Positions 1 to 64,000 of a DNA stretch of 64,000 bases are shown one piece after another. Positions within the stretch are counted from its first letter, which is position 1, and each line of letters starts with the position of its first letter. The position numbers and the translations under genes are program-made. The notes under the pieces were generated by a model that saw nothing but the letters and a program-made list of their open reading frames with translations, ran no database searches and was not told the origin of the DNA. This stretch comes from Propionibacteriaceae bacterium P6A17. GTDB lineage: Bacteria > Actinomycetota > Actinomycetes > Propionibacteriales > Propionibacteriaceae. The stretch is taken from assembly GCA_000619965.1 (NCBI GenBank), contig JHVD01000003.1, positions 62,001-126,000 on the forward strand. The letters run 5' to 3'.

Positions 1-281
1 GCGCAGGCGGCTTCACCAAGGACGCCATCTACCTGCGGGGCCTGCTCGCGCTGCTGCGCCACGTCCGCGACGGCGGCTCGCTCGATCTGTTCTACCTCGG
101 CAAGTTCGCACTCGACGACCTCGAGCTGATCGAGGATCTCCACCGCCGCGGCCTGCTGCGCCCCGCGCGCATCATGCCTCCGTACCTCGACGAGGAGGGT
201 CTCGGCCGCATCCTCCGTGCGGCCCACACCGACGACCTCCTCGCCCTGCTGCCCACCCCAGCCCGAAAGGACACCCCATGA
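1..281 (+). CDS. DUF1704 / QEGLA-motif family protein, C-terminal fragment
   Basis: Last ~92 residues of a gene that starts before the window; the reading frame begins at base 3. The stretch GGFTKDAIYLRGLL near the beginning and the leucine/acidic tail fit the C-terminus of the DUF1704 family, often labelled 'flavohemoglobin expression-modulating QEGLA motif protein' and predicted to be a metallopeptidase. The catalytic part lies outside the window, so activity cannot be judged. Its TGA overlaps the ATG of the next gene (ATGA), which implies translational coupling. From family knowledge, DUF1704 genes often sit beside a glutathione-synthase-like ATP-grasp gene, as here, which supports the call. 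Confidence 0.7.
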   Translation, partial: AGGFTKDAIYLRGLLALLRHVRDGGSLDLFYLGKFALDDLELIEDLHRRGLLRPARIMPPYLDEEGLGRILRAAHTDDLLALLPTPARKDTP

Positions 282-1315
282 AGATCGGATTCGTCGTCAA
301 CGACGTCGCCACCGAACAGGCCGTCTACACGACCACCCGCCTCGCCATGACCGCCACGAATGCAGGCCACGACGCCTGGGTGATGGGGATGGGCGACTTC
401 GGCTACGAGCCCGACGGCACCCTCACGGCGTGGGCACGCGGCGGCGCGGACAAGAAGTACCGTTCCGCCGAGGTGTTCTTGGGCGACGTGCAGGCGCCGG
501 AGCGGGCGAAGCGGATTGCGCTCAACGAGTTCGACGTCGTGATGCTGCGTGCCGACCCTGCGGGCGAGGAGGCGTCGTGGGCGAACAACGCCCTCGTCGC
601 GTTCGGCCAGCTCATGGCGAAGTCGGGGGTGCTCGTCGTGAACGATCCGTCGTCGCTGGCGAACGCGCTCTCCAAGGCCTACTTCCAGCACTTCCCCGAG
701 GTGGTGCGCCCGCGCACGCTGATCTCCCGAGACAAGGATCGTATCGAGGCCTTCGTCGAGGAGCTCGGCGGCAAGGCCGTCCTGAAGCCGCTGCAGGGCT
801 CGGGCGGGTCGGGCGTGTTCCTGATCGACGGCAAGGGCCCCGGCAACCTGTCGCAGATCGTCGAGGCGATCAACCGCGACGGGTACGTCGTCGCGCAGGA
901 GTACCTGCCTGCCGCGAAGGACGGCGACGTGCGGATGTTCGTGATGAACGGGGAGCCGCTGCAGATCGACGGCACCTACGCGGCCTTCCGACGACGCCCC
1001 GCGGAGAAGGACGTGCGCTCCAACATCTCGGCCGGCGGTTCGATCGAGAAGGCGAGCGTCACCGACGAGATGCTCCGGCTGGTCGAGGCGGTACGGCCGA
1101 AGCTCGTCGCCGACGGCATGTTCCTCGTCGGGCTGGACATCGTCGGTGACAAGCTCATGGAGGTCAACGTGTTCAGCCCCGGCGGGCTGGGATCTGCGGA
1201 GCAGCTCTACGGGGCGGATTTCACGACCATCGTGATCGCCGACCTCGAGCGCAAGGTGGCGATGCGTCGCCACTACGGCAACCAGATCAGCAACACGGCA
1301 CTGGCCACGCTCTGA
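278..1315 (+). CDS. Glutathione-synthase-like ATP-grasp ligase
   Basis: 345 residues, with the Rossmann-like N-terminus MKIGFVVND and an ATP-grasp core. The nucleotide-binding lysine and glycine-rich loop are at K170-PLQGSGGSG, and the metal-binding E295-VN297 lies near the C-terminus, as in GshB/RimK-type carboxylate-amine ligases. Such enzymes join an amino group to an acyl-phosphate using ATP. Actinobacteria generally use mycothiol, so true glutathione synthesis is not assumed and the substrate is unknown. An AAAGGA ribosome site precedes the ATG, and the start overlaps the upstream stop by 4 bases. The gene probably acts with the DUF1704 protein on a peptide or peptide-like product (inference). 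A terminator follows. Confidence 0.85.
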   Translation: MKIGFVVNDVATEQAVYTTTRLAMTATNAGHDAWVMGMGDFGYEPDGTLTAWARGGADKKYRSAEVFLGDVQAPERAKRIALNEFDVVMLRADPAGEEASWANNALVAFGQLMAKSGVLVVNDPSSLANALSKAYFQHFPEVVRPRTLISRDKDRIEAFVEELGGKAVLKPLQGSGGSGVFLIDGKGPGNLSQIVEAINRDGYVVAQEYLPAAKDGDVRMFVMNGEPLQIDGTYAAFRRRPAEKDVRSNISAGGSIEKASVTDEMLRLVEAVRPKLVADGMFLVGLDIVGDKLMEVNVFSPGGLGSAEQLYGADFTTIVIADLERKVAMRRHYGNQISNTALATL

Positions 1316-1349
1316 CCGGCCGCAGGGTCACGAATCGGTAACAATCCAG

Positions 1350-1377
1350 CCCCCGATGCCCCAGGCGTCGGGGGTTT
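1350..1377 (+). terminator. Intrinsic-type terminator after the ATP-grasp gene
   Basis: An 11-bp GC-rich stem (1350-1360 with 1364-1374, one T-G wobble) closes a 3-base loop and is followed by TTT. It separates the ATP-grasp gene from the cellobiose operon promoter. Confidence 0.75.
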
Positions 1378-1401
1378 GGGTTACCGTGTTGACCAATCCC
1401 C

Positions 1402-1413
1402 GAGAGCGCTCTC
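1402..1413. promoter_or_regulatory. CebR/LacI-type operator, site 1
   Basis: A perfect 12-bp palindrome GAGAGCGCTCTC. It is close to the known CebR operator TGGGAGCGCTCCCA of streptomycetes. It lies 8 bases after a TTGACC box (1389-1394) that could be a -35 element, so a bound repressor would cover the promoter. Confidence 0.8.
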
Positions 1414-1435
1414 AGGAATCTCGGCACCGGGCCCC

Positions 1436-1447
1436 GAGAGCGCTCTC
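1436..1447. promoter_or_regulatory. CebR/LacI-type operator, site 2
   Basis: An identical 12-bp palindrome GAGAGCGCTCTC centred 34 bases from site 1 and 28 bases before the GTG of the binding-protein gene. Two equal sites suggest cooperative or high-affinity repression by the LacI-type regulator encoded at the end of the operon. Confidence 0.8.
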
Positions 1448-1474
1448 ACGAAGAGCACCAACGAAGGAGTTCCC

Positions 1475-2773
1475 GTGCGATCCGCATTCAAGACCCTCAC
1501 CGCCCTAGCGTGCGTCACCGCACTCGCCGCCTGCTCGGGCGGCGACACCACCGACACGTCCTCCGGCACCACCAACGACGGCGCCAGTGGGCAGAAGGTG
1601 ACCATCACCGTCGCCACATTCAACGAGTTCGGCTACGAAGACCTCATCAAGGAGTGGAACGCGGCCAACCCCGACATCCAGGTCGAGCACAAGAAGGCCG
1701 CCACCTCGAACGAGGCCCGCGACAACATGAACACCCGCCTGGCCGCCGGCTCCGGGCTCGCCGACATCGAGGCGATCGAGGTGGACTGGCTGCCTGAGCT
1801 GGCCCAGTACCCCGACGCATTCGTCGACCTCAACGACCCCTCCGTCGAGGGCCGCTGGCTCGACTGGAAGACGCAGGCGGCCACCGTCGACGGCAAGCTC
1901 ATCGGCTACGGCACCGACATCGGCCCCGAGGCCGTCTGCTATCGCGCCGACCTGTTCGAGAAGGCGGGCCTCCCGACCGACCGCGACGAGGTCGCCAAGC
2001 TCCTCGAGGGCGATTGGGACACCTACTTCGAGGTGGGCAAGCAGTTCGTCGCGAAGTCGGGCGGCGTCGCCTGGTTCGACTCGGCCGGCGCCACCTACCA
2101 GGGCATGATCAACCAGATGGAGGCCCCGCTCGAGAACACCGACGGCACGCCGAAGCCCCTCGACCAGAACGCCGAGATCAAGGCCCTCTACGAGCGCATC
2201 CTCCAGGCCTCCGTCGATGACAAGCTGTCGGCGGGCCTCTCGCAGTGGAGTGAAGACTGGACCGCAGGATTCCAGCAGGACAAGTTCGCGACGATGCTCT
2301 GCCCGGGCTGGATGCTCGGCGTCATCGAGGGCAACGCCGAGGGCGTGACCGGCTGGGACGTCGCCGACGTGTTCCCCGGAGGCGGCGGCAACTGGGGCGG
2401 CTCGTACCTCACGGTGCCCGCGCAGGGCAAGAACACCGACGCCGCCAAGAAGGTGGCCGCGTGGCTGACCGCCCCCGAGCAGCAGGCCAAGGCCTTCGCC
2501 TCCAAGGGCACCTTCCCGTCGCAGGTGAAGGCGCTCGAGGACCCGGCGGTACTCGACTTCTCGAACCCGTTCTTCAACGACGCCCCCGTCGGCAAGATCA
2601 TGGCCAATCGCGCACAGGCCGTCACGATCTCGCCCTACAAGGGCCCCAACTTCTTCGCCATCACCACCGTCGTCACCGACGCCCTGACGCGCGTCGACGT
2701 CGACAAGACCGATGACGCCGCGTCCTCCTGGACGAAGGCGGTCGACGCCTACAAGGCCCTCGGCATCAGCTGA
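1475..2773 (+). CDS. cebE: Cellobiose ABC transporter, substrate-binding lipoprotein (CebE-like)
   Basis: 432 residues from GTG 1475, chosen because GAAGGAG lies 5-11 bases upstream and the N-terminus is then a clean lipoprotein signal: charged start, hydrophobic stretch, lipobox LAAC. A longer frame opens at 1376 but would run through the operators. The mature part is a family 1 extracellular solute-binding protein (MalE/CebE type), with GSYLTVPAQGKNTDAAKK typical of its C-lobe. It should capture cellobiose or related beta-glucosides at the cell surface and deliver them to the two permeases downstream. The ATPase is absent; in streptomycetes the CebFG permeases share MsiK encoded elsewhere. 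Cellobiose specificity is inferred from the operon layout and operator type. Confidence 0.85.
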   Translation: MRSAFKTLTALACVTALAACSGGDTTDTSSGTTNDGASGQKVTITVATFNEFGYEDLIKEWNAANPDIQVEHKKAATSNEARDNMNTRLAAGSGLADIEAIEVDWLPELAQYPDAFVDLNDPSVEGRWLDWKTQAATVDGKLIGYGTDIGPEAVCYRADLFEKAGLPTDRDEVAKLLEGDWDTYFEVGKQFVAKSGGVAWFDSAGATYQGMINQMEAPLENTDGTPKPLDQNAEIKALYERILQASVDDKLSAGLSQWSEDWTAGFQQDKFATMLCPGWMLGVIEGNAEGVTGWDVADVFPGGGGNWGGSYLTVPAQGKNTDAAKKVAAWLTAPEQQAKAFASKGTFPSQVKALEDPAVLDFSNPFFNDAPVGKIMANRAQAVTISPYKGPNFFAITTVVTDALTRVDVDKTDDAASSWTKAVDAYKALGIS

Positions 2774-2783
2774 CGAACCCACC

Positions 2784-2819
2784 GCGTGGGGGCCGACGGT
2801 GCACCCTAGGCCCCCACGC
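2784..2819 (+). terminator. Hairpin between binding-protein and permease genes
   Basis: A perfect 11-bp stem (2784-2794 with 2809-2819) with a 14-base loop, lying between the cebE stop and the cebF ribosome site. There is no T-run, so it is more likely a transcript-stabilising or partial-attenuation element than a full terminator. Such hairpins commonly raise binding-protein output over permease output. Confidence 0.6.
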
Positions 2820-2838
2820 CCCACCCGAGGAGTGCCCC

Positions 2839-3771
2839 ATGTCCAACCTGACCGGCAGACAGCGGCTCAGCCGGCTCGAGGTCAAGCTGTCGCCCTACCT
2901 GTACGTCAGCCCGTTCTTCATCGTGTTCGCGATCGTCGGCCTGTTCCCGCTGCTCTACACGGCGTGGGTGTCGGTGCACCAGTGGCATCTCATCGGCGGT
3001 CAGGGCGAGATGATCGGACTCGGCAACTACACGGCGGTGCTGGAGCAGCCGAACTTTTGGAAGTCGCTGCGCAACACGTTCTCGATCTTCCTGCTGTCGT
3101 CGGTCCCCCAGGTCATCGCGGCGATCGTCATCGCCTACTTCCTCGACACGAACATCCGCGCCAAGACGTTCTGGCGGATGGGTGTCCTGCTGCCCTACGT
3201 CGTCGCGCCCGTGGCCGTGTCGATGATCTTCGCCAAGATCTTCGCCGACCAGTCCGGTGCCGCCAACGCGCTCCTGGCCCTCGTCGGCCTGGACCCGATC
3301 GCCTGGCACGGCAGCGCGTTCTGGTCCCACGTCGCCATCGCGACGATGGTGAACTTCCGCTGGACCGGCTACAACGCGCTCATCTTCCTCGCCGCCATGC
3401 AGGCCATCCCCCGCGAGATCTACGAGGCGGCCATCGTCGACGGCGCCTCCCGCTGGAAGACCTTCTTCTCGGTGACCGTGCCGATGCTGCGCCCGACGAT
3501 CATCTTCGTCGTCATCACCTCCACCATCGGCGGCCTGCAGATCTTCGACGAGCCCCGCATGTTCGACACCATGGGCACCGGCGGCTCCGACAAGCAGTGG
3601 ATGACCCTCACCATGTACATCTACGAGCTCGGCTGGGGCGCGCAGAAGAGCTTCGGCCGCGCGGCCGCCGTCTCGTGGATCCTGTTCCTCATCATCATCG
3701 TGGTGGGCGCGATCAACTTCCTGATCACCAGGCGCATCGCCTCCTCCGACGCGAAGGGAGCACGTCGATGA
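2839..3771 (+). CDS. cebF: Sugar ABC transporter permease (CebF-like)
   Basis: 310 residues with six predicted membrane segments, of the MalF/UgpA type. The cytoplasmic EAA loop is visible as EIYEAAIVDGASRWKTFF (around residues 193-210) and docks the ATPase. CGAGGAG lies 7 bases before the ATG. The gene overlaps the next permease by 4 bases (ATGA). It forms the membrane channel with CebG for uptake of the sugar bound by CebE. Confidence 0.87.
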   Translation: MSNLTGRQRLSRLEVKLSPYLYVSPFFIVFAIVGLFPLLYTAWVSVHQWHLIGGQGEMIGLGNYTAVLEQPNFWKSLRNTFSIFLLSSVPQVIAAIVIAYFLDTNIRAKTFWRMGVLLPYVVAPVAVSMIFAKIFADQSGAANALLALVGLDPIAWHGSAFWSHVAIATMVNFRWTGYNALIFLAAMQAIPREIYEAAIVDGASRWKTFFSVTVPMLRPTIIFVVITSTIGGLQIFDEPRMFDTMGTGGSDKQWMTLTMYIYELGWGAQKSFGRAAAVSWILFLIIIVVGAINFLITRRIASSDAKGARR

Positions 3772-4672
3772 CCCAGATGTCGTCCCCGATGGCCGAGCAG
3801 CTCGTCGGCAAGGGCGCGGCGCGCGCCATCCGTCGTCGGCAGAGCTTCGGCACCAACCGTCGCCCGTCGTGGCGCACCTACCTGGTGCTCACGATCGTGC
3901 TGCTGATCTCCGTCTACCCGCTCTACTTCACGTTCCTGCTGGCCTCCTCGGACGCCGCGACGATCGCCCGCAACCCGATCCCGTCGCTGGTGCCCGGGCC
4001 GAACTTCCTCGACAACGTCCAACGCGTCCTCGCCTCCGACATCAAGCTGTGGCAGGCCCTCGGCAACTCGGTGATCGTCGCGGTCGTCACGTCGCTGTCC
4101 GTCGTCTTCTTCTCCACGCTCGCCGGCTTCGCCTTCTCCAAGCTGCGCTTCCGCGGCCGCAACGGGCTGCTGGTGTTCGTGGTGGCGACGATGGCGGTCC
4201 CCACCCAGCTCGGCATCGTGCCGCTGTTCATCGTGATGAGCAAGCTCGGCTGGATCGGCCAACTCCAGGCGGTGATCGTGCCCGGCCTGGTGACCGCCTT
4301 CGGCGTGTTCTGGATGACCCAGTACCTGCGCGAGGCACTGCCGTTCGAGCTGATCGAGGCGGCGCGCGTCGACGGGGCCTCGATGATCCGCACGTTCTGG
4401 TCGGTGGCGCTGCCCGCCGCCCGCCCTGCCGCGTCGATGCTGGCGCTGTTCACGTTCGTCGGATCGTGGACCAACTTCTTCTGGCCGTTCATCGTGCTCG
4501 GCTCCACCAACCCCACCCTGCCGGTGTCGTTGCAGCTCCTGCAGGCCTCATATTTCAAGGACTACTCGCTCATCATGGCGGGAGTCGTCGTGGCCACCGT
4601 GCCACTCATCATCATGTTCGCGTTCGCCGGCAAGCAACTCGTCGCCGGCATCATGCAAGGAGCAGTCAAGGG

Positions 4673-4676
<4 letters not shown>
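3768..4676 (+). CDS. cebG: Sugar ABC transporter permease (CebG-like)
   Basis: 302 residues from ATG 3768, which overlaps the CebF stop. It is the MalG/UgpE-type partner permease: six membrane segments after an N-terminal cytoplasmic tail of about 40 residues, with the EAA loop ELIEAARVDGASMIRTFW near residue 200. It overlaps the beta-glucosidase gene by 4 bases, so the whole operon appears translationally coupled. Confidence 0.87.
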
Positions 4677-6076
<1,400 letters not shown>

Positions 6077-6078
6077 AC

Positions 6079-7089
6079 GTGAATTCTTCGCCGCGACCCA
6101 CACTCGTCGACGTCGCGAAACTCGCGGGCGTGTCACGGGCGACGGTGTCCAGGGTGGTCCGCCAGGACGTCGGGGTCGCTGCGGAGACGTTCGAGCGGGT
6201 GCAGGCTGCGATCCGTGAGTTGGGCTACGTACCCAACTTCGCGGCCCGCACCCTCGCCTCCGGCTCCGCGAGCACGGTGGCCGTCGTGGTGCCCGAGCCC
6301 GACGAGCGCGTCTTCTCCGACCCGTTCTTCGGCTTCACCGTCTCCGGCATCACGAGGGCACTCACGGGCACCGGCTTCCAGCTCGTCATGGCGTTCGCCC
6401 CGACGGAGGGCTTCCCGACGGCGACCACGCAGTTCCTGATGGCCGGCGGTGTCGCGGGGGCGATCGTCATGTCGCATCACCGCGCCGACGGCCTCGCCAA
6501 GGCGGTGGCCGACCTCCCGCTGCCCTCGACGTTCCTCGGCGCGCCGCTGGTCACCGAATCGTTGCCGCCCGAGGTGCACACCGTCGACTCCGACAACCGC
6601 GGCGGCGGCGCGCTCGCGGCCCGGCGCATGCTGGAGCGCGGCGTCCACCGCCCGGCGACGATCACCGGCCCGCTGGACATGATGGCCTCGGTGGATCGCC
6701 TCGACGGGTGGCGCGCGGTCGTCGAGGAAGCGGGGCTGGAGTGGACGCTCGTCGAGGGCGACTTCACCCGCGAGGGCGGCCGTCGCTGCGCTGAGACGCT
6801 CCTGCGCGAACACCCGGGCGTCGACGGGGTCTTCATCGCCTCCGATCTCATGGCCATCGGCGCCGTGCCCACGTTGACCGCGGCGGGGCGCTCCGTCGGC
6901 GAGGACCTGCAGGTGGTGGCCTTCGACGACTTCGCCGGCGCCCGCGAGCTCGACCTCACCGCGATCCACAACCCGGCCGTGGAGCTGGGCGCCGAGGCCG
7001 CGGCGATGCTGCTGGCGCTGATGCGAGGCGAGGAGCCGTCGACGCCGCTGATCCTGCCGACCACGCTCACGGTCCGGTCGTCAGGGTAG
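6079..7089 (+). CDS. cebR: LacI-family repressor of the cellobiose operon (CebR-like)
   Basis: 336 residues from GTG 6079, 2 bases after the bglC stop. The LacI helix-turn-helix is at residues 8-30 (TLVDVAKLAGVSRATVSRVV), followed by the hinge and a periplasmic-binding-protein-like effector domain. It probably binds the two GAGAGCGCTCTC operators ahead of cebE and is released by cellobiose. Being last in the operon it would regulate its own synthesis. The target is inferred from position and from the operators' similarity to CebR sites. Confidence 0.87.
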   Translation: MNSSPRPTLVDVAKLAGVSRATVSRVVRQDVGVAAETFERVQAAIRELGYVPNFAARTLASGSASTVAVVVPEPDERVFSDPFFGFTVSGITRALTGTGFQLVMAFAPTEGFPTATTQFLMAGGVAGAIVMSHHRADGLAKAVADLPLPSTFLGAPLVTESLPPEVHTVDSDNRGGGALAARRMLERGVHRPATITGPLDMMASVDRLDGWRAVVEEAGLEWTLVEGDFTREGGRRCAETLLREHPGVDGVFIASDLMAIGAVPTLTAAGRSVGEDLQVVAFDDFAGARELDLTAIHNPAVELGAEAAAMLLALMRGEEPSTPLILPTTLTVRSSG

Positions 7090-7231
7090 CTGGGCTTCGG
7101 GCGGCCGGGCCGGCGGGGTGCGGGCTGTCTGGCCGCCCGGCTGTCTGGCCGCAGAGTTGCGGGGCCGGCGGGCTGTCTGTTGGCGGGTTGCGGGGCCGGC
7201 GGGCTGTCTGGCCGCCGGCCGTCGACCGTTC
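7090..7231. repeat. GC-rich direct-repeat spacer after cebR
   Basis: First part of a 428-base gap without a gene. It is very GC-rich and built from repeats of GGCTGTCTGGCCGCC and a 24-bp unit seen at 7156 and again at 7187. Open frames here are biased-composition shadows; I see no gene. Confidence 0.6.
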
Positions 7232-7273
7232 ACTGTGAGGAAGTGGTTGGTGGACCAACCACTTCCTCACAGT
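7232..7273. repeat. 42-bp palindromic repeat, copy 1
   Basis: Two perfect 20-bp inverted arms (7232-7251 and 7254-7273) around a central GG. The core TGTGAGGAAGTGGTTGGT is also found at 30439-30480. It lies just downstream of cebR, so it could act as a transcript-end hairpin, although no T-run follows. Confidence 0.85.
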
Positions 7274-7278
7274 TAGTC

Positions 7279-7430
7279 CGTCGGGCGCGACGGCGAGCAC
7301 GTCGGGAAGCCGCAGGACGCCGTCGGGCGCAAGGGCGAGCACGTCGAAAAGCCGCAGGACGCCGTCGGGCGCAAGGGCGAGCACGTCGAAAAGCCGCAGG
7401 ACGCCGTCGGGCGCGAGGGCGGACACGTCG
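7279..7430. repeat. 42-bp tandem repeat array (3.6 copies)
   Basis: Units start at 7279, 7321, 7363 and 7405, exactly 42 bases apart, each opening with CGTCGGGCGC. Copies 2 and 3 are nearly identical; the last is partial. The period is a multiple of three, so frames stay open, but there is no start signal or codon pattern supporting a gene. The rest of the gap, up to 7505, holds nothing I recognise. Confidence 0.85.
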
Positions 7431-7505
7431 TCGACGATGACCTCCGGCCTGATCGTCGACCCGGCGACGCCGTTCCTGGCTGCTCCGGCGGCCCGCTCGT
7501 CCGGC

Positions 7506-7511
7506 TACGCT
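7506..7511 (+). promoter_or_regulatory. -10 box of a leaderless promoter
   Basis: TACGCT followed by 6 bases and then ATG 7518, so transcription would start at the initiation codon. There is no ribosome site upstream of that ATG. Confidence 0.6.
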
Positions 7512-7517
7512 GGCCGC

Positions 7518-8159
7518 ATGGCCGATCACACTCCCGCCCCGCGCCTGCGCATCGGGGACGCCGAGCGCGACGAAGTCCTCCGCGTCCTCCAGGAGGCCCA
7601 CGCCGCTGGCCGACTCGACATCGCCGAGGTCGACGACCGCCAGGACCAGGCGCTGCGAGCCAAGTACGTCGACGAGCTGCTGCCCGTCGTCGCGGACCTG
7701 CCCGAGGGGCGTCGCCTGCGCCTCTCCCCCGACGACGCCCCGCCGGCCCCAGTGGTGGCGGGCGGTCCGGCGCAGATCCCCACGCGCGTCGGCGCGCCGC
7801 TGCGGTCGTCGGCGGCGATCCTGAGCGGGCGGACGATCGTGCCGGAGCAGGGCTCGCCGGGCTTGGAGTCGTTCGCGTTCTGGGGCGGCCACGACATCTA
7901 CCTGCGCGACTGCATGGGGCCGGGCGCCGTGGTGACGCTCGAGGTTTCGGCGATCATGGCCGGCCACGACATCTACGTGCCGCCGGGCGTACGCGTCGTC
8001 GACGACTGCACCGCGATCATGGCGGGCAACGACATCGACGCCGCCGCGCAGGGTGACGGCTCGAACGGCACACTGATCCTGCGTGGCTTCCTCTTCTGGG
8101 CGGGCCACGACGTCAAGCTTGACCCGGCGACGCTGGGGCCGGGGACATACCGACGCTGA
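7518..8159 (+). CDS. DUF1707-domain protein
   Basis: 213 residues. ATG 7518 is chosen over the in-frame 7437 because it follows a TACGCT box by 6 bases and begins exactly at the domain. Residues ~9-60 (LRIGDAERDEVLRVLQEAHA..GRLDIAEVDDR) are a DUF1707 domain, a short helical unit common in actinobacteria. The C-terminal half is a repetitive, probably beta-stranded region with recurring FWGGHDIYL / IMAGHDIYV / IMAGNDID / FWAGHDVKL segments, similar to the LiaF-type cell-envelope-response domain. There is no signal peptide or membrane segment. Function is unknown; a link to envelope stress is only suggested by the family. Confidence 0.75.
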   Translation: MADHTPAPRLRIGDAERDEVLRVLQEAHAAGRLDIAEVDDRQDQALRAKYVDELLPVVADLPEGRRLRLSPDDAPPAPVVAGGPAQIPTRVGAPLRSSAAILSGRTIVPEQGSPGLESFAFWGGHDIYLRDCMGPGAVVTLEVSAIMAGHDIYVPPGVRVVDDCTAIMAGNDIDAAAQGDGSNGTLILRGFLFWAGHDVKLDPATLGPGTYRR

Positions 8160-8397
8160 GGGACACGCCTCGACGCCGACGCGTGCACAGCCACCGCAGG
8201 CGATGTGCCGGTGGCAGCGGCTCGGTCCCGTGCGGCACGCCGCGGAGGGGCTCGGGGTGCCGCCGAGGGTGATGCCGACGAAGGTGGCCCATCTGTGGGG
8301 GGACCGCAGCCGACGCGTGGTCCGGGGGCATTCGTACCCAGCGGCTTTCCCGGAGGGGGACAATGGAGACAGTTTCCGGTCGCCAGGAGATGAGCCA

Positions 8398-11163
8398 ATG
8401 ACCGATCACACACATCCCCACTCGAGCGACGCGAGCGTCGTCGTCGCAACGCTGGACACCGACCCCCAGCGGGGCCTCTCCGCCGACGAGGCCGCCGCAC
8501 GTCTCGCGCTCCACGGCCCCAACGAGCTGCGGCAGAAGCCGCCGGTGCCGCTGTGGCGCAAGGTGTTGCAGCAGTTCCAGGATCCGCTGGTGTACCTGCT
8601 GTTCGTCGCGATGGCCATCTCGCTGGTGGCGTGGGTGGCGGAGGGCGCGCACGGATTCCCCGTCGACGTGGTCGTCATCGCCCTGATCGTGCTCGCCAAC
8701 GCCGCCATCGGCCTCGCCCAGGAGCGCAAGGCGGAGGGCGCCGTCGCGGCACTGTCGCGCATGACCGCGGCCACGTCGACGGTCATCCGCGACGGAGCGC
8801 CGCGCTCACTGCCGTCGCGCGACATCGTCGTGGGCGACATCCTCTCGTTGGCCGAGGGCGACGCCGTCGGCGCCGACGCCCGGATCCTCACCGCCACCGG
8901 CCTGCGCGTGCAGGAGGCGTCGCTGACGGGCGAATCCGAGGCGACGACGAAACGCCCCGACACACTGCCGCAGGACACCCCGCTGGGCGACCGCGCCAAC
9001 ATGGTGCACAAGGGCACGGCGGTCGTGCAGGGCGTGGGGCGCGCCGTCGTCGTCGCCACAGGCATGGACACGCAGATGGGCGCGATCGCGGACATGCTCG
9101 ACGCCACGCGCCGCGACGAATCCCCGCTCACACGCGAGATCGAGAAGGTGTCGAAGATGCTCGGCATCCTCGTCATCGGGATCGCCGTCGTCGTCATGAC
9201 CACGCTGTTTCTCGTCAACGACGTGCGCTCGCTCGGCGACGCCGTCGACATCCTGCTGCTCGGCGTCTCGCTCGCCGTCGCCGCCGTCCCCGAGGGGCTG
9301 CCCGCCATCCTGTCGCTCGTACTCGCGATCGGTGTCCAGGCGATGGCAAGGCGAAACGCCGTCATGAAGGACCTGCACTCCGTCGAGACGCTCGGGTCGG
9401 CGTCGGTGATCGCCTCCGACAAGACCGGCACCCTCACCCGCAACGAGATGACGCTGCGGCAGATCGTCACCGCGTCCGGGGTGGTGGAGCTCACCGGCAC
9501 CGGGTACGAGCCGGAGGGCACCGTCGAAGGCACCCCCAGCCCGCAGGCGCTGCACGAGGCGCGGCTCGTGCTCGCCGGTGGCGCCATCGCCAACAACGCG
9601 GCGCTGGCCGAGCGCGACGGCTGGCTCATCGAGGGCGACCCCACCGAGGGCGCCTTCCTCGTCGCACAGCACAAGCTCGACGGCGCCAAGCCGCTGGCCG
9701 ACGGCTTCGAGCGACGCGCGGAGGTGCCGTTCACGTCGGATCGGAAGATGATGTCCGTCGCCGGCCGCCACGCCGACCACGACGACGACGTGCTGTGGAG
9801 CAAGGGAGCCCCCGACGTGCTGCTCGCGCACTGCACGTCCAGGCTCGTGGGGCGCGACGAGGTGCCGCTCGACGACGACACCCGCGCCGAGCTGCTGGCC
9901 ACCGTCGAAACGCTGTCCGACGAGGGCTATCGCACGCTCGGCGTCGCCTACCGTCGGCTGCCGCGGGACGTGGCCGAGGTGTCGGAGGAGCACGAGGAGG
10001 GGCTGACGTTCGCGGGCGTCGTCGCGATCATCGACCCTCCGCGCGACGAGGCTCGCGCCGCGATCAGGGAGGCGCACCGGGCCGGCATCCGCACCATCAT
10101 GATCACCGGCGACCACCCGCGCACGGCCGCAAGGATCGGCGTCGACCTGGGCATCGTCACCCCCGGCGCGCGAGCCCTGACCGGGCGCGAGCTGGACGCG
10201 CTCGACGACGAGGGATTCCGCGCCGCCGTGCGTGACGTCAACGTGTACGCCCGCGTCGCCCCCGAGCACAAGCTGCGCATCGTCGACGCGCTGCAGGACG
10301 ACGGCCGCATCGTCGCGATGACCGGCGATGGGGTCAATGACGCGCCGGCGTTGAAGTCCGCCGACATCGGTGTGGCGATGGGCATCACCGGCACCGAGGT
10401 CACCAAGGAGGCCGGCGAGATGATCCTCGCCGACGACAACTACGCCACCATCGTCGGCGCCGTCCGCCAGGGCCGCGGCATCTTCGACAACATCAAGAAG
10501 TTCCTGCGCTTCCTGCTGTCGTCCAACATGGGCGAGGTGGTCACCGTCTTCTTCGGGGTCGTCCTCGCGGGCGTGATCGGCCTGGGCGCCTCCGCCGAGA
10601 CCGGGCTCGCCGTGCCGCTGCTGGCCACCCAGATCCTGTGGATCAACCTCATCACCGACTCCGGCCCCGCGCTCGCAATGGGCGTCGATCCCGACGACGG
10701 CGACCTCATGGCCAGGTACCCCCGCGATCCTCGGCAGCCGATCGTCGACCGCCACATGTGGTGGCGCATCATCTTCATCGGCCTCGTCATGGGGGCGCTC
10801 ACGCTCCTGTCGATCGACCTGTTCCTGCCCGGCGGGCTCGCGACGCTCCACGCGGGGACGCTCGACGAGGCGCGCACCGTCGGTTTCACGACGCTGGTGT
10901 TCGCGCAACTCTTCAACGCGCTCAACTCCCGCTCCGACGAGCACTCCGCCTTCCGCGGATTCTTCGCCAACCGCTGGCTGTGGGCGTCGATCCTGCTCGC
11001 GGTGGTGCTGCAGGTGGCCGTCGTGCACGTGCCGTTCCTGCAGAGCGCATTCGACACCGCGCCCATGGGGGCGGTCGACTGGGCGGTCGCCGTCGGGCTG
11101 TCGTCGGTGGTCCTTTGGGCCGAGGAGTTGATGAAGCTCGGAAGGCGGGCGCTGCGACGGTGA
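8398..11163 (+). CDS. P-type cation ATPase, Ca2+-type (SERCA/PMR1-like)
   Basis: 921 residues from ATG 8398, preceded by AGGAGATGAGCCA; the frame is open further upstream but without a start signal. The order is typical: N-terminal cation-ATPase domain, membrane segments, actuator TGES (177-180), phosphorylated Asp D341 in DKTGTLT, nucleotide-binding domain, TGDGVNDAPALKSADIG hinge, and a C-terminal block of four to six membrane segments. Segment M4 carries VPEGLP and M6 carries NLITD, the residues that bind Ca2+ in SERCA pumps, so Ca2+ (possibly Mn2+) export is the best guess. The 238 bases before the start hold no recognisable gene. Confidence 0.85.
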   Translation: MTDHTHPHSSDASVVVATLDTDPQRGLSADEAAARLALHGPNELRQKPPVPLWRKVLQQFQDPLVYLLFVAMAISLVAWVAEGAHGFPVDVVVIALIVLANAAIGLAQERKAEGAVAALSRMTAATSTVIRDGAPRSLPSRDIVVGDILSLAEGDAVGADARILTATGLRVQEASLTGESEATTKRPDTLPQDTPLGDRANMVHKGTAVVQGVGRAVVVATGMDTQMGAIADMLDATRRDESPLTREIEKVSKMLGILVIGIAVVVMTTLFLVNDVRSLGDAVDILLLGVSLAVAAVPEGLPAILSLVLAIGVQAMARRNAVMKDLHSVETLGSASVIASDKTGTLTRNEMTLRQIVTASGVVELTGTGYEPEGTVEGTPSPQALHEARLVLAGGAIANNAALAERDGWLIEGDPTEGAFLVAQHKLDGAKPLADGFERRAEVPFTSDRKMMSVAGRHADHDDDVLWSKGAPDVLLAHCTSRLVGRDEVPLDDDTRAELLATVETLSDEGYRTLGVAYRRLPRDVAEVSEEHEEGLTFAGVVAIIDPPRDEARAAIREAHRAGIRTIMITGDHPRTAARIGVDLGIVTPGARALTGRELDALDDEGFRAAVRDVNVYARVAPEHKLRIVDALQDDGRIVAMTGDGVNDAPALKSADIGVAMGITGTEVTKEAGEMILADDNYATIVGAVRQGRGIFDNIKKFLRFLLSSNMGEVVTVFFGVVLAGVIGLGASAETGLAVPLLATQILWINLITDSGPALAMGVDPDDGDLMARYPRDPRQPIVDRHMWWRIIFIGLVMGALTLLSIDLFLPGGLATLHAGTLDEARTVGFTTLVFAQLFNALNSRSDEHSAFRGFFANRWLWASILLAVVLQVAVVHVPFLQSAFDTAPMGAVDWAVAVGLSSVVLWAEELMKLGRRALRR

Positions 11164-11222
11164 GCCGGTCCGGCGGGGTGGGCCCGTCGGGGCGGTGGCG
11201 CTGGGGCGGGGGGCGGCGCTGC

Positions 11223-11228
11223 TAGCCT
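11223..11228 (+). promoter_or_regulatory. -10 box of a leaderless promoter
   Basis: TAGCCT, then 6 bases, then ATG 11235; no ribosome site intervenes. Confidence 0.6.
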
Positions 11229-11234
11229 CGTCGC

Positions 11235-11771
11235 ATGGAGCCCTTGGACCGATCCGGCGACGAGCGTCACGCGGACCTCCTGCGCGCCCGCCACAGCAAA
11301 GGCTCCGAGGATCGGTTCCTGGCGTTCTGGCTACGGCTGATGACTGAGCAGCGGGCGGGATCGTCGGCTCGACGGGCTGCGCGCGCGGTCGATGAGTTCC
11401 TCTCCGACGACGCGCTGCGGGCCGCCACCGCCTCGGTGGGCTGGGGGGTCGTCGTCGCGGAACTCGCCGACGCCGCCCGGCGCTACTTCGACTCGTGCGT
11501 CAGCGACCCGAGGTATCGCGCGTCGTTCTTCGGGCTGAAGGTACTGAGCGACGCCGAGGTGCGCACGAAGGCCGCCGGGGACGCGTGCGACATGCTGGCC
11601 GTCCTCGTCTCCGCCGGCGCGGTCCGCGCCGGCCACGCCCGCGACCTCGCCTGCGCCCTCCTCGACGGAGCGCTCGCGTCGTTGCCGGGGCTGGAACCCG
11701 AGCTCGCATCCCGGGCGAGGCGCCACGTCGGAGTCCCGGAACTGCTCGCCGACCTGCTCCCGGGGAGGTAG
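11235..11771 (+). CDS. Uncharacterised 178-residue protein
   Basis: A helical, soluble-looking protein with no signal peptide or membrane segment. The early segment SEDRFLAFWLRLM is its most distinctive stretch and faintly recalls DUF6553-type proteins, but I would not assign it on that. The start is fixed by a TAGCCT box 6 bases before the ATG. Strong GC-at-third-position bias supports a real gene. It stands alone between the P-ATPase and the TetR/ABC operon with its own promoter; no function can be given. Confidence 0.65.
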   Translation: MEPLDRSGDERHADLLRARHSKGSEDRFLAFWLRLMTEQRAGSSARRAARAVDEFLSDDALRAATASVGWGVVVAELADAARRYFDSCVSDPRYRASFFGLKVLSDAEVRTKAAGDACDMLAVLVSAGAVRAGHARDLACALLDGALASLPGLEPELASRARRHVGVPELLADLLPGR

Positions 11772-11910
11772 GCCAGAACACCGATCGCCGGCCGGCTCCG
11801 CCGAAGTGCGGTGCTTGCCGGGCGACGGATCCAGCAGGGGTGGCTGCGGTCAAGGCTGGCGGTACCAGCACCGCGACCTGCCCAACCCACCCACCCGGCG
11901 ACGGCCCGAA

Positions 11911-11939
11911 TTGGTTAATGAGTGAGTGCTCACTATCAT
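11911..11939 (+). promoter_or_regulatory. Promoter and TetR-type operator
   Basis: TTGGTT (11911-11916), a 17-base spacer and TATCAT (11934-11939) make one of the best promoters in the window. A perfect 14-bp palindrome AGTGAGTGCTCACT (11921-11934) fills the spacer and touches the -10 box, as expected for an autoregulatory TetR operator. Confidence 0.8.
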
Positions 11940-11947
11940 TGGAGGAC

Positions 11948-12532
11948 GTGACAAGAGCCACCAGAATGACGCGCGACGAGCGTCGCGCCAGCATCGTCGA
12001 GGCGACGATGCCGCTGCTGGACCAGTACGGTCAGCAGCTCACCACCAAACAGATCGCCGAGGCTGCGGGCGTCGCGGAGGGCACCATCTTCCGGGCCTTC
12101 GACTCGCTGCAGGACGTCGTCGACGAGACCGTCCGCACCGCGCTGTCCGCAGAGACCCTCCAACGCTTCCTCGCCACGCAGGACTTCCCCGGCACGTTGG
12201 ACGGCGACACCGTCGCCGCAGTCGAGCTGGCCGGGCGCTACCACGACCAGATCAAGACGTTCTTCCACGTCTCGCACCGGGCGCACGCCTCCGACCACTC
12301 GGGCACCTGCGTCCGGGACGCGCTCGTGGAGCGCCACGGCGAGATCGCCAGCTTCCTCGAGGAGCGGTTCGCGGACCACGCCGACGACCTGGCCTGCGCG
12401 CCTGCGGAATTCGTCCGACACCTGCTCATGGTCGTCGCCGGCCAGCGCGGCCACGGCGCCCTCGGCGTCGCCCCGATGAACTCGACGACGCTCGCTTCGA
12501 TCCTGCTCGACGGCCTGAGGAGGCGTGCATGA
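11948..12532 (+). CDS. TetR-family regulator of the ABC exporter operon
   Basis: 194 residues from GTG 11948 (8 bases after the -10 box); ATG 11966 is a possible alternative. The N-terminal helix-turn-helix is at residues 31-51 (LTTKQIAEAAGVAEGTIFRAF), followed by a helical ligand domain of ~140 residues. The stop overlaps the ATG of the first exporter subunit, so the regulator heads the operon. It most likely represses itself and the two transporter genes through the AGTGAGTGCTCACT palindrome and is relieved by the exported compound (inference from the layout common to TetR-ABC drug exporters). Confidence 0.87.
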   Translation: MTRATRMTRDERRASIVEATMPLLDQYGQQLTTKQIAEAAGVAEGTIFRAFDSLQDVVDETVRTALSAETLQRFLATQDFPGTLDGDTVAAVELAGRYHDQIKTFFHVSHRAHASDHSGTCVRDALVERHGEIASFLEERFADHADDLACAPAEFVRHLLMVVAGQRGHGALGVAPMNSTTLASILLDGLRRRA

Positions 12533-14271
12533 TCAAGCACCTCGGTCGGCTCATCAACCGCTACATCCGCCCCTATTGGGGCTACCTCGTCGTCGTGCTG
12601 ATCCTGCAGACGATCGCGACCATCATGAGCCTCTACCTGCCCACCCTGAACGCCCGCATCATCGACGAGGGCGTCGTCACCGGCGACACCGGCTACATCT
12701 GGCGCGCCGGCGGCATCATGCTCGCGCTCGCCACCGTCCAGGCCGCCGCCCAGATCGGGGCCGTGTGGGCGGGTGCGCACGCGTCGATGGGGTTCGGTCG
12801 CGACGTGCGCGCCGCGGTGTTCGACAAGGCGCTCGGCTTCTCCAGCAAGGAGCTCAGCCACTTCGGGGCGCCGTCGCTCATCACCCGCACCACCAATGAC
12901 GTCCAGCAGGTGCAGATGCTGGTGCACATGACCTGCGTGATGCTCGTCGGCGCACCCATCACGATGGCCGGCGGCGTGTTCATGGCGATGCGGGAGGACG
13001 TCGGCATGACGTGGATCATCCTCGCCGCGGTCACGCTGCTCGGCGCGGGCATCGTCGTGCTCATCACACTGATGGGGCCGCTGTTCAAGCTCATGCAGAC
13101 TCGCGTCGACAACCTCAACCGCGTGCTGCGCGAGCAGATCACCGGCATCCGCGTCGTGCGCGCCTTCGTGCGTGAGGAGCACGAGTCGCGGCGCTTCGCC
13201 GGCGCCAACGGCGACCTGACGGACACGTCGCTGAAGGTTGGTCGGCTGATGGTGTTCATGTTCCCGTTCGTGGGATTCGTGATGAACCTGTCGACCGTCG
13301 CCGTGATGTGGTTCGGCGCGGGCCGCATCGATTCCGGGGACCTCCAGATCGGCCAGCTCACCGCGTTCATCGCCTACCTGATGCAGATCCTCATCTCCGT
13401 GATGATGACGACGATGCTGCTCGTCATGGCGCCGCGCGCCGGCGTGTGCGCCGACCGCATCATGGAGGTGCTGCGCACACCGTCGTCCGTCGCCGCACCC
13501 GACGAGCCAACCCCGGCCCCGCAGGCACGCGGCCTCGTCACCTTCGACGACGTCACCTTCGCCTACCCCGGCGCGGAGGCGCCCGTGCTCGAGCATGTGT
13601 CCTTCACCGCCGAGCCGGGCCGCACGACGGCGATCATCGGCTCCACCGGCGCCGGCAAGACCACCCTGGTCAGCCTCGTGCCGAGACTCTACGACGTGAC
13701 CGGCGGGCGGGTGCTCGTCGACGGCGTCGACGTGCGCGACTACGATCCCGACGCCTTGTGGGCGCGCATCGGCATCGTGCCGCAGAAGCCCTACCTGTTC
13801 TCCGGGTCGGTGGCCGGCAACTTGCGCTACGGCCGCCCGGAGGCCACCGAGGCCGAGATGTGGGACGCGCTGGAGGTGGCCCAGGCCGACGGCTTCGTCA
13901 GGGAACGCGACGGCGGGCTCGACTCCGACATCGCCCAGGGCGGCACCAACGTCTCCGGCGGGCAGCGGCAGCGTCTCGCCATCGCGCGGGCCCTCGTCAA
14001 GCGGCCGGAGGTCTACATCTTCGACGACTCGTTCTCCGCCCTCGACGTCGCCACCGACGCCCGTCTGCGCTCGGCCCTCGGGCCGTGGACGCAGGAGGCG
14101 ACGGTCATCGTCGTGGCCCAACGGGTGTCCACCATCCGGGGCGCGGACCAGATCATCGTCCTCGACGACGGGCACGTCGTCGGGCGAGGCACCCACGACG
14201 AGCTCCTCCGGTCGAACGAGACATACCGGGAGATCGTCGAGTCCCAGCTGAGCGCGGAGGAGGCCGCATGA
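12529..14271 (+). CDS. ABC exporter subunit 1, degenerate-site half
   Basis: 580 residues: an N-terminal six-helix transmembrane domain (to ~residue 310) and an ABC ATPase domain with Walker A lysine K377. Walker B ends in IFDD (D499-D500), with Asp where the catalytic Glu should be, while its signature VSGGQ is intact. This is the pattern of the inactive-site half of heterodimeric exporters such as TM287/288 or LmrCD. It should pair with the next gene product in the cytoplasmic membrane to expel a drug or lipid. It overlaps both neighbours by 4 bases. Confidence 0.88.
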   Translation: MIKHLGRLINRYIRPYWGYLVVVLILQTIATIMSLYLPTLNARIIDEGVVTGDTGYIWRAGGIMLALATVQAAAQIGAVWAGAHASMGFGRDVRAAVFDKALGFSSKELSHFGAPSLITRTTNDVQQVQMLVHMTCVMLVGAPITMAGGVFMAMREDVGMTWIILAAVTLLGAGIVVLITLMGPLFKLMQTRVDNLNRVLREQITGIRVVRAFVREEHESRRFAGANGDLTDTSLKVGRLMVFMFPFVGFVMNLSTVAVMWFGAGRIDSGDLQIGQLTAFIAYLMQILISVMMTTMLLVMAPRAGVCADRIMEVLRTPSSVAAPDEPTPAPQARGLVTFDDVTFAYPGAEAPVLEHVSFTAEPGRTTAIIGSTGAGKTTLVSLVPRLYDVTGGRVLVDGVDVRDYDPDALWARIGIVPQKPYLFSGSVAGNLRYGRPEATEAEMWDALEVAQADGFVRERDGGLDSDIAQGGTNVSGGQRQRLAIARALVKRPEVYIFDDSFSALDVATDARLRSALGPWTQEATVIVVAQRVSTIRGADQIIVLDDGHVVGRGTHDELLRSNETYREIVESQLSAEEAA

Positions 14272-16232
14272 GCGAGAAGGTCGTGGCCAATGAGCGCCCC
14301 AAGCATGGACCACAGCGCATGGGCGGCGGCCCCCACGGGGGCCCCCACGGGGGCGGCACCGGCGAGAAGGCCGCCAACTTCAAGGTGAGCGGCAAGCGCC
14401 TCGTCGGCGAGCTGCGCCCCGAACGCGCGATGGTCATCCTCGCCATCGTGCTCAGCGCGATCGGCGTCGCCCTCAACGTCGTCGGGCCAAAGGTGTTGGG
14501 CTTCGCCACCGACAAGCTGCTCGCCGGCGCGATCGGCGGGCAGATGCCCGCGGGCGCGACGAAGGAACAGGTCGTCCAGGCGGCCGAGCAGGAGAACTCG
14601 AGGCTGGCCGAGATGCTGCGCAACCTCGACTTCACCCCGGGTGAGGGCATCGACTTCGCCGGCATCGGGCAGATCCTGCTGATCGTGCTCGCGCTGTACG
14701 TGCTGTCGTTCGCGTTCCAGCTCATCCAGGGCTGGGTGCTCAACGGCGCCATCCAGCGCACCGTGTACCGGATGCGCGAGGAGGTGTCGGCGAAGATCGA
14801 CCGCCTGCCCCTGCGCTACTTCGACAAGCAGCCGCGCGGCGAGCTGCTGAGCCGCGTCACCAACGACATCGACAACGTCGCCCAGACCTTCCAGCAGACG
14901 CTGATGCAGCTCCTCAACTCGCTGCTGACGCTGGTGGGCGTGCTCGCGATGATGTTCTGGATCTCCCCCACGCTCGCGATCGTCGCGCTGCTGAGCGTGC
15001 CCGTCGGGATGGTGGTCGTGAGCGTGATCGGCAAGCGCAGCCAGAAGCTGTTCAAGGAGAACTGGAAGGCCACCGGCGAACTCAACGCCCACATCGAGGA
15101 GGCCTACACCGGCCAGTCGCTGGTGAAGGTGTTCGGGCGGACGAAGGAAGTCGAGGAGGAGTTCGCAAAGCGCAACGAACGCCTGTTCAAGGCGGCCTTC
15201 GGCTCCCAGTTCATCTCCGGCCTCATCATGCCGATCATGTTCCTCGTCGGGAACCTCAACTACGTCATCATCGCCGTCCTCGGCGGCCTCAAGGTGGCGA
15301 GCGGCACGATGAACATCGGCGACGTCCAGGCGTTCATCCAGTACTCGCGGCAGTTCACGCAGCCCTTGACCCAGGTGTCGTCGATGGCGAACCTGCTGCA
15401 GTCCGGCGTCGCCTCCGCGGAGCGCGTCTTCGAGCTGCTCGACGCGGACGAGATGTCCGCGGAGCCGGATGGTGACCTGCCGGCCGAGGTGCGTGGGCAC
15501 GTCGAATTCCGCGACGTCACGTTCTCGTACTCGCCGGAGCAGGAGCTGATCCGTGGGCTGTCGCTCGACGTGCGCCCCGGCCAGACGGTGGCGATCGTCG
15601 GCCCGACGGGTGCCGGCAAGACGACGCTGGTGAACCTCCTCATGCGCTTCTACGACCTCGACGGCGGGCAGATCCTGCTCGACGAGGTGGACGTGGCCTC
15701 CGTGCCGCGCGGCGAGCTGCGCGAGCAGATCGGCATGGTGCTGCAGGATGCGTGGCTGTTCGGCGGCACGATCCGCGACAACATCGCCTACGGCAGGCCG
15801 GGAGCGTCCGAGGACGAGATCGTCGCCGCGGCTCGGGCCACGTTCGTCGATCGCTTCGTGCACTCGCTGCCCGACGGCTACGACACCGTGATCGACGAGG
15901 AGGGCAACAACGTCTCCGCTGGCGAGAAGCAGCTCATCACGATCGCGCGGGCCTTCCTGTCCGATCCTTCGCTGCTGATCCTCGACGAGGCGACGAGCTC
16001 CGTCGACACCCGCACGGAGCTGCTGCTCCAGCAGGCGATGGCGCAGCTGCGGACCGGGCGCACGTCGTTCGTGATCGCGCACCGGCTGTCGACGATCCGC
16101 GACGCGGACGTGATCCTCGTCATGGAGGAGGGGCGGATCGTCGAGCAGGGCTCGCACGCGGAGCTCCTCGAGCGACGCGGGCACTACTACGAGCTCTACC
16201 AGTCGCAGTTCCAGGCCGCGATCGAGGCGTAG
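14268..16232 (+). CDS. ABC exporter subunit 2, catalytic half
   Basis: 654 residues. A cytoplasmic N-terminus rich in Gly/His/Pro (GGGPHGGPHGGG) precedes the membrane domain, which has a ~60-residue extra segment after the first helix. Walker A lysine is K451 and Walker B is ILDEA with catalytic E574, but the signature is degenerate (NVSAGEKQ). This complements subunit 1: the working ATP site combines this Walker B with subunit 1's SGGQ. The substrate is unknown; multidrug or lipid export is typical. Confidence 0.88.
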   Translation: MSEKVVANERPKHGPQRMGGGPHGGPHGGGTGEKAANFKVSGKRLVGELRPERAMVILAIVLSAIGVALNVVGPKVLGFATDKLLAGAIGGQMPAGATKEQVVQAAEQENSRLAEMLRNLDFTPGEGIDFAGIGQILLIVLALYVLSFAFQLIQGWVLNGAIQRTVYRMREEVSAKIDRLPLRYFDKQPRGELLSRVTNDIDNVAQTFQQTLMQLLNSLLTLVGVLAMMFWISPTLAIVALLSVPVGMVVVSVIGKRSQKLFKENWKATGELNAHIEEAYTGQSLVKVFGRTKEVEEEFAKRNERLFKAAFGSQFISGLIMPIMFLVGNLNYVIIAVLGGLKVASGTMNIGDVQAFIQYSRQFTQPLTQVSSMANLLQSGVASAERVFELLDADEMSAEPDGDLPAEVRGHVEFRDVTFSYSPEQELIRGLSLDVRPGQTVAIVGPTGAGKTTLVNLLMRFYDLDGGQILLDEVDVASVPRGELREQIGMVLQDAWLFGGTIRDNIAYGRPGASEDEIVAAARATFVDRFVHSLPDGYDTVIDEEGNNVSAGEKQLITIARAFLSDPSLLILDEATSSVDTRTELLLQQAMAQLRTGRTSFVIAHRLSTIRDADVILVMEEGRIVEQGSHAELLERRGHYYELYQSQFQAAIEA

Positions 16233-16242
16233 CTCCGGGGCA

Positions 16243-16265
16243 CCCGACGATGGCCGGTCGTCGGG
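16243..16265 (+). terminator. Possible hairpin terminator after the ABC operon
   Basis: A perfect 8-bp stem CCCGACGA/TCGTCGGG with a 7-base loop, 10 bases past the stop. No T-run follows, so termination strength is uncertain. Confidence 0.4.
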
Positions 16266-16365
16266 CCGGGGCCGATCCACGGGCCGGGGCCGGTCGTCGG
16301 GGGCGGGCAGCAGCCGACGAGGTCCTTCGGCCTACACTGGCCCCGGCCTGCAGGAAGGGGACCAC

Positions 16366-17682
16366 ATGAGCCGCGGAGCATCCGTGCGCAGCCTGCTCGC
16401 GGGCGCGTTCACCGTCGGGGCGATGGGCTTCGGCGGCGGGGCTGCACTCATCCCGATCATGGAGCGCGAGTTCGTGCAGCGCCACAAACTCGCGGATGAC
16501 AAGGCCTTCACCGCCCACACGATCATCGCCAACGTCACCCCCGGCGCCCAGCCCGTGAAGATGTCGGCGATGGTGGGCACGCACACACGACCCATCTGGG
16601 CCCCCGCGTTGGCGGCGCTGGTCGTCGCTCTGCCGGGAACGGTCGCCACCGTCGTGCTCCTGGCGGCGTTCGCAGCACTGGGCGAATCGGCGATCCGGCT
16701 GGTGGAGTTCGCGGCCGTCGGCATCTCAGCCTTCATCGCGGTCCTGCTCGTCCACTACATCCAGAAGGTGCTGCGCAGCTACGCGACGGTGCCGTCGGTG
16801 CTCATCATGCTCGCCACCTTCGCGGTCGTCGGCGGCAATCAGGCCGTCGAGGCACTCGGCCGGCTGCTCGGCACCGGCTGGGAGACGTTGTTTCCCCAGC
16901 TCGGGGCCCTCCACGTGATCCTGCTCGCGCTGCTGGCGGTGGCCGTCATCGCGTTCGTGCGTCGGGGCCGGACCGCGACGGCGCCAGCGCCCGTCGTCGT
17001 CGCCGGCGCCTCGTCGACGCGGCACACCCTGCGCGGTGCGCTCGTCCTGGCGGCGCTCGCGGTGGCCGCGCTGGGGGCGTCGTTCCTCGTCGGGGCGGGG
17101 CACATCGTCGCGCTGATCGGGGCCTCGACACTGTCGTCGTTCGGCGGCGGCGCGGCCTACATCGGCGTCGCGGACGGCTTCTTCGTCGCGAGTGGGCTGG
17201 TGCCGCAGGCGGAGTTCTACGGCCAGATGGTGCCGGTCGCCAACGCGATGCCCGGCCCCGTCCTCATCAAGCTCGCCACCGCGATCGGCTACGGTCACGG
17301 CGCAGCCCAGGGCGGCGTCGCGCTCGGCGCGCTCGTCGCGATGCTGGCGTTCCTCGTCGCGGTCTGCTCGTGCAGCGCGCTCGCGCTCGTGTTTCTCGCG
17401 GTCTACGAGCGGGTGAGGGAGTCGGCATTCGTGCAGGCCCTCGGCGGCGTCGTGCTCCCCGTGATCTGTGGGCTGCTGCTGTCGACCATCGCGTCGATGC
17501 TCAACGCCAGCATCACCATCGGCACCGACGCCGGCACATCCGGCCTCGCAGTCGGCTGGGGATCGATTGTCGGGGCGCTCATCCTGTGGGCCGTCCAACG
17601 GCGGTGGACGCCGAACGACGTCGTCCTCATCCTCGCCGCCGGCGCCGCCTCGCTCACGATCCTCCTGCTCGCCACTGTTTGA
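16366..17682 (+). CDS. ChrA-family (CHR) transporter, two-domain type
   Basis: 438 residues, almost entirely membrane segments, with the internal duplication of long-chain CHR proteins. Each half has a glycine-rich FGGGAA motif (GFGGGAALIPIME near residue 24; SFGGGAAYIGVAD near 250) and a Pro-Gly motif (NVTPGAQPVK; NAMPGPVLIK). Members export chromate, but many homologues are uncharacterised anion transporters, so the substrate is open. GGAAGGGG precedes the ATG, and a TACACT box at 16333 could be its -10. Confidence 0.85.
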   Translation: MSRGASVRSLLAGAFTVGAMGFGGGAALIPIMEREFVQRHKLADDKAFTAHTIIANVTPGAQPVKMSAMVGTHTRPIWAPALAALVVALPGTVATVVLLAAFAALGESAIRLVEFAAVGISAFIAVLLVHYIQKVLRSYATVPSVLIMLATFAVVGGNQAVEALGRLLGTGWETLFPQLGALHVILLALLAVAVIAFVRRGRTATAPAPVVVAGASSTRHTLRGALVLAALAVAALGASFLVGAGHIVALIGASTLSSFGGGAAYIGVADGFFVASGLVPQAEFYGQMVPVANAMPGPVLIKLATAIGYGHGAAQGGVALGALVAMLAFLVAVCSCSALALVFLAVYERVRESAFVQALGGVVLPVICGLLLSTIASMLNASITIGTDAGTSGLAVGWGSIVGALILWAVQRRWTPNDVVLILAAGAASLTILLLATV

Positions 17683-17697
17683 GGCGAGGGCCCGCGC

Positions 17698-17703
17698 TAC
17701 TGT
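17698..17703 (+). promoter_or_regulatory. -10 box of a leaderless promoter
   Basis: TACTGT, 7 bases, then ATG 17711. Confidence 0.55.
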
Positions 17704-17710
17704 GCTCATC

Positions 17711-19642
17711 ATGCGCCCTGAACAACTCGAGCTTCTCCAGACCCTCTCCCGTCCCACCATCCACCCCGACGGCACCGTCGCCGTCGTCGCGGTGACCCGG
17801 CCGAGCTTCGTCGTCGACGACTACGTCGGCCAGCTCTGGCGAGTGCCGCTGACAGACGGTCAGCCCCGACGGATCACCCGCGGCTACCACGACTTCGCGC
17901 CGCAGTTCTCGCCCGACGGCACCCTGTTGGCGTTCCTCCGCCGCCAGCCGGGTGCGAGGCCGCAGGTGTTCGTCGCGCCGGCTGCGGGCGGCGAGGCGGT
18001 CCAGGTGACCGACCAGAAGCTCGGCATCTCAGCATTCGCGTTCTCCGACGACTCCGCCCGGCTCGTGTTCACGTCGCGGGTACCCGTCGACGGACGCTAC
18101 GGCACGGTCGACGACATCGACGGCGGCCACGAGGATCCGCGCGCGTTCACCGACTTCCAGACCCGCCACAACGGCCTCGGCTGGTACCGCGACCGTCCCG
18201 CGCAGGTGTTCGTCGTCGACGTGCCGGATCCTGCCGCCGAGCCCGTGTTCGAGGCGAAGGGGCAGGGCAAGCGGCACGACGTCGACGCCCCCGCTCGATT
18301 CCCGGAGCCGACGCGCCTCACCGACGACGACCTCGACTGGTCGGGTGCGATCTTCGACGCCGACGGCTCCGTGCTCGCGTGCGCCAACCGCAAGGGCGAC
18401 GACACCCTCGAAACCGAGCTGTGGCGGCTGCGCGACGGCGCCGAGCCCGAGTCGCTGACCGCCGGGCTGCGGCTGTCGGCGAGCACCCCGCGCCGCAGCG
18501 GCGAGCTCCTCTACTTCGTGGCCGGCACCATCGGCGACGGGCTGGACTTCGTCGGCCACCACGGCACCGTCTGGCTGGCGGGCGCGCAGCCGCGGCAGCT
18601 CGTCGACGCCACCGTCACCGGCGCCCTCGCCGCGCTCGCCGACGGCCGGGTCGTCGCCCCCGACGTGCACCGGGGCGCGGGCCGGGCGGTGCTCGTCGGC
18701 ACCGACGGCGTCGAGATCCTCGAGGACGCGACGTGGGACGTCCAGCAGGTCGACACGGCCGGCGACGTGCTCGTCGCCACGGTCACCTCCCCGACCAGCA
18801 CGGGCGAGCTAGCGGTGTGGCGCGACGGGCGCTTCGACGTGCTGACCCGCTTCTCGGCCGAGCTCGCCGACGCCGTGGTGCCGCAGGAGACCACGGCGAC
18901 GGCCCCCGACGGCCACCCCGTCCACGGCTGGACCCTCACCCCGGCCGGCGACGGCCCCCACCCAGTGCTGCTGATGATCCACGGCGGCCCCTACCACGGC
19001 TACGGCCGCGGCTTCTTCGACGAGGCGCAGGTCGCCGTCGAGGCGGGGTATGCCGTCGTGATGTGCAATCCGCGAGGGTCGTGGGGCTACGGCACCGAAC
19101 ACGGCCGGGCCATCAAGGGAGACATGGGCAACCTCGACCACGCCGACGTGATCGCGTTCCTCGAGCACTGCCTCGACGTCAACCCGGCGTTCGACCGCGA
19201 CCGGCTCGGCATCATGGGCGGCTCGTACGGCGGCTACCTCACCGCCTGGATCATCGGCCACGACCACCGCTTCAAGGGGGCCATCGTCGAGCGCGGCTTC
19301 CTCGACGTGTGGAGCTTCGTCGGTTCGTCCGACATCGGCTGGTTCTTCCCGCAGCAGTACACGAGCTACGACCGCGCGGAGGCGGACCGCCAGTCGCCGA
19401 TGACGTACGCCGCGCAGGTGCGCACGCCGACGCTCATCATCCACTCCGAACAGGACCTGCGCTGCCCCATCCACCAGGGGTTGCAGTACCACGCGCTGCT
19501 GAAGCAGGCGGGCGTCGATGCGGAGATGCTCGTCTTCCCGGGCGAGGACCACGAGCTCACACGCTCCGGCACGCCGTGGCATCGCAGGCAGCGATTCGAG
19601 GCCGTCATGGGCTTCTGGGCCAAGCACCTGCCGGTGGGTTAG
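17711..19642 (+). CDS. S9-family (acylaminoacyl-type) serine peptidase
   Basis: 643 residues: an N-terminal beta-propeller (WD40-like blades such as DGTLLAFLRRQPG) of ~380 residues and a C-terminal alpha/beta-hydrolase domain. The catalytic triad is visible: S505 in GGSYGG, D582 in SEQDLRCP, H614 in GEDHEL. There is no signal peptide, so it is cytoplasmic. It is expected to cleave oligopeptides or blocked N-terminal residues. The start at 17711 is supported by a TACTGT box 7 bases upstream and by a beginning (MRPEQLELLQTLSRP) typical of the family. It appears monocistronic. Confidence 0.88.
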   Translation: MRPEQLELLQTLSRPTIHPDGTVAVVAVTRPSFVVDDYVGQLWRVPLTDGQPRRITRGYHDFAPQFSPDGTLLAFLRRQPGARPQVFVAPAAGGEAVQVTDQKLGISAFAFSDDSARLVFTSRVPVDGRYGTVDDIDGGHEDPRAFTDFQTRHNGLGWYRDRPAQVFVVDVPDPAAEPVFEAKGQGKRHDVDAPARFPEPTRLTDDDLDWSGAIFDADGSVLACANRKGDDTLETELWRLRDGAEPESLTAGLRLSASTPRRSGELLYFVAGTIGDGLDFVGHHGTVWLAGAQPRQLVDATVTGALAALADGRVVAPDVHRGAGRAVLVGTDGVEILEDATWDVQQVDTAGDVLVATVTSPTSTGELAVWRDGRFDVLTRFSAELADAVVPQETTATAPDGHPVHGWTLTPAGDGPHPVLLMIHGGPYHGYGRGFFDEAQVAVEAGYAVVMCNPRGSWGYGTEHGRAIKGDMGNLDHADVIAFLEHCLDVNPAFDRDRLGIMGGSYGGYLTAWIIGHDHRFKGAIVERGFLDVWSFVGSSDIGWFFPQQYTSYDRAEADRQSPMTYAAQVRTPTLIIHSEQDLRCPIHQGLQYHALLKQAGVDAEMLVFPGEDHELTRSGTPWHRRQRFEAVMGFWAKHLPVG

Positions 19643-19714
19643 GACGCAGGGGGTGTCGTCGGGCTTCACCTCCCGGCGACCCCGTCGCCCGGCGGCCTTG
19701 TCGGAGCAGTGCCG

Positions 19715-19720
19715 TAGTCT
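19715..19720 (+). promoter_or_regulatory. -10 box of a leaderless promoter (treY)
   Basis: TAGTCT, 6 bases, then GTG 19727. The leaderless arrangement supports the GTG start. Confidence 0.6.
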
Positions 19721-19726
19721 GGCGAG

Positions 19727-22189
19727 GTGCAGATCGTGTCCACGTATCGTCTCCAACTGACCGCCGACTTCACGTTCGACGACGCCGCCCAGCGGGTCCC
19801 CTACCTCGCCGCGCTCGGGGTGACGCACCTGTTCTGCTCCCCCATCCTCCAGGCGGCGCCCGGCTCGACGCACGGCTACGACGTGTGCGACCACTCCCTC
19901 GTCTCCGAGGAGCTGGGCGGCGAAGCCGCCTTCCGACGTCTGGCCGCGGCTGCGTCGCAGCACGGGCTGGGCATCGTCGTGGACGTGGTCCCCAACCACA
20001 TGTCCGTGCCCACGCCGCTGTGGCACAACCGGGCCCTGTGGGAGGTGCTGCGGGAGGGCGCGCAGTCCCGGTATGCGCACTGGTTCGACATGGACCTCTC
20101 GGGCGACCAAGCCATCCTCATGCCCGTGCTCGGTGACAAGATCGGCAAGGAGCTGGCCGCCGGCAACATCACCGTCGAGCGCAGGGAGGTGCCCGGCATC
20201 GGCGAGCAGTGCGTCGTGCGCTACTTCGATCACGCCTTCCCCGTCCGCCCGGGCACCGAGGAACTGCCGCTCGCCGAGTTGTTGGAGCACCAGTGGTATC
20301 GGCTGGCCCACTGGCGCGTCGGCGCCGATGAGCTCAACTACCGTCGGTTCTTCGACGTCGACACGCTCGCCGCGGTCCGCGTCGAGGACCGCAGCGTGTT
20401 CGACGCCACCCACGCGAAGCTGCTGGAGCTGTACCGCGAGGGACTGATCGCCGGCTTCCGCATCGACCACATCGACGGGCTCGCGAACCCGCGCCGCTAC
20501 CTCGCCGACCTCCGCGAGGCCACGGACGGGGCGTGGGTCGTCGTCGAGAAAATCCTCGAGATCGAGGAGACGCTGCCCGACGAGTTCGACTGCGCCGGCA
20601 CCACCGGCTACGACGCGTTGGTGCGCGTCGGGGCGCTGTTCCAGGACTCGTCCGCGCTGCCGCGGCTCAACGACATCTGGGAGGGCGCCGTCGGCTCCGC
20701 CCAAGGCTTCCACGCCACCCTGCTCGAGGCGAAGCGCGAAGTCATCTCCACGATGCTGTTCACGGAGGTCAATCGGCTCGCAGGGATCGTCGTCGCGATC
20801 TGCGACGACGACATCCGGCTCCGCGACCACACCCGTCGCCAGATCCACCACGCCATCACCGAACTGCTCGTCGCGATGGACCGCTACCGCGCCTACGTCG
20901 AGCCCGGACGCCCCACCAGCGAGCACGAACGGGCGGTCCTCGCCGACGCCGCCGAGCGGGCCCGCGCCAATTTGGCCGAGGACGAGTTGGACACGCTGGA
21001 CCTCGTCGTGGCGCTCGCCGCCGACGACCCGGGCACCGGCGACGACCGGCTGCGGGCCGAGTTCGTGATCCGCTTCGCGCAGGCGTGCGGGCCGGTCATG
21101 GCGAAGGCGAAGGAGGACACGTCGTTCTACCGCTGGAACCGCTTCATCGGCGTCAACGAGGTGGGCGCGGAGCCGACGATCGTCGGCCTCCCCCCGGACG
21201 CATTCCACGACTTCTGCCTGCAGCTCACCGCCGCGTGGCCCGAGGCGATGACCACCCTGTCCACGCACGACACGAAACGCTCGGAGGACGTGCGCGCCAG
21301 GCTGTCGGCCATCACCGAGTATCCGCGCGAGTGGGCCGCGTGCGTGAGCGAATTGCAGGCGGCCACGCTCGAGTCGCGCAGTGAGCTTGTCGACGGCGCC
21401 ACCGAGCTGTTCCTGTGGCAGACGTTGGCCGCGACGTGGACCCTGCCGGGCAGCAGCGCCGGCGCCCAACCGATCTCGGCGGAGCGGCTCGCCAACTACC
21501 TGACGAAGGCGATGCGCGAAGCGAAGACGCACACCGGCTGGACCTCCCCCGACGACGCCTACGAACAGGCCGTGTTGACGCTCGCGGCCGCCGCGCTGGG
21601 CAACGACGCCGTCGCCACCGCCCTCGACGCCTTCACCGCGACGACCAGCGCGTCCGTGCGCGCCAACATCCTCGGCGCAAAGCTCCTGCAGCTCACGATG
21701 CCGGGCGTGCCCGACGTGTACCAGGGCTGCGAGGTGGTGGACCTCTCCCTGGTGGACCCGGACAACCGTCGCCCCGTCGACTTCTACCGCCAGCAGGGCC
21801 TCCTCACGTCGGTGCTCTCCGGCTCCGTCCAGGGCCTCGACGCGGAGAAGCTGCTCGTCACCGCCGGCGCACTCCGGCATCGGCGCGCCCACGCCGACGC
21901 CTACCGGGGCCCCGCCGCCACCTACCGGCCCATCGCCACCACGACGGGGCACGCCGTCGCATTCGCCCGCGGGGTGGGCGACGACATCGCCGCCATCGCC
22001 GTGGCCACGCGGCTGCCGTCGCGGCTGACCGAACGCGGCGGCTGGGGAGAGCACACCCTCGCACTGCCCGAGGGCAGATTCCGCGACGTGCTCACCGGGC
22101 GCGAAATCCCCGGCGGACAGACCGCCATCGCGCAGGTGCTCGACGACCTGCCCGTCGCCCTCCTGGAACCGCTGCCCGCCCAACAGTGA
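19727..22189 (+). CDS. treY: Maltooligosyl trehalose synthase
   Basis: 820 residues from GTG 19727. A GH13 enzyme that turns the reducing-end alpha-1,4 bond of maltodextrin or glycogen chains into an alpha-1,1 bond. Conserved regions: DVVPNHMS (region I), GFRIDHIDGL with nucleophile D247, VVVEKIL with acid/base E274, and STHDTKR with D515. The length is slightly more than usual for the family. The second trehalose step is encoded immediately downstream (61-base gap). It is cytoplasmic and makes trehalose from storage glucan for stress protection. No debranching gene (treX) is in the window. Confidence 0.94.
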   Translation: MQIVSTYRLQLTADFTFDDAAQRVPYLAALGVTHLFCSPILQAAPGSTHGYDVCDHSLVSEELGGEAAFRRLAAAASQHGLGIVVDVVPNHMSVPTPLWHNRALWEVLREGAQSRYAHWFDMDLSGDQAILMPVLGDKIGKELAAGNITVERREVPGIGEQCVVRYFDHAFPVRPGTEELPLAELLEHQWYRLAHWRVGADELNYRRFFDVDTLAAVRVEDRSVFDATHAKLLELYREGLIAGFRIDHIDGLANPRRYLADLREATDGAWVVVEKILEIEETLPDEFDCAGTTGYDALVRVGALFQDSSALPRLNDIWEGAVGSAQGFHATLLEAKREVISTMLFTEVNRLAGIVVAICDDDIRLRDHTRRQIHHAITELLVAMDRYRAYVEPGRPTSEHERAVLADAAERARANLAEDELDTLDLVVALAADDPGTGDDRLRAEFVIRFAQACGPVMAKAKEDTSFYRWNRFIGVNEVGAEPTIVGLPPDAFHDFCLQLTAAWPEAMTTLSTHDTKRSEDVRARLSAITEYPREWAACVSELQAATLESRSELVDGATELFLWQTLAATWTLPGSSAGAQPISAERLANYLTKAMREAKTHTGWTSPDDAYEQAVLTLAAAALGNDAVATALDAFTATTSASVRANILGAKLLQLTMPGVPDVYQGCEVVDLSLVDPDNRRPVDFYRQQGLLTSVLSGSVQGLDAEKLLVTAGALRHRRAHADAYRGPAATYRPIATTTGHAVAFARGVGDDIAAIAVATRLPSRLTERGGWGEHTLALPEGRFRDVLTGREIPGGQTAIAQVLDDLPVALLEPLPAQQ

Positions 22190-22238
22190 GCACCCGTTGG
22201 GCCGAGGGTGGACGTCGCGGGATGCGCTGGGCACCTTC

Positions 22239-22244
22239 TAGGGT
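22239..22244 (+). promoter_or_regulatory. -10 box ahead of treZ
   Basis: TAGGGT followed by GGAGGG and ATG 22251. The box-to-ATG distance of 6 fits a leaderless start, but GGAGGG directly against the ATG could also belong to a longer treYZ transcript. Confidence 0.5.
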
Positions 22245-22250
22245 GGAGGG

Positions 22251-23972
22251 ATGCGCGACATCACCCGCCCCGAGGTCTGGGCCCCCAATGCAGCGACAGT
22301 CGAGCTGGTCGTCGAGGGCGATCCCTCGCCGATGGCGCGGGGGGCACGGCGCGGCTGGTGGGAGGCGTCGCCGCTCGCGCCGGGCACGCGGTATGCGTTC
22401 TCCCTCGACGGTGGGCCGGCGTTGCCGGATCCTCGCAGTCTGAGCCAGCCCGGCGGCCCGCACGAGCCGAGCGCGATCGTCGACCCCGCCATCTTCCGCC
22501 GCCCCCAGTGGGAGGGGGTGGCGCTGCGGGGCCGGCCACTGTACGAGTTGCACGTCGGGACGTTCACCGACGAGGGCACGTTCGACGCCGCGATCCGCCG
22601 GCTGGACCATCTCGTCGACCTGGGAGTCGCTGGCGTGGAGGTGATGCCGGTGGCGGATTTCCCCGGCGTGCGCGGTTGGGGCTACGACGGCACGGGCCTG
22701 TACTCGGTGCACCGCGCCTACGGCGGGCCGGAGGGGTTCGTGCGGTTCATCGACGCGTGCCACGAGCGGGGTCTGGGCGTGGTGCTCGACGTCGTGCACA
22801 ACCACCTTGGCCCCGAGGGCAACTTCCTCGCACAGTTCGGGCCCTATTTCACGAGCCGCCACCACACCCCGTGGGGTGCGGCGATCAACCTGGACGACGT
22901 CGGCGCCACGGAGGTGCGTCGCTTCCTGTTCGAGGCGGTGGAGCAGTGGATCGTGGACTTCCAGGTCGACGGGCTCAGGCTCGACGCCGTGCACGAGCTG
23001 CGTGACGGCTCCGACCAGCACTTCCTCGCCGAATTGGCCGGTCGGGCGCGCGAGTGGGGGCGTCGCGTCGGGCGGCCGCTGTTCATCACCGTGGAGTCCG
23101 ACCTCAACCAGGCGTCGATGGTGAGCCCCGTCGGCTCCGTGCGCGGGGCGCGAGGCATGGACGCGCAGTGGGCCGACGACATCCACCACGCCCTGCACGC
23201 CTTCTTCACCGGCGAGCAGCAGGGCTACTACTGCGACTTCGGCGACGTCCACGTGCTCGGCAAGGCGCTGTCGAGCGTGTTCGTCCACGACGGCGGCCAC
23301 TCGACCTTCCGCGGGCGCGAGTGGGGAGCCCCCGTCGAGCTCGCCGGCGAACACTACGATGCGCAGTCGTTCGTCGTGTTCATCCAGAACCACGACCAGG
23401 TCGGCAACCGCGCCAGCGGCGACCGCCTCACCGACGCGCCCCGCCAGGCGGCCGCGGCGGCGCTGTACCTGCTCGCGCCGTTCACGCCAATGCTGTTCAT
23501 GGGCGAGGAATGGGCCGCGACGACGCCCTTCCCCTTCTTCTCGCATCTGGGCGACGAGCTGGGCCCGCTCGTCAGCGCCGGCCGGGCCCGCGAGTTCGAG
23601 GCGATGGGCTGGCAGGGGACGGTGCCGGATCCACAGGCCGAGGCCACCTTCCGGTCGGCGGTGCTCGACTGGGACGAGCGCCAACGCGGGGGGCATCGTC
23701 GGATGCTCGACTGGTACCGCACCCTGCTCTCGCTACGGAGCCTGCTGCCGGGAGCCACCGATCCCTCGCTGGCGGCCACTCGCGTCGAGGTCGTCGACGA
23801 CGACACCCTCGTCCTCCACCGCCCCGGCTTCGCGGTGGCCGCGACCCGCTCCGCGGGCACGACCACCGTCCCGCTGACCGGCCACCTGCTCGCCGCCTGG
23901 GAGGCGCCGGAGCGCGACACGGCCGGCCGCTGGCGGCTGACCGGCCCGGGGGCCATCGTCGTCGGGCTCTGA
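22251..23972 (+). CDS. treZ: Malto-oligosyltrehalose trehalohydrolase
   Basis: 573 residues, GH13. It releases free trehalose from the maltooligosyl-trehalose made by TreY. A short N-terminal beta-domain (VWAPNAATVELVVEG) is followed by the barrel with VVLDVVHNH (region I), GLRLDAVHEL with D245, ITVESD with E282, and QNHDQVGNRASGDRL (region IV). It lies 61 bases after treY in the same direction, so the pair forms a functional module. Confidence 0.94.
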   Translation: MRDITRPEVWAPNAATVELVVEGDPSPMARGARRGWWEASPLAPGTRYAFSLDGGPALPDPRSLSQPGGPHEPSAIVDPAIFRRPQWEGVALRGRPLYELHVGTFTDEGTFDAAIRRLDHLVDLGVAGVEVMPVADFPGVRGWGYDGTGLYSVHRAYGGPEGFVRFIDACHERGLGVVLDVVHNHLGPEGNFLAQFGPYFTSRHHTPWGAAINLDDVGATEVRRFLFEAVEQWIVDFQVDGLRLDAVHELRDGSDQHFLAELAGRAREWGRRVGRPLFITVESDLNQASMVSPVGSVRGARGMDAQWADDIHHALHAFFTGEQQGYYCDFGDVHVLGKALSSVFVHDGGHSTFRGREWGAPVELAGEHYDAQSFVVFIQNHDQVGNRASGDRLTDAPRQAAAAALYLLAPFTPMLFMGEEWAATTPFPFFSHLGDELGPLVSAGRAREFEAMGWQGTVPDPQAEATFRSAVLDWDERQRGGHRRMLDWYRTLLSLRSLLPGATDPSLAATRVEVVDDDTLVLHRPGFAVAATRSAGTTTVPLTGHLLAAWEAPERDTAGRWRLTGPGAIVVGL

Positions 23973-24141
23973 CACGGCCGGGGGCTGGGGGTCGGCTGTC
24001 GTGGCCTTGCAACCGCCCCGCGAGGCCGCAGCTACCACTGGCGGCTGAGTCTTCCACTGCCGATCCCACGAGCCAGACCCGCCGGCCCACGGTCGGCGCG
24101 TCTGCGCGCGAGCTGTCGGGCGCGTGGGGCACACTGCCCGG

Positions 24142-24876
24142 ATGGGGATTTCCAAGGTCGACGAACGCGCCCGTGCTTGGGCGGTCCATGCGCTCACGTT
24201 GTCGGGGTTCGCCTTCGCGATGCTGGCGACGCTCGCACTCATCGACGGCGCGATCGCCTGGATGTGGCTCTGGCTAGGGGTTGCGATGCTGATCGATGGG
24301 GTGGACGGCAGCCTCGCGCGTCGCGCACGGGTGCGGGAGATCCTGCCTTGGTTCGACGGCGGCATCGTCGACATCGTCGTTGACTACCTCACCTGGACGT
24401 TCATTCCGGCCGTGTTCATGGCGCTCCACCTGCCGCTGGGGCCCGCGCCCGTGCCTGCGCTGCTGGCGATTGTCGTGTTGACGAGCTCGATGTTCTGCTA
24501 CGCCAACGCCCACTGGAAGTCGACCGACCACTACTTCGTCGGCTTCCCTGCCGCGTGGAACGTCGCCGCCGTCGCGATGTACGTGCTCGGCCTGCCCGCG
24601 TGGGCGAACATCGCCGTCACGCTCACGCTGGTGGTCTTGACGCTCGTGCCGACGCACTACACCCACCCGTTCCGCGTACAGCGCTTCAGGGCGCTCAACA
24701 TCGCCGCGATCCTGCTGTGGGTGCTGGCCACGGGGGCGCTCGTAGCGTTGGCGCCGCTGCGGCCGTGGTGGCTGCTCGCGCTGTTCTGGCTGGGCGGCGG
24801 CTGGTTCCTCGTGAGCGGAGTGCTACGCGACCTCACCGGCGCCGCGAAGGCGCCGCACCACGAGGCGATCGCGTAG
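24142..24876 (+). CDS. pcs: CDP-alcohol phosphatidyltransferase, phosphatidylcholine-synthase-like
   Basis: 244 residues, about eight membrane segments. The CDP-alcohol phosphotransferase motif is present: D52-G, D55-G-SLAR60, then G74-xx-D77-xxx-D81. The wide spacing between AR and G, and the run LPWFDGGIVDIVVDYLT, match phosphatidylcholine synthases, which join choline to CDP-diacylglycerol. ATG 24142 follows a CACACT box by 6 bases; GTG 24124 is an upstream alternative. The 3' end overlaps the convergent next gene by 54 bases. Choline as substrate is inferred from motif spacing only. Confidence 0.8.
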   Translation: MGISKVDERARAWAVHALTLSGFAFAMLATLALIDGAIAWMWLWLGVAMLIDGVDGSLARRARVREILPWFDGGIVDIVVDYLTWTFIPAVFMALHLPLGPAPVPALLAIVVLTSSMFCYANAHWKSTDHYFVGFPAAWNVAAVAMYVLGLPAWANIAVTLTLVVLTLVPTHYTHPFRVQRFRALNIAAILLWVLATGALVALAPLRPWWLLALFWLGGGWFLVSGVLRDLTGAAKAPHHEAIA

Positions 24877-25746
24877 CCAGCGCCATCCCTCGAGCGCGAC
24901 CGCTGCGGCGATCATCCCGACGACGATCAGCGTCACGAACCACGGATAGCCGCGCCCGTGCGTCCAGAAGTAGACGTAGGGCGCGACGAACGTTGCGAGC
25001 GCGACGACCACCCCCAGTAGCCGCGTGTGTGCGTGTCGGGCCGCGACCATCGCGATGATGCCCCACGTGTACGGGATGGCGGTGAGGACGTCGATGACCC
25101 AGATGATCCACACGTTGCCGTGGAACTCCTTCACGAACATCACCGGCAACGCCCGCAGCGACGAGTAGATCAGCACGATCAGGTAGGCGATCACCTTCGG
25201 GCTGCGCAGGAATCGCAGCACCGACGGGCGTTCCACGACGTCGACCTCCGCCTCACGCAGTGCGCGCAGGTCATGCCTGGAGACGCGCATCGTGTCGGTC
25301 CCCTTGGTGGCCCACCGCATGAAGTGACGCTGCTCGTCGCTGCCAGCCAGCCATGCCCGGGCGAGGGCGCAAGGGTTGACCGCGACGGGGACCCTGCCGT
25401 CGTGCTCGGGGCCGGCTTGGCGGACCAACCCGTGACCGGCTCTGCGCTGCACCTCCGGCAGATCCTCGACGTCGAGCTCGGCCAGCCACAGCCACTGCCG
25501 ACGCTCGAGGGCTCCCCGAAGATCGTGGGCGAAGCCGAGGTCCCACTCGTGCCCGCTGCCGAGCCGCTCGATCCAGGTGTGCGGTACATACCCGAAGGAG
25601 GACACGTTGGCGGGGTTGAGGTCGCCGATGCGGTCGGCGCCCGAGACTTCGAGCAGCACCTGCGGGTCGAGCGCATGGTCGCGGGCGAAGGCCACGTCGC
25701 CCACGCTGTACGTCACGAAGAGCCGTTCCCACCACTGCGTCGCCAT
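24823..25746 (-). CDS. Uncharacterised membrane protein with cytoplasmic N-terminal domain
   Basis: 307 residues from the ATG at 25746 (a CACGAT box lies 6 bases upstream on this strand). Residues 1 to ~185 are soluble and acidic/basic mixed, including WIERLGSGHEWDLGFAHDLRGAL and a segment VSRHDLRALREAEVDVVERPSVLRFLRSPK. Residues ~185-290 hold four hydrophobic helices, and the tail is arginine-rich. I do not recognise the family. Its tail-to-tail overlap with the Pcs gene means the two transcripts share antisense sequence. Confidence 0.65.
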   Translation of the reverse strand: MATQWWERLFVTYSVGDVAFARDHALDPQVLLEVSGADRIGDLNPANVSSFGYVPHTWIERLGSGHEWDLGFAHDLRGALERRQWLWLAELDVEDLPEVQRRAGHGLVRQAGPEHDGRVPVAVNPCALARAWLAGSDEQRHFMRWATKGTDTMRVSRHDLRALREAEVDVVERPSVLRFLRSPKVIAYLIVLIYSSLRALPVMFVKEFHGNVWIIWVIDVLTAIPYTWGIIAMVAARHAHTRLLGVVVALATFVAPYVYFWTHGRGYPWFVTLIVVGMIAAAVALEGWRWLRDRLVVRRLRGAGEVA

Positions 25747-25842
25747 CCGGCCATCGTGCCACGTTCGGGCGCGAGCCGACACCACCGCGCCGACTCTCCG
25801 CGGCACCGCCGCTCGACCGCCGCGCCCGAGCGCGCAAAGCCA

Positions 25843-28800
25843 CTAGCGGCGCCGCAGTTTGATGGCCTTCGGCGTGGAGTAGGCACCCTCGGCGAGCAGT
25901 GCGGCGCGGACGGCGGCGACGGGCGCGGAGGCCGAACTGGTGGGTTGGCCGGCGATCACCTCCAGCGACAGATCGGGAAGCGCCCCTCGTCGCACTGCCT
26001 CGGCGAGCGCGCCCGCGACGGCGGCGGGGTCGTCGTCGGTGAACAGCATCAGCGAGCGCCCGCCCTGCTCGAGGTGCGCGACGAGACGCCCGCCGGTCAG
26101 CACGACGACGGCCCCGGCCCGTCGGGCGGGGGTCTGCTCGCCGTCGCCGACCGGGGTGGGCCACGGGAGTGCGGCACCGTAGGGGTTGGCGGGGTCCGTG
26201 GCCGCGAGCAGGACGGTGCCCGCCGGGCGCCCGGCGCGCAGCGCGTCGACGGTGGCCGGCTCTGCAAACTGTGCCGGTCCGAGGTGCTCGACGAAGTACC
26301 CGCGTCGGCAGCGGCCGTGATCCTCCAGGGCGCTCAGCACGCGGTAGATCGCGGGGAAGCCGCCGGGGATGTCCTCGCGCTGCACTGCGCCGCGGGTGAG
26401 GATGCCGTGGCGGTCGAGGAGGAGCTGGGCGGTCTCGGTGGCGCGGAGGGTGTCGTCGAGCGGCTCGGCCCGCACTGCACGCCACCGCCCCGGCAGCGTG
26501 CGCGCCGGCACTGGCCGCAGTGTCCGCAGCCGACCGCGCCGGGTGCGGACGGGCTGGGGCGCCGTCGGGGCCTTGAGGACGGGACGGTCGACGAGGGCGC
26601 GGACGGAGGCGAAGGTGTCGGAGGTGACCAGCCCGGCCCACGCGAGCGCCGAGAGGGCGTCGTCGACCTCCCCCGGCGGGCGCCCGACGGCCTCGGCGAG
26701 CTCTGCGACGAGGTGCGCTCCCCCACGTTCGCGCAGCGCGGCGAGCACCTGCCGGGCGGTGTCGTCGACGGTGCCCGAGGCCTCGCGCAGCGCGTCGGCG
26801 TCGGGCCCGGTGAGCGCGGCGGAGTCGGCGAGGTGGAGGCGCACCCAACCGTCGCCGCCCGCGAGCGTGCCCGCCCCCGTCCACAGCACGTCGCCGGCGC
26901 CGATGGCCTCGTCGAGGAGCCGTCCGGCGTCGTCGATCCTGGCACCCAGTACGAGCGGCACCAGCGCGGAGGCGGGCAGCCGCACCCCGGCGAGCTGGTC
27001 GACGACGTCGAGCAGCCCGTCGGCACCCTCGACGCGCGTGGCTGGCGTCACGTGCTGCAGCTCCAGCAGCAGCGACGCGTACTGGGCCCCGTCGACCGGC
27101 TGCACCTGCGCGCGCAGCGCCGCCAGCGACCGGGCCCGGATGGTCCGCAGCACCCCGGCGTCCACGTATTGCGGCGACGCTGCGGTGAAGTGGCCCGCGA
27201 TGACCTCCGCCCGGGCGACGAGACGCTCCAGCTCCTCGCGCACGACGACGACCCCCAGTCCCAGCGCCTCGGCCGCCTCCTCGGCCGCGAACGGCGCGTG
27301 CGTGCGGGCGTGGCGCGCGACGACGTCGCCCAGCGGGTCCTCGACTGGCGTGCGCCACACCGCCGGCAACGACTCCGGCAGCGTCACCGCGAGCGCGTCG
27401 CGGAGCCTGGCCGCGTCCTCGACGGCCGCCAGGCAGCGCCGCCCCGCGACGGTGACCCGCACCGCCCGACCCGCCTCGACAAGGGCCTCCGCCCAGGCAG
27501 GCGCCTCCTCGGGCCTGGTGACGCGGGCGGCGAGGGCATCGTCGGTGAGGGGGCCGAGCAGGCGCAGCAGGTCGGCCACGCCCTCCGCGTCACGGGCGCG
27601 GCGATGTTCGGCGGTGTGTTGGAGGCGGGCCTCGACGTCGGCGACGACCTGCGGGTCCAGCACTTCCTGCAGGCTGGGCTCGCCGAGGAGTTGCGCCAGA
27701 AGGTGGTGGTCGAGCGCCAGCACCGCCGCCCGCCGCTCGGCCAGCGGGGCGTCGCCGTCGTAGAGGAACTGCCCGACGTACTGCATGAGGAGTTGTTGCG
27801 CGAACGGCGACGGCTGCTGCGTCTCCACCGTGCGCAGCGCGACGGTGCCGCGCGCGATGCCCTCGTGGAGGCTTCGTAGTGCGGGCAGGTCGTAGGCGTC
27901 GCGCAGCACTTCGCGCAGCGCCTCGAGCACGATGGGGAACTCGGGGTGTTTGGAGGCGACCTGCAGTAGTTGGGCCGACCGCAGCCGCTGCTGCCACAAG
28001 GGTGAACGCCTGCCCGGGGTGCGGTTGGGGAGCATGAGCGCCCGGCCCGCGCATTCGCGGAAGCGCGACGCGAACAGGGCCGAGTGGCGCGCCTCAGCGC
28101 TCACGCGACGCTCGAGCTCGTCGACGTCGAAGCGGAACAGTTCGGCGTCGGGGACGACCCCTTCGGCGTCGACCAGCCGCACGATGATGCCGTCGTCGGC
28201 GGCCATCACCTGCGCGTCGATGCCGTGCCGCTCCCGGATGCGTTGCGCGACGGCGAGCGCCCAGGGGGCGTTGACGCGCTTGCCGAACGGGCTCAGGCAG
28301 ATGAGCTGCCAGTCGCCGAGGCCGTCCTTGCAGCGTTCGACGACCACCTGCTGGTCGTGCGGGATGAGGCCCGTGGCGCGGCGTTGGTCGCCGAGGTAGG
28401 TGCGTAGGTTGCCGATCGCCGACGGGGCGAGGCCGAGCGCGGCGAGCGGGGCGTCGTCGGGGGTGATGGTCTGCTCGCGCAGGAAGGCTCCGATTGCCGC
28501 GCCGAGCACCGCGGGGCGGCCGTCGTCCTCCCCGTGCCAGAACGGCATCCTGCCTTGTCGGCCGGGCGCCGGGGTGACGAGGACCCGTTCGGGCGTGATC
28601 TCGTCGACGCGCCAGCTCGACGCACCCAACGCGATGACGTCGCCCACCCGCGACTCGAACACCATCTCTTCGTCCAGCTCTCCCACCCGGCGGGGCCCGC
28701 GCGTCTCGTCGCCGGCGGCGAGGAAGACGGGGAACAGGCCGCGGTCGGGGATGGTGCCGGCGTTGGTGGCGGCCAGCCGCTGTGCGCCGGGCCGGCCGGT

Positions 28801-30279
28801 GATCGTCGCGGCCTCGCGGTCCCAGACGATGCGCGGGCGCAGCTCCGAGAAGGCGTCCGACGGGTAGCGTCCGGCGAGCAGGTCCAGGGTGGCCTCGAAA
28901 GCGTCGCGGGGCAGGGCGGCGAACGGGGCCGAGCGGCGCAGGGTGCGCCACCAGTCGTCGACGGCGATGGGGCCGAGCGCGCAGGCGGAGACGGTGTGCT
29001 GGGCGAGGATGTCGAGGGGGTTGGTGATGGTGGCAGTGGGCTCGACGGCGCCGTCGAGCATGCGCTGCGCGACGACGGTGGCGGCGACGAGGTCTGCGCG
29101 GTGGGTGGGGAACATGATGCCGTGCGACTCCGCCCCGACGCGGTGACCGGCCCGGCCGAGGCGCTGCAGGCCGGAGGCGACGGAGTACGGTGCGGCGAGC
29201 TGGATGACCAAGTCGATTTCGCCCATGTCGATGCCGAGTTCGAGGGAGCTGGTCGCGACGACGCACCGCAGCTCGCCACGCTTGAGCGCCTCCTCGACGG
29301 CGCGGCGCTGGTCTTTCGAGATGGAGCCGTGGTGGGCGCTGGCAAGGGGGTTTGCGGGCGGATCGTCGCCTTGGGCCTCTGCGCGGGCGGCGTGGAGCGC
29401 GTTGAGGCGGTCGGTGACCTGCTCGGCGGTGCGGCGGGAGTTGGCGAACACGAGGGTCGAGCGGTGGGCGAGGATCTCGTCGAGGACGCGCTCGTCGATG
29501 TGGGGCCAGATGGAGTGTTGGCGGCGGGGGTCGTCGGAGGGCTGCTCGCGCGTGAGGTCCGACAGGTCCGTCACGGGCACCTCGACCTCGAGGCGCAACT
29601 CCTTGTAGGACGGGGGTTTGATGATGGCGACGGGGCGCGCGCCGCCGAGGAACCGCGCCACTTCCTGCGGCGGCTCGACCGTTGCGGACAGCCCGATGCG
29701 CTGCGCAGGGGCTGGGAGGAGGTCGTCGAGGCGTTCCAGCGAGACGGCCAGGTGGGCGCCGCGCTTGGTGCCGGCGACGGCGTGAACCTCGTCGACGATC
29801 ACCGTCGACACGTGGGTGAGGGTCTCGCGGGCGGTCGACGTGAGCATCAGGAACAGCGACTCGGGGGTCGTGATGAGGATGTCGGGTGGCGACGCGACGA
29901 GCGCCCGTCGCTTCGCCGTGGTGGTGTCGCCGGAACGCACCCCGACGTGCACCGCCGGCGGCGCCAGGCCCAAGGCGAGGGCCTCGTCGGTGATGCCCTG
30001 GAGGGGCGCGCGGAGGTTGCGCTCGACGTCGACGCCCAGCGCCTTGAGCGGGGAGATGTACAGCACACGAGTGGCCGGGCCGTCGTCGGGCTTCGGCTCG
30101 GTGAGGAGGCGGTCGATGGCCCAGAGGAACGCCGCGAGCGTCTTGCCGGAGCCCGTCGGCGCGATGACAAGCGCATTCTCCCCGCAGGCGATGGCGTTCC
30201 ACGCTTGCTGCTGGACCTCCGTCGGCTCCCCCAGCGCGCGCTCGAACCACGCCCGCGTCGCGTCCGAGAACTGGTGCAT
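25843..30279 (-). CDS. lhr: Lhr-type ATP-dependent DNA helicase
   Basis: 1478 residues, the usual size for actinobacterial Lhr. Superfamily 2 motifs: Walker A APTGSGKT (40-47), Walker B DEVH, SAT (GLSATVEPP), helicase C with QRLGRAGHRVG, then the Lhr winged-helix and DEAD/H-associated domains and a long C-terminal part. Lhr translocates 3'-5' on single-stranded DNA, unwinds DNA or RNA-DNA duplexes and is linked to repair of mitomycin-type damage. A GATACT box lies 6 bases before the ATG, suggesting leaderless transcription. It stands alone; the region after it (25747-25842) holds nothing notable. Confidence 0.93.
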   Translation of the reverse strand: MHQFSDATRAWFERALGEPTEVQQQAWNAIACGENALVIAPTGSGKTLAAFLWAIDRLLTEPKPDDGPATRVLYISPLKALGVDVERNLRAPLQGITDEALALGLAPPAVHVGVRSGDTTTAKRRALVASPPDILITTPESLFLMLTSTARETLTHVSTVIVDEVHAVAGTKRGAHLAVSLERLDDLLPAPAQRIGLSATVEPPQEVARFLGGARPVAIIKPPSYKELRLEVEVPVTDLSDLTREQPSDDPRRQHSIWPHIDERVLDEILAHRSTLVFANSRRTAEQVTDRLNALHAARAEAQGDDPPANPLASAHHGSISKDQRRAVEEALKRGELRCVVATSSLELGIDMGEIDLVIQLAAPYSVASGLQRLGRAGHRVGAESHGIMFPTHRADLVAATVVAQRMLDGAVEPTATITNPLDILAQHTVSACALGPIAVDDWWRTLRRSAPFAALPRDAFEATLDLLAGRYPSDAFSELRPRIVWDREAATITGRPGAQRLAATNAGTIPDRGLFPVFLAAGDETRGPRRVGELDEEMVFESRVGDVIALGASSWRVDEITPERVLVTPAPGRQGRMPFWHGEDDGRPAVLGAAIGAFLREQTITPDDAPLAALGLAPSAIGNLRTYLGDQRRATGLIPHDQQVVVERCKDGLGDWQLICLSPFGKRVNAPWALAVAQRIRERHGIDAQVMAADDGIIVRLVDAEGVVPDAELFRFDVDELERRVSAEARHSALFASRFRECAGRALMLPNRTPGRRSPLWQQRLRSAQLLQVASKHPEFPIVLEALREVLRDAYDLPALRSLHEGIARGTVALRTVETQQPSPFAQQLLMQYVGQFLYDGDAPLAERRAAVLALDHHLLAQLLGEPSLQEVLDPQVVADVEARLQHTAEHRRARDAEGVADLLRLLGPLTDDALAARVTRPEEAPAWAEALVEAGRAVRVTVAGRRCLAAVEDAARLRDALAVTLPESLPAVWRTPVEDPLGDVVARHARTHAPFAAEEAAEALGLGVVVVREELERLVARAEVIAGHFTAASPQYVDAGVLRTIRARSLAALRAQVQPVDGAQYASLLLELQHVTPATRVEGADGLLDVVDQLAGVRLPASALVPLVLGARIDDAGRLLDEAIGAGDVLWTGAGTLAGGDGWVRLHLADSAALTGPDADALREASGTVDDTARQVLAALRERGGAHLVAELAEAVGRPPGEVDDALSALAWAGLVTSDTFASVRALVDRPVLKAPTAPQPVRTRRGRLRTLRPVPARTLPGRWRAVRAEPLDDTLRATETAQLLLDRHGILTRGAVQREDIPGGFPAIYRVLSALEDHGRCRRGYFVEHLGPAQFAEPATVDALRAGRPAGTVLLAATDPANPYGAALPWPTPVGDGEQTPARRAGAVVVLTGGRLVAHLEQGGRSLMLFTDDDPAAVAGALAEAVRRGALPDLSLEVIAGQPTSSASAPVAAVRAALLAEGAYSTPKAIKLRRR

Positions 30280-30604
30280 GGGCCCAGTATCGCAGCGGCC
30301 TCCGACGACCGAGCTCGCGTTGCCAGATGGTCGAGTCCGCCGCCCCCCGGCTCCGTCGGCTTCGTCGTTCGGCTGGGGGTTCGTCGCGCCGGCTCAGGTT
30401 GCCCGGCCGAGCACTGCCGTCGCGGTGTTCCCGTCTTGGGTGTGAGGAAGTGGTTGGTGGACCAACCACTTCCTCACACCGTATTTCCGGCTTGTACCCG
30501 ACGGCGACCCGCGCCTTGGCTGCGCGGCCAGCTCGGCGGGCGGCTTCGTGGGCAGCACCGCAGCCCCGGACGCGCGGGGCGTCCGGGGTACGGTCGGCTG
30601 TCGC
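30280..30604. other. 325-base intergenic region
   Basis: Between the start of the Lhr gene and the end of the HNH gene. It contains the Lhr promoter region (-10 box at 30286-30291, minus strand) and the second copy of the 42-bp palindrome. The remainder is GC-rich with no recognisable gene. Confidence 0.6.
30439..30480. repeat. 42-bp palindromic repeat, copy 2
   Basis: Two perfect 20-bp arms around a central GG, identical to the copy at 7232 except for the two outermost bases of each arm, which have changed together so that pairing is kept. It lies downstream of the minus-strand HNH gene, i.e. again beyond the 3' end of a gene. Confidence 0.85.
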
Positions 30605-32029
30605 TCAGGCCGGGTGGTCGGGTGGCTCGGCGAGGTCGTCGACCCAGTCGGGCCGGTCGTGCCACCAATCGGGAGGGTGGGGCGGATTGTCGCACCACGG
30701 GTCCTCAGCCGGGTAGCGGCCGTCGTCGGGTGGCGGTTGCGGCGGCAGATCCGGGATCGGCGGGGCGGGGACGTCGGGGATCCGCGTGATCACCGTGCCC
30801 CGTCCGGAGACCTCGAACTCGTACCCATGCGGCGACCGCCATAGGAACAGCCCCTGCTCAGGTTGCTCCTCGACCCAATGCCCGGCCGTCTTCGCCCGAT
30901 GCGCCCGCCGATCCAACGGCCCGAGATTCGCCATCGACGTCGCGCCCTCACGGCCCGTCGGGTCGTAGGCGACAGTGTGATCGACGTCGCACTGACCGGC
31001 TGGCGTGGTGGCGTACGGGAACGTCGAGCGCGGATTCCGCACCTCCAAGGCGATCCGCTGCGCCACCGACGGTTCGTGCCCTGCCGCGTCGGGGACCAGA
31101 TTCGGGTCGATCACCGGCCGCACAACCACCTTCGAACCCGACAAGAAGTCGGGCAGCGTTTCGGTGAGCAGCCCGCCCCACTTGTCGACGTACGCGGCCG
31201 GGGCGAGCGGCAGCTCCCCGGTCTCGTCGGGCTGCTGGGCGGGGACGTGGACGATCATCTCGACATCCATCAGGGAGTCCTGCCCGACGGCCTGGCGGGC
31301 GAACACCCCGAACGCCGCGGCCCGGCGCTGGTCGCGGATGAACTTCTGCGCCTCCTGCTCTGAAACCCCTTCCGGCAACGCCGGGGCGGGCAACGTCTTC
31401 GCGATCTGATCCAACGCCTGATCGAACAGCACCCCGTCCGCGGCAGACACCTTCCCGAACACACCACAGTGACCGGCCTGGAACCGGCCCACATACACGA
31501 ACCGCTCCTGCTCGGCGAGCGCAGCCTCTTTGGCCGCACCCTCCGCATCCGCTTCGAGGACCCAGCGGTCCAGCTCGGCGAGGATCGTCCAGGCTGGGTT
31601 CATGCCCAGCCAGTGCGAGGCTCGACGATCCACCTCAAGGGCCACGTCGCGCTTCAAGTGCTTGCACGCCTCTTCGATCTTGACGGTGAGCCACCACTCC
31701 ACGAGGCCCTCGACGAACCGCTGCCACAACCGCGGATGCCGTACCTGCACACTCTTCGCCGCCGCGACCCGCTCCTTCATCGACCCAAAACTCCGACCCG
31801 TCACCGCCGCCGCCTCCAGCAAGAACAGCTCATCGAGCCGAGGCACACCGTCGCGCCCCGCCGACAACCTCTTCGCCCGCAGCGCCTCCGGCAACGACAG
31901 ATCCTCTTCCAACTCATAGGACGCCTCCGCATCCAGCAGCGCCACGATTTCGGCCACTTGTGCGGCCCGAGCGGACTGCGTTGCGTGCGCCATCGCAGCA
32001 AATGCCGAAGCCGAACCCTGATTCACCAT
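30605..32029 (-). CDS. DUF222 / HNH endonuclease (13E12-repeat family)
   Basis: 474 residues from ATG (minus strand) at 32029; an in-frame GTG lies one codon upstream. A helical DUF222 region (roughly 60-330) precedes the HNH nuclease motif CDVDH (D350-H351) with TSMANLGPLDRRAH and KTAGHW behind it. The tail is proline- and tryptophan-rich (PPDWWHDRPDW). The family is multicopy in actinobacteria and was first noted as the mycobacterial 13E12 repeat; its biological role is not settled. Position at the edge of the defence region may be coincidental, but such genes are mobile-element-like. Confidence 0.85.
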   Translation of the reverse strand: MVNQGSASAFAAMAHATQSARAAQVAEIVALLDAEASYELEEDLSLPEALRAKRLSAGRDGVPRLDELFLLEAAAVTGRSFGSMKERVAAAKSVQVRHPRLWQRFVEGLVEWWLTVKIEEACKHLKRDVALEVDRRASHWLGMNPAWTILAELDRWVLEADAEGAAKEAALAEQERFVYVGRFQAGHCGVFGKVSAADGVLFDQALDQIAKTLPAPALPEGVSEQEAQKFIRDQRRAAAFGVFARQAVGQDSLMDVEMIVHVPAQQPDETGELPLAPAAYVDKWGGLLTETLPDFLSGSKVVVRPVIDPNLVPDAAGHEPSVAQRIALEVRNPRSTFPYATTPAGQCDVDHTVAYDPTGREGATSMANLGPLDRRAHRAKTAGHWVEEQPEQGLFLWRSPHGYEFEVSGRGTVITRIPDVPAPPIPDLPPQPPPDDGRYPAEDPWCDNPPHPPDWWHDRPDWVDDLAEPPDHPA

Positions 32030-32051
32030 CACACACCCCCTATCGCTCCCC

Positions 32052-32075
32052 TCGACTATAATACTCATATTACTC
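32052..32075 (-). promoter_or_regulatory. AT-rich promoter region of the HNH gene
   Basis: A rare AT-rich island. On the minus strand it offers TATTAT (32063-32058) and TATAGT (32060-32055) as -10 boxes about 25-30 bases before the ATG, with GAGGGGAG between. A perfect TATAAT (32057-32062) also reads on the plus strand, but no gene follows it there. Confidence 0.5.
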
Positions 32076-32079
32076 GCCC

Positions 32080-32416
32080 ATCTGTACGAAACAAGGGAAT
32101 CAAGGTTACGGTTTGGTGAACATTCTTGGGGGTCTCTGCCAGCTCTCGCCGCGTGGTTTCGTCTCCGCCCTCCGGGCGTCGCTCGGCTCACCGGCGAGCC
32201 GATGGGGCAGGACAGGCGGGAGCGCGCATCGACGATACCTTCCATCACCCGTACCCCGATGCGCCCGCCGACGACGAGCCCCGCCTCATCCGCCGCGCCG
32301 CCGACGGCGACCCCTCGCTCTCGAGACCCCAACGTTTTCGTCCGCGCAACTTGGAAGCAAACGCTTACCCGCTCGGATCCGCGATTGCGGGGACGAAACC
32401 GCCGTCCGGCCCCGCC
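32080..32416. other. Gene-free stretch before the repeat field
   Basis: Composition alternates between moderate and high GC, with no frame showing a convincing start or codon bias. It may be decayed sequence. I see nothing assignable. Confidence 0.5.
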
Positions 32417-32806
32417 GTCCCGACGACCGAGCCCGCGTTCACCGACGACCGAGCCCGCCGTCCCGATGGTCGAGCCCGCCGTCCCGATGGTCGAGTAGGC
32501 GCGCAGCGCCGTATCGAGACCCCGCCCCTTCACCGACGACCGAGCCCGCCGTCCCGATGGTCGACCCGCGTTGCCCAACGACCGAGCCCGCCGTCCCGAT
32601 GGTCGAGCCCGCCGTCCCGATGGTCGAGTAGGCGCGCAGCGCCGTATCGAGACCCCGCCCCTTCACCGACGACCGAGCCCGCCGTCCCGATGGTCGACCC
32701 GCGTTGCCCAACGACCGAGCCCGCCGTCCCGATGGTCGACCCCGCCGTCCCGATGGTCGAGTAGGCGCGCAGCGCCGTATCGAGACCCCGCCCCTTCCCC
32801 GACGAC
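32417..32806. repeat. 133-bp tandem repeat field with embedded hairpin elements
   Basis: A 133-bp unit is repeated (landmark GAGTAGGCGC at 32493, 32626 and 32759). Each unit contains a 32-base element at 32489-32520, 32622-32653 and 32755-32786. Read on the minus strand the element is GTCTCGATAC, a 5-bp stem GGCGC-TGC-GCGCC, then TACTCGACC. Between them is a 21-bp sub-repeat CGAGCCCGCCGTCCCGATGGT. Related elements occur at 53,921-54,310. The field ends ~110 bases before the first defence gene. Confidence 0.85.
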
Positions 32807-32901
32807 CTATCCCGCTCAGACCGGGACAACTGGACGCTGAATGCCACGGCCGCCAGCCCACCTGCACACCGCCAGCCCAGCAAACTGTCGTACCGCCTCG
32901 G

Positions 32902-32907
32902 TAGGAT
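32902..32907 (+). promoter_or_regulatory. -10 box of the first defence operon
   Basis: TAGGAT, 7 bases, then ATG 32915; consistent with leaderless transcription of the SNF2 helicase gene. Confidence 0.6.
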
Positions 32908-32914
32908 CCCGATC

Positions 32915-35770
32915 ATGGCGCAGATGGCCGCGACGCTGGAAGTCGCTCCCGGATCCGTGGTGGTGGTACGCGACGAGGTGTGGCTGGTCACACAGGCGCG
33001 CACGACGTCGGACGGGCTGCTCATCCAGACGCAGGGGCTGAGCGAGTTGGTCAAGGGCCAGACTGCGCAGTTCTACGAGTCGCTCGATCACATCGAGGTG
33101 CTCGATCCGCGCAAGGCCTCCGTCCGCGGCGACGACTCCCCGGGCTACCGCGACGCGCGCCTCTGGCTCGAGGCGACGATCCGCAAGACGCCGCTGCCGC
33201 TCACCGACGATCACCTCACCGTCTCCACGGAAGCACTGGCCGACTCGCTGGCGTACCAGCACACGGCTGTCCGGCGAGCTCTCAGCCCGGACACACTGCG
33301 CCCGCGCATGCTCATCGCTGACGCGGTGGGCCTCGGCAAGACGCTCGAGATCGGCATGATCCTGTCCGAGCTGATCCGCAGGGGCCGTGGCGATCGCATC
33401 CTGATCGTCTGCCCTCGTCACGTGCTGGAACAGATGCAGCATGAGATGTGGACGCGGTTCGCGATCCCGTTCGTGCGCCTCGACTCCCTCGGCGTGCAGC
33501 GCGTGAAGCAGAAGCTGCCAGCCACCCGCAATCCGTTCACCTACTTCAACCGCGTCATCATCTCGATGGACACGCTGAAACAGGATCGGTTCTCGCACGA
33601 TCTGCGCAAGCACAAGTGGGACGCCGTCGTGATCGACGAGTCGCACAACGTGACCAACTCCGCCACGCAGAACAACCGCCTCGCCCGCATCCTCGCGCCC
33701 ACCACCGACGCGCTCCTGCTCGCCTCGGCGACGCCGCACAACGGCAACGCCGAATCGTTCGCCGAGCTCGTCCGTCTGCTCGAGCCGACGGCCGTGACGC
33801 CGCAGGGTCAGCTCGTGCAGGACGACGTGTCCCGGCTCGTCATCCGTCGTCACCGCCACAGCGAGGAGGTGGCACAGGTCGTCGGCGCCAACTGGGCGGA
33901 GCGCAAGCCCATCCAGCACCGCCTGGTCGACGCGTCCCCCGAGGAGGACGCCGTCGCGGAGGAGCTCGCCGAGGTGTGGCTCTATCCGAAGGGCGGCGCC
34001 TCGCCCTACTCCGGCAAGGGCAAACTCTTTCAGTGGGTGCTGGCGAAGGCGTTCCTGTCGTCGCCAGCGGCCTTCGCCTCGACGGTGAACGAGCGCCTGG
34101 ACCGCGTGGTCGGGTTCTCCCCCGCCGAAGAGCAGGAACGCGACGCCCTCCGTCGCCTCCTGACGCTGAACGAGCCCACCCTCCGACGCAGCTCCAAGTA
34201 CGACGCGCTCGTGGACTACCTGAGGGGGATCGGCGTCGGCAAGACCAGCCCGACGCGCGCCGTCGTCTTCTCCGAGCGCGTCCAGACGCTCCACTACCTG
34301 CGCGGCCGGCTCCAGCAGAGCTTCGGTTTCAAGCCGGAGCAGGTGCAGATCCTGCACGGCGGTCTGAGCGACGTCGAGCAGCAGGAGATCGTCGAGAGCT
34401 TCAAGCAGGCGCACTCGCCCATCCGCGTCCTGGTGACGGGCGACGTCGCCTCCGAGGGGGTCAACCTCCACAAGCAGTGCCACGAGATGGTCCACTACGA
34501 CATCCCGTGGAGCCTGATCCGCATCGAGCAGCGCAACGGCCGCATCGACCGTTACGGCCAGCGCACGTCGCCACAGATCACGACGCTGCTGCTCAACCCC
34601 AGCGCCGCGCGCTTCTCGGGCGACATCCGCGTGCTGAAGCGGCTCGTCGACAAGGAGGAAGAGGCGCACCGCGCGCTGGGCGATGCCGCGATGCTCATGG
34701 GCTGCCACTCGATCCGGGCCGAGGAAGACGTGATCGCCGCGGTGCTCGCGGGCGAGTCGGAGTTCGACGACGTGGTGAAGTCCCCTGCGGACGCCTTGGG
34801 CGGGCTCGACTTCATCGACGCCCTCCTCGCGGCGGCCGATGCGCAGGCCCAGGCCGGGGCGGCGCCCGTCGAGCAGACCCCAGCGCGATCGAGCCTCTAC
34901 ACGGCCGACGTCGACTTCCTGCGCGAGGCGCTCCACGTCGCCTATCCGACTCCGCACGCGTCGGTAGAGCGGGGCGGCGTCGAGTGGAAGGAACACAAGC
35001 AGGACCAGACCGTGGAGTTCCGGCCGCCAGCCGATCTGCGCCAGCGCCTCGAGGTGCTGCCCCAGTCGTACCTCAAGGACCGTGGCGTCACCGACGTGCT
35101 GCGCTTGGCGATCACGAAGCAGAAGGGCAAGCAGCTCCTCGCCGATGCGCTCACCGACGCATCCGATTCAACGTGGCCGACCGCGCACTACCTGAGCCCG
35201 CTCCACCCGGTCCTCGACTGGGCCGCGGACAGGGCTCTCGCCAGCCTCGCCCGCAACGAGGTGTTCGCGGTGCGGGGCGACGTCGAGGAGCCGCACGTGC
35301 TGCTCGTCGGCACGCTCACCAACCGCCACGGCCAGACGGTCGCGGTGTCGTGGGTTGATGTGCAGTTCCCGAGCCCCGACCATCCGACAGTGGCGATCAC
35401 GGAGGTGCTCGAGTCACCCCAGCAGTTGTTCGATCTGGTGGGTTTCGGCCCGGACATGATCAATCCTGGCGCCCTCGATGCCAGCCCGCTGCAGGCCTTC
35501 ATCGAGCCCGCCGTCGCGAATGCGGAGGTGGCACTCGCCGCGACGATGACCTCCGCCACCAACGCGGCCGAGGAACGCATCGAACGCTGGAGCGCCCGCA
35601 GCTCCGACTGGCTCGAGCGCGCCTCGGAGATCGCCCAGCGCGAGCTCGTGCGCAGCCGGCGGATGACCGTCGAGCAGGAGCAACAGGTGATCGCGGACAT
35701 GCGCCCGACGAGGCGTCTCGTCCGGCCGCTGCTGGTCGTGGTCCCGGGCTCGTTCGGACAGGATCGGTAG
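32915..35770 (+). CDS. SNF2-like helicase, DISARM DrmD-type
   Basis: 951 residues. After a ~100-residue N-terminal domain comes an SNF2/RapA-like motor: Walker A AVGLGKT (137-143), DESH (241-244), SATPHNG, and helicase C with VTGDVASEGVNLHKQ and QRNGRIDRYGQ. The long C-terminal part (from ~620) is unassigned. The overall plan matches DrmD, the helicase that marks class 1 DISARM phage-defence loci. It would move on duplex DNA and help recognise or process unmodified incoming DNA together with the methylase encoded two genes downstream. It heads the array behind its own promoter, with 106 bases to the next ATG. Confidence 0.8.
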   Translation: MAQMAATLEVAPGSVVVVRDEVWLVTQARTTSDGLLIQTQGLSELVKGQTAQFYESLDHIEVLDPRKASVRGDDSPGYRDARLWLEATIRKTPLPLTDDHLTVSTEALADSLAYQHTAVRRALSPDTLRPRMLIADAVGLGKTLEIGMILSELIRRGRGDRILIVCPRHVLEQMQHEMWTRFAIPFVRLDSLGVQRVKQKLPATRNPFTYFNRVIISMDTLKQDRFSHDLRKHKWDAVVIDESHNVTNSATQNNRLARILAPTTDALLLASATPHNGNAESFAELVRLLEPTAVTPQGQLVQDDVSRLVIRRHRHSEEVAQVVGANWAERKPIQHRLVDASPEEDAVAEELAEVWLYPKGGASPYSGKGKLFQWVLAKAFLSSPAAFASTVNERLDRVVGFSPAEEQERDALRRLLTLNEPTLRRSSKYDALVDYLRGIGVGKTSPTRAVVFSERVQTLHYLRGRLQQSFGFKPEQVQILHGGLSDVEQQEIVESFKQAHSPIRVLVTGDVASEGVNLHKQCHEMVHYDIPWSLIRIEQRNGRIDRYGQRTSPQITTLLLNPSAARFSGDIRVLKRLVDKEEEAHRALGDAAMLMGCHSIRAEEDVIAAVLAGESEFDDVVKSPADALGGLDFIDALLAAADAQAQAGAAPVEQTPARSSLYTADVDFLREALHVAYPTPHASVERGGVEWKEHKQDQTVEFRPPADLRQRLEVLPQSYLKDRGVTDVLRLAITKQKGKQLLADALTDASDSTWPTAHYLSPLHPVLDWAADRALASLARNEVFAVRGDVEEPHVLLVGTLTNRHGQTVAVSWVDVQFPSPDHPTVAITEVLESPQQLFDLVGFGPDMINPGALDASPLQAFIEPAVANAEVALAATMTSATNAAEERIERWSARSSDWLERASEIAQRELVRSRRMTVEQEQQVIADMRPTRRLVRPLLVVVPGSFGQDR

Positions 35771-35876
35771 GCGGAGTGGTGTTGTACGCACGCAAGCAGG
35801 CTGGTAGCGTGGAGTCAACCGTTCAGCCCGCCCAGATCCATCTGGTGTGGGCTGGATCTCTGTTGGGGCGCCGACG

Positions 35877-36887
35877 ATGAGGCAGCCCATCAAGCCTGCG
35901 ACGACGATCGACCAGCAGATCCAGTTGCTCACCATGCGCGGGATGACCGTCGATGAGCATCAGGCGCGCCAGTGGCTCTCGCATGTCCATTACTACCGGC
36001 TCTCCGGCTACTGGTACCCCTATCGATGCCCGATTGACGCGGTGACGCGAGCGGACGAGTTCCTGCCGGGCACGGACTTCACCAGCGTCGCGGCGCTCTA
36101 CGAATTCGACCGCAAGCTGCGCTCGTTGGTGCTCGACGGGCTCGAGCGGGTGGAGGTGGCGCTGCGGTCCCAGATCAGTCAGCTCCTCGGGCTCCGGGGG
36201 CCGCTCGCCCATGGCTCGCCGCAGGGATTCAGGCCGACCTTCCAGCACGCTGCATGGGTCCAGAAAACCGGGCAGCGGGTCCGGCGGGCTTCCAAGAACA
36301 GCAGGTTCGTCCAACACCACTTGGCCAAGTACGGGCCCTCGCTCCCCATCTGGGTCCTCGTCGAGGTGCTGGACTTCAGCGATCTCTCCATCCTCTACGA
36401 AGGACTGCGCACCCATGACCAGTACGAGGTCGCCGCAGGCATGGGACTCGACCTCGATCTGACGCAGCTCAGCAAGCGACAGGCGACATCGGCCAAGAAG
36501 GAGCATCCCTTTGCGCGCTGGCTGCAACAGCTGTCGATCATCCGGAATGTGTGTGCACACCACGCCCGGCTCTGGAACATGTCCTTCGTGCCAGCGTCCG
36601 GTACCGCCTTGCGGAGCATCCCCGGGCTCGGTTCGCTCCCGCGGCAGAGCGAGCGGGTATACGGGGCACTCCTGTTGACAGGATTCCTGCTGCAGACCAT
36701 CTCCCCGGGCACGTCGTGGCCACGCAAGCTGCGTAGCCTCGTCGATGAGTCGTTCCTCGCCGCGGCTGGCCGGGCGGTCGATGAGATGGGCTTCCCCGAC
36801 GGCTGGCAGCAAGAGGCCCTCTGGGGCGCGCCCGCCCCACCCTCCCCCGATGACCATCGGATCGCACCTTCGAAGGAGCCGCAATGA
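35877..36887 (+). CDS. Abi_2 family (AbiD/AbiF-like) HEPN protein
   Basis: 336 residues from ATG 35877; GTG 35847 in the same frame is an alternative. A TAGCGT box at 35802-35807 could drive it. The N-terminus (KPATTIDQQIQLLTMRGM, HYYRLSGYWYPYR) is diagnostic of Abi_2, a HEPN-fold family known from lactococcal abortive infection. The HEPN motif R223-NVCA-H228 (RxxxxH) is intact, so RNase activity is plausible. The stop overlaps the methylase start by 4 bases (ATGA), tying it into the operon. It probably acts as a toxin-like guard that halts growth if the array fails or is inhibited (inference). Confidence 0.85.
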   Translation: MRQPIKPATTIDQQIQLLTMRGMTVDEHQARQWLSHVHYYRLSGYWYPYRCPIDAVTRADEFLPGTDFTSVAALYEFDRKLRSLVLDGLERVEVALRSQISQLLGLRGPLAHGSPQGFRPTFQHAAWVQKTGQRVRRASKNSRFVQHHLAKYGPSLPIWVLVEVLDFSDLSILYEGLRTHDQYEVAAGMGLDLDLTQLSKRQATSAKKEHPFARWLQQLSIIRNVCAHHARLWNMSFVPASGTALRSIPGLGSLPRQSERVYGALLLTGFLLQTISPGTSWPRKLRSLVDESFLAAAGRAVDEMGFPDGWQQEALWGAPAPPSPDDHRIAPSKEPQ

Positions 36888-39800
36888 GTGACGCATTCGT
36901 CGTCGGTGAGGACTTCCTCTCCGAGCACTTCTTCACCACCGAGGCGAAGAACGAGTCGTTCCTGAAACTCGTGTTGGAGCGCCGCAAGTCGTGGGACGAG
37001 TCGGAGCTCCCGACGAGCCGCTCCCGGTTCACCGCGGAGCGCGGGCAGCTCGCCGTCGACCTCGCCAACCTCCACGCCGACGACGCCCCGAGCCTCGACG
37101 AAGTCGTCGCCCTCCACGACCGCATCCGCGCGATGCTCGGCTTCGACTCGGGCGAGTACGAGGTCGAGGTGGACGGGCCGGTGCGTCGGTACAACACGCT
37201 CGGCGTGGAGTCGGCGGCGCCGTTCGCGATGCTGGATGCGCAGCCGGCGGACGCCGTCGAGGAGATCTTCAGCCGCGACGGCGACACTCCCTTCCCGCTG
37301 CTGACGCCCTGGCAGCGCGACGAGAGGACCGTCGAGACTTCCGTGACGCGCGCCACGTCGGCGCTGTTGCAGGAGGAGGACGGGCCGGAGTTCGCGTTGA
37401 TCCTCGCGGGCCGCTGGCTCGTGGTGACGGAGCAGTCGCGCTGGGCGGAGGGCCGCTACCTCGCCGTCGACCTGCAGACCGTCGCCGACCGCAACGACGG
37501 TCGTCGCGGCGGCGAGATCGACAAGACGCTCACGATTCTGGAGGCGGCGTCGCTCGCCCCGGACGCCGACGGCCAGATCTGGTGGCGGGCGACGCTCGAG
37601 GAGTCAGTCAAGCACACGGTCGGCGTCAGCAAGGACCTGCGCGAGGGGGTCCGTCGGAGCATCGAGATCATCGCCAACGAGGTCGTCGCCCGGCGCAGGG
37701 CGCAGGGCCTCGATCCGCTCCCGGCGAGCCAGGCGCAGCCGCTCGCGAGGCAGTCGCTCCGGTTCCTGTACCGCATCCTGTTCCTCCTGTACGCGGAGGC
37801 GTCGCCCGAGCTGGGCGTGCTGCCGGTGGGCGCGACGGAGTACGACGCCGGCTACAGCCTCGACCGTCTGCGGGAGCTGACCCTCGTCGAGCTGTCGACC
37901 CCGTCCAGTCGGTCGGGCACGCACTTCTACGAGTCGCTCGACGTGTTGTTCCGTCTCGTCGACCGCGGGCATGCGCCCGGCGAGAGCGCGGACGGGCAGT
38001 CGGACGGGCTCGAGTTCCACTCACTGCGCGCCGACCTCTTCCGGCCGGAGGCCATTGCGTTGATTTCCGAGGTGAGGCTCGGCAACGGCGCACTGCAGGA
38101 CGTGCTGCGCAGGCTGCTGCTCAGCAAGGAGTCGAAGGGCCGCGACCGGGGCTTCATCAGCTACGTTGACCTCGGCATCAACCAGCTCGGCGCCGTCTAC
38201 GAGGGCCTGATGAGCTACACGGGCTTCTTCGCGGAGACCGACCTCTACGAGGTGGCGAAGGACGGCAACGCGGAGAAGGGCTCGTGGGTCGTGCCCATCG
38301 AACGCGCGGAAGGCATCGCGGAGAAGGACTTCGTCCGCGAGGTCGACGAGCTGACGGGCGAGCCGCGGCCAGTCGTCCACCATCAGGGGCAGTTCGTGTT
38401 CCGCCTGTCGGGTCGCGAGCGTCAGCAGTCGGCGTCGTACTACACGCCCGAGGTGCTGACGAAGTTCGTCGTTTCGCAGGCTCTCGAGGAGCTCCTCGAC
38501 CAGGACGGCACGACGACCACCGCCGACGAGATCCTCGCCCTGAGCGTGTGCGAGCCGGCGATGGGCTCGGGCGCGTTCGCGATCGAGGCGGTCCGGCAGC
38601 TCGCGGAGCAGTATCTCCGTAGGCGCCAAGCCGAGCTCGGCGAGGAGATCCCGCCGGAGGACTACCCGGAGGAGTTGCAGCGGGTGAAGGCCTACCTCGC
38701 CCTCCACAACGTCCACGGGGTCGACCTCAACGCCACCGCTGTCGAGTTCGCGGAGATCACGCTCTGGCTCGACACGATGAGCCGCGGCCTCGAGGCCCCG
38801 TGGTTTGGCCTGCGGCTTCGTCGCGGCAACTCCCTGATCGGCGCCCGCCGCGAGGTCTACTCGCGCAGCGACGTCACCTCGAAGGCGTGGCTGACGACGC
38901 CCGCCGCCGCCGTCCCGCTGGCCGACCTCGCCGAGCGCATCGAGCAGGACTCGCTCTCCCCCACCGCCACCGACGGCCGCATCCACCACTTCCTGCTGCC
39001 CGCCGAGGGGTGGGGGTCGACGTCGGAGAGCAAGGAGGCGAAGGCGCTGATCCCCGACCGGGTGAAGCGCGTCAACACGTGGCGCAAGCAGCTCCGCACC
39101 AAGCCGACGAAGAAGCAGCTCGACGCGCTGGTCGAGGTCGCCTATCAGGTCGAGGAGCTGTGGACGATGGCGCTCAGGCGCCTCATGGTCGCCGAGCAGC
39201 AGTCGCGCCGCGCGATCAAGCTGTGGGGCCGCGACGAGGCGCCGACGGCGGGCGTCGTCACCCGGGAGCAGATCGAGGAGTCGCTCGCCGACCCCGACGG
39301 CGCCTACCGTCGGCTGCGCCGGGTGATGGACGCGTGGTGCGCGCTGTGGTTCTGGCCGCTGACTGGCGAGGAGGTCGAGCCGCCGACGTGGGACCAGTGG
39401 ATCGACGCCCTCACCGGGCTGCTCGGCTCCAACCGCACCGGCCGTCGCGCCGCCGGCTTCGGCGCCGCCGCGCTGCAGTCCGGCGACATTTGGGGCACGC
39501 TGGCCGACAATGAGGACTTCGCACTCGCGGCCGGGCTCGCGAAGCCCGTCGACGAAGTCCTCGCCGCGCATCCGTGGCTGCGGGTGTGTGAGCGCGTGGC
39601 CGACGAGCAGGGCTTCTTCCACTGGGAGCTCGACTTCGCGCCGGTCTTCGGTCGGGGCGGGTTCGACCTGCAGGTGGGGAACCCGCCGTGGGTGCGGCCG
39701 ATGCAGGACAGCGACGCCATGCTCGCCGAGGGCGACCCTTGGTGGCAGCTCGAGAACAAGCCGTCGGAGGAAGCACGGGCGGCGCGGCGCGCGATCACCT

Positions 39801-41515
39801 TGGCCCTGCCCGGGATGTCGGGTGTCCTGCTCGACGGTGTAGCTCCGGTCGCCGCCACATCGGCCTACACGGGCTCGCTGGTCAACTACCCAGTACTGGC
39901 TGGGCTCCAGCCGGACCTCTATCGCTGTTTCATGTCAGTCACGTGGGCCCATGGGTCCTCTCGTGGCATCGTCAGCCTGCTGCACCCCGAGTCACATCTC
40001 ACCGACGAAAAGGCCGGAGTCCTGCGCGCGGCCACCTACCCACGGCTGCGTCGGCACTGGCAGTTCGTGAACGAGCTCCAGCTCTTCGGAGAAGTCCATC
40101 ACCATGTCTCCTACGGGGTCCACGTGTCCGGACAAACGCGAGACGTCGGGTTTCTCAATGCTTCTGCGTTGTACCACCCCGAGACCGTGGTGCGCTCGTT
40201 CCACCATGACGGCTCCGGCGAGCAGCCGGGCTTCAAGCATCAAGGTCGCTGGGACCAGCGGCCCCACGCGAGCCGCATCGAGACGGTGGACGACGCCACG
40301 CTCCGACAATGGCGCGACGTGCTCAACCCGGAGCTGGCAGACGCCCGCCAGACCCGAATGCTGTACACCGTCAACCGAGAGGTGGCGGAGACGCTGCGAG
40401 TACTGTCGTCGGGCAACCGAATGGCTTCGCTCGGGCTCAAGTTCTCGGCGGGCTGGCACGAGAAGATGGACCGACAAAAGGGCTACTTCGTCCAGCGTTG
40501 GGGCGCGCCGGAGAGCTGGGACGACGTGATCCTCCAGGGCCCGCATCTGCACGTCGCGACCCCGCTGTACAAACAGCCCAACCCGACGATGAAGCACAAC
40601 CAGGACTGGTCGGAGATCGACTTCGAGACGCTCGCCCCCGACGCCATCCCCGCGACGAGCTACAAGCCCGCCGGGTCTCGCGCCAAGTACGACGCCGACT
40701 ACACCCACTGGGACGGCAAGCCCGCCCGCGACGAGTACCGCCTCGCCTGGCGGGCAATGGCCGCGAACACCGGCGAGCGTACTTTGATCGCCGCGATTAT
40801 TCCTCCCGGCGCCGCCCATCCCAATGGCGTCTTCTGCGTCGGAGGAGTGCAAGCAAACGGAACGCTTGCGATCGCCGGCTTTGCAGCGTCGATGTTGCTG
40901 GACTTTGCAGTTCGAGCCGCTCCCAAGAGCGGCATCTACCAAGCCGTGTTCGACCGACTGCCCGCTCCACCTAAACACCACCCGCTTCTGCCTGCGCTGC
41001 GGTTCAGAGCGGCAAGGATGAACTGCGTCACCAACACCTACGCGGACCTCTGGCGCGAGTGCTGGGACGACCAATTCACGCAAGACGCTTGGACGACCAA
41101 TGATCACGTCTTCACAACGCTCGGCGACGTCGGCCCCGAATGGACGCCGGATACCCCGCTGCGACGCGCGGCTGATCGTCGACAAGCACTCGTCGAGATC
41201 GACGCGCTGGTCGCGCTCATGCTCGGCGCAACCGCCGACCAGCTCTGCACGGTGTACCGCACGCAGTTCGCGGTGCTGTACGGGTACGACCACAACGAGT
41301 ACCTGTACGACGCCAACGGCCGTCTCGTCCCGACGCCGGTCCGCCAGGCATGGAACAAGAAGGGCGACAAGATCTCCGACGACGAGCGCACCCACACCAA
41401 CGCCTCCGGCAACACGTACGTGTACGAACTGCCGTTCCAGCATTACGACCGCGAGAACGACATGCGGGTCGCCTACGCCGAGTTCGAGCGCCGCCTAAAC
41501 ACCGAGGGGGACTGA
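36884..41515 (+). CDS. Eco57I-like N6-adenine DNA methylase (DISARM/BREX-type)
   Basis: 1543 residues, start set by GAAGGAG and overlap with the Abi gene. AdoMet motif I is CEPAMGSGAFAIEA (E557) and catalytic motif IV is NPPW (N933). The ~375 residues between them contain HGVDLNATAVEFAEITLWLD and a large insertion. The N-terminal ~500 residues are unassigned helical sequence; the C-terminal part should hold the target-recognition domain. The size resembles PglX or DrmMI modification methylases. It would mark host DNA as self by adenine methylation. DNA from about 39,850 to 41,100 is visibly less GC-rich (~60%) than the rest of the gene, suggesting an exchanged specificity region. Confidence 0.83.
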   Translation: MSDAFVVGEDFLSEHFFTTEAKNESFLKLVLERRKSWDESELPTSRSRFTAERGQLAVDLANLHADDAPSLDEVVALHDRIRAMLGFDSGEYEVEVDGPVRRYNTLGVESAAPFAMLDAQPADAVEEIFSRDGDTPFPLLTPWQRDERTVETSVTRATSALLQEEDGPEFALILAGRWLVVTEQSRWAEGRYLAVDLQTVADRNDGRRGGEIDKTLTILEAASLAPDADGQIWWRATLEESVKHTVGVSKDLREGVRRSIEIIANEVVARRRAQGLDPLPASQAQPLARQSLRFLYRILFLLYAEASPELGVLPVGATEYDAGYSLDRLRELTLVELSTPSSRSGTHFYESLDVLFRLVDRGHAPGESADGQSDGLEFHSLRADLFRPEAIALISEVRLGNGALQDVLRRLLLSKESKGRDRGFISYVDLGINQLGAVYEGLMSYTGFFAETDLYEVAKDGNAEKGSWVVPIERAEGIAEKDFVREVDELTGEPRPVVHHQGQFVFRLSGRERQQSASYYTPEVLTKFVVSQALEELLDQDGTTTTADEILALSVCEPAMGSGAFAIEAVRQLAEQYLRRRQAELGEEIPPEDYPEELQRVKAYLALHNVHGVDLNATAVEFAEITLWLDTMSRGLEAPWFGLRLRRGNSLIGARREVYSRSDVTSKAWLTTPAAAVPLADLAERIEQDSLSPTATDGRIHHFLLPAEGWGSTSESKEAKALIPDRVKRVNTWRKQLRTKPTKKQLDALVEVAYQVEELWTMALRRLMVAEQQSRRAIKLWGRDEAPTAGVVTREQIEESLADPDGAYRRLRRVMDAWCALWFWPLTGEEVEPPTWDQWIDALTGLLGSNRTGRRAAGFGAAALQSGDIWGTLADNEDFALAAGLAKPVDEVLAAHPWLRVCERVADEQGFFHWELDFAPVFGRGGFDLQVGNPPWVRPMQDSDAMLAEGDPWWQLENKPSEEARAARRAITLALPGMSGVLLDGVAPVAATSAYTGSLVNYPVLAGLQPDLYRCFMSVTWAHGSSRGIVSLLHPESHLTDEKAGVLRAATYPRLRRHWQFVNELQLFGEVHHHVSYGVHVSGQTRDVGFLNASALYHPETVVRSFHHDGSGEQPGFKHQGRWDQRPHASRIETVDDATLRQWRDVLNPELADARQTRMLYTVNREVAETLRVLSSGNRMASLGLKFSAGWHEKMDRQKGYFVQRWGAPESWDDVILQGPHLHVATPLYKQPNPTMKHNQDWSEIDFETLAPDAIPATSYKPAGSRAKYDADYTHWDGKPARDEYRLAWRAMAANTGERTLIAAIIPPGAAHPNGVFCVGGVQANGTLAIAGFAASMLLDFAVRAAPKSGIYQAVFDRLPAPPKHHPLLPALRFRAARMNCVTNTYADLWRECWDDQFTQDAWTTNDHVFTTLGDVGPEWTPDTPLRRAADRRQALVEIDALVALMLGATADQLCTVYRTQFAVLYGYDHNEYLYDANGRLVPTPVRQAWNKKGDKISDDERTHTNASGNTYVYELPFQHYDRENDMRVAYAEFERRLNTEGD

Positions 41516-41517
41516 CG

Positions 41518-42471
41518 ATGCCTGTTGACCTGAGTGACAGACTCGTCGTAGCTGTTGCGTCCAGCGCGCTGTTCGATCTAACTGAAAGCGACCAGGTCTT
41601 CCGTGAACGGGGGGCTCAACAGTACGAGCAGTTCCAGATTGATCACCTCCACGATCAGTTTTCTCCCGGCCCTGCCTTTCAATTCGTGAAGCGACTCTTG
41701 GCGCTGAACCAGATCCAGCACGACCTCGTGGAGGTGCTTGTGGTTTCACGCAATAGCCCAGCATCCGGCCTTCGAATCATGGAGTCAGTGCGTCAGCACG
41801 GCTTGGGGATCACCCGGGCGATCTTCCGGAGCGGCAAGAATGCGCACGAGTTCATGCCACTTTTCAACGTCTCGCTCTTCCTCTCGGGCAATCGAGCTGA
41901 CGTCGACGCCGCAATTGCTGCTGGCCTACCCGCTGGGCATGTGCTCCCGACGCCGTATCGGTCTAGGGAAGAGGGCTCGCAGCTGAGAATCGCGTTCGAC
42001 TTCGACGGCGTGCTCGCCGATGACTCTGCCGAGCGCGTTTACCAAGAGAGCGACTCGCTAGACCAGTACTTCCAATACGAGCAGGATCACGCCGCAGAGC
42101 CGCTGAAGCCTGGGCCGTTGCAGGATTTCCTTTCGAAGATCAATCGCATCCAAGACATTGAACGGGCGAGGCATGAGGCAGATGAAACCTACGAGCGACG
42201 GGTTCGGGTCAGTCTCGTGACGGCGCGAAACGCCCCGGCACATGAGCGAGCGATTCGTTCCCTGATGTCCTGGGGTCTAGGGGTCGATGACGCATTCTTT
42301 CTCGGCGGGATCGAGAAGACTGGCGTCCTGAACGTACTCCAGCCTCACATCTTTTTCGACGATCAGCTGCGTCATCTCAACGATCTGGCTCTCGAAGCGC
42401 CAGCGGTGCACATTCCGTTCGGTCTCCACAATCTCGCGGACCCGACTAGCTCGCCCCCAAGAGACGCGTGA
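41518..42471 (+). CDS. Cytosolic 5'-nucleotidase I (cN-I) homologue
   Basis: 317 residues, starting 2 bases after the methylase stop. The 5_nucleotid family (PF06189) pattern is clear: paired metal-binding Asp in AFDFDGVLAD (D161, D163), SLVTARNAPAHERA, DDAFFLGGIEK, and PHIFFDDQLRHLNDL. Known relatives are HAD-fold enzymes that dephosphorylate nucleoside monophosphates, best known from animal AMP-specific cN-I. In this setting it could deplete nucleotides during infection (inference). Base composition is unlike its neighbours: a sample line counts 33 of 60 G+C against 43 of 60 in the following helicase gene, which points to separate acquisition. Confidence 0.85.
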   Translation: MPVDLSDRLVVAVASSALFDLTESDQVFRERGAQQYEQFQIDHLHDQFSPGPAFQFVKRLLALNQIQHDLVEVLVVSRNSPASGLRIMESVRQHGLGITRAIFRSGKNAHEFMPLFNVSLFLSGNRADVDAAIAAGLPAGHVLPTPYRSREEGSQLRIAFDFDGVLADDSAERVYQESDSLDQYFQYEQDHAAEPLKPGPLQDFLSKINRIQDIERARHEADETYERRVRVSLVTARNAPAHERAIRSLMSWGLGVDDAFFLGGIEKTGVLNVLQPHIFFDDQLRHLNDLALEAPAVHIPFGLHNLADPTSSPPRDA

Positions 42472-42661
42472 CACGCCTTCCTTGTTCGAGGCCTCGTCAC
42501 CGGGGTCACAAGGCATTCAACCAAACACGGGCCCCTATCAGGTGGGGAAGAGCTCCAATGGCGTTTCGGCGGCCCTCAGCACCCACAGGGTCACAACAAG
42601 ACCCAAGCACGTAGCACAGTGTCGCCGGGTTCGTCGCCACGGTCAGGCATGCGAGGTAAAA

Positions 42662-42667
42662 TATGCT
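42662..42667 (+). promoter_or_regulatory. -10 box of a leaderless promoter
   Basis: TATGCT, 6 bases, then GTG 42674; an overlapping TAAAAT sits at 42657. This indicates separate transcription of the small membrane protein. Confidence 0.6.
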
Positions 42668-42673
42668 TGTCAC

Positions 42674-43189
42674 GTGGATTTCATAACTGTAATCGCTACT
42701 TCGATCACTGCAGCAGCAGCGGTCTTCGCGCTGGTCATTACATTGAAGGTGTCGAGAGACGAACATGAACGTCAGTACCTCCGCGACCGCTTGTCTGCGA
42801 CCATCGACCTGATGGCATCCTTCGAAGAGCTTCAGGCCATACAAGTAGAGCGGTGGCTGAGTCCTTCGCGCACAGAGTCCGCGCGCGAACATCAAGACTG
42901 GACCCGCGCACGCGCGATTTTCGCGGCTCGCCTACGGGCTTCTTCTGAGCCATTGCCAATCTGCCGCGGAGCCGCGTTCCGCCATTTGCCCTTCGGCAGC
43001 GACGATCCTGTCGAAGCTGAGTACCTGAGAGAGGCGCCAGCTATCGGGAACCCTGAAACCGATAGCGCAATCGATATGAAGATGAGGGCCGAGATCGTCG
43101 GGGCAATCGATTCCTTGCGTAGCCGCCTCGACAAGGAGTTCCGGGATCCATCCGTGTGGCGCGGCCGTCCTCTCTCCGATGGGTTCTGA
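42674..43189 (+). CDS. Small membrane-anchored protein of the defence array
   Basis: 171 residues from GTG 42674, fixed by the leaderless promoter; longer frames upstream read through non-coding sequence. One N-terminal membrane helix (residues ~3-25, FITVIATSITAAAAVFALVI) is followed by a cytoplasmic helical region (SRDEHERQYLRDRLSATIDLMASFEEL) and a C-terminal part without known motifs. Shape and size resemble DUF4760-like or other single-helix accessory proteins, but I cannot assign a family. GC content is very low for this genome (27 of 60 in the first coding line). With the nucleotidase it forms a low-GC insert; a membrane effector or sensor role is possible but unproven. Confidence 0.6.
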   Translation: MDFITVIATSITAAAAVFALVITLKVSRDEHERQYLRDRLSATIDLMASFEELQAIQVERWLSPSRTESAREHQDWTRARAIFAARLRASSEPLPICRGAAFRHLPFGSDDPVEAEYLREAPAIGNPETDSAIDMKMRAEIVGAIDSLRSRLDKEFRDPSVWRGRPLSDGF

Positions 43190-43334
43190 GAGTGCCAAGG
43201 GCGCTACAAGACAGACGTCCCGACGAGCGTTCGTAATTCGGCATCGAGATGCGCCGGTGCTTCCCCGTGCTCGCCAGTCTGATGCTCGCGCTACTCCCCC
43301 TGCGACACCCAGCACTCACTCGCTTTCGCACCAT

Positions 43335-43340
43335 TAGGCT
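43335..43340 (+). promoter_or_regulatory. Probable -10 box ahead of the DUF1998 helicase gene
   Basis: TAGGCT within the 247-base gap after the small membrane protein, predicting a transcript start near 43347 and a leader that includes the short ORF at 43375. Confidence 0.45.
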
Positions 43341-43374
43341 TGGGCCAACGCAAACCAGTCGACGAAGGAGACGC

Positions 43375-43428
43375 ATGCAGGGCCCGATCCATCCGCCCCA
43401 GCGCCTGCACGGCGTCGTCGAAGGCTGA
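43375..43428 (+). CDS. 17-codon leader ORF upstream of the DUF1998 helicase
   Basis: MQGPIHPPQRLHGVVEG, preceded by a strong ribosome site GAAGGAG (4-base spacing) and ending 8 bases before the GTG of the 2109-residue helicase, which itself has only a weak site. The two frames differ, so this is not an N-terminal extension. The layout suggests that translation of the leader couples ribosomes onto the helicase start. It could also be a vestige of an older gene start. Confidence 0.4.
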   Translation: MQGPIHPPQRLHGVVEG

Positions 43429-43436
43429 GCCCCGTC

Positions 43437-46400
43437 GTGAGCGAGCTGATCCCCACCACGCAGGCCGAACGCATCCAGACGGCGCTGCGCGACTACCTGA
43501 CGACGACGTTCGCACTCGCGGACCCCGACGCCCGGGCGGCGCTCGATGCGTTCCTCGCCGACGACACCGACGGCATCTTCCGCGGCCCCTTTGTCCGCAC
43601 GCGCCTGCCGTTCGCGCCGGCCACCGGCTGGGAGGGGACGCTGGACGTCGTGCCCGAAGGGTTCATCCCGTTCGGGCATCAGGCCGAGGCATGGCGTCGG
43701 CTCTCGAGCCGCAGCGGCCGCCCCAAGCCGACGCTCGTCACGACGGGCACCGGCTCCGGAAAGACCGAGGCGTTCCTCATGCCGATCCTCGACCACGTGC
43801 TGCGTGCCCGTCGCGACCACCAGGAGGGCGTGAAGGCACTCATTCTCTACCCGATGAACGCCCTTGCCAACGACCAAGCGTCGCGCCTCGCCCGCCTCAT
43901 CACTGGCGAGTCGGCGCCCGGCAGGCTCAACCCCTACTCCGGCATCCGCGCCGCGCTGTATACCGGCGAGCAGGGCCCGAAGCGGGAGACGGTCACCGTC
44001 GACGGGCTCATCACCAACCGCAACGTCATCCGCAACAATCCGCCGGACATCCTCCTCACCAACTACAAGATGCTCGACCAGCTCCTCCTGCGTCGGGAGG
44101 ATCGCAACCTCTGGGCCACGAGCGCGGAGAACCTGCGCTACGTCGTGCTGGACGAGTTCCACACCTACGACGGCGCGCAGGGCACCGACGTCGCCATGCT
44201 GCTGCGACGCCTCGGGCTCACTCTCAAGGCCCACTGGCCCGAGCGCGGCAGCGCCCTCGACCGGCACCCCGACGAGGACTGGGCGCGACCGCTCGGCCAG
44301 ATCACGCCGGTGGGCACCTCCGCCACGCTGGGAGACGGCGCGGGGTCGTCGGTGATGACGGCCTTCGCCACGGATGTGTTCGGGGAGCGATTCGACGAGT
44401 CGTGCGTCGTCGGTGAGTCGCGGCTCGGCGTCGACGAGTGGTTCGCCGACGCCGAGATGCCCATCGGGTCGGAACCGCTGCCGATCACGCAGTCGCTCAC
44501 GCGGGAGCTCGTCGAGCGTCTCGAGGACGAGATCGACGGATCCGCAATCGCCGACGTGCTGCTGCGCGGCCTCTTCAGCGATTCGCCCACGCCGCCCACC
44601 GACGACACCGCGCGCCTCCGCAGGTTGAAGGCTCTGCCGCTGTTCCGTGACCTCGTCTCCGCCACGAGCCGAGCCATCCACATCGACGACCTCGCCCGAG
44701 CGATCATGCCTGCGGACATCCGCCTCGACCTCGCTTCGCAGCTCGTCACCCACCTGCTCTCAGCCGTCTCGCACCTGCGAGCCCAGCTCGGCCGGAACGT
44801 CGTCAACGTCGACCTGCACCTGTGGGTCCGCGAGCTCAGCCGCATCGACCGCACCGCCGCGTCGGCCGCCCGCTACCTCTGGAGCGACGACGGCCAGCGC
44901 GTCGGCGAGGACGACGCCTACCCCGCCATCTTCTGCCGCCACTGCGGGCGCTCCGGTTGGGGCGTGGAGCTGAGCCCGAGCGGCCACCAGCTCGTCGGCT
45001 CGTCCGCGGCGATCCGCCGCAGCCACCTCGCCAAGCAGGGCCGCTTCCGCCCCCTCATCCACGCGCCGGGCGAGGGGTTGTCGTCGGGCAAGGACCCCGT
45101 CGAGGGGCTGTGGTGGTTCGATACCAACGCGCGCACGTTGCAGCCCACTGCCCCCGACCCGGACGACCCCGAGTACCGCGAGGGCCACATCCTCCCGGTG
45201 CTCACCCACGTGGGCACGGACGCCGAATCCGCTTCCCGCAACGACGTCTGCCCCGCGTGCCAGGAGCCCGACGGCATCCGCTTCATTGGCTCGGCCATCG
45301 CCACCATGCTGTCGGTGAGCCTGTCGTCGCTGTTCGGCACCCCGCGCCTCGACGAACGCGAGAAGAAGGCGCTCATCTTCACCGACAGCGTCCAGGACGC
45401 AGCCCACCGGGCGGGCTTCGTCGCGGCCCGAAGCCAGGTGCTCACCATGCGCGCGGTCATGCGCGACGCCTTCGCCACCGCCGACGAGCTCGACCTCGAG
45501 CAGCTCACCGACGCAATCCTCGCCCGCACCGGCGACGATCTCATCCGCCGCCACCGCATCCTCCCCACCGAGCTCGCTGCCGACGACCGCCTCCGGGAGT
45601 TCTGGACCCAACCGACGATGCAGCATGTCCCCCGCTGGGTCGTGCAGCACGTACGACGCCGGTTGTTGTTCGACGTGCAGCTCGAGTTCGGTCTGTCGTC
45701 GCGCATCGGCCGCACCCTCGAACGCACGGGCACGCTCAGCGCGATGGTCGACGTCGGTTCGCCCGCCCGCATGGCTGCGATCGCGCGCGAGGTACTCGCG
45801 AAGTCGCAGGAGCAGCTCCTCGATCCTCTCTCCGACGACACCCTCACGGCCTGGGTGCGTGGCGTGGTCGAGCACCTGAGACTGCGCGGCGCGATCATGC
45901 ACGAGTGGCTGCACGCCTACATCGACGCCGACGGCCGCCGCTGGAGGATCTGGGGCGGCAGGCCACGAGGTCAGGGGATGCCCGCGTTCCCGCCGGGGCG
46001 CTCGGCGCCGGCGTTCGCGAAGGTCGGCGGCCCGAGAATGGGCAGCGACCAGCTCTTCGACAACGTGAATGAATCCGCCGGCTGGTACGCGCGGTGGGCC
46101 AGCCGCGTCCTCGGCGTCACTCCCAATCACGGTGCGTTGCTCACGCGTATGCTTCTCGAGACGCTCGACGCCGACGGCGCCCTCGAGACCCGCACGTCGC
46201 CGGAGGGCACCAAGGTGTTTGCGATCCCGTCGCAGCGCGTGCTCGTACGGCGCATCGACGAGCGAGACCTCCATGACCGCCACTTGCTCACCTGCACCAC
46301 TTGTCGAGCGCAGTGGCCAGGCTCGACGGCCACCGTCGACCAGCTCGACGGCGCTCCATGTCTTGGGGTCCGCTGCCACGGCACGCTCACCCGAGCCTCG

Positions 46401-49400
46401 CTCGCTCCTGACGGGTTCTACCGGCGCCTGTACGCGGGCGCCGACATGCGACGCATCGTCGCGCGTGAGCACACCAGCCTGCTGCCGACGAAGGAGCGCC
46501 TGCGGTACGAGCAGGGCTTCAAGGCCGGAGGCGCCGACCCGGAGCAGCCGAACGTGCTCGTCGCGACGCCCACCCTTGAGATGGGCATCGACATCGGCGA
46601 CCTCTCGGCGGTGTTCCTCGCATCCCTGCCGCGGACCGTGGCGTCGTACCTGCAGCGCATCGGCCGCGCCGGTCGCGCGACGGGCAACGCCCTCACGCTC
46701 GCCTACGTCACCGGGCGCGGCGAGACCCTGCCCCGGCTCGGCGACCCGCTGTCGATGATCAACGGCGGCGTCCGCCCGCCCGCCATCTTCCTCAGCGCCG
46801 TCGAGATCCTCCAACGGCAGTACCTGGCGCACCTCGTCGACCGCCGCGCCATGGCCGACGACACTCCGCACACCGCCAATACGGCCATGCAATCCGCCGA
46901 GCACAGTACCTTCCTCGGCACGCTCATCGAGGACGCCGAGGCGCACCACGACGAGCACCTCGACCGCTTCCTCGCGGCGTTCGGAGACAGCCTTCGCGAC
47001 GAGTCCGTCGCCCATCTGCGAGTGTGGGCCACGCCCGGTCAGGGGGTGCGCACCAGCGGGCTCGCTGGGCAGGTGCTCGACGCCTCACAGCGTTGGCGCG
47101 AGCGTCGCGACGGGCTGCAATTCCGGCAGCAGGAGATCCAGAAGTCGCTGCTGGAGCTGCAGCAGGCCGCCAACGTCCAAGCCGCCCCGGAGGAAGCCTT
47201 GCGGGCGCTGAAGGTCGCCGAGAGCGCGATGAAGCTCACCCGTGGGCAGCTCGCCGAGATGTCCGGTGAGTACTGGATTTCCGTCATGGAAGAGTTTGGG
47301 CTCCTGCCCAACTACACCCTCCTGGGCGACGCGACGACCCTCGATGTCAGCATCACGTGGCACAACCCCGAGACGCGCCAGTACGAGCACGAGGCCGCCG
47401 ATTTCCAGCGGCCAACCGCCCGCGCGCTCACCGAGTTCGCCCCCGGCAACACGTTCTACGCCCGAGGGTGGAAGATCGGTATCGACACGATCGACCTCGG
47501 CACGCAGGGCGACGCAATCCGCCCCTGGACCTGCTGCCCCACCTGCGGCTACGTGAAGGACGTCGAGGAGAGCGGCAAGGCCGTCGCCGTGCAGGCCTGT
47601 CCGCGATGCGGAGACCATGGCATCGCCGACGTGGGCCAGCGCCTGCACACCGTCGAGTTCCTGCGCGCCTCTGCCGACATCGAACGCGAGGGCCACCGCA
47701 TCGACGGCGACGACGAGAACCGCGCCCAGAAGCGCTTCGAGATTGCATGCCTCGCCGACATCGACCCTGAGCACGTCGCGACATCGTGGTACGTCGACGG
47801 CTACGACTTCGGCGCGAAGTATCTCGACCGACTCACGCTCCGCTGGCTCAATCTCGGCCCGGCCGGTGAGCAAGCCATGAAGCAGACGATCGCCTCCGAC
47901 GAATGGTCCGCAGCGCTGTTCCGCGTCTGCGAGGGCTGCGGCCACCTCGACCAGAAGGCCAGCAGCAACTCGTTCGATGAGCACCGCCCCTGGTGCCAGT
48001 ACCGGAAGTCGCCGGAGGAGCGGACCCGGACCGTCGCGCTCGCCCGGACGCTTGCCACGCAGGGCGTCGTGCTGCCGCTGCCCTACGACGTGACCGCCGG
48101 CGACGTGTTCGCGCAGCCCAGCCTGCAGGCCGCCCTGCTCATGGGCATTCGCGACGAGTTCGGCGGCTCCCCCGACCACATCGGTGTCGAGACGATCCGA
48201 GACCCGAGACCCGACGGCACGGCCGTCACAGCGCTGCTGCTGCACGACACCGTCCCCGGCGGCACCGGCTACCTGGCCGACCTCGTCGACCCGGACAACC
48301 TCTGGAGCCTTCTCCACCGCGCCTACGAGGTGGTGCGCGACTGCCCTTGCCAAACCGAGGATCGGCTCGCCTGCCACCGCTGCCTACTGCCCTTCGCGCC
48401 GCCGTGGGACGTCGCGAACGTGGCGCGAGCGACGGCGGAACGTCACCTCCGCGCCATCCTGAACTCGGGCGACCGCCAAACGCGAGAGGTCCCCGTCGGG
48501 AGGGCGTGGACCATCGCGCGGCAGCCGACGGTGAAGCACGACCCGGAGTCGGCGCTGGAGGCGCTGTTCCGGGAGCGATTCCTGGAGATCGCCGAGCGGA
48601 TCGGCATGCAGATCACGCAAACCCCCAGCTCGACGGGCTTCGGCAACACCATCAAGCTCACCCACGGCCAGCATTCGTGGAAGCTCGCGCCGCAGGTGTC
48701 CACGCTCGGCACGCAGATGGATTTCGAACTCACCTCCACGAATCCGGCGCTGAAGATCGCCATCTACCTCGACGGCTACCGCTACCACGCCACGACGAAG
48801 CACAACCGGATCGCCGACGACGCCCACAAGCGCGCCACCCTGCGCAATGCGGGCTACGAGGTGCTGTCCATCACGTGGCAGGACGTGCAGCAGTCCCTGG
48901 AACAGGTGGTGCCCGGACCGTCGTGGGCGAGGCTCGAGGTCATCGACCAATTCCCGAAGTTCTACGCGACGACTCCCGCCGTCGCCGACGCAGCGCTCGG
49001 CGGACCGATGCGCATCATCCGCTCGCTGCTCGAACAACAGCAGACCGTCGCATCGTGGCAGAACTTCGCTCGCGGCATTCCATTGGCGGTGCCGCGGACC
49101 GCGCCGGTCGACATCCCGAGCCGCGCGGACCTCGCAGGGGTGGCCTCTGCCCTCCTCGAGGACTCCGCGGCCTTCCCAGCGAGTGGCCCGGGCAACGGCT
49201 GGTGGTGGCGTGAGGGCGACGTGGGCATCCTCGTGCGCCGCGTCCCCGACGCGCCGAGTGAGTTGGACGTCGTCGCCATCCTCGACGACCGTGATGACGC
49301 CGTCGCTCGGGACGACTACCGCACGAGCTGGCAGCGCTGGCTGGCGTTCAGCGACGCGCTCATCTTCCGCGGCCACGCGACGAGCACCATCATCACCAGC

Positions 49401-49766
49401 GTCAGACAGACGCTGGAGGAGACGCAGAGCGGCCCGACTGCCGCCCGGGCTGCCACGCTGGGGCCGGAGGGAGGCGTCGAAGCAGAGGGGCTGCCCGACG
49501 ACTGGGCCGCGGCCGTCGACGAGGCCTACGGCGGCGCGGACCTCGCGGCCGAGCTCGTGGACCTCGGAGTACCCGCCCCTGACCTCGCCGGCGCGGAGAT
49601 CGGCGACGACAACGTGCCCGTGGACTTCGCGTGGGAAGACGCCCGAGTGGCCGTCTTCCTCACCCCCGACGACGACACCGCCGCCCTGCTCGCCGCCGAC
49701 GGCTGGCGATGCTTCGGACCTGACGCCAAGGCCATCGCGGCCGCATTGAAGGAGGCCAAACCATGA
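43437..49766 (+). CDS. DEAD-box helicase with DUF1998 and Vsr/DUF559-like nuclease region
   Basis: 2109 residues from GTG 43437. Superfamily 2 motor: Walker A TGTGSGKT (K109), DEFH (239-242), GTSATLGDG, helicase C with ATPTLEMGIDIGDL and QRIGRAGRA (Q1073). Several Cys pairs (FCRHCG, VCPAC, LLTCTTC, CCPTCG, CPRCG, CEGCG) suggest zinc ribbons. A DUF1998 (MZB) cysteine cluster C1636-x-C1638...C1646-xx-C1649 follows. Residues ~1750-1820 have a Vsr/DUF559 shape: MDF (D1762), AIYLDGYRYH (D1779, H1784), D-x3-KR, then GYEVLSITWQDV. The last ~250 residues repeat a weaker nuclease-like pattern (DFAWEDARVAVFLT). It combines the roles of DISARM DrmA (helicase) and DrmB (DUF1998) and may replace the missing DrmC nuclease. 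The stop overlaps the next gene. Confidence 0.82.
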   Translation: MSELIPTTQAERIQTALRDYLTTTFALADPDARAALDAFLADDTDGIFRGPFVRTRLPFAPATGWEGTLDVVPEGFIPFGHQAEAWRRLSSRSGRPKPTLVTTGTGSGKTEAFLMPILDHVLRARRDHQEGVKALILYPMNALANDQASRLARLITGESAPGRLNPYSGIRAALYTGEQGPKRETVTVDGLITNRNVIRNNPPDILLTNYKMLDQLLLRREDRNLWATSAENLRYVVLDEFHTYDGAQGTDVAMLLRRLGLTLKAHWPERGSALDRHPDEDWARPLGQITPVGTSATLGDGAGSSVMTAFATDVFGERFDESCVVGESRLGVDEWFADAEMPIGSEPLPITQSLTRELVERLEDEIDGSAIADVLLRGLFSDSPTPPTDDTARLRRLKALPLFRDLVSATSRAIHIDDLARAIMPADIRLDLASQLVTHLLSAVSHLRAQLGRNVVNVDLHLWVRELSRIDRTAASAARYLWSDDGQRVGEDDAYPAIFCRHCGRSGWGVELSPSGHQLVGSSAAIRRSHLAKQGRFRPLIHAPGEGLSSGKDPVEGLWWFDTNARTLQPTAPDPDDPEYREGHILPVLTHVGTDAESASRNDVCPACQEPDGIRFIGSAIATMLSVSLSSLFGTPRLDEREKKALIFTDSVQDAAHRAGFVAARSQVLTMRAVMRDAFATADELDLEQLTDAILARTGDDLIRRHRILPTELAADDRLREFWTQPTMQHVPRWVVQHVRRRLLFDVQLEFGLSSRIGRTLERTGTLSAMVDVGSPARMAAIAREVLAKSQEQLLDPLSDDTLTAWVRGVVEHLRLRGAIMHEWLHAYIDADGRRWRIWGGRPRGQGMPAFPPGRSAPAFAKVGGPRMGSDQLFDNVNESAGWYARWASRVLGVTPNHGALLTRMLLETLDADGALETRTSPEGTKVFAIPSQRVLVRRIDERDLHDRHLLTCTTCRAQWPGSTATVDQLDGAPCLGVRCHGTLTRASLAPDGFYRRLYAGADMRRIVAREHTSLLPTKERLRYEQGFKAGGADPEQPNVLVATPTLEMGIDIGDLSAVFLASLPRTVASYLQRIGRAGRATGNALTLAYVTGRGETLPRLGDPLSMINGGVRPPAIFLSAVEILQRQYLAHLVDRRAMADDTPHTANTAMQSAEHSTFLGTLIEDAEAHHDEHLDRFLAAFGDSLRDESVAHLRVWATPGQGVRTSGLAGQVLDASQRWRERRDGLQFRQQEIQKSLLELQQAANVQAAPEEALRALKVAESAMKLTRGQLAEMSGEYWISVMEEFGLLPNYTLLGDATTLDVSITWHNPETRQYEHEAADFQRPTARALTEFAPGNTFYARGWKIGIDTIDLGTQGDAIRPWTCCPTCGYVKDVEESGKAVAVQACPRCGDHGIADVGQRLHTVEFLRASADIEREGHRIDGDDENRAQKRFEIACLADIDPEHVATSWYVDGYDFGAKYLDRLTLRWLNLGPAGEQAMKQTIASDEWSAALFRVCEGCGHLDQKASSNSFDEHRPWCQYRKSPEERTRTVALARTLATQGVVLPLPYDVTAGDVFAQPSLQAALLMGIRDEFGGSPDHIGVETIRDPRPDGTAVTALLLHDTVPGGTGYLADLVDPDNLWSLLHRAYEVVRDCPCQTEDRLACHRCLLPFAPPWDVANVARATAERHLRAILNSGDRQTREVPVGRAWTIARQPTVKHDPESALEALFRERFLEIAERIGMQITQTPSSTGFGNTIKLTHGQHSWKLAPQVSTLGTQMDFELTSTNPALKIAIYLDGYRYHATTKHNRIADDAHKRATLRNAGYEVLSITWQDVQQSLEQVVPGPSWARLEVIDQFPKFYATTPAVADAALGGPMRIIRSLLEQQQTVASWQNFARGIPLAVPRTAPVDIPSRADLAGVASALLEDSAAFPASGPGNGWWWREGDVGILVRRVPDAPSELDVVAILDDRDDAVARDDYRTSWQRWLAFSDALIFRGHATSTIITSVRQTLEETQSGPTAARAATLGPEGGVEAEGLPDDWAAAVDEAYGGADLAAELVDLGVPAPDLAGAEIGDDNVPVDFAWEDARVAVFLTPDDDTAALLAADGWRCFGPDAKAIAAALKEAKP

Positions 49767-52042
49767 GCGCGACCCTCATCATGACGAAGCAGGCCAACCA
49801 CATCGACGGCAACCTCAAGAAGAAGGCCTTCACCTTCCTCGAGAAGCTGACGACCGATCCGACCACGCCGGGGCTGCACATCGAGCCGATCATCGGCTCG
49901 GCGGACCCACGCGTGCGCACCGGCCGTGTCGACGAGCAGTACCGGGCCGTGCTCTTCCAGCTCAGCGCGGGGCAGGACATGGCATTCGTGTTCCACGGGA
50001 TCTGGAACCACGACGACGCGATCGCGATGGCGAAGCGCGTGACGCTCAACATCAACAGCGTCAACGGCATGGCAGAGATTCGGATGGTCGCCCCCGACGA
50101 CACCCCCGCCCCGGTCGAGGCGAAGGACGTGGAGGCCGAGTCTGTGCTGGCGGCGGCGGCCGAGGTTGCGCCTGCCGAAGTGGAGTCGGTCGAAGAGGAG
50201 CAGATCGAGGAGGGGCCCGTCAAGGTGGCCCCCGCGGAGCCGGAGGTCATCGTCGGGGCCACGTGGGACGAACTGGTCAACGTGCTCGGGCTGCCGCGCG
50301 AGGTCGCCGACGCCGCAGTGATGGCCAAGACCGAGACGGCCCTGCTCGCCGCCGCAGAGGGTGGGCCGGAGTGGCAGCAACACGCCCTGCTGTCCCTCGC
50401 GACGGGCTCGACCGTCGCCGAGGTACTCGAGGAACTGCACATCGACGTAGGCGATACGCCGTCGGCCGACCCCAGCGACGAAGAGATCCTCGCACGGCTC
50501 AAGCACCCATCGGCGGGGATCGAGTTCGCGGAGATCGAAGGCGTCGACGAACTACGTCGCATCATCGACGGCGGCGACTTCGGAGCTTGGCGGGTGTTCC
50601 TGCACCCCGAGCAGAAGGAAATCGCGGTGCGCTCCCGCAACGGGGCCTTCCGGCTGTCCGGCGGCGCCGGCACCGGCAAGACCGTCGTGCTGTTGCACCG
50701 CGCCCAGCACCTACTGCGCACGAATCCCAAAGCCCGCGTCCTGCTCACGACGTACACCGTCAACCTCGCCGCGGCCATGCGGCGCGATCTGGCGAGGCTC
50801 AACCCGTCGCTGGAACTCAGCGAGTCGATCGGCGACCAGGGCGCCGTTGTGCGCGGCATCGACGCTATCGCCAACCAGATCGTGCGCACCGCCGGTTCCG
50901 GCCTGATCCCGGCCGTCGCCGCCGTGCTCGGGACCGGGCGCGAGGACATCATGGTCCGCGCACGCGACAACCAGTGGAGCGAGGCAATCGCCAATGCCGC
51001 GGACCCCGCGCTGCCTGAGGCACTGCGCAGTCGCCACTTCCTGCAGGCGGAGTACGAGCTCGTCGTGCTCCCCAACCGCATCGTCGACGTCGACCGCTAC
51101 CTACGCGTTGCGCGGCCGGGACGCCACGTGCGGCTGAGCCGCCCGCAACGCGCGGCGGTGTGGGAGATCTTCGCCGAGTACCGACGCCTCGGGCAACAGC
51201 GAGGCACGGCCGATTTCCAGGAGGTGGCGATGATCGCGGCCACGTACCTCGAGCAACGCGCCGCAGCGCACGGACGAATGGCCGACCACGTGCTTGTCGA
51301 TGAGGGGCAGGACATGACACCCGCCCATTGGCAGCTCATCCGCGCGCTTGTCGACGAGGGGCCGAACGACCTGTTCATCGCCGAGGACAGCCACCAGCGC
51401 ATCTACGGCAACAAGATCACCCTGTCCCACTACGGCATCAACATCCGCGGACGCTCGCGACGACTCACGCTCAACTACCGGACCACCGCCGAGAACCTGC
51501 GCCTCGCCGTCGCGATCCTCGACGGGGGCGACTATCAGGATCTGGAGTCCGAGGACGAGTCAACGAAGGGCTACCGCTCGGCCCGACGCGGCCCCGCACC
51601 CAAACTGGCGCGGTCCTCGTCGATGGGTGAGGAACTGGACCACGCTGCTGAGCTCCTGCAGCGCTGGCTCGGCGAGGTGGAGCAGCCGGAGTCGTTGGCG
51701 GTGCTTGTCCGTGACCGGCCGCAACGGGAGTTGGTCGTCGGGGGACTCGCCGAACGAGGCGTGCAGGCCCGAGCCGTGGACAAGTCCGATGTCCAGACCG
51801 GTGCACCCGTCGTGATGACCATGCACCGGGCGAAGGGCATGGAGTTTGCGAAGGTGCTGCTCTTCGGCATCGCACAGGGCTCGGTGCCGATCAACCTGCG
51901 CGACGACGTCTACGACGAGGCCGATCTCACGGACTCTCTGCTGCGGGAGCGGTCCCTGCTCTACGTTGCCGCCTCTCGGGCGCGAGACGAGCTGGTCGTG
52001 TCGTGGAACGGGCAGCGGAGCGAGTTGCTGCCGCAAGGGTGA
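49763..52042 (+). CDS. RelE-like / UvrD-family helicase fusion
   Basis: 759 residues; ATG 49763 overlaps the previous stop, with GAAGGAGG upstream. Residues 1 to ~95 resemble a RelE/ParE toxin fold (KKKAFTFLEKLTTDP...GRVDEQYRAVLF...FHGIWNHDDA). An acidic linker rich in Ala, Pro and Glu follows (~115-165). The rest is a superfamily 1 motor: Walker A AGTGKT (K306), DEGQD (513-517), LNYRTT, and TMHRAKGMEF. Such proteins are frequent in defence islands. The motor could unwind processed phage DNA; whether the RelE-like part cuts RNA or only binds partners is unknown. Last gene of the first array. Confidence 0.83.
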   Translation: MSATLIMTKQANHIDGNLKKKAFTFLEKLTTDPTTPGLHIEPIIGSADPRVRTGRVDEQYRAVLFQLSAGQDMAFVFHGIWNHDDAIAMAKRVTLNINSVNGMAEIRMVAPDDTPAPVEAKDVEAESVLAAAAEVAPAEVESVEEEQIEEGPVKVAPAEPEVIVGATWDELVNVLGLPREVADAAVMAKTETALLAAAEGGPEWQQHALLSLATGSTVAEVLEELHIDVGDTPSADPSDEEILARLKHPSAGIEFAEIEGVDELRRIIDGGDFGAWRVFLHPEQKEIAVRSRNGAFRLSGGAGTGKTVVLLHRAQHLLRTNPKARVLLTTYTVNLAAAMRRDLARLNPSLELSESIGDQGAVVRGIDAIANQIVRTAGSGLIPAVAAVLGTGREDIMVRARDNQWSEAIANAADPALPEALRSRHFLQAEYELVVLPNRIVDVDRYLRVARPGRHVRLSRPQRAAVWEIFAEYRRLGQQRGTADFQEVAMIAATYLEQRAAAHGRMADHVLVDEGQDMTPAHWQLIRALVDEGPNDLFIAEDSHQRIYGNKITLSHYGINIRGRSRRLTLNYRTTAENLRLAVAILDGGDYQDLESEDESTKGYRSARRGPAPKLARSSSMGEELDHAAELLQRWLGEVEQPESLAVLVRDRPQRELVVGGLAERGVQARAVDKSDVQTGAPVVMTMHRAKGMEFAKVLLFGIAQGSVPINLRDDVYDEADLTDSLLRERSLLYVAASRARDELVVSWNGQRSELLPQG

Positions 52043-52160
52043 GCGCCGCGGGGCGCGCGTTCACCGCACCCCGACGATCACCCTCGCCCCACGCGCGGCA
52101 CACCTCCTCAGTTTGTTGCGCGCCGCAGCCAATCCCTCGCGGAGCTTCCGCACCCCGGAC

Positions 52161-52166
52161 TACGCT
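52161..52166 (+). promoter_or_regulatory. -10 box of a leaderless promoter
   Basis: TACGCT, 7 bases, then ATG 52174. Confidence 0.6.
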
Positions 52167-52173
52167 GGCAGAC

Positions 52174-53187
52174 ATGAAGTATCGCTACGCAGGAAACTCC
52201 GGCCTCAAGATCACCGAAATCACCTACGGCAACTGGCTCACCCACGGCTCGCAGGTGGAGAACGACGTCGCCACCGCGTGCGTGCGCGCCGCCCTCGACG
52301 CAGGCATCACCAGCTTCGACACCGCCGACGTGTACGCCAACACCATCGCCGAATCCGTCCTCGGTGAGGCGCTGAAGGGCGAGCGTCGCGAGTCGCTCGA
52401 AATCTTCACGAAGGTCTACTGGCCCACCGGCCCGAAGGGCGCCAACGACACCGGCCTGTCGCGCAAGCACATCATGGAGTCCATCAACGGCTCCCTGAAG
52501 CGGCTGCAGACCGACTACGTCGACATCTACCAGGCGCACCGCTTCGACTACGAGACCCCGCTCGAGGAGACGATGCAGGCGTTCGCCGACGTCGTCCGGC
52601 AGGGCAAGGCGCTCTACATCGGCGTGTCCGAGTGGACCGCCGAGCAGATCCGCGAGGGTCACCAGATGGCGAAGCAGCTCGGCTTCCAACTCATCACCTC
52701 GCAGCCGCAGTACTCGGCGCTGTGGCGCGTCATCGAGGAAAAGGTCGTGCCCACCTGCGAGGAGCTGGGCGTCTCCCAGATCGTCTGGTCGCCCGTCGCG
52801 CAGGGCGTGCTCACCGGCAAGTACAAGCCGGGCGTCGAGCCGCCGGCAGGCTCCCGCGCCACGGATGAGAAGGGTGGCAAGTCGATGGTCGCGCGCTTCC
52901 TCGAGGATCAGGAGGCACTCGCACGTGTGCAGCAGCTCAAGCCCATCGCCGACGAGGCTGGCCTCACCATGGCGCAGCTCGCCGTCGCGTGGGTGCTGCA
53001 CAACCCCAATGTCGCCGCCGCCATCATCGGCGCCTCCCGCCCCGAGCAGGTCGCGGAGAACGTGAAGGCCTCCGAGCATCCCATCGGCGACGACGTGTGG
53101 AATGCCGTCAACGAGGTGCTCGACCCGGTCTCCGAGAAGGATCCGGCGAAGACCTACGAGGTCTCCCCGAAGTCGCGCATCGTCTGA
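52174..53187 (+). CDS. Aldo/keto reductase (Kv-beta-like subfamily)
   Basis: 337 residues, a TIM-barrel NADPH-dependent oxidoreductase. Seen: FDTADVYANTIAESVLGEAL with the catalytic Asp/Tyr, the catalytic Lys in IFTKVYWP, His in YQAHRFDYETP, and a cofactor-binding C-terminal AIIGASRPEQVAENVKA. The substrate is an unknown aldehyde or ketone. Own leaderless promoter. High GC and housekeeping character set it apart from the defence genes on both sides. Confidence 0.9.
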   Translation: MKYRYAGNSGLKITEITYGNWLTHGSQVENDVATACVRAALDAGITSFDTADVYANTIAESVLGEALKGERRESLEIFTKVYWPTGPKGANDTGLSRKHIMESINGSLKRLQTDYVDIYQAHRFDYETPLEETMQAFADVVRQGKALYIGVSEWTAEQIREGHQMAKQLGFQLITSQPQYSALWRVIEEKVVPTCEELGVSQIVWSPVAQGVLTGKYKPGVEPPAGSRATDEKGGKSMVARFLEDQEALARVQQLKPIADEAGLTMAQLAVAWVLHNPNVAAAIIGASRPEQVAENVKASEHPIGDDVWNAVNEVLDPVSEKDPAKTYEVSPKSRIV

Positions 53188-53260
53188 GCCGAGGGCCGTC
53201 GTCGGTGCCGTTTCGAGGGATTTCCCAGCGCCAGCTTCGTGGGTTTGGTGAAGTAGGCGC

Positions 53261-53770
53261 ATGAGAGATCCCTACAACGGCATCGACGGCGGGCTGCCGC
53301 TCACCGTCACCAGCGACGATTTCACCGACGGCGGCCGGCTGCCGCTCGCATGCACGGCCGAGTTCGTGGGCGCGGGCGGCCAGGACGCGACCCCGCAGCT
53401 CTCGTGGTCGGAGGTACCCGAGGGCACGAGGTCCATCTACATCCACATGTACGACCCCGACGCCCCCACCCCCGCCGGCTGGTGGCACTGGTCGGTGTTG
53501 AACCTGCCCGCGGACCTCCGCTCCCTCGACCACAATGCCAACGGCAAGCTCCCCGACGGCGCCCTTGTGCTCAAGAACGACGGTGGCGGTTACGGCTACC
53601 TGGGCTCGGCCCCGCCTGCCGGCCACGGACCCCACCGCTACTTCTTCACCGTCCATGCCCTCGACACCGTCCTCGACCTCGACGACGACACCTCCGCCAC
53701 CAAGGCGGCCTTCGTCGCCCGCGAGCACGTGCTCGCCCGCGGGACGATCGTCGGGCTCTGGGAAAACTGA
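53261..53770 (+). CDS. YbhB/YbcL-type phosphatidylethanolamine-binding protein
   Basis: 169 residues, full length for bacterial PEBP proteins. Signature residues lie in MYDPDAPTPAGWWHWSVLNL, and the second half has GPHRYFFTVHALD. These small beta-fold proteins bind anionic or phospho-ligands; the bacterial function is poorly known. There is no signal peptide. A poor TGAAGT box lies 6 bases before the ATG, so the promoter is uncertain; it may be read through from the reductase gene 73 bases upstream. A large hairpin follows the stop. Confidence 0.9.
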   Translation: MRDPYNGIDGGLPLTVTSDDFTDGGRLPLACTAEFVGAGGQDATPQLSWSEVPEGTRSIYIHMYDPDAPTPAGWWHWSVLNLPADLRSLDHNANGKLPDGALVLKNDGGGYGYLGSAPPAGHGPHRYFFTVHALDTVLDLDDDTSATKAAFVAREHVLARGTIVGLWEN

Positions 53771-53789
53771 CGGCCCCAGACGGGGTAGC

Positions 53790-53840
53790 CGGGTTTCGGA
53801 ACCCGGCGGCGGTCGAGCCGCCGAGGGGTTCCGAAACCCG
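53790..53840 (+). terminator. Long two-part hairpin after the PEBP gene
   Basis: The outer 15-bp stem (53790-53804 with 53826-53840, CGGGTTTCGGAACCC) and inner 6-bp stem (53805-53810 with 53817-53822) are separated by one 3-base bulge. It starts 20 bases past the stop. No T-run, but the structure is strong enough to end or protect the transcript. Confidence 0.6.
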
Positions 53841-54330
53841 ACGGTCGAGCCGCCCACGAAGGCCACGGCACTCGATGGTCGAGCGGCCGACCAGGTCGGC
53901 GAGTCGAGACCACCGCGACAGGTCTCGATACGCCACCTACGGTGGCTACTCGACCAACAGAACCGAGAGGCCGACGAAGTCGGCGAGTCGAGACCCCCCC
54001 CCACACTTCCCGAACAACCAAGACAGGTCTCGATACGCCACCTACGGTGGCTACTCGACCAACAAGACCGAGAGACCGGTGGTTACTCGACCAACAGGAC
54101 AGAGGGGCCGGTGGCTACTCGACCAACAAGACGGCCAAACCCCGATGGTCGAGCCGCCGACGAAGTCGGCGAGTCGAGACCCCCCCACACTTCCCGAACA
54201 ACCAAGACAGGTCTCGATACGCCACCTACGGCGGCTACTCGACCAACGGGCGAGAGGCCCGGCGGCTACTCGACCAACGGGCGAGAGGCCCGGCGGCCAC
54301 TCGACCAACAAAGCGCCTCGGCTCGACCGA
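53841..54330. repeat. Intergenic repeat field of GTCTCGATAC-type hairpin elements
   Basis: Full elements begin at 53921, 54026 and 54210: GGTCTCGATAC, a stem GCCAC-CTACG-GTGGC (last copy with one mismatch), then TACTCGACCAAC. Right-half fragments ending in ACTCGACCAAC recur near 54085, 54115, 54270 and 54300. A ~90-bp block starting CCGACGAAGTCGGCGAG is repeated at 53971 and 54157, 186 bases apart. No gene is credible in this 590-base gap. Confidence 0.85.
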
Positions 54331-54363
54331 TCGCCGGGCTGTGGAAACGCTGACGGCGCCGCA

Positions 54364-57300
54364 TCACTCTTCGAAGCTGGCTTCCTCAAATCCGAGGGAG
54401 GCGGCGTTCTCGGAGATCGTGCGAATCGTCGATTCGTCGAAGCCACCGGCGCACATGGCTTCGATCTCCAGCCGCACGGTGACGTCGGTGTCCGTCCTAC
54501 CGATCAGATGCTTCAGCACCTCCGCGTTGATCTTCAGCAGATCCGCAGGTGCTGCGCTGGGGTTCAATGACACCGCTGCGAACAGTCGTTTGCGCGGGGG
54601 GTTGTCCCGCATCGAGTACGAGGTGCTCGTCGCGGAGGAGCCCCCGACACCCTCTCCAGCGCCCACCTGGGCGCCTGCCCCGTTCGTGTCGCCGCCCGGA
54701 TGGGGGGAAGCCGTGCCGACGCCGGCGGCGTCATCCGCGGCACGCTGAGCGCGCGCCACCTGCGGCTGCACGAGCAGCGTCTGCATCGTGGGGATCGGGT
54801 CGGCACCCTTGTCGCCGGGGAGCCAGAGGCCGCGGTAGCGGCCGTCGTCGTTCACGCCTTCGGCCAGCGCGAAACCGTCAGCCTCCCAACTGATGGGATT
54901 GCTCTGTGTGAGGCTGCCCAGCAGCGCCGACGCATCGCGCAGGCGCGGCATGTAGGGGTACTGGGCGTAGAGCTCCCAGAGGTTCCCCGCCCGGACGTGC
55001 CCCGCCTTCCACACTCCGGGAAACATGTCGAGCTGCATCCGCACAGCGCTGGCCGACTGGCTGCGGCGCAAGAGATCCTCCGTGCCGAGCTTGCGCGCCA
55101 CACGTTCGGCAAGGGATATCCGCGCGCTGCTGTCAGCGCGCAGCGTGTCGATCGTGAACGGCTGCGACCCGTCATCCTGCACCGGCACGAGCGCCCAAAT
55201 GTAGGTGAGCTGGAGCCGGTCGTCGACGGTGGTGTTGGCCTGCGCCTGCTTGTCCTCCGCCTGCTGCCGCTGGTTGTGGGTGAGATCGAGCTCTGCGGCG
55301 TTGCTGAGCACGAAGCTCCAACCAAGGTAGTCGCGCACGGCATGCTCAAGCCCGTCGTATGCTCCTTCATCGGCCGCCAGGTACACGAGCATGTTGCGGT
55401 TGACGCGGTTGCCGGTGCCGTGGGTGGCCGTCATCTTCTGCGCGGCTTCGATTGCCGATGAGTCCGAGGAGTTCTTCCGGTGGGTCATCTTGGGGTGCAG
55501 GATCACCAGACGAGCCTCGTCGAGATCCAGCACGTCGCCCGAGTCCTCAGGCCCGACGTGTACGCGGGCGAACTCCGATTTCCCCTGCGGCATGCGCTGC
55601 AGGCGTCGAAGAATCTCCGCCCACACATCTTCGACGTGCAGCCGCTCAGCCTGATCCTTCGCCCGACGAGTGATGTTGGCTTGGAGATCGAACCAATAGC
55701 GTCCCTGCGCGTTGTAGAAGTGCGTGGCGCGATCCGTGAGGTTGCTCAGCGCCGAGTGGAAGTTGCCGACGGTGTCGCCCGGCGTCGCCACGCCGAGGTA
55801 CAGCCGCTGGGCCTCGATGCCCTTCTGGCCGGCGCCGATCGTCGGGGCTGCGCCGAAGAACACGGCGCGCGCGAGCCGCTTCGTGATCTGGCGGGCCCCG
55901 AAGAGCGGCTTCTCCGTGTCGATCTTCCACGGCTCCGAGCCGTCACCGTCCACGTCCGCGTCGATGACGGCCTTCCACGAGTCAGGCAGGTACTGGGTGA
56001 TCTCCGAGTTGACCGTGCTGTCGTAGAGCGGCACCGAGCCGGGCAGGATCATCGGCGACTGGTCGCCCGAAGCCCACAGCGTGTGGATCACGGCGTTCAT
56101 CAGCCGTAGCACGCCGCGCGTCCGCTGGAAGCGCTCGAGCGTCGACCAGTCCTCGTAGAGCCGGTCGAACACCTCCGGGTGGATCGGGTACGTCTGGCGG
56201 ATGCGCTCCTCGTACTTGTAGTCGCGCGCTTCCTTCGGGAACTCGCTACTGTGCTTCGTGTAGAACTCGACGAATGCCCTTGCCGTCGCATTGATGGCGG
56301 CCTGCGCATCGGCATCGGGCGTGCGGAAGAGCCGCTGACGCACGATGTGGTAGGACTCCGTCGCGGAGGCCGGGCGCCACTGATCGGCAACTCGCCGGAC
56401 GACGTTCTGCAGGCGGGTCAAGGCAGCCTGCCCAGCCTCACCGCCGACTTCCTCGGCGTTGCCGCGGGCACGGTCGTCGCCGTCATGCGAGGCGGGGATC
56501 GAGATCGCGAGCAGGATGCCCGGAGTGGCCTTGGCCACCTCGGTGAGCGACTGGGCAAACGTGAACTGCGTGTCGAACGTCCCGGCGGGGAGGTCGTCGC
56601 GGCCGAGGAGCTGGCGCGCGTAGGCCACCCACTCGTCGACGAGGATCACCGCCGGCGCGTACCGCTCGAGGAGCGTGTGCAAGGCTTCACCCGGGTGCGT
56701 GCCGGAACCATCCGCAGCCGCCACCAGGTCGTACGCCTCGCGGCCGCCAAGCTGCCAAGCCATCTCGCCCCAGACGGTGTTGACCTTGGTGCCGTCCTCC
56801 TTGATCGACCCCTCCGGAGCGAGATGATTGCCGACGATCGCCACCCGTCGCGCACGCACCGGCGTGCCGTTCGGCGCGTAGCCCGAGTCGGAGAGCAGCT
56901 CCTGGAAGCTCTGGGGGAAGACATCGAGCGACTCCCCTGCCGCGAGATGCCAGAGCGTCAGCATCGAGTGGGTCTTGCCGCCACCGAAGTTGGTCTGGAG
57001 GTTGATCACCGGCGTCGCGTTCCGGTCACCGGCGAGGCGCCGCACGCCGAGTCCGATGAGCTCCCGCAGGCCGTCGGTGAGGTAGGTGCGCTCGAAGAAG
57101 CTCCGCACGTCGGAGTAGTCGGAGGCCTGCTCAGGCTGGAACGCCACTTTGTACATGTCGGCCGCGAACTCCGATGATCGGAAGTTGCCGGTGGCGACGT
57201 CGTCGTGCGGCTGCAACACCTCCCTCCAAGGCTTGAGGCCCTGCGATGCGGGCGCGTTCGCCTCCGATGCGAGCACCTTGCGGTCTGCGGCCTGGACCGT

Positions 57301-57708
57301 GCGGCGGTTGAGCTCGTCGTACGAGTGCCGGACGCGCTGTGCGGCGTCCTTCGCGCCGATCTGGGACAGCAGCCGCGCGCCGGTGTCCAGCGCACGCAGC
57401 GCGGCATCCGCAGGGAAGGCATTCATGTGGGCCCAGTCGTTGCGGACGCTCCGGAGCTCGGACGCGTAGTTGACCACGTCGTGGCGTCCGCCCCTGTTGA
57501 TCGTGCGCGCAAACATCGTGATCGCCCGCAGTTGCTCCTGCGGATCCTTCGGGCTGTAGGCCTTGGCGCCGGCGAAGCCAGCGGACTCGTCCTTGGCGCG
57601 CACTTCGTCGAGCCAATCGGGGCCGATGACGGCGCTCAAAAACTCGTACAGCGGGTCGGCCAGCTCCTCGATCATCTTGCCGACGAGGTCACGGTTGCTC
57701 AGCGCCAT
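54364..57708 (-). CDS. Swt1-type HEPN / DUF499 AAA-like ATPase
   Basis: 1114 residues from ATG at 57708 (minus), with GAAGGGA just upstream. The N-terminal ~140 residues form a Swt1-family HEPN domain with an intact RxxxxH: R89-NDWA-H94. DUF499 follows: Walker A FGGGKTH (K245), Walker B AVILVDEW (D358-E359), and NLQTN just before Walker A. The C-terminal quarter has an Ala/Gly/Thr-rich linker and a small alpha/beta tail. DUF499 proteins pair with DUF1156 methylases in predicted anti-phage loci, where they are thought to be the ATP-driven restriction or effector part. The gene has its own possible promoter (TATCGT, 57742-57737) in the 67-base gap. Confidence 0.82.
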   Translation of the reverse strand: MALSNRDLVGKMIEELADPLYEFLSAVIGPDWLDEVRAKDESAGFAGAKAYSPKDPQEQLRAITMFARTINRGGRHDVVNYASELRSVRNDWAHMNAFPADAALRALDTGARLLSQIGAKDAAQRVRHSYDELNRRTVQAADRKVLASEANAPASQGLKPWREVLQPHDDVATGNFRSSEFAADMYKVAFQPEQASDYSDVRSFFERTYLTDGLRELIGLGVRRLAGDRNATPVINLQTNFGGGKTHSMLTLWHLAAGESLDVFPQSFQELLSDSGYAPNGTPVRARRVAIVGNHLAPEGSIKEDGTKVNTVWGEMAWQLGGREAYDLVAAADGSGTHPGEALHTLLERYAPAVILVDEWVAYARQLLGRDDLPAGTFDTQFTFAQSLTEVAKATPGILLAISIPASHDGDDRARGNAEEVGGEAGQAALTRLQNVVRRVADQWRPASATESYHIVRQRLFRTPDADAQAAINATARAFVEFYTKHSSEFPKEARDYKYEERIRQTYPIHPEVFDRLYEDWSTLERFQRTRGVLRLMNAVIHTLWASGDQSPMILPGSVPLYDSTVNSEITQYLPDSWKAVIDADVDGDGSEPWKIDTEKPLFGARQITKRLARAVFFGAAPTIGAGQKGIEAQRLYLGVATPGDTVGNFHSALSNLTDRATHFYNAQGRYWFDLQANITRRAKDQAERLHVEDVWAEILRRLQRMPQGKSEFARVHVGPEDSGDVLDLDEARLVILHPKMTHRKNSSDSSAIEAAQKMTATHGTGNRVNRNMLVYLAADEGAYDGLEHAVRDYLGWSFVLSNAAELDLTHNQRQQAEDKQAQANTTVDDRLQLTYIWALVPVQDDGSQPFTIDTLRADSSARISLAERVARKLGTEDLLRRSQSASAVRMQLDMFPGVWKAGHVRAGNLWELYAQYPYMPRLRDASALLGSLTQSNPISWEADGFALAEGVNDDGRYRGLWLPGDKGADPIPTMQTLLVQPQVARAQRAADDAAGVGTASPHPGGDTNGAGAQVGAGEGVGGSSATSTSYSMRDNPPRKRLFAAVSLNPSAAPADLLKINAEVLKHLIGRTDTDVTVRLEIEAMCAGGFDESTIRTISENAASLGFEEASFEE

Positions 57709-57745
57709 GGATGGTCCCTTCTGGAGTTGCCCCCAACGATAGTGT

Positions 57746-57762
57746 CCGCGGGCCGCCCGCGG
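57746..57762 (-). other. GC hairpin between the DUF1444-like and DUF499 genes
   Basis: CCGCGGG and CCCGCGG pair across a 3-base loop. No T-run follows on the minus strand. It may slow polymerase or protect the upstream mRNA; placed directly ahead of the putative DUF499 promoter box. Confidence 0.4.
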
Positions 57763-57775
57763 CCGAGCGTCATCC

Positions 57776-58669
57776 TCACTCGGCGAGGCCGAGACGGGCG
57801 CTGAAGAGCGGCCCAGGCCGGAGATAGAGCGTGGGTTCGCCGCGCAGCTCGAACGGCGCATTGCCGGCCTGGCACTCGACGGTGCCGTCCGGGCTCCAGT
57901 AGTAGACGAGTGAGCTGATGAGGCCGCCGGGCTGGCTGGCCTCGGGGTCGGAGACGTAGGCGTCCAACACCTGCGACAGCCGCATCAGCTCGCCGAGGCC
58001 GCCGCCGGTCTCCGGCAGCGCGTAGAGGATCGTGTGCCTGTTTGGGATGCCGAACAACACACCTTCGGGCGCCTCCACGTTGCCCGCACGCAGCAGCGCC
58101 CCCAGATTGGCCGCCTTGGACGCGATGAAGAACGAGTCTCCGTAGAGTCCGCGCACGGGCTCGTCGACGTCGAACCATTCATCCACCGGCTCCGCGTCCG
58201 TATTGGCCTGCCCGACCGCGAACAACTGGTCGGCCGAGAACGGAAGCTGGGCGACTGCATCGTCTTCCAACGTGAGCACGGCGTCGGGCGTGTCCAGGCA
58301 CAGCACTTGGACGACGCCGTCGGAGAATTCGCGAGCGTACGAGTGACGATCCGGCTTGATGGCGCTCTCCGCCAGCAGACGAGTACGCACGGAGACGAGG
58401 ATCCGCTCGGGGCTCTGGTGGAGGGGATCCGGCTCGTCCGAGACACGCAGGAACGCATCCACCATCTCCGCGACGAACTGCCGCCAATCGTCTGCAGGCA
58501 CGTCTCGGAGCTTGGCCGCGATGGCGTCGACGATCACCGCATGCTGGCGCCCTTGCACCTCGATGCGCTCGTGCTCAGGAGCGCTGACGACGGCGGCCGA
58601 CACGCCGCGCGTCGCGAACTCGTCCAGCAGCAGGCGACGCGTCAGCGCAATGCGACTTCGATCGTCCAT
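57776..58669 (-). CDS. DUF1444-like protein of the DUF1156/DUF499 operon
   Basis: 297 residues from ATG at 58669 (minus), with GAGGGAGAGG upstream. The middle and C-terminal pattern (FSADQLFAVGQANTD..., FFIASKAANLGALL, GVLFGIPNRHTILYALPE) recalls the DUF1444 fold, a small alpha/beta family of unknown role. No membrane segment, nuclease or nucleotide-binding motif is visible. DUF3780, the partner usual in related loci, is not recognisable here, so this gene may fill its place (inference). Gaps of 94 and 67 bases to its neighbours fit one operon with internal initiation. Confidence 0.6.
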   Translation of the reverse strand: MDDRSRIALTRRLLLDEFATRGVSAAVVSAPEHERIEVQGRQHAVIVDAIAAKLRDVPADDWRQFVAEMVDAFLRVSDEPDPLHQSPERILVSVRTRLLAESAIKPDRHSYAREFSDGVVQVLCLDTPDAVLTLEDDAVAQLPFSADQLFAVGQANTDAEPVDEWFDVDEPVRGLYGDSFFIASKAANLGALLRAGNVEAPEGVLFGIPNRHTILYALPETGGGLGELMRLSQVLDAYVSDPEASQPGGLISSLVYYWSPDGTVECQAGNAPFELRGEPTLYLRPGPLFSARLGLAE

Positions 58670-58763
58670 CAGTGTGTCCTCTCCCTCGAGAACTCGCTGG
58701 ATCCGACTCTATGACACACCTCCGACAGTTCTCTCCGAGCGACGCTGACACCGTCTCGCGGGC

Positions 58764-61517
58764 TCAGAAGTCGAACGAGTCCTGCGCCGGTCCCGACGGG
58801 GGCTCGGCGTCGCGGATGTCCGCCCAGCTCGTCACAAGCTGGTTGAACCCGACGGCATCCTGCGACCAACCGTTCTTCTCGGCGATCGAGAACAACAGGA
58901 AGGCGAGCTGCTTCACCGATTCGAGATCCACCGGCGTGTAGCGATGGGCCGCGGCGTCGCGCAGCAGCGCGTGCGTGGCGCTCGCACCCTCGTGCTCGAG
59001 CAACTGGATGGCGTGGTGGCAGATCTCCCATGCCGAGATCGATTCGTCGAGCGCGACGTCGTAGTCGCCTTGGAGCTCAGACGGTGCGAGGAGCTGGACG
59101 ACGCCGGCGCGGCTACGCAGGATGCCGCCGCGGTCCATGGACTCGACGGCGGTGTTGCGGGCACGGGCGAGCACGTCAGCGTCGCCGTACTTGCCCTGCC
59201 TGTAGCCATGCTGGCGGTACCACGCGATCGCGAAGCGCGTGGCCGCGTCGAAGTCGCCCTCCTGCTCGGCGAGGACCTCGTCGAGGATCTCATTGATCCG
59301 CGCGAGGGCTGCGCGCACCGTCATCGGAGAGCCGTCGGGCTCGAGCACCTTGGCGTAGCGCGAGAACACCGCCATGCCGGGGCCGATCGCGGCCTGCGGG
59401 AGGTCCACCGGAGCGATCATGCCGTGCTGCAACTGGCGCAGCGCGTCCGGGAGCTCGCGGCGCAGCGTCGCCAGGAAGCGCCGACGGTCGGTCACCGGCG
59501 CGTCCTCCGGGCGGGGGCGCAGCGAGAGAACGATCGAGGAAGCGAGTGCGTTGGTGCCCTGGCTCAGCATGCGGTTGCTCAGCTCACTGCGCACCGGCCA
59601 CGTCGCTGTGATCGCCCAGCCCGACTCGATCATGGACTGCAGCAACGTTTCCCAGCCCGACGAAGAAGTACCTTCATCTGACGCTTCCGATTGCTTGAAC
59701 GCGTAGTAGACCGTGATCGGATAGTCCTCGATCGCATGCTCGCGGGCACGGGCGAAGACCTTGCGGAAGCCTTCCTCGAAGAAGTCCCTCGCTCCCCCTT
59801 TGCCATCGTGGCGGTACGGATTGGCGACGAGCTCCTCCGCTTTGGGCACGAGCAAGGTTCGGAATATATCGGGGTGGACTTCGCCCAGCGTCCGACGAAG
59901 CCAGACGTAGAAGAAGTCTGAAAGGTCCGAGTAGCCGATGTTGTCGTAGTAGGGCGGATCCGTGGATATGAGCCGACCATCCAGAGGATGTGCCGCCGCA
60001 TCCGCCTGTTGCACGCAGCCGACGGGACCGTCAGCCTCCGGGATCGACTTGGCGACATTGCCGAGTGAAACAAGGTAAGAACCGGCGGCGTTACCGAAAG
60101 GGGTCGTCTCGGCAAAATCCCAGACCATGGGAATGGCTTGCCGCGCGAAGAGATTCCGGATTTGGGAACGTGAATTCTCCCATCGTGCAAGGGAATTGAA
60201 AATGTCGGAGAGTCGGCTCACGCCCAAACCCAAGTAGGTGGCGACGGCGTCGGCGTAGGGGGAGGCGTCGTCGTCAGAGAGGCCGGAGGCGAGGGCGTCG
60301 TCGCGGACCTTCGTGCGGGCCTCCCCGACGAGGTCGCTGAACGTCGTCAGCGCGACGAGCTGCCGGTTGGTGAAGAGGTCCTTGAACTCCGTCAGGCCGT
60401 AGGCCGGAGGCGAAAACCACCGGGGGTTCGTCGCGATGCATCCGTCGACCGAGTCATCGGGCCTCTGGATCGAAGCAGCCATCCGCTGTTCCTCGCTGGG
60501 ACGCACATAGATCCTCTGCCGGGGACCTTCCGCGACAGTGGCCATGATCGTTGATCCGCCACGCCCCCCTTCTGCTTCGGCACGGATATGGGCGACCCCG
60601 ACCGGCGTCTGGCAAGCGACGCACACAGCGCCCTTCCGCCCGGACATCGTCCCGTCGGTGGCCGCCGTCGGGGCCTTGGCGGGGTCGTGCCCGATCTCGA
60701 ACGCGACCCGCTTGCCGGAGGGGTGGGAAGCGTCGGGCACGATCGTCGGGACGATGTACGCCTCCTTGCCCTTCTTCTTGCCGAGCCACCAGGAGCGCAC
60801 CAGCGGCATCTCGATGCCGCAGGCGGGGTTCGGGCAGGTGACGGTGCGCGCCCAGATCCACGCAATGACGGTCGCCGTGGTGCCGTCCTCGAGCGTCGCC
60901 TTGGGGTACAGGTGCCCGATGCGGCGCTCCGCCTCGTCGCGCATCCACGTGCCGTAGGAGCGGACGTCGTCGGCGAGGCCCTCGGCCCCGCGCCAGCCGT
61001 CGCGGGTGTCGGCCTGACCGGGGAAGACCGGCCGCCAGCCGCGAAACTTCGGCGGGATCTCGATCAGGGCCTTGTTGATGAGGACGGCGACGGGGTTCAG
61101 GTCGGAGGCGTGGGCCTCGAGGCCGAGCCGCTGGGCCTCGAGTGGGATGGTGCCGCCGCCAGCGAAGGGGTCGAGGATGGGCGGAGGGTTGCCGCCCGTG
61201 GACTTCATGATCTCGTCGCGCGCGGCCTGCATGATCCGCTCGTCGCGGGTGGCCTCCCACGGCACCATCGCCTCGATCAGCGCGTGCAGCCGGCTGCGCT
61301 CGGCGTCCTGCGCTTCCTTGGTGGGGAACTCGTCGGGATGGGCCGACGGATCGTCGACGAGCTGCGCGAACAGCACCGCGCGAGCCGTGGCCAGCGGGCG
61401 TCGCGCCCACCACAGGTGCAGGGTGGAGGGGTGCCCGTGGCGGATCGACTTCTCGCGGGCCGACTCCCTGTTGATCGCCTCCAGCGGCAGCGACACCTCG
61501 ATCAGCTTCTTGCCCAC
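58764..61517 (-). CDS. DUF1156 N6-adenine DNA methylase
   Basis: 917 residues from GTG at 61517 (minus), set by GGAGGAGG upstream. The DUF1156 N-terminus is clear (EVSLPLEAINRESAREKSIR, HLWWARRPLATARAVLF). AdoMet motif I is DPFAGGGTIPLEA (116-128) with ASDLNPVAV behind it; catalytic DPPY is at 520-523. Between them lies a zinc-ribbon-like pair (CPNPAC...CVAC). The family modifies adenines and is found with DUF499 ATPases in predicted defence loci. A central 600-bp block (about 59,630-60,240), which includes DPPY, falls to 50-58% GC and then jumps to 77% at its edge, suggesting a recombined segment. Confidence 0.85.
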   Translation of the reverse strand: MGKKLIEVSLPLEAINRESAREKSIRHGHPSTLHLWWARRPLATARAVLFAQLVDDPSAHPDEFPTKEAQDAERSRLHALIEAMVPWEATRDERIMQAARDEIMKSTGGNPPPILDPFAGGGTIPLEAQRLGLEAHASDLNPVAVLINKALIEIPPKFRGWRPVFPGQADTRDGWRGAEGLADDVRSYGTWMRDEAERRIGHLYPKATLEDGTTATVIAWIWARTVTCPNPACGIEMPLVRSWWLGKKKGKEAYIVPTIVPDASHPSGKRVAFEIGHDPAKAPTAATDGTMSGRKGAVCVACQTPVGVAHIRAEAEGGRGGSTIMATVAEGPRQRIYVRPSEEQRMAASIQRPDDSVDGCIATNPRWFSPPAYGLTEFKDLFTNRQLVALTTFSDLVGEARTKVRDDALASGLSDDDASPYADAVATYLGLGVSRLSDIFNSLARWENSRSQIRNLFARQAIPMVWDFAETTPFGNAAGSYLVSLGNVAKSIPEADGPVGCVQQADAAAHPLDGRLISTDPPYYDNIGYSDLSDFFYVWLRRTLGEVHPDIFRTLLVPKAEELVANPYRHDGKGGARDFFEEGFRKVFARAREHAIEDYPITVYYAFKQSEASDEGTSSSGWETLLQSMIESGWAITATWPVRSELSNRMLSQGTNALASSIVLSLRPRPEDAPVTDRRRFLATLRRELPDALRQLQHGMIAPVDLPQAAIGPGMAVFSRYAKVLEPDGSPMTVRAALARINEILDEVLAEQEGDFDAATRFAIAWYRQHGYRQGKYGDADVLARARNTAVESMDRGGILRSRAGVVQLLAPSELQGDYDVALDESISAWEICHHAIQLLEHEGASATHALLRDAAAHRYTPVDLESVKQLAFLLFSIAEKNGWSQDAVGFNQLVTSWADIRDAEPPSGPAQDSFDF

Positions 61518-61543
61518 GACTCCTCCTCCAGTTCTCGGGGATC

Positions 61544-61549
61544 AACCTA
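61544..61549 (-). promoter_or_regulatory. -10 box of the DUF1156 operon
   Basis: TAGGTT on the minus strand, ~27 bases before the GTG, with GGAGGAGG in the leader. Lies back to back with the promoter of the divergent gene. Confidence 0.5.
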
Positions 61550-61621
61550 GCAGCGGGCTGGTTGCTACGCAGCAGCCGAGGGCACGGTGCCAGTTCCACG
61601 GAAACTGTCAGTGCCCGTCGA

Positions 61622-61627
61622 TAACGT
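61622..61627 (+). promoter_or_regulatory. -10 box of the divergent large gene
   Basis: TAACGT, 30 bases before ATG 61658, with ribosome site TGGAGGA in between. Together with the minus-strand box it makes a 140-base divergent control region. Confidence 0.5.
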
Positions 61628-61657
61628 GGGCGAGGTCTACGAGGTTGTGGAGGATCG

Positions 61658-64000
61658 ATGTCAACAGAACGGATCGCAGGCACGGAGTGGGGCCCGGTGC
61701 GCTACCTGAAGTGCCCGGAGGAAGCCGACGAGCTGTGGGGATACGCCACATCCCCACAGCGTCAGACGAATCTGGTGGTCCTTCCGATCCGGAGCGCAGC
61801 ATCGTTCCACGAGCGCGCAGGTGTGTTTCGGCGGCGCGTCGGCGCGGCCCGCATCATCGGTGTGTTCCCCAGCGTGCAGCGCGAGCTGGCGAGGCGGTCT
61901 CCCCGGCTGGGGCTCGGCGATCAGGATGCCCTCGTGCTGCGCCCGCTGCGAGCTGGCGAACGCGCGAAGCTGCCCGGCTCACTCGTCTCGGCCAGCAGCG
62001 ACGATGAGTTGGCTTCGAAGGTTGCTGCCAAGATCTTCGAGGAGGGCCTCGGCGCGGGCCCGGCTCGCGCACATGCCAAGGCCGAGCGGCAGTTGAGGCT
62101 TCGTCGCGCATCCGAGGCACGCGAGCCTCTCCCTCCGACCGACGATGCACAGCCGCGAGCTGACCCGCATGCAGCGCCACCGCACCCGCGCGTCACGCCC
62201 GCCACCGTCGCCAACCGGTTCAAACCTCACAAGGCGTCGACGACCACCCCGCCAGTCGCACCGGTGGCTCGCAGGGCAGGTGAAGTGGCCACCGAAGCGA
62301 CACCCGGCCCAGCGCGACGCGCGGTCGAGTCGTCCAGGACGAGCTATCGGGCGTTCTGGCGTATCGACGGGCCAGTCATCAGCACAGTGCGCGGTGAGCT
62401 CCTCGCCTGGCTGGGCAGCAAGCGAGTCCCCGCCGCGCTCGTCGAGGCCGAGTCCGGGAAGGAATCGATCGACGGCAAGCTGCACAGGTGGGCCTTCGAC
62501 GTCGGACGGTCCGACGACGCCAGCGCCCTTGCGTTCACACTCGAGCAGCCCACGCGGGACGGCACCTTCACCACCGAGATCTCCGCGTACGAGGGCCAAG
62601 ACGGACGCTCGTGGGTGTTCGTCCACGTGTACAACGACGCGGACAGGTTCGTGGACTCCCCCAACATCGCGTCGTCGCTGATCCGGGCGCTCGACATCCG
62701 CGAGGCCGGCCAGCGCCTCGGCGTCACGCTCGAACCGGTAAGCGGCGTCGACGCACTGGCGCTCCTCGAGGACGAGCAGCGTCGGCTGCCCGTCGTCATG
62801 TACGCCGTCAACGGCGCGCCGGGCGAGGAGCGCTACGAAGCCGCCGTCGCTCGAGCACGTCAGTGGGTACCCAAGCTGGTCGGACAGGCGCACCTGGTGC
62901 TGCTGGATGCGGCGGCCGGTCACGAGTTCAACACCCTTGTAGCACGTGAGCTCGAACTTTGGCCGTGGTCCATGCGCGTCTACCAGCCCGGCTTTGAGCG
63001 AGACGACGCCGAGCAGAAATTCTCGCACCGCTACCTCTCTCAGGGCTATTTGTCGGACTCCGACGATCGCCGGGTGTCCGGGCGCCTGATCGGTCTCGTG
63101 AGGGCCGTGGCGCAGAGGGGCCAGACGCCGTCGGAGGTGCGGCGAGCGCAGCGCCTGCTCGATCGGGTCCGCGAGGATCGAGAGCAGACCGAGCGGAAGG
63201 CGCAACTACAGCAGGCCGTAGAACCCGTTGGCGACGCTGTCTCGCACGCGCATTCCCCTGCCGAGCTGCAACTCATGGCCCAGCTCCTGCCTCTGGTGCA
63301 GTCGCTGTTCAGCCCCGACGCCGCCCCCGACGACATCGTCGCCGAGTTGGAGGACAAACTGACAGCCCAAGACCTCGCACCTCGTGTGGAGAAGCTCCAG
63401 ACCGAACTCGACCAGACCACCGACGCCCTCGAGTTCGCGAAGCTCGAATTGCAGGACGTCCGCGCAGAGGCTCTGGCCGAGACCGCGGACCTGGAGCGAC
63501 AACTGGAGCGTTCCAAGCGCGAGGCCAGCTACTACCAGCAGGAGTTGTCCAAGCTCGATGCAGGGCGAGCCTACAGCTACGTGGACGAGGACCCCGTTGA
63601 AGACATCGACGACATCGAGATAGTCCTCAGCCGTGCCCGCGGGCTCGCCCACGTCGAGGTGACCTGGGACGAGGATGTCGTCAGGCAGATCGCTGCGTGG
63701 GACAAGAACAACGTCGTCCCGCGTGTCGCCTGGCAGGCGCTCGAGGCGCTCGATGCGTTCGCGAAGGCTTGGGTCTGTGGGGAGTTCCGGGGCAACTTCC
63801 TCGACTACGCCGAGCAGCACGAGGGTTTCGGCCCGCGCAAGATCGCGATGCAGGAGTCCAACCAGACGATGAAGCGCTGGGGCAAGGAGCGAGAGTTCCG
63901 GGTGCCGACCTCGGTGGATCCGTCGGGTGTCTACCGCATGCAGTCGCACATTCGCCTCTGCTCGCAGAGTGGCAGCATCGCGACGCGTATGTACTTCCTC
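61658..64000 (+). CDS. Large uncharacterised protein, divergent from the DUF1156 operon (partial)
   Basis: Open from ATG 61658 to the window end (781 codons, no stop), so incomplete. TGGAGGA lies 4 bases before the ATG, and third-position GC supports coding. Visible layout: residues 1 to ~150 compact N-terminal domain (GPVRYLKCPEEADELWGYA...); ~150-225 Ala/Pro/Arg-rich linker; ~228-520 mixed alpha/beta region (YRAFWRIDGPVISTVRGEL, SLIRALDIREAGQRLGVTL); ~570-630 coiled coil (EKLQTELDQTTDALEFAK, LERQLERSKREASYYQQEL); ~650 onward a further domain with RKIAMQESNQTMKRWGKERE and a cysteine near LCSQS. No family recognised. It shares a divergent promoter region with the methylase/ATPase operon, so it may be a part of that system. 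Confidence 0.65.
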   Translation, partial: MSTERIAGTEWGPVRYLKCPEEADELWGYATSPQRQTNLVVLPIRSAASFHERAGVFRRRVGAARIIGVFPSVQRELARRSPRLGLGDQDALVLRPLRAGERAKLPGSLVSASSDDELASKVAAKIFEEGLGAGPARAHAKAERQLRLRRASEAREPLPPTDDAQPRADPHAAPPHPRVTPATVANRFKPHKASTTTPPVAPVARRAGEVATEATPGPARRAVESSRTSYRAFWRIDGPVISTVRGELLAWLGSKRVPAALVEAESGKESIDGKLHRWAFDVGRSDDASALAFTLEQPTRDGTFTTEISAYEGQDGRSWVFVHVYNDADRFVDSPNIASSLIRALDIREAGQRLGVTLEPVSGVDALALLEDEQRRLPVVMYAVNGAPGEERYEAAVARARQWVPKLVGQAHLVLLDAAAGHEFNTLVARELELWPWSMRVYQPGFERDDAEQKFSHRYLSQGYLSDSDDRRVSGRLIGLVRAVAQRGQTPSEVRRAQRLLDRVREDREQTERKAQLQQAVEPVGDAVSHAHSPAELQLMAQLLPLVQSLFSPDAAPDDIVAELEDKLTAQDLAPRVEKLQTELDQTTDALEFAKLELQDVRAEALAETADLERQLERSKREASYYQQELSKLDAGRAYSYVDEDPVEDIDDIEIVLSRARGLAHVEVTWDEDVVRQIAAWDKNNVVPRVAWQALEALDAFAKAWVCGEFRGNFLDYAEQHEGFGPRKIAMQESNQTMKRWGKEREFRVPTSVDPSGVYRMQSHIRLCSQSGSIATRMYFL

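Follow-up and report, generated by a model that had tools for sequence, protein, structure and literature searches.

Does the C-terminal part of a very large defence helicase cut DNA, and to which anti-phage system does the protein belong? These questions are raised by an open reading frame of Propionibacteriaceae bacterium P6A17 that was analysed within a window of 64,000 nucleotides (contig JHVD01000003.1, forward-strand positions 62,001 to 126,000). The frame, at 43437-49766 on the plus strand, is unbroken, with a GTG start, 2109 codons, and a TGA stop. A sequence-only reading had described its product as a helicase-DUF1998 protein bearing a Vsr/DUF559-like nuclease domain, in which a Tyr was supposed to have replaced a catalytic Glu. 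The frame lies within the following group of genes:

32915-35770, plus strand: armA, BrxHII/DrmD-like SNF2 helicase (951 aa; 37% identical to its counterpart in E. coli)
35847-36887, plus strand: Abi_2 (AbiD/AbiF-type) gene between armA and armB (PF07751, E 1.9e-49; PADLOC AbiD, E 8.9e-59)
36884-41515, plus strand: armB, PglX-like DNA methyltransferase (1543 aa; NPPW at 933)
41518-42471, plus strand: 5'-nucleotidase between armB and armC (PF06189; PADLOC candidate family PDC-S08)
42482-43189, plus strand: ORF of 235 codons with a TTG start, GC3 0.64 and doubtful coding status; no Pfam or PADLOC family
43437-49766, plus strand: armC, YprA-like SF2 helicase of 2109 aa with a Vsr-type nuclease at the C-terminus (80 orthologues, complete or partial)
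49763-52042, plus strand: armD, GajB/UvrD-like helicase (759 aa); 4-base overlap between the armC stop and the armD start

The operon at 32915-52042 is an ARMADA Type II anti-phage operon, and the frame at 43437-49766 encodes its ArmC. The gene order is that of a BrxHII-like helicase, a PglX-like methyltransferase, a YprA-like helicase, and a GajB-like helicase, with extra genes at the A–B and B–C positions. Compared with an E. coli ARMADA-type locus of the same order, ArmA, ArmB, ArmC, and ArmD of the window score 480, 711, 628, and 284 bits, the two ArmC proteins sharing only 28.5% identity. An almost identical locus lies at tRNA-Phe on an E. coli chromosome, adjoining genes annotated as Zorya II and a helicase pair read as Druantia III, a setting that matches the description of ARMADA in the accessible text of the preprint (PMC12458937). 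Among the relatives, an ArmD-like match lies downstream of ArmC in 80/80, at a distance of at most 600 bases in 79. A RelE-like N-terminus is a trait of ARMADA II ArmD; residues 1–281 of the window ArmD gave no RelE match at E<=0.01, the Pfam models for this domain being weak. ARMADA II is further marked by a BrxA-like insertion and by a clade of its own in the YprA tree; the relationships given here are drawn from pairwise scores.

The helicase–Vsr architecture itself has already been published, in 2025, under the name ARMADA. In the accessible text, the Vsr domain of Type II ArmC proteins is predicted to be active, and inactivated EEP and Vsr domains frequently come after it (Bell et al., bioRxiv 2025, PMC12458937). 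The window protein and its operon share with that description the gene order, the YprA-like helicase, DUF1998, the predicted-active Vsr domain, and a terminal inactivated Vsr domain; unlike the operon as described there, the window adds the Abi_2 gene and the 5'-nucleotidase. Along the 2109-residue chain, the order is DEAD, Helicase_C, DUF1998 (MZB), a Vsr-type fold at about 1695–1836, and a degenerate copy at about 2018–2109:

43677-44216, plus strand: DEAD helicase domain, residues 81–260 (Walker A GTGSGKT, motif II DEFH; PF00270, E 1e-20)
46461-46679, plus strand: Helicase_C match, residues 1009–1081 (PF00271, E 9.4e-13)
48123-48386, plus strand: MZB/DUF1998 Zn-binding domain, residues 1563–1650 (PF09369, E 6.6e-12)
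48519-48944, plus strand: Vsr-type PD-(D/E)xK domain, residues 1695–1836 (conservation, Pfam, model, profile-profile)
48945-49487, plus strand: middle region, residues 1837–2017 (no Vsr or MTES profile similarity in 1837–2000)
49488-49763, plus strand: degenerate second Vsr-like domain, residues 2018–2109 (conservation, superposition, profile-profile)

The DUF1998 cysteine cluster noticed earlier is borne out, C1636, C1638, C1646, and C1649 lying at the end of the MZB match. The motifs proposed for the nuclease are likewise found where they had been placed and correctly numbered: MDF (D1762), AIYLDGYRYH (D1779, H1784), D1794-x3-K1798-R1799, and GYEVLSITWQDV.

The resemblance of residues ~1695–1836 to Vsr is more than chance. 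In single-sequence searches, REase_MTES_1575 (PF18741) matches residues 1746–1820 of the full protein with E 4.4e-5 and the isolated domain with E 8.2e-7 (29.5 bits), both matches (23.9 to 29.5 bits) lying under the Pfam curated cut-off of 38.2 bits; the same model is matched at E<=0.1 by 37 of 48 aligned family members. The Vsr model PF03852 gave no HMMER match to the window domain at E<=0.1, so the Pfam cut-off was not reached, and it matches three of the 48 family members at that threshold (best E 0.0011). For profile-profile comparison, the domain profile was built from an alignment of 47 of the 80 relatives (A4); a DUF559 set yielded no matches in 57 genomes at E<=1e-12, and MTES_1575 and Vsr sets were taken instead. 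Against 32 PF03852 proteins, the domain then reached a probability of 96.1 (E 3.6e-9 in a one-template search), while the neighbouring control region 1837–2000 reached 0.1. The alignment to the Vsr profile spans residues ~1760–1819, with D1762, D1779, and H1784 paired to the Vsr Asp, Asp/His/Asn, and His, respectively; E1708 lies outside this stretch. A direct sequence match to a PDB entry was also sought and rejected: the best stretch of each of the 51 single-sequence phmmer hits listed lies in a helicase region, a 470-residue profile retrieved only five rows, all weak and for the most part designed repeat proteins, with 3r3p at E 0.39, and the domain profile gave 3r3p (I-Bth0305I) as its sole match, at E 0.056.

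Structure prediction, proposed earlier as a check, supports the PD-(D/E)xK/Vsr-type assignment made by Pfam and profile-profile comparison. The isolated-domain model (pLDDT 81.3) superposes on I-Bth0305I 3r3p (Z 7.7, 84 of 97 residues, rmsd 2.7, 23% identity), on Vsr 1cw0 (Z 7.6, 100 of 155 residues, rmsd 5.0), and on Vsr 1vsr (Z 6.6, 92 of 134 residues, rmsd 2.9), Z values of 6–8 being middling according to the superposition tool's own note. 3r3p shares first place among the superposed nucleases with BsoBI and Vsr; the same list holds many other restriction-endonuclease folds, and its two top rows are mitoribosomal proteins. Foldseek matched the isolated domain to four unnamed viral proteins at E<=0.001, some of the weaker rows being named DUF559 or endonuclease, and for a 420-residue model it found no match in the PDB at E<=0.001.

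Is the domain intact as an enzyme? Nine residues of its motifs, one Gly and eight with charged or polar side chains, do not vary across 80/80 orthologues, among them E1708, D1762, D1779, H1784, N1790, D1795, K1798, and R1799, so that the loss of conservation at D1762 and D1779 that would have spoken against catalysis was not observed. These counts use all 80 relatives, the alignments used for modelling (A2 and A4) containing 47 of them. Since part of the relatives were found via a pattern containing N1790, D1795, K1798, and R1799, the conservation of these four is biased in that set. The nine are also invariant in A1, an alignment of 24 rows that were collected without use of a motif, some of them from the same genomes as the 80 relatives; it comprises the window and 23 of the 29 order-level loci L005–L033, without L020, L024, L025, L030, L033, and the stop-broken L029. 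In four distant homologues (E. coli, Nostoc, Streptomyces, and Tsukamurella), E1708, D1762, D1779, H1784, D1795, and R1799 are all kept, while K1798 and N1790 are changed in the Nostoc protein.

The supposed replacement of a catalytic Glu by Tyr in IYLDG does not hold. The position of Tyr1777 is F in 67 and Y in 13 of the 80 orthologues, and the equivalent column of 32 PF03852 proteins has F in 31 and L in one; of the 30 MTES_1575 members aligned, 15 have Glu there. Thus, the DUF559-type Glu is absent, but the enzyme is not thereby dead, because Vsr proteins are also without it, and a nuclease inactivated through Tyr1777 is ruled out by these counts. A feature peculiar to the window copy lies at position 1761, just before D1762, where Met replaces the Pro found in 80/80 relatives, which may mean a mild alteration of this copy.

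Beyond this domain, the sequence-only reading had noted a weaker second copy in the last 100 residues, and it is real. Residues ~2018–2109 match the Vsr profile with a probability of 90.9 and, within the 420-residue model, superpose on the endonuclease-like 3hrl (Z 7.0, 78 residues, rmsd 3.2). An Asp is aligned with the catalytic Asp of Vsr in only 56 of 80 relatives, and no Asp-Gly-x4-His follows it. Compared directly, profile against profile, the two copies gave a probability of only 3.0, so their kinship rests on the separate similarity of each to Vsr. An inactivated EEP domain often follows the active Vsr domain in ARMADA II proteins, according to the accessible preprint text (PMC12458937); region 1837–2017 was modelled within the larger model only, and among the superposition rows listed for that 420-residue model, none is named as an EEP protein.

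The domain can be compared with several known nucleases. Vsr endonucleases nick DNA at T:G mismatches. The window domain shares with them (PF03852; PDB 1vsr and 1cw0) the fold, the PD-strand Asp, the aromatic-x-(Asp/His/Asn)-Gly...His pattern, and a strand without Glu; unlike them, it is embedded in a helicase, and mismatch specificity is not to be expected. REase_MTES_1575 (PF18741) and DUF559 (PF04480) are the nearest Pfam models by score and share the motif order, whereas the window domain stays under the curated cut-offs and is without the Glu of half the aligned MTES members. I-Bth0305I is a stand-alone homing endonuclease with Glu in the strand, and the sequence match to 3r3p is not significant.

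The labels Druantia, DISARM, and Dpd assigned by PADLOC and NCBIfam were rejected because neither the order of the genes nor their domains nor the pairwise scores fit them. The DISARM layout has separate DrmA and DrmB genes, while helicase and DUF1998 are here in one polypeptide, and Pfam found no PLD nuclease (DISARM DrmC) in the seven named ORFs of 32915-52042 or in the following aldo-keto reductase. That the protein might be DruE of Druantia Type III is very improbable, even though DruE3 is its top PADLOC match (E 3.2e-88) and DruE likewise joins a YprA-like helicase to a C-terminal nuclease; the label comes from PADLOC-DB 2.0.0 of 2023, older than the 2025 ARMADA preprint. The alignment with E. 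coli ArmC is unbroken over residues 4–1859 (628 bits), whereas an E. coli DruE-like protein is patchily similar, aligning in three pieces of 136, 64, and 45 bits (residues 27–316, 1011–1128, and 1556–1653) with no match beyond residue 1653, and the four genes are ordered as in ARMADA II. Druantia III DruE works with the partner DruH and carries two PLD domains, as described in the accessible texts (PMC12458937, PMC13192584), one of which also reports that DruE binds and cleaves DNA and that defence is lost in R1258A, a mutant of the PLD pocket (PMC13192584); the window protein has a Vsr-type C-terminus, and no PLD family was found in it by Pfam at E<=0.1. A chance resemblance to Vsr, to which the sub-threshold Pfam score and the weak Foldseek E-values against the PDB could be referred, is close to refuted by the profile-profile result with its control and by fold and residue conservation together.

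A reading with more to recommend it, though still unlikely, is that the Vsr-like domain has been retained as a non-cutting DNA-binding pseudonuclease that positions DNA or partners. Inactivated Vsr domains are predicted in Druantia I and II in the accessible preprint text (PMC12458937), the protein's own final copy is degenerate, and the Met at 1761 departs from the family. In the ARMADA literature found, as far as its text is accessible, there is no cutting assay for any ArmC and no Vsr-domain mutant, the ArmC mutants in the section on ARMADA activity being of Walker A and B only (PMC12458937); that preprint worked with strain BL21-AI and phage HK022. This reading fits less well with nine motif residues identical in 80/80 orthologues and mostly kept across phyla, because pure binding rarely demands such identity. 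It is likely that the protein is an ARMADA Type II ArmC whose probably active Vsr-type DNA endonuclease is followed by a middle region and then by a Vsr-like domain with a degenerate catalytic site, and the related DruE offers a precedent for a helicase-nuclease in defence. As first proposed, the active-looking domain is the clearest candidate within the operon for cutting DNA.

If ArmC is such an endonuclease, the system would most likely work as follows. ArmB would methylate host DNA and, together with ArmA, would mark or select unmodified phage DNA, onto which ArmC would load and along which it would translocate. The Vsr domain would nick or cut the strand fed to it by the ArmC helicase in a presumably metal-dependent reaction, with E1708, D1762, D1779, and H1784 probably grouped around the active site, and the degenerate copy may bind DNA or a partner.

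The additional genes of the operon deserve separate consideration. The stop of the Abi_2 gene overlaps the armB start, and tblastn found this gene in 0/80 relatives, only some of these loci reaching armA; the 5'-nucleotidase has a GC3 of 0.68, as against 0.88–0.91 in the arm genes. The ArmB–ArmC gap was measured in 63 of 80 relatives, the ArmC start being out of reach in seven and no ArmB being seen upstream in ten, three of which have less than 2 kb of sequence on that side. This junction was longer by over 300 bases in 10 of the 63 operons, and eight of the ten had defence-family genes there. In some genomes, an inverted piece of the methyltransferase gene was observed at ARMADA II junctions, in one case as an additional copy next to a tyrosine recombinase; blastn detected no inverted self-match at E<=1e-3 in 32001-53500, and Rfam gave no match at the gathering score in the whole window. 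It is tentatively suggested that ARMADA II is a chassis and not a fixed set of four genes, its junctions, armB–armC above all, taking up defence-gene cargo; inverted methyltransferase pieces could switch target specificity, and the Abi_2 gene and 5'-nucleotidase might serve as back-up effectors if ArmC fails.

ARMADA is reported, in the accessible part of the literature, to protect via a direct, non-abortive mechanism. The literature found, to the extent that its text is accessible, does not identify the step at which DNA is destroyed, and the Vsr domain of ArmC is the natural candidate for it. The tempting misreading that a missing DUF559-type Glu means a dead enzyme is corrected, and the list of E1708, D1762, D1779, and H1784 makes the nuclease role of the ArmC Vsr domain directly testable.

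ARMADA membership, domain order and the preserved active-site pattern of ArmC were all established computationally. The ORF is uninterrupted and encodes a helicase of 2109 residues, which, apart from the inserts, lies in the gene order described for the ARMADA Type II anti-phage operon (PMC12458937):

32915-35770, forward strand: BrxHII/DrmD-like SNF2 helicase (ArmA), upstream of armC
35847-36887, forward strand: Abi_2 gene of the AbiD/AbiF type, located between armA and armB; the armB start overlaps its stop codon
36884-41515, forward strand: PglX-like methyltransferase (ArmB), upstream of armC
41518-42471, forward strand: 5'-nucleotidase (PF06189; PADLOC candidate PDC-S08) between armB and armC
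43437-49766, forward strand: ArmC
49763-52042, forward strand: GajB/UvrD-like helicase (ArmD), downstream of armC with a four-base overlap

ArmA, ArmB, ArmC and ArmD score 480, 711, 628 and 284 bits, respectively, against their counterparts in an E. coli plasmid locus. On an E. coli chromosome, a near-identical gene set is located at tRNA-Phe, next to genes carrying a Zorya II annotation and to two paired helicase genes that we read as Druantia III; this neighbourhood agrees with the figure legends of PMC12458937. An ArmD-like match follows ArmC in all 80 loci of the best 80 of 301 relatives found by scanning genome contigs, in 79 of them within 600 bases. The best PADLOC model labels ArmC as Druantia DruE3, a label we rejected: only three separate segments of ArmC align with the E. 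coli DruE-like protein (136, 64 and 45 bits), all of them ending by residue 1653, whereas E. coli ArmC aligns in one piece over residues 4-1859 (628 bits). The window protein is a new member of an architecture already in print (PMC12458937). Facing the operon is a second defence system, composed of an HmaC-like gene (HEPN_Swt1 and DUF499; 54367-57861, reverse strand) and an HmaB-like gene (DUF1156; 58767-61517, reverse strand).

Pfam assigns the following domains to ArmC (forward strand), the last one below threshold:

residues 81-260: DEAD
residues 1009-1081: Helicase_C
residues 1563-1650: MZB (DUF1998)
residues 1746-1820: REase_MTES_1575 (E 4.4e-5)

The sequence-only reading, whose motifs and residue numbering are borne out by the translated ORF and the alignment, had proposed a Vsr/DUF559-like nuclease at this C-terminus, with the usual Glu of the strand replaced by Tyr (position 1777). 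The observation is confirmed and the type of domain was read correctly, but the supposed loss of a Glu was a misreading. A domain profile combining the window with 47 of the best 80 relatives (48 members in all) matches 32 Vsr proteins (PF03852) with a profile-profile probability of 96.1 and 30 MTES_1575 members (PF18741) with 94.1, while the adjacent region 1837-2000 scores 0.1 and 0.3. In the Vsr set, the column of Y1777 holds F in 31 proteins and L in one, that of D1779 holds D in 15, H in nine and N in eight, and that of H1784 is H in 32/32; therefore, the ArmC pattern is Vsr-like, and Glu is not expected at 1777, a position occupied by F (67) or Y (13) in the best 80 relatives. Since the alignment to Vsr spans residues ~1760-1819, E1708 falls outside this comparison.

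E1708, D1762, D1779, G1780, H1784, N1790, D1795, K1798 and R1799 are each present in 80/80 of the best 80 of 301 relatives, so that loss of conservation at D1762 and D1779, named beforehand as evidence against a nuclease, is not observed. For N1790, D1795, K1798 and R1799 this count is biased because the search pattern contained them; all nine residues are also invariant in a 24-row alignment that joins the window to 23 order-level relatives. These relatives were collected independently of the pattern, and some share a genome with members of the best 80. E1708, D1762, D1779, H1784, D1795 and R1799 are kept in 4/4 distant homologues (E. coli, Nostoc, Streptomyces and Tsukamurella), the Nostoc protein departing from ArmC at N1790 and K1798. 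Residue 1761, immediately preceding D1762, is Met in the window (codon 48717-48719) and Pro in 80/80 of the best 80 relatives. Within the order, the C-terminal region occurs in 35 of 293 sampled genomes, the window's own counted.

Structure prediction, one of the checks proposed for the nuclease, gave models with pLDDT 88.0 (residues 1690-2109) and 81.3 (isolated domain). When Foldseek candidates were re-examined by superposition on the isolated domain, nuclease folds including Vsr were recovered, with Z values that the tool itself rates as middling: BsoBI (Z 7.7, 117 residues, rmsd 3.2), I-Bth0305I (Z 7.7, 84 residues, rmsd 2.7), Vsr 1cw0 (Z 7.6, 100 residues, rmsd 5.0) and Vsr 1vsr (Z 6.6, 92 residues, rmsd 2.9). 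TnsA, VRR_NUC, FAN1 and Hjc, all restriction-endonuclease folds, rank lower. Two mitoribosomal proteins head the ranking (Z 8.4 and 8.1), and further unrelated names are present; the nuclease rows are nevertheless consistent despite the middling Z.

A weaker second copy, suspected in the last 100 residues, is likewise recognisable: residues ~2018-2109 match the Vsr profile with probability 90.9 and MTES with 87.0, and this part of the larger model superposes on 3hrl (Z 7.0). E2054, W2066, G2089 and W2090 are each found in 80/80 of the best 80 relatives, Asp 2063 at the catalytic position in 56/80, and the D-G...H motif is missing in the alignment of these relatives and the Vsr comparison. Direct profile comparison of the two copies does not reveal their kinship (probability 3.0). 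The segment is a conserved yet degenerate Vsr-like copy, as described for many ARMADA II proteins (PMC12458937).

Type II gene order has been called strict (PMC12458937), and a term search of the main text of that paper returned no AbiF, nucleotidase, retron, GmrSD or "between ArmB". In the ARMADA loci counted here, the armB-armC junction repeatedly holds other genes. Its median gap is 15 bases in the 63 measurable loci of the best 80 relatives and exceeds 300 bases in ten, eight of which contain ORFs matching defence families:

L038, L102, L108: GmrSD
L053: AbiEii
L068: OLD-like ATPase
L077: DRT UG17
L093: AriA/PtuA-like ATPase
L097: DRT UG32 and a 2TM effector

L105 gave no match; L106 carries an inverted armB piece (L106:959-3859), and the sole other ORF in its gap has no Pfam match. 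Inverted armB segments also occur at L115:3947-5647 and in L053 (338-4877), where a copy of ~1.35 kb, 86% identical, lies beside a phage-integrase-family tyrosine recombinase and could serve as a switch of methyltransferase specificity. A locus of the same genus outside the 63 (L124) has a retron-type VII reverse transcriptase and DUF3800 in this gap, and the sole armC-armD gap above 600 bases in the 80 loci contains a GmrSD gene (L068:11431-14175). The GC3 of the window 5'-nucleotidase (0.68; arm genes 0.88-0.91) points to a recent arrival of this gene. Homologues of it occur in 12 of the 245 genomes searched within the order, the window's own counted. The Abi_2 gene has no tblastn match in the best 80 relatives, whose loci cover the armA-armB junction only in part.

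A 2026 review counts ARMADA among systems restricting by unknown mechanisms (PMC12904381), and the activity section of PMC12458937 reports K110A and D234N as ArmC mutants and makes no mention of one in the Vsr domain. DruE has been reported as a helicase-nuclease, in which the PLD pocket mutation R1258A abolishes Druantia defence (PMC13192584). Supported by this analogy, ArmC is probably the helicase-nuclease that would cut DNA picked out by the methylation state set by ArmB.
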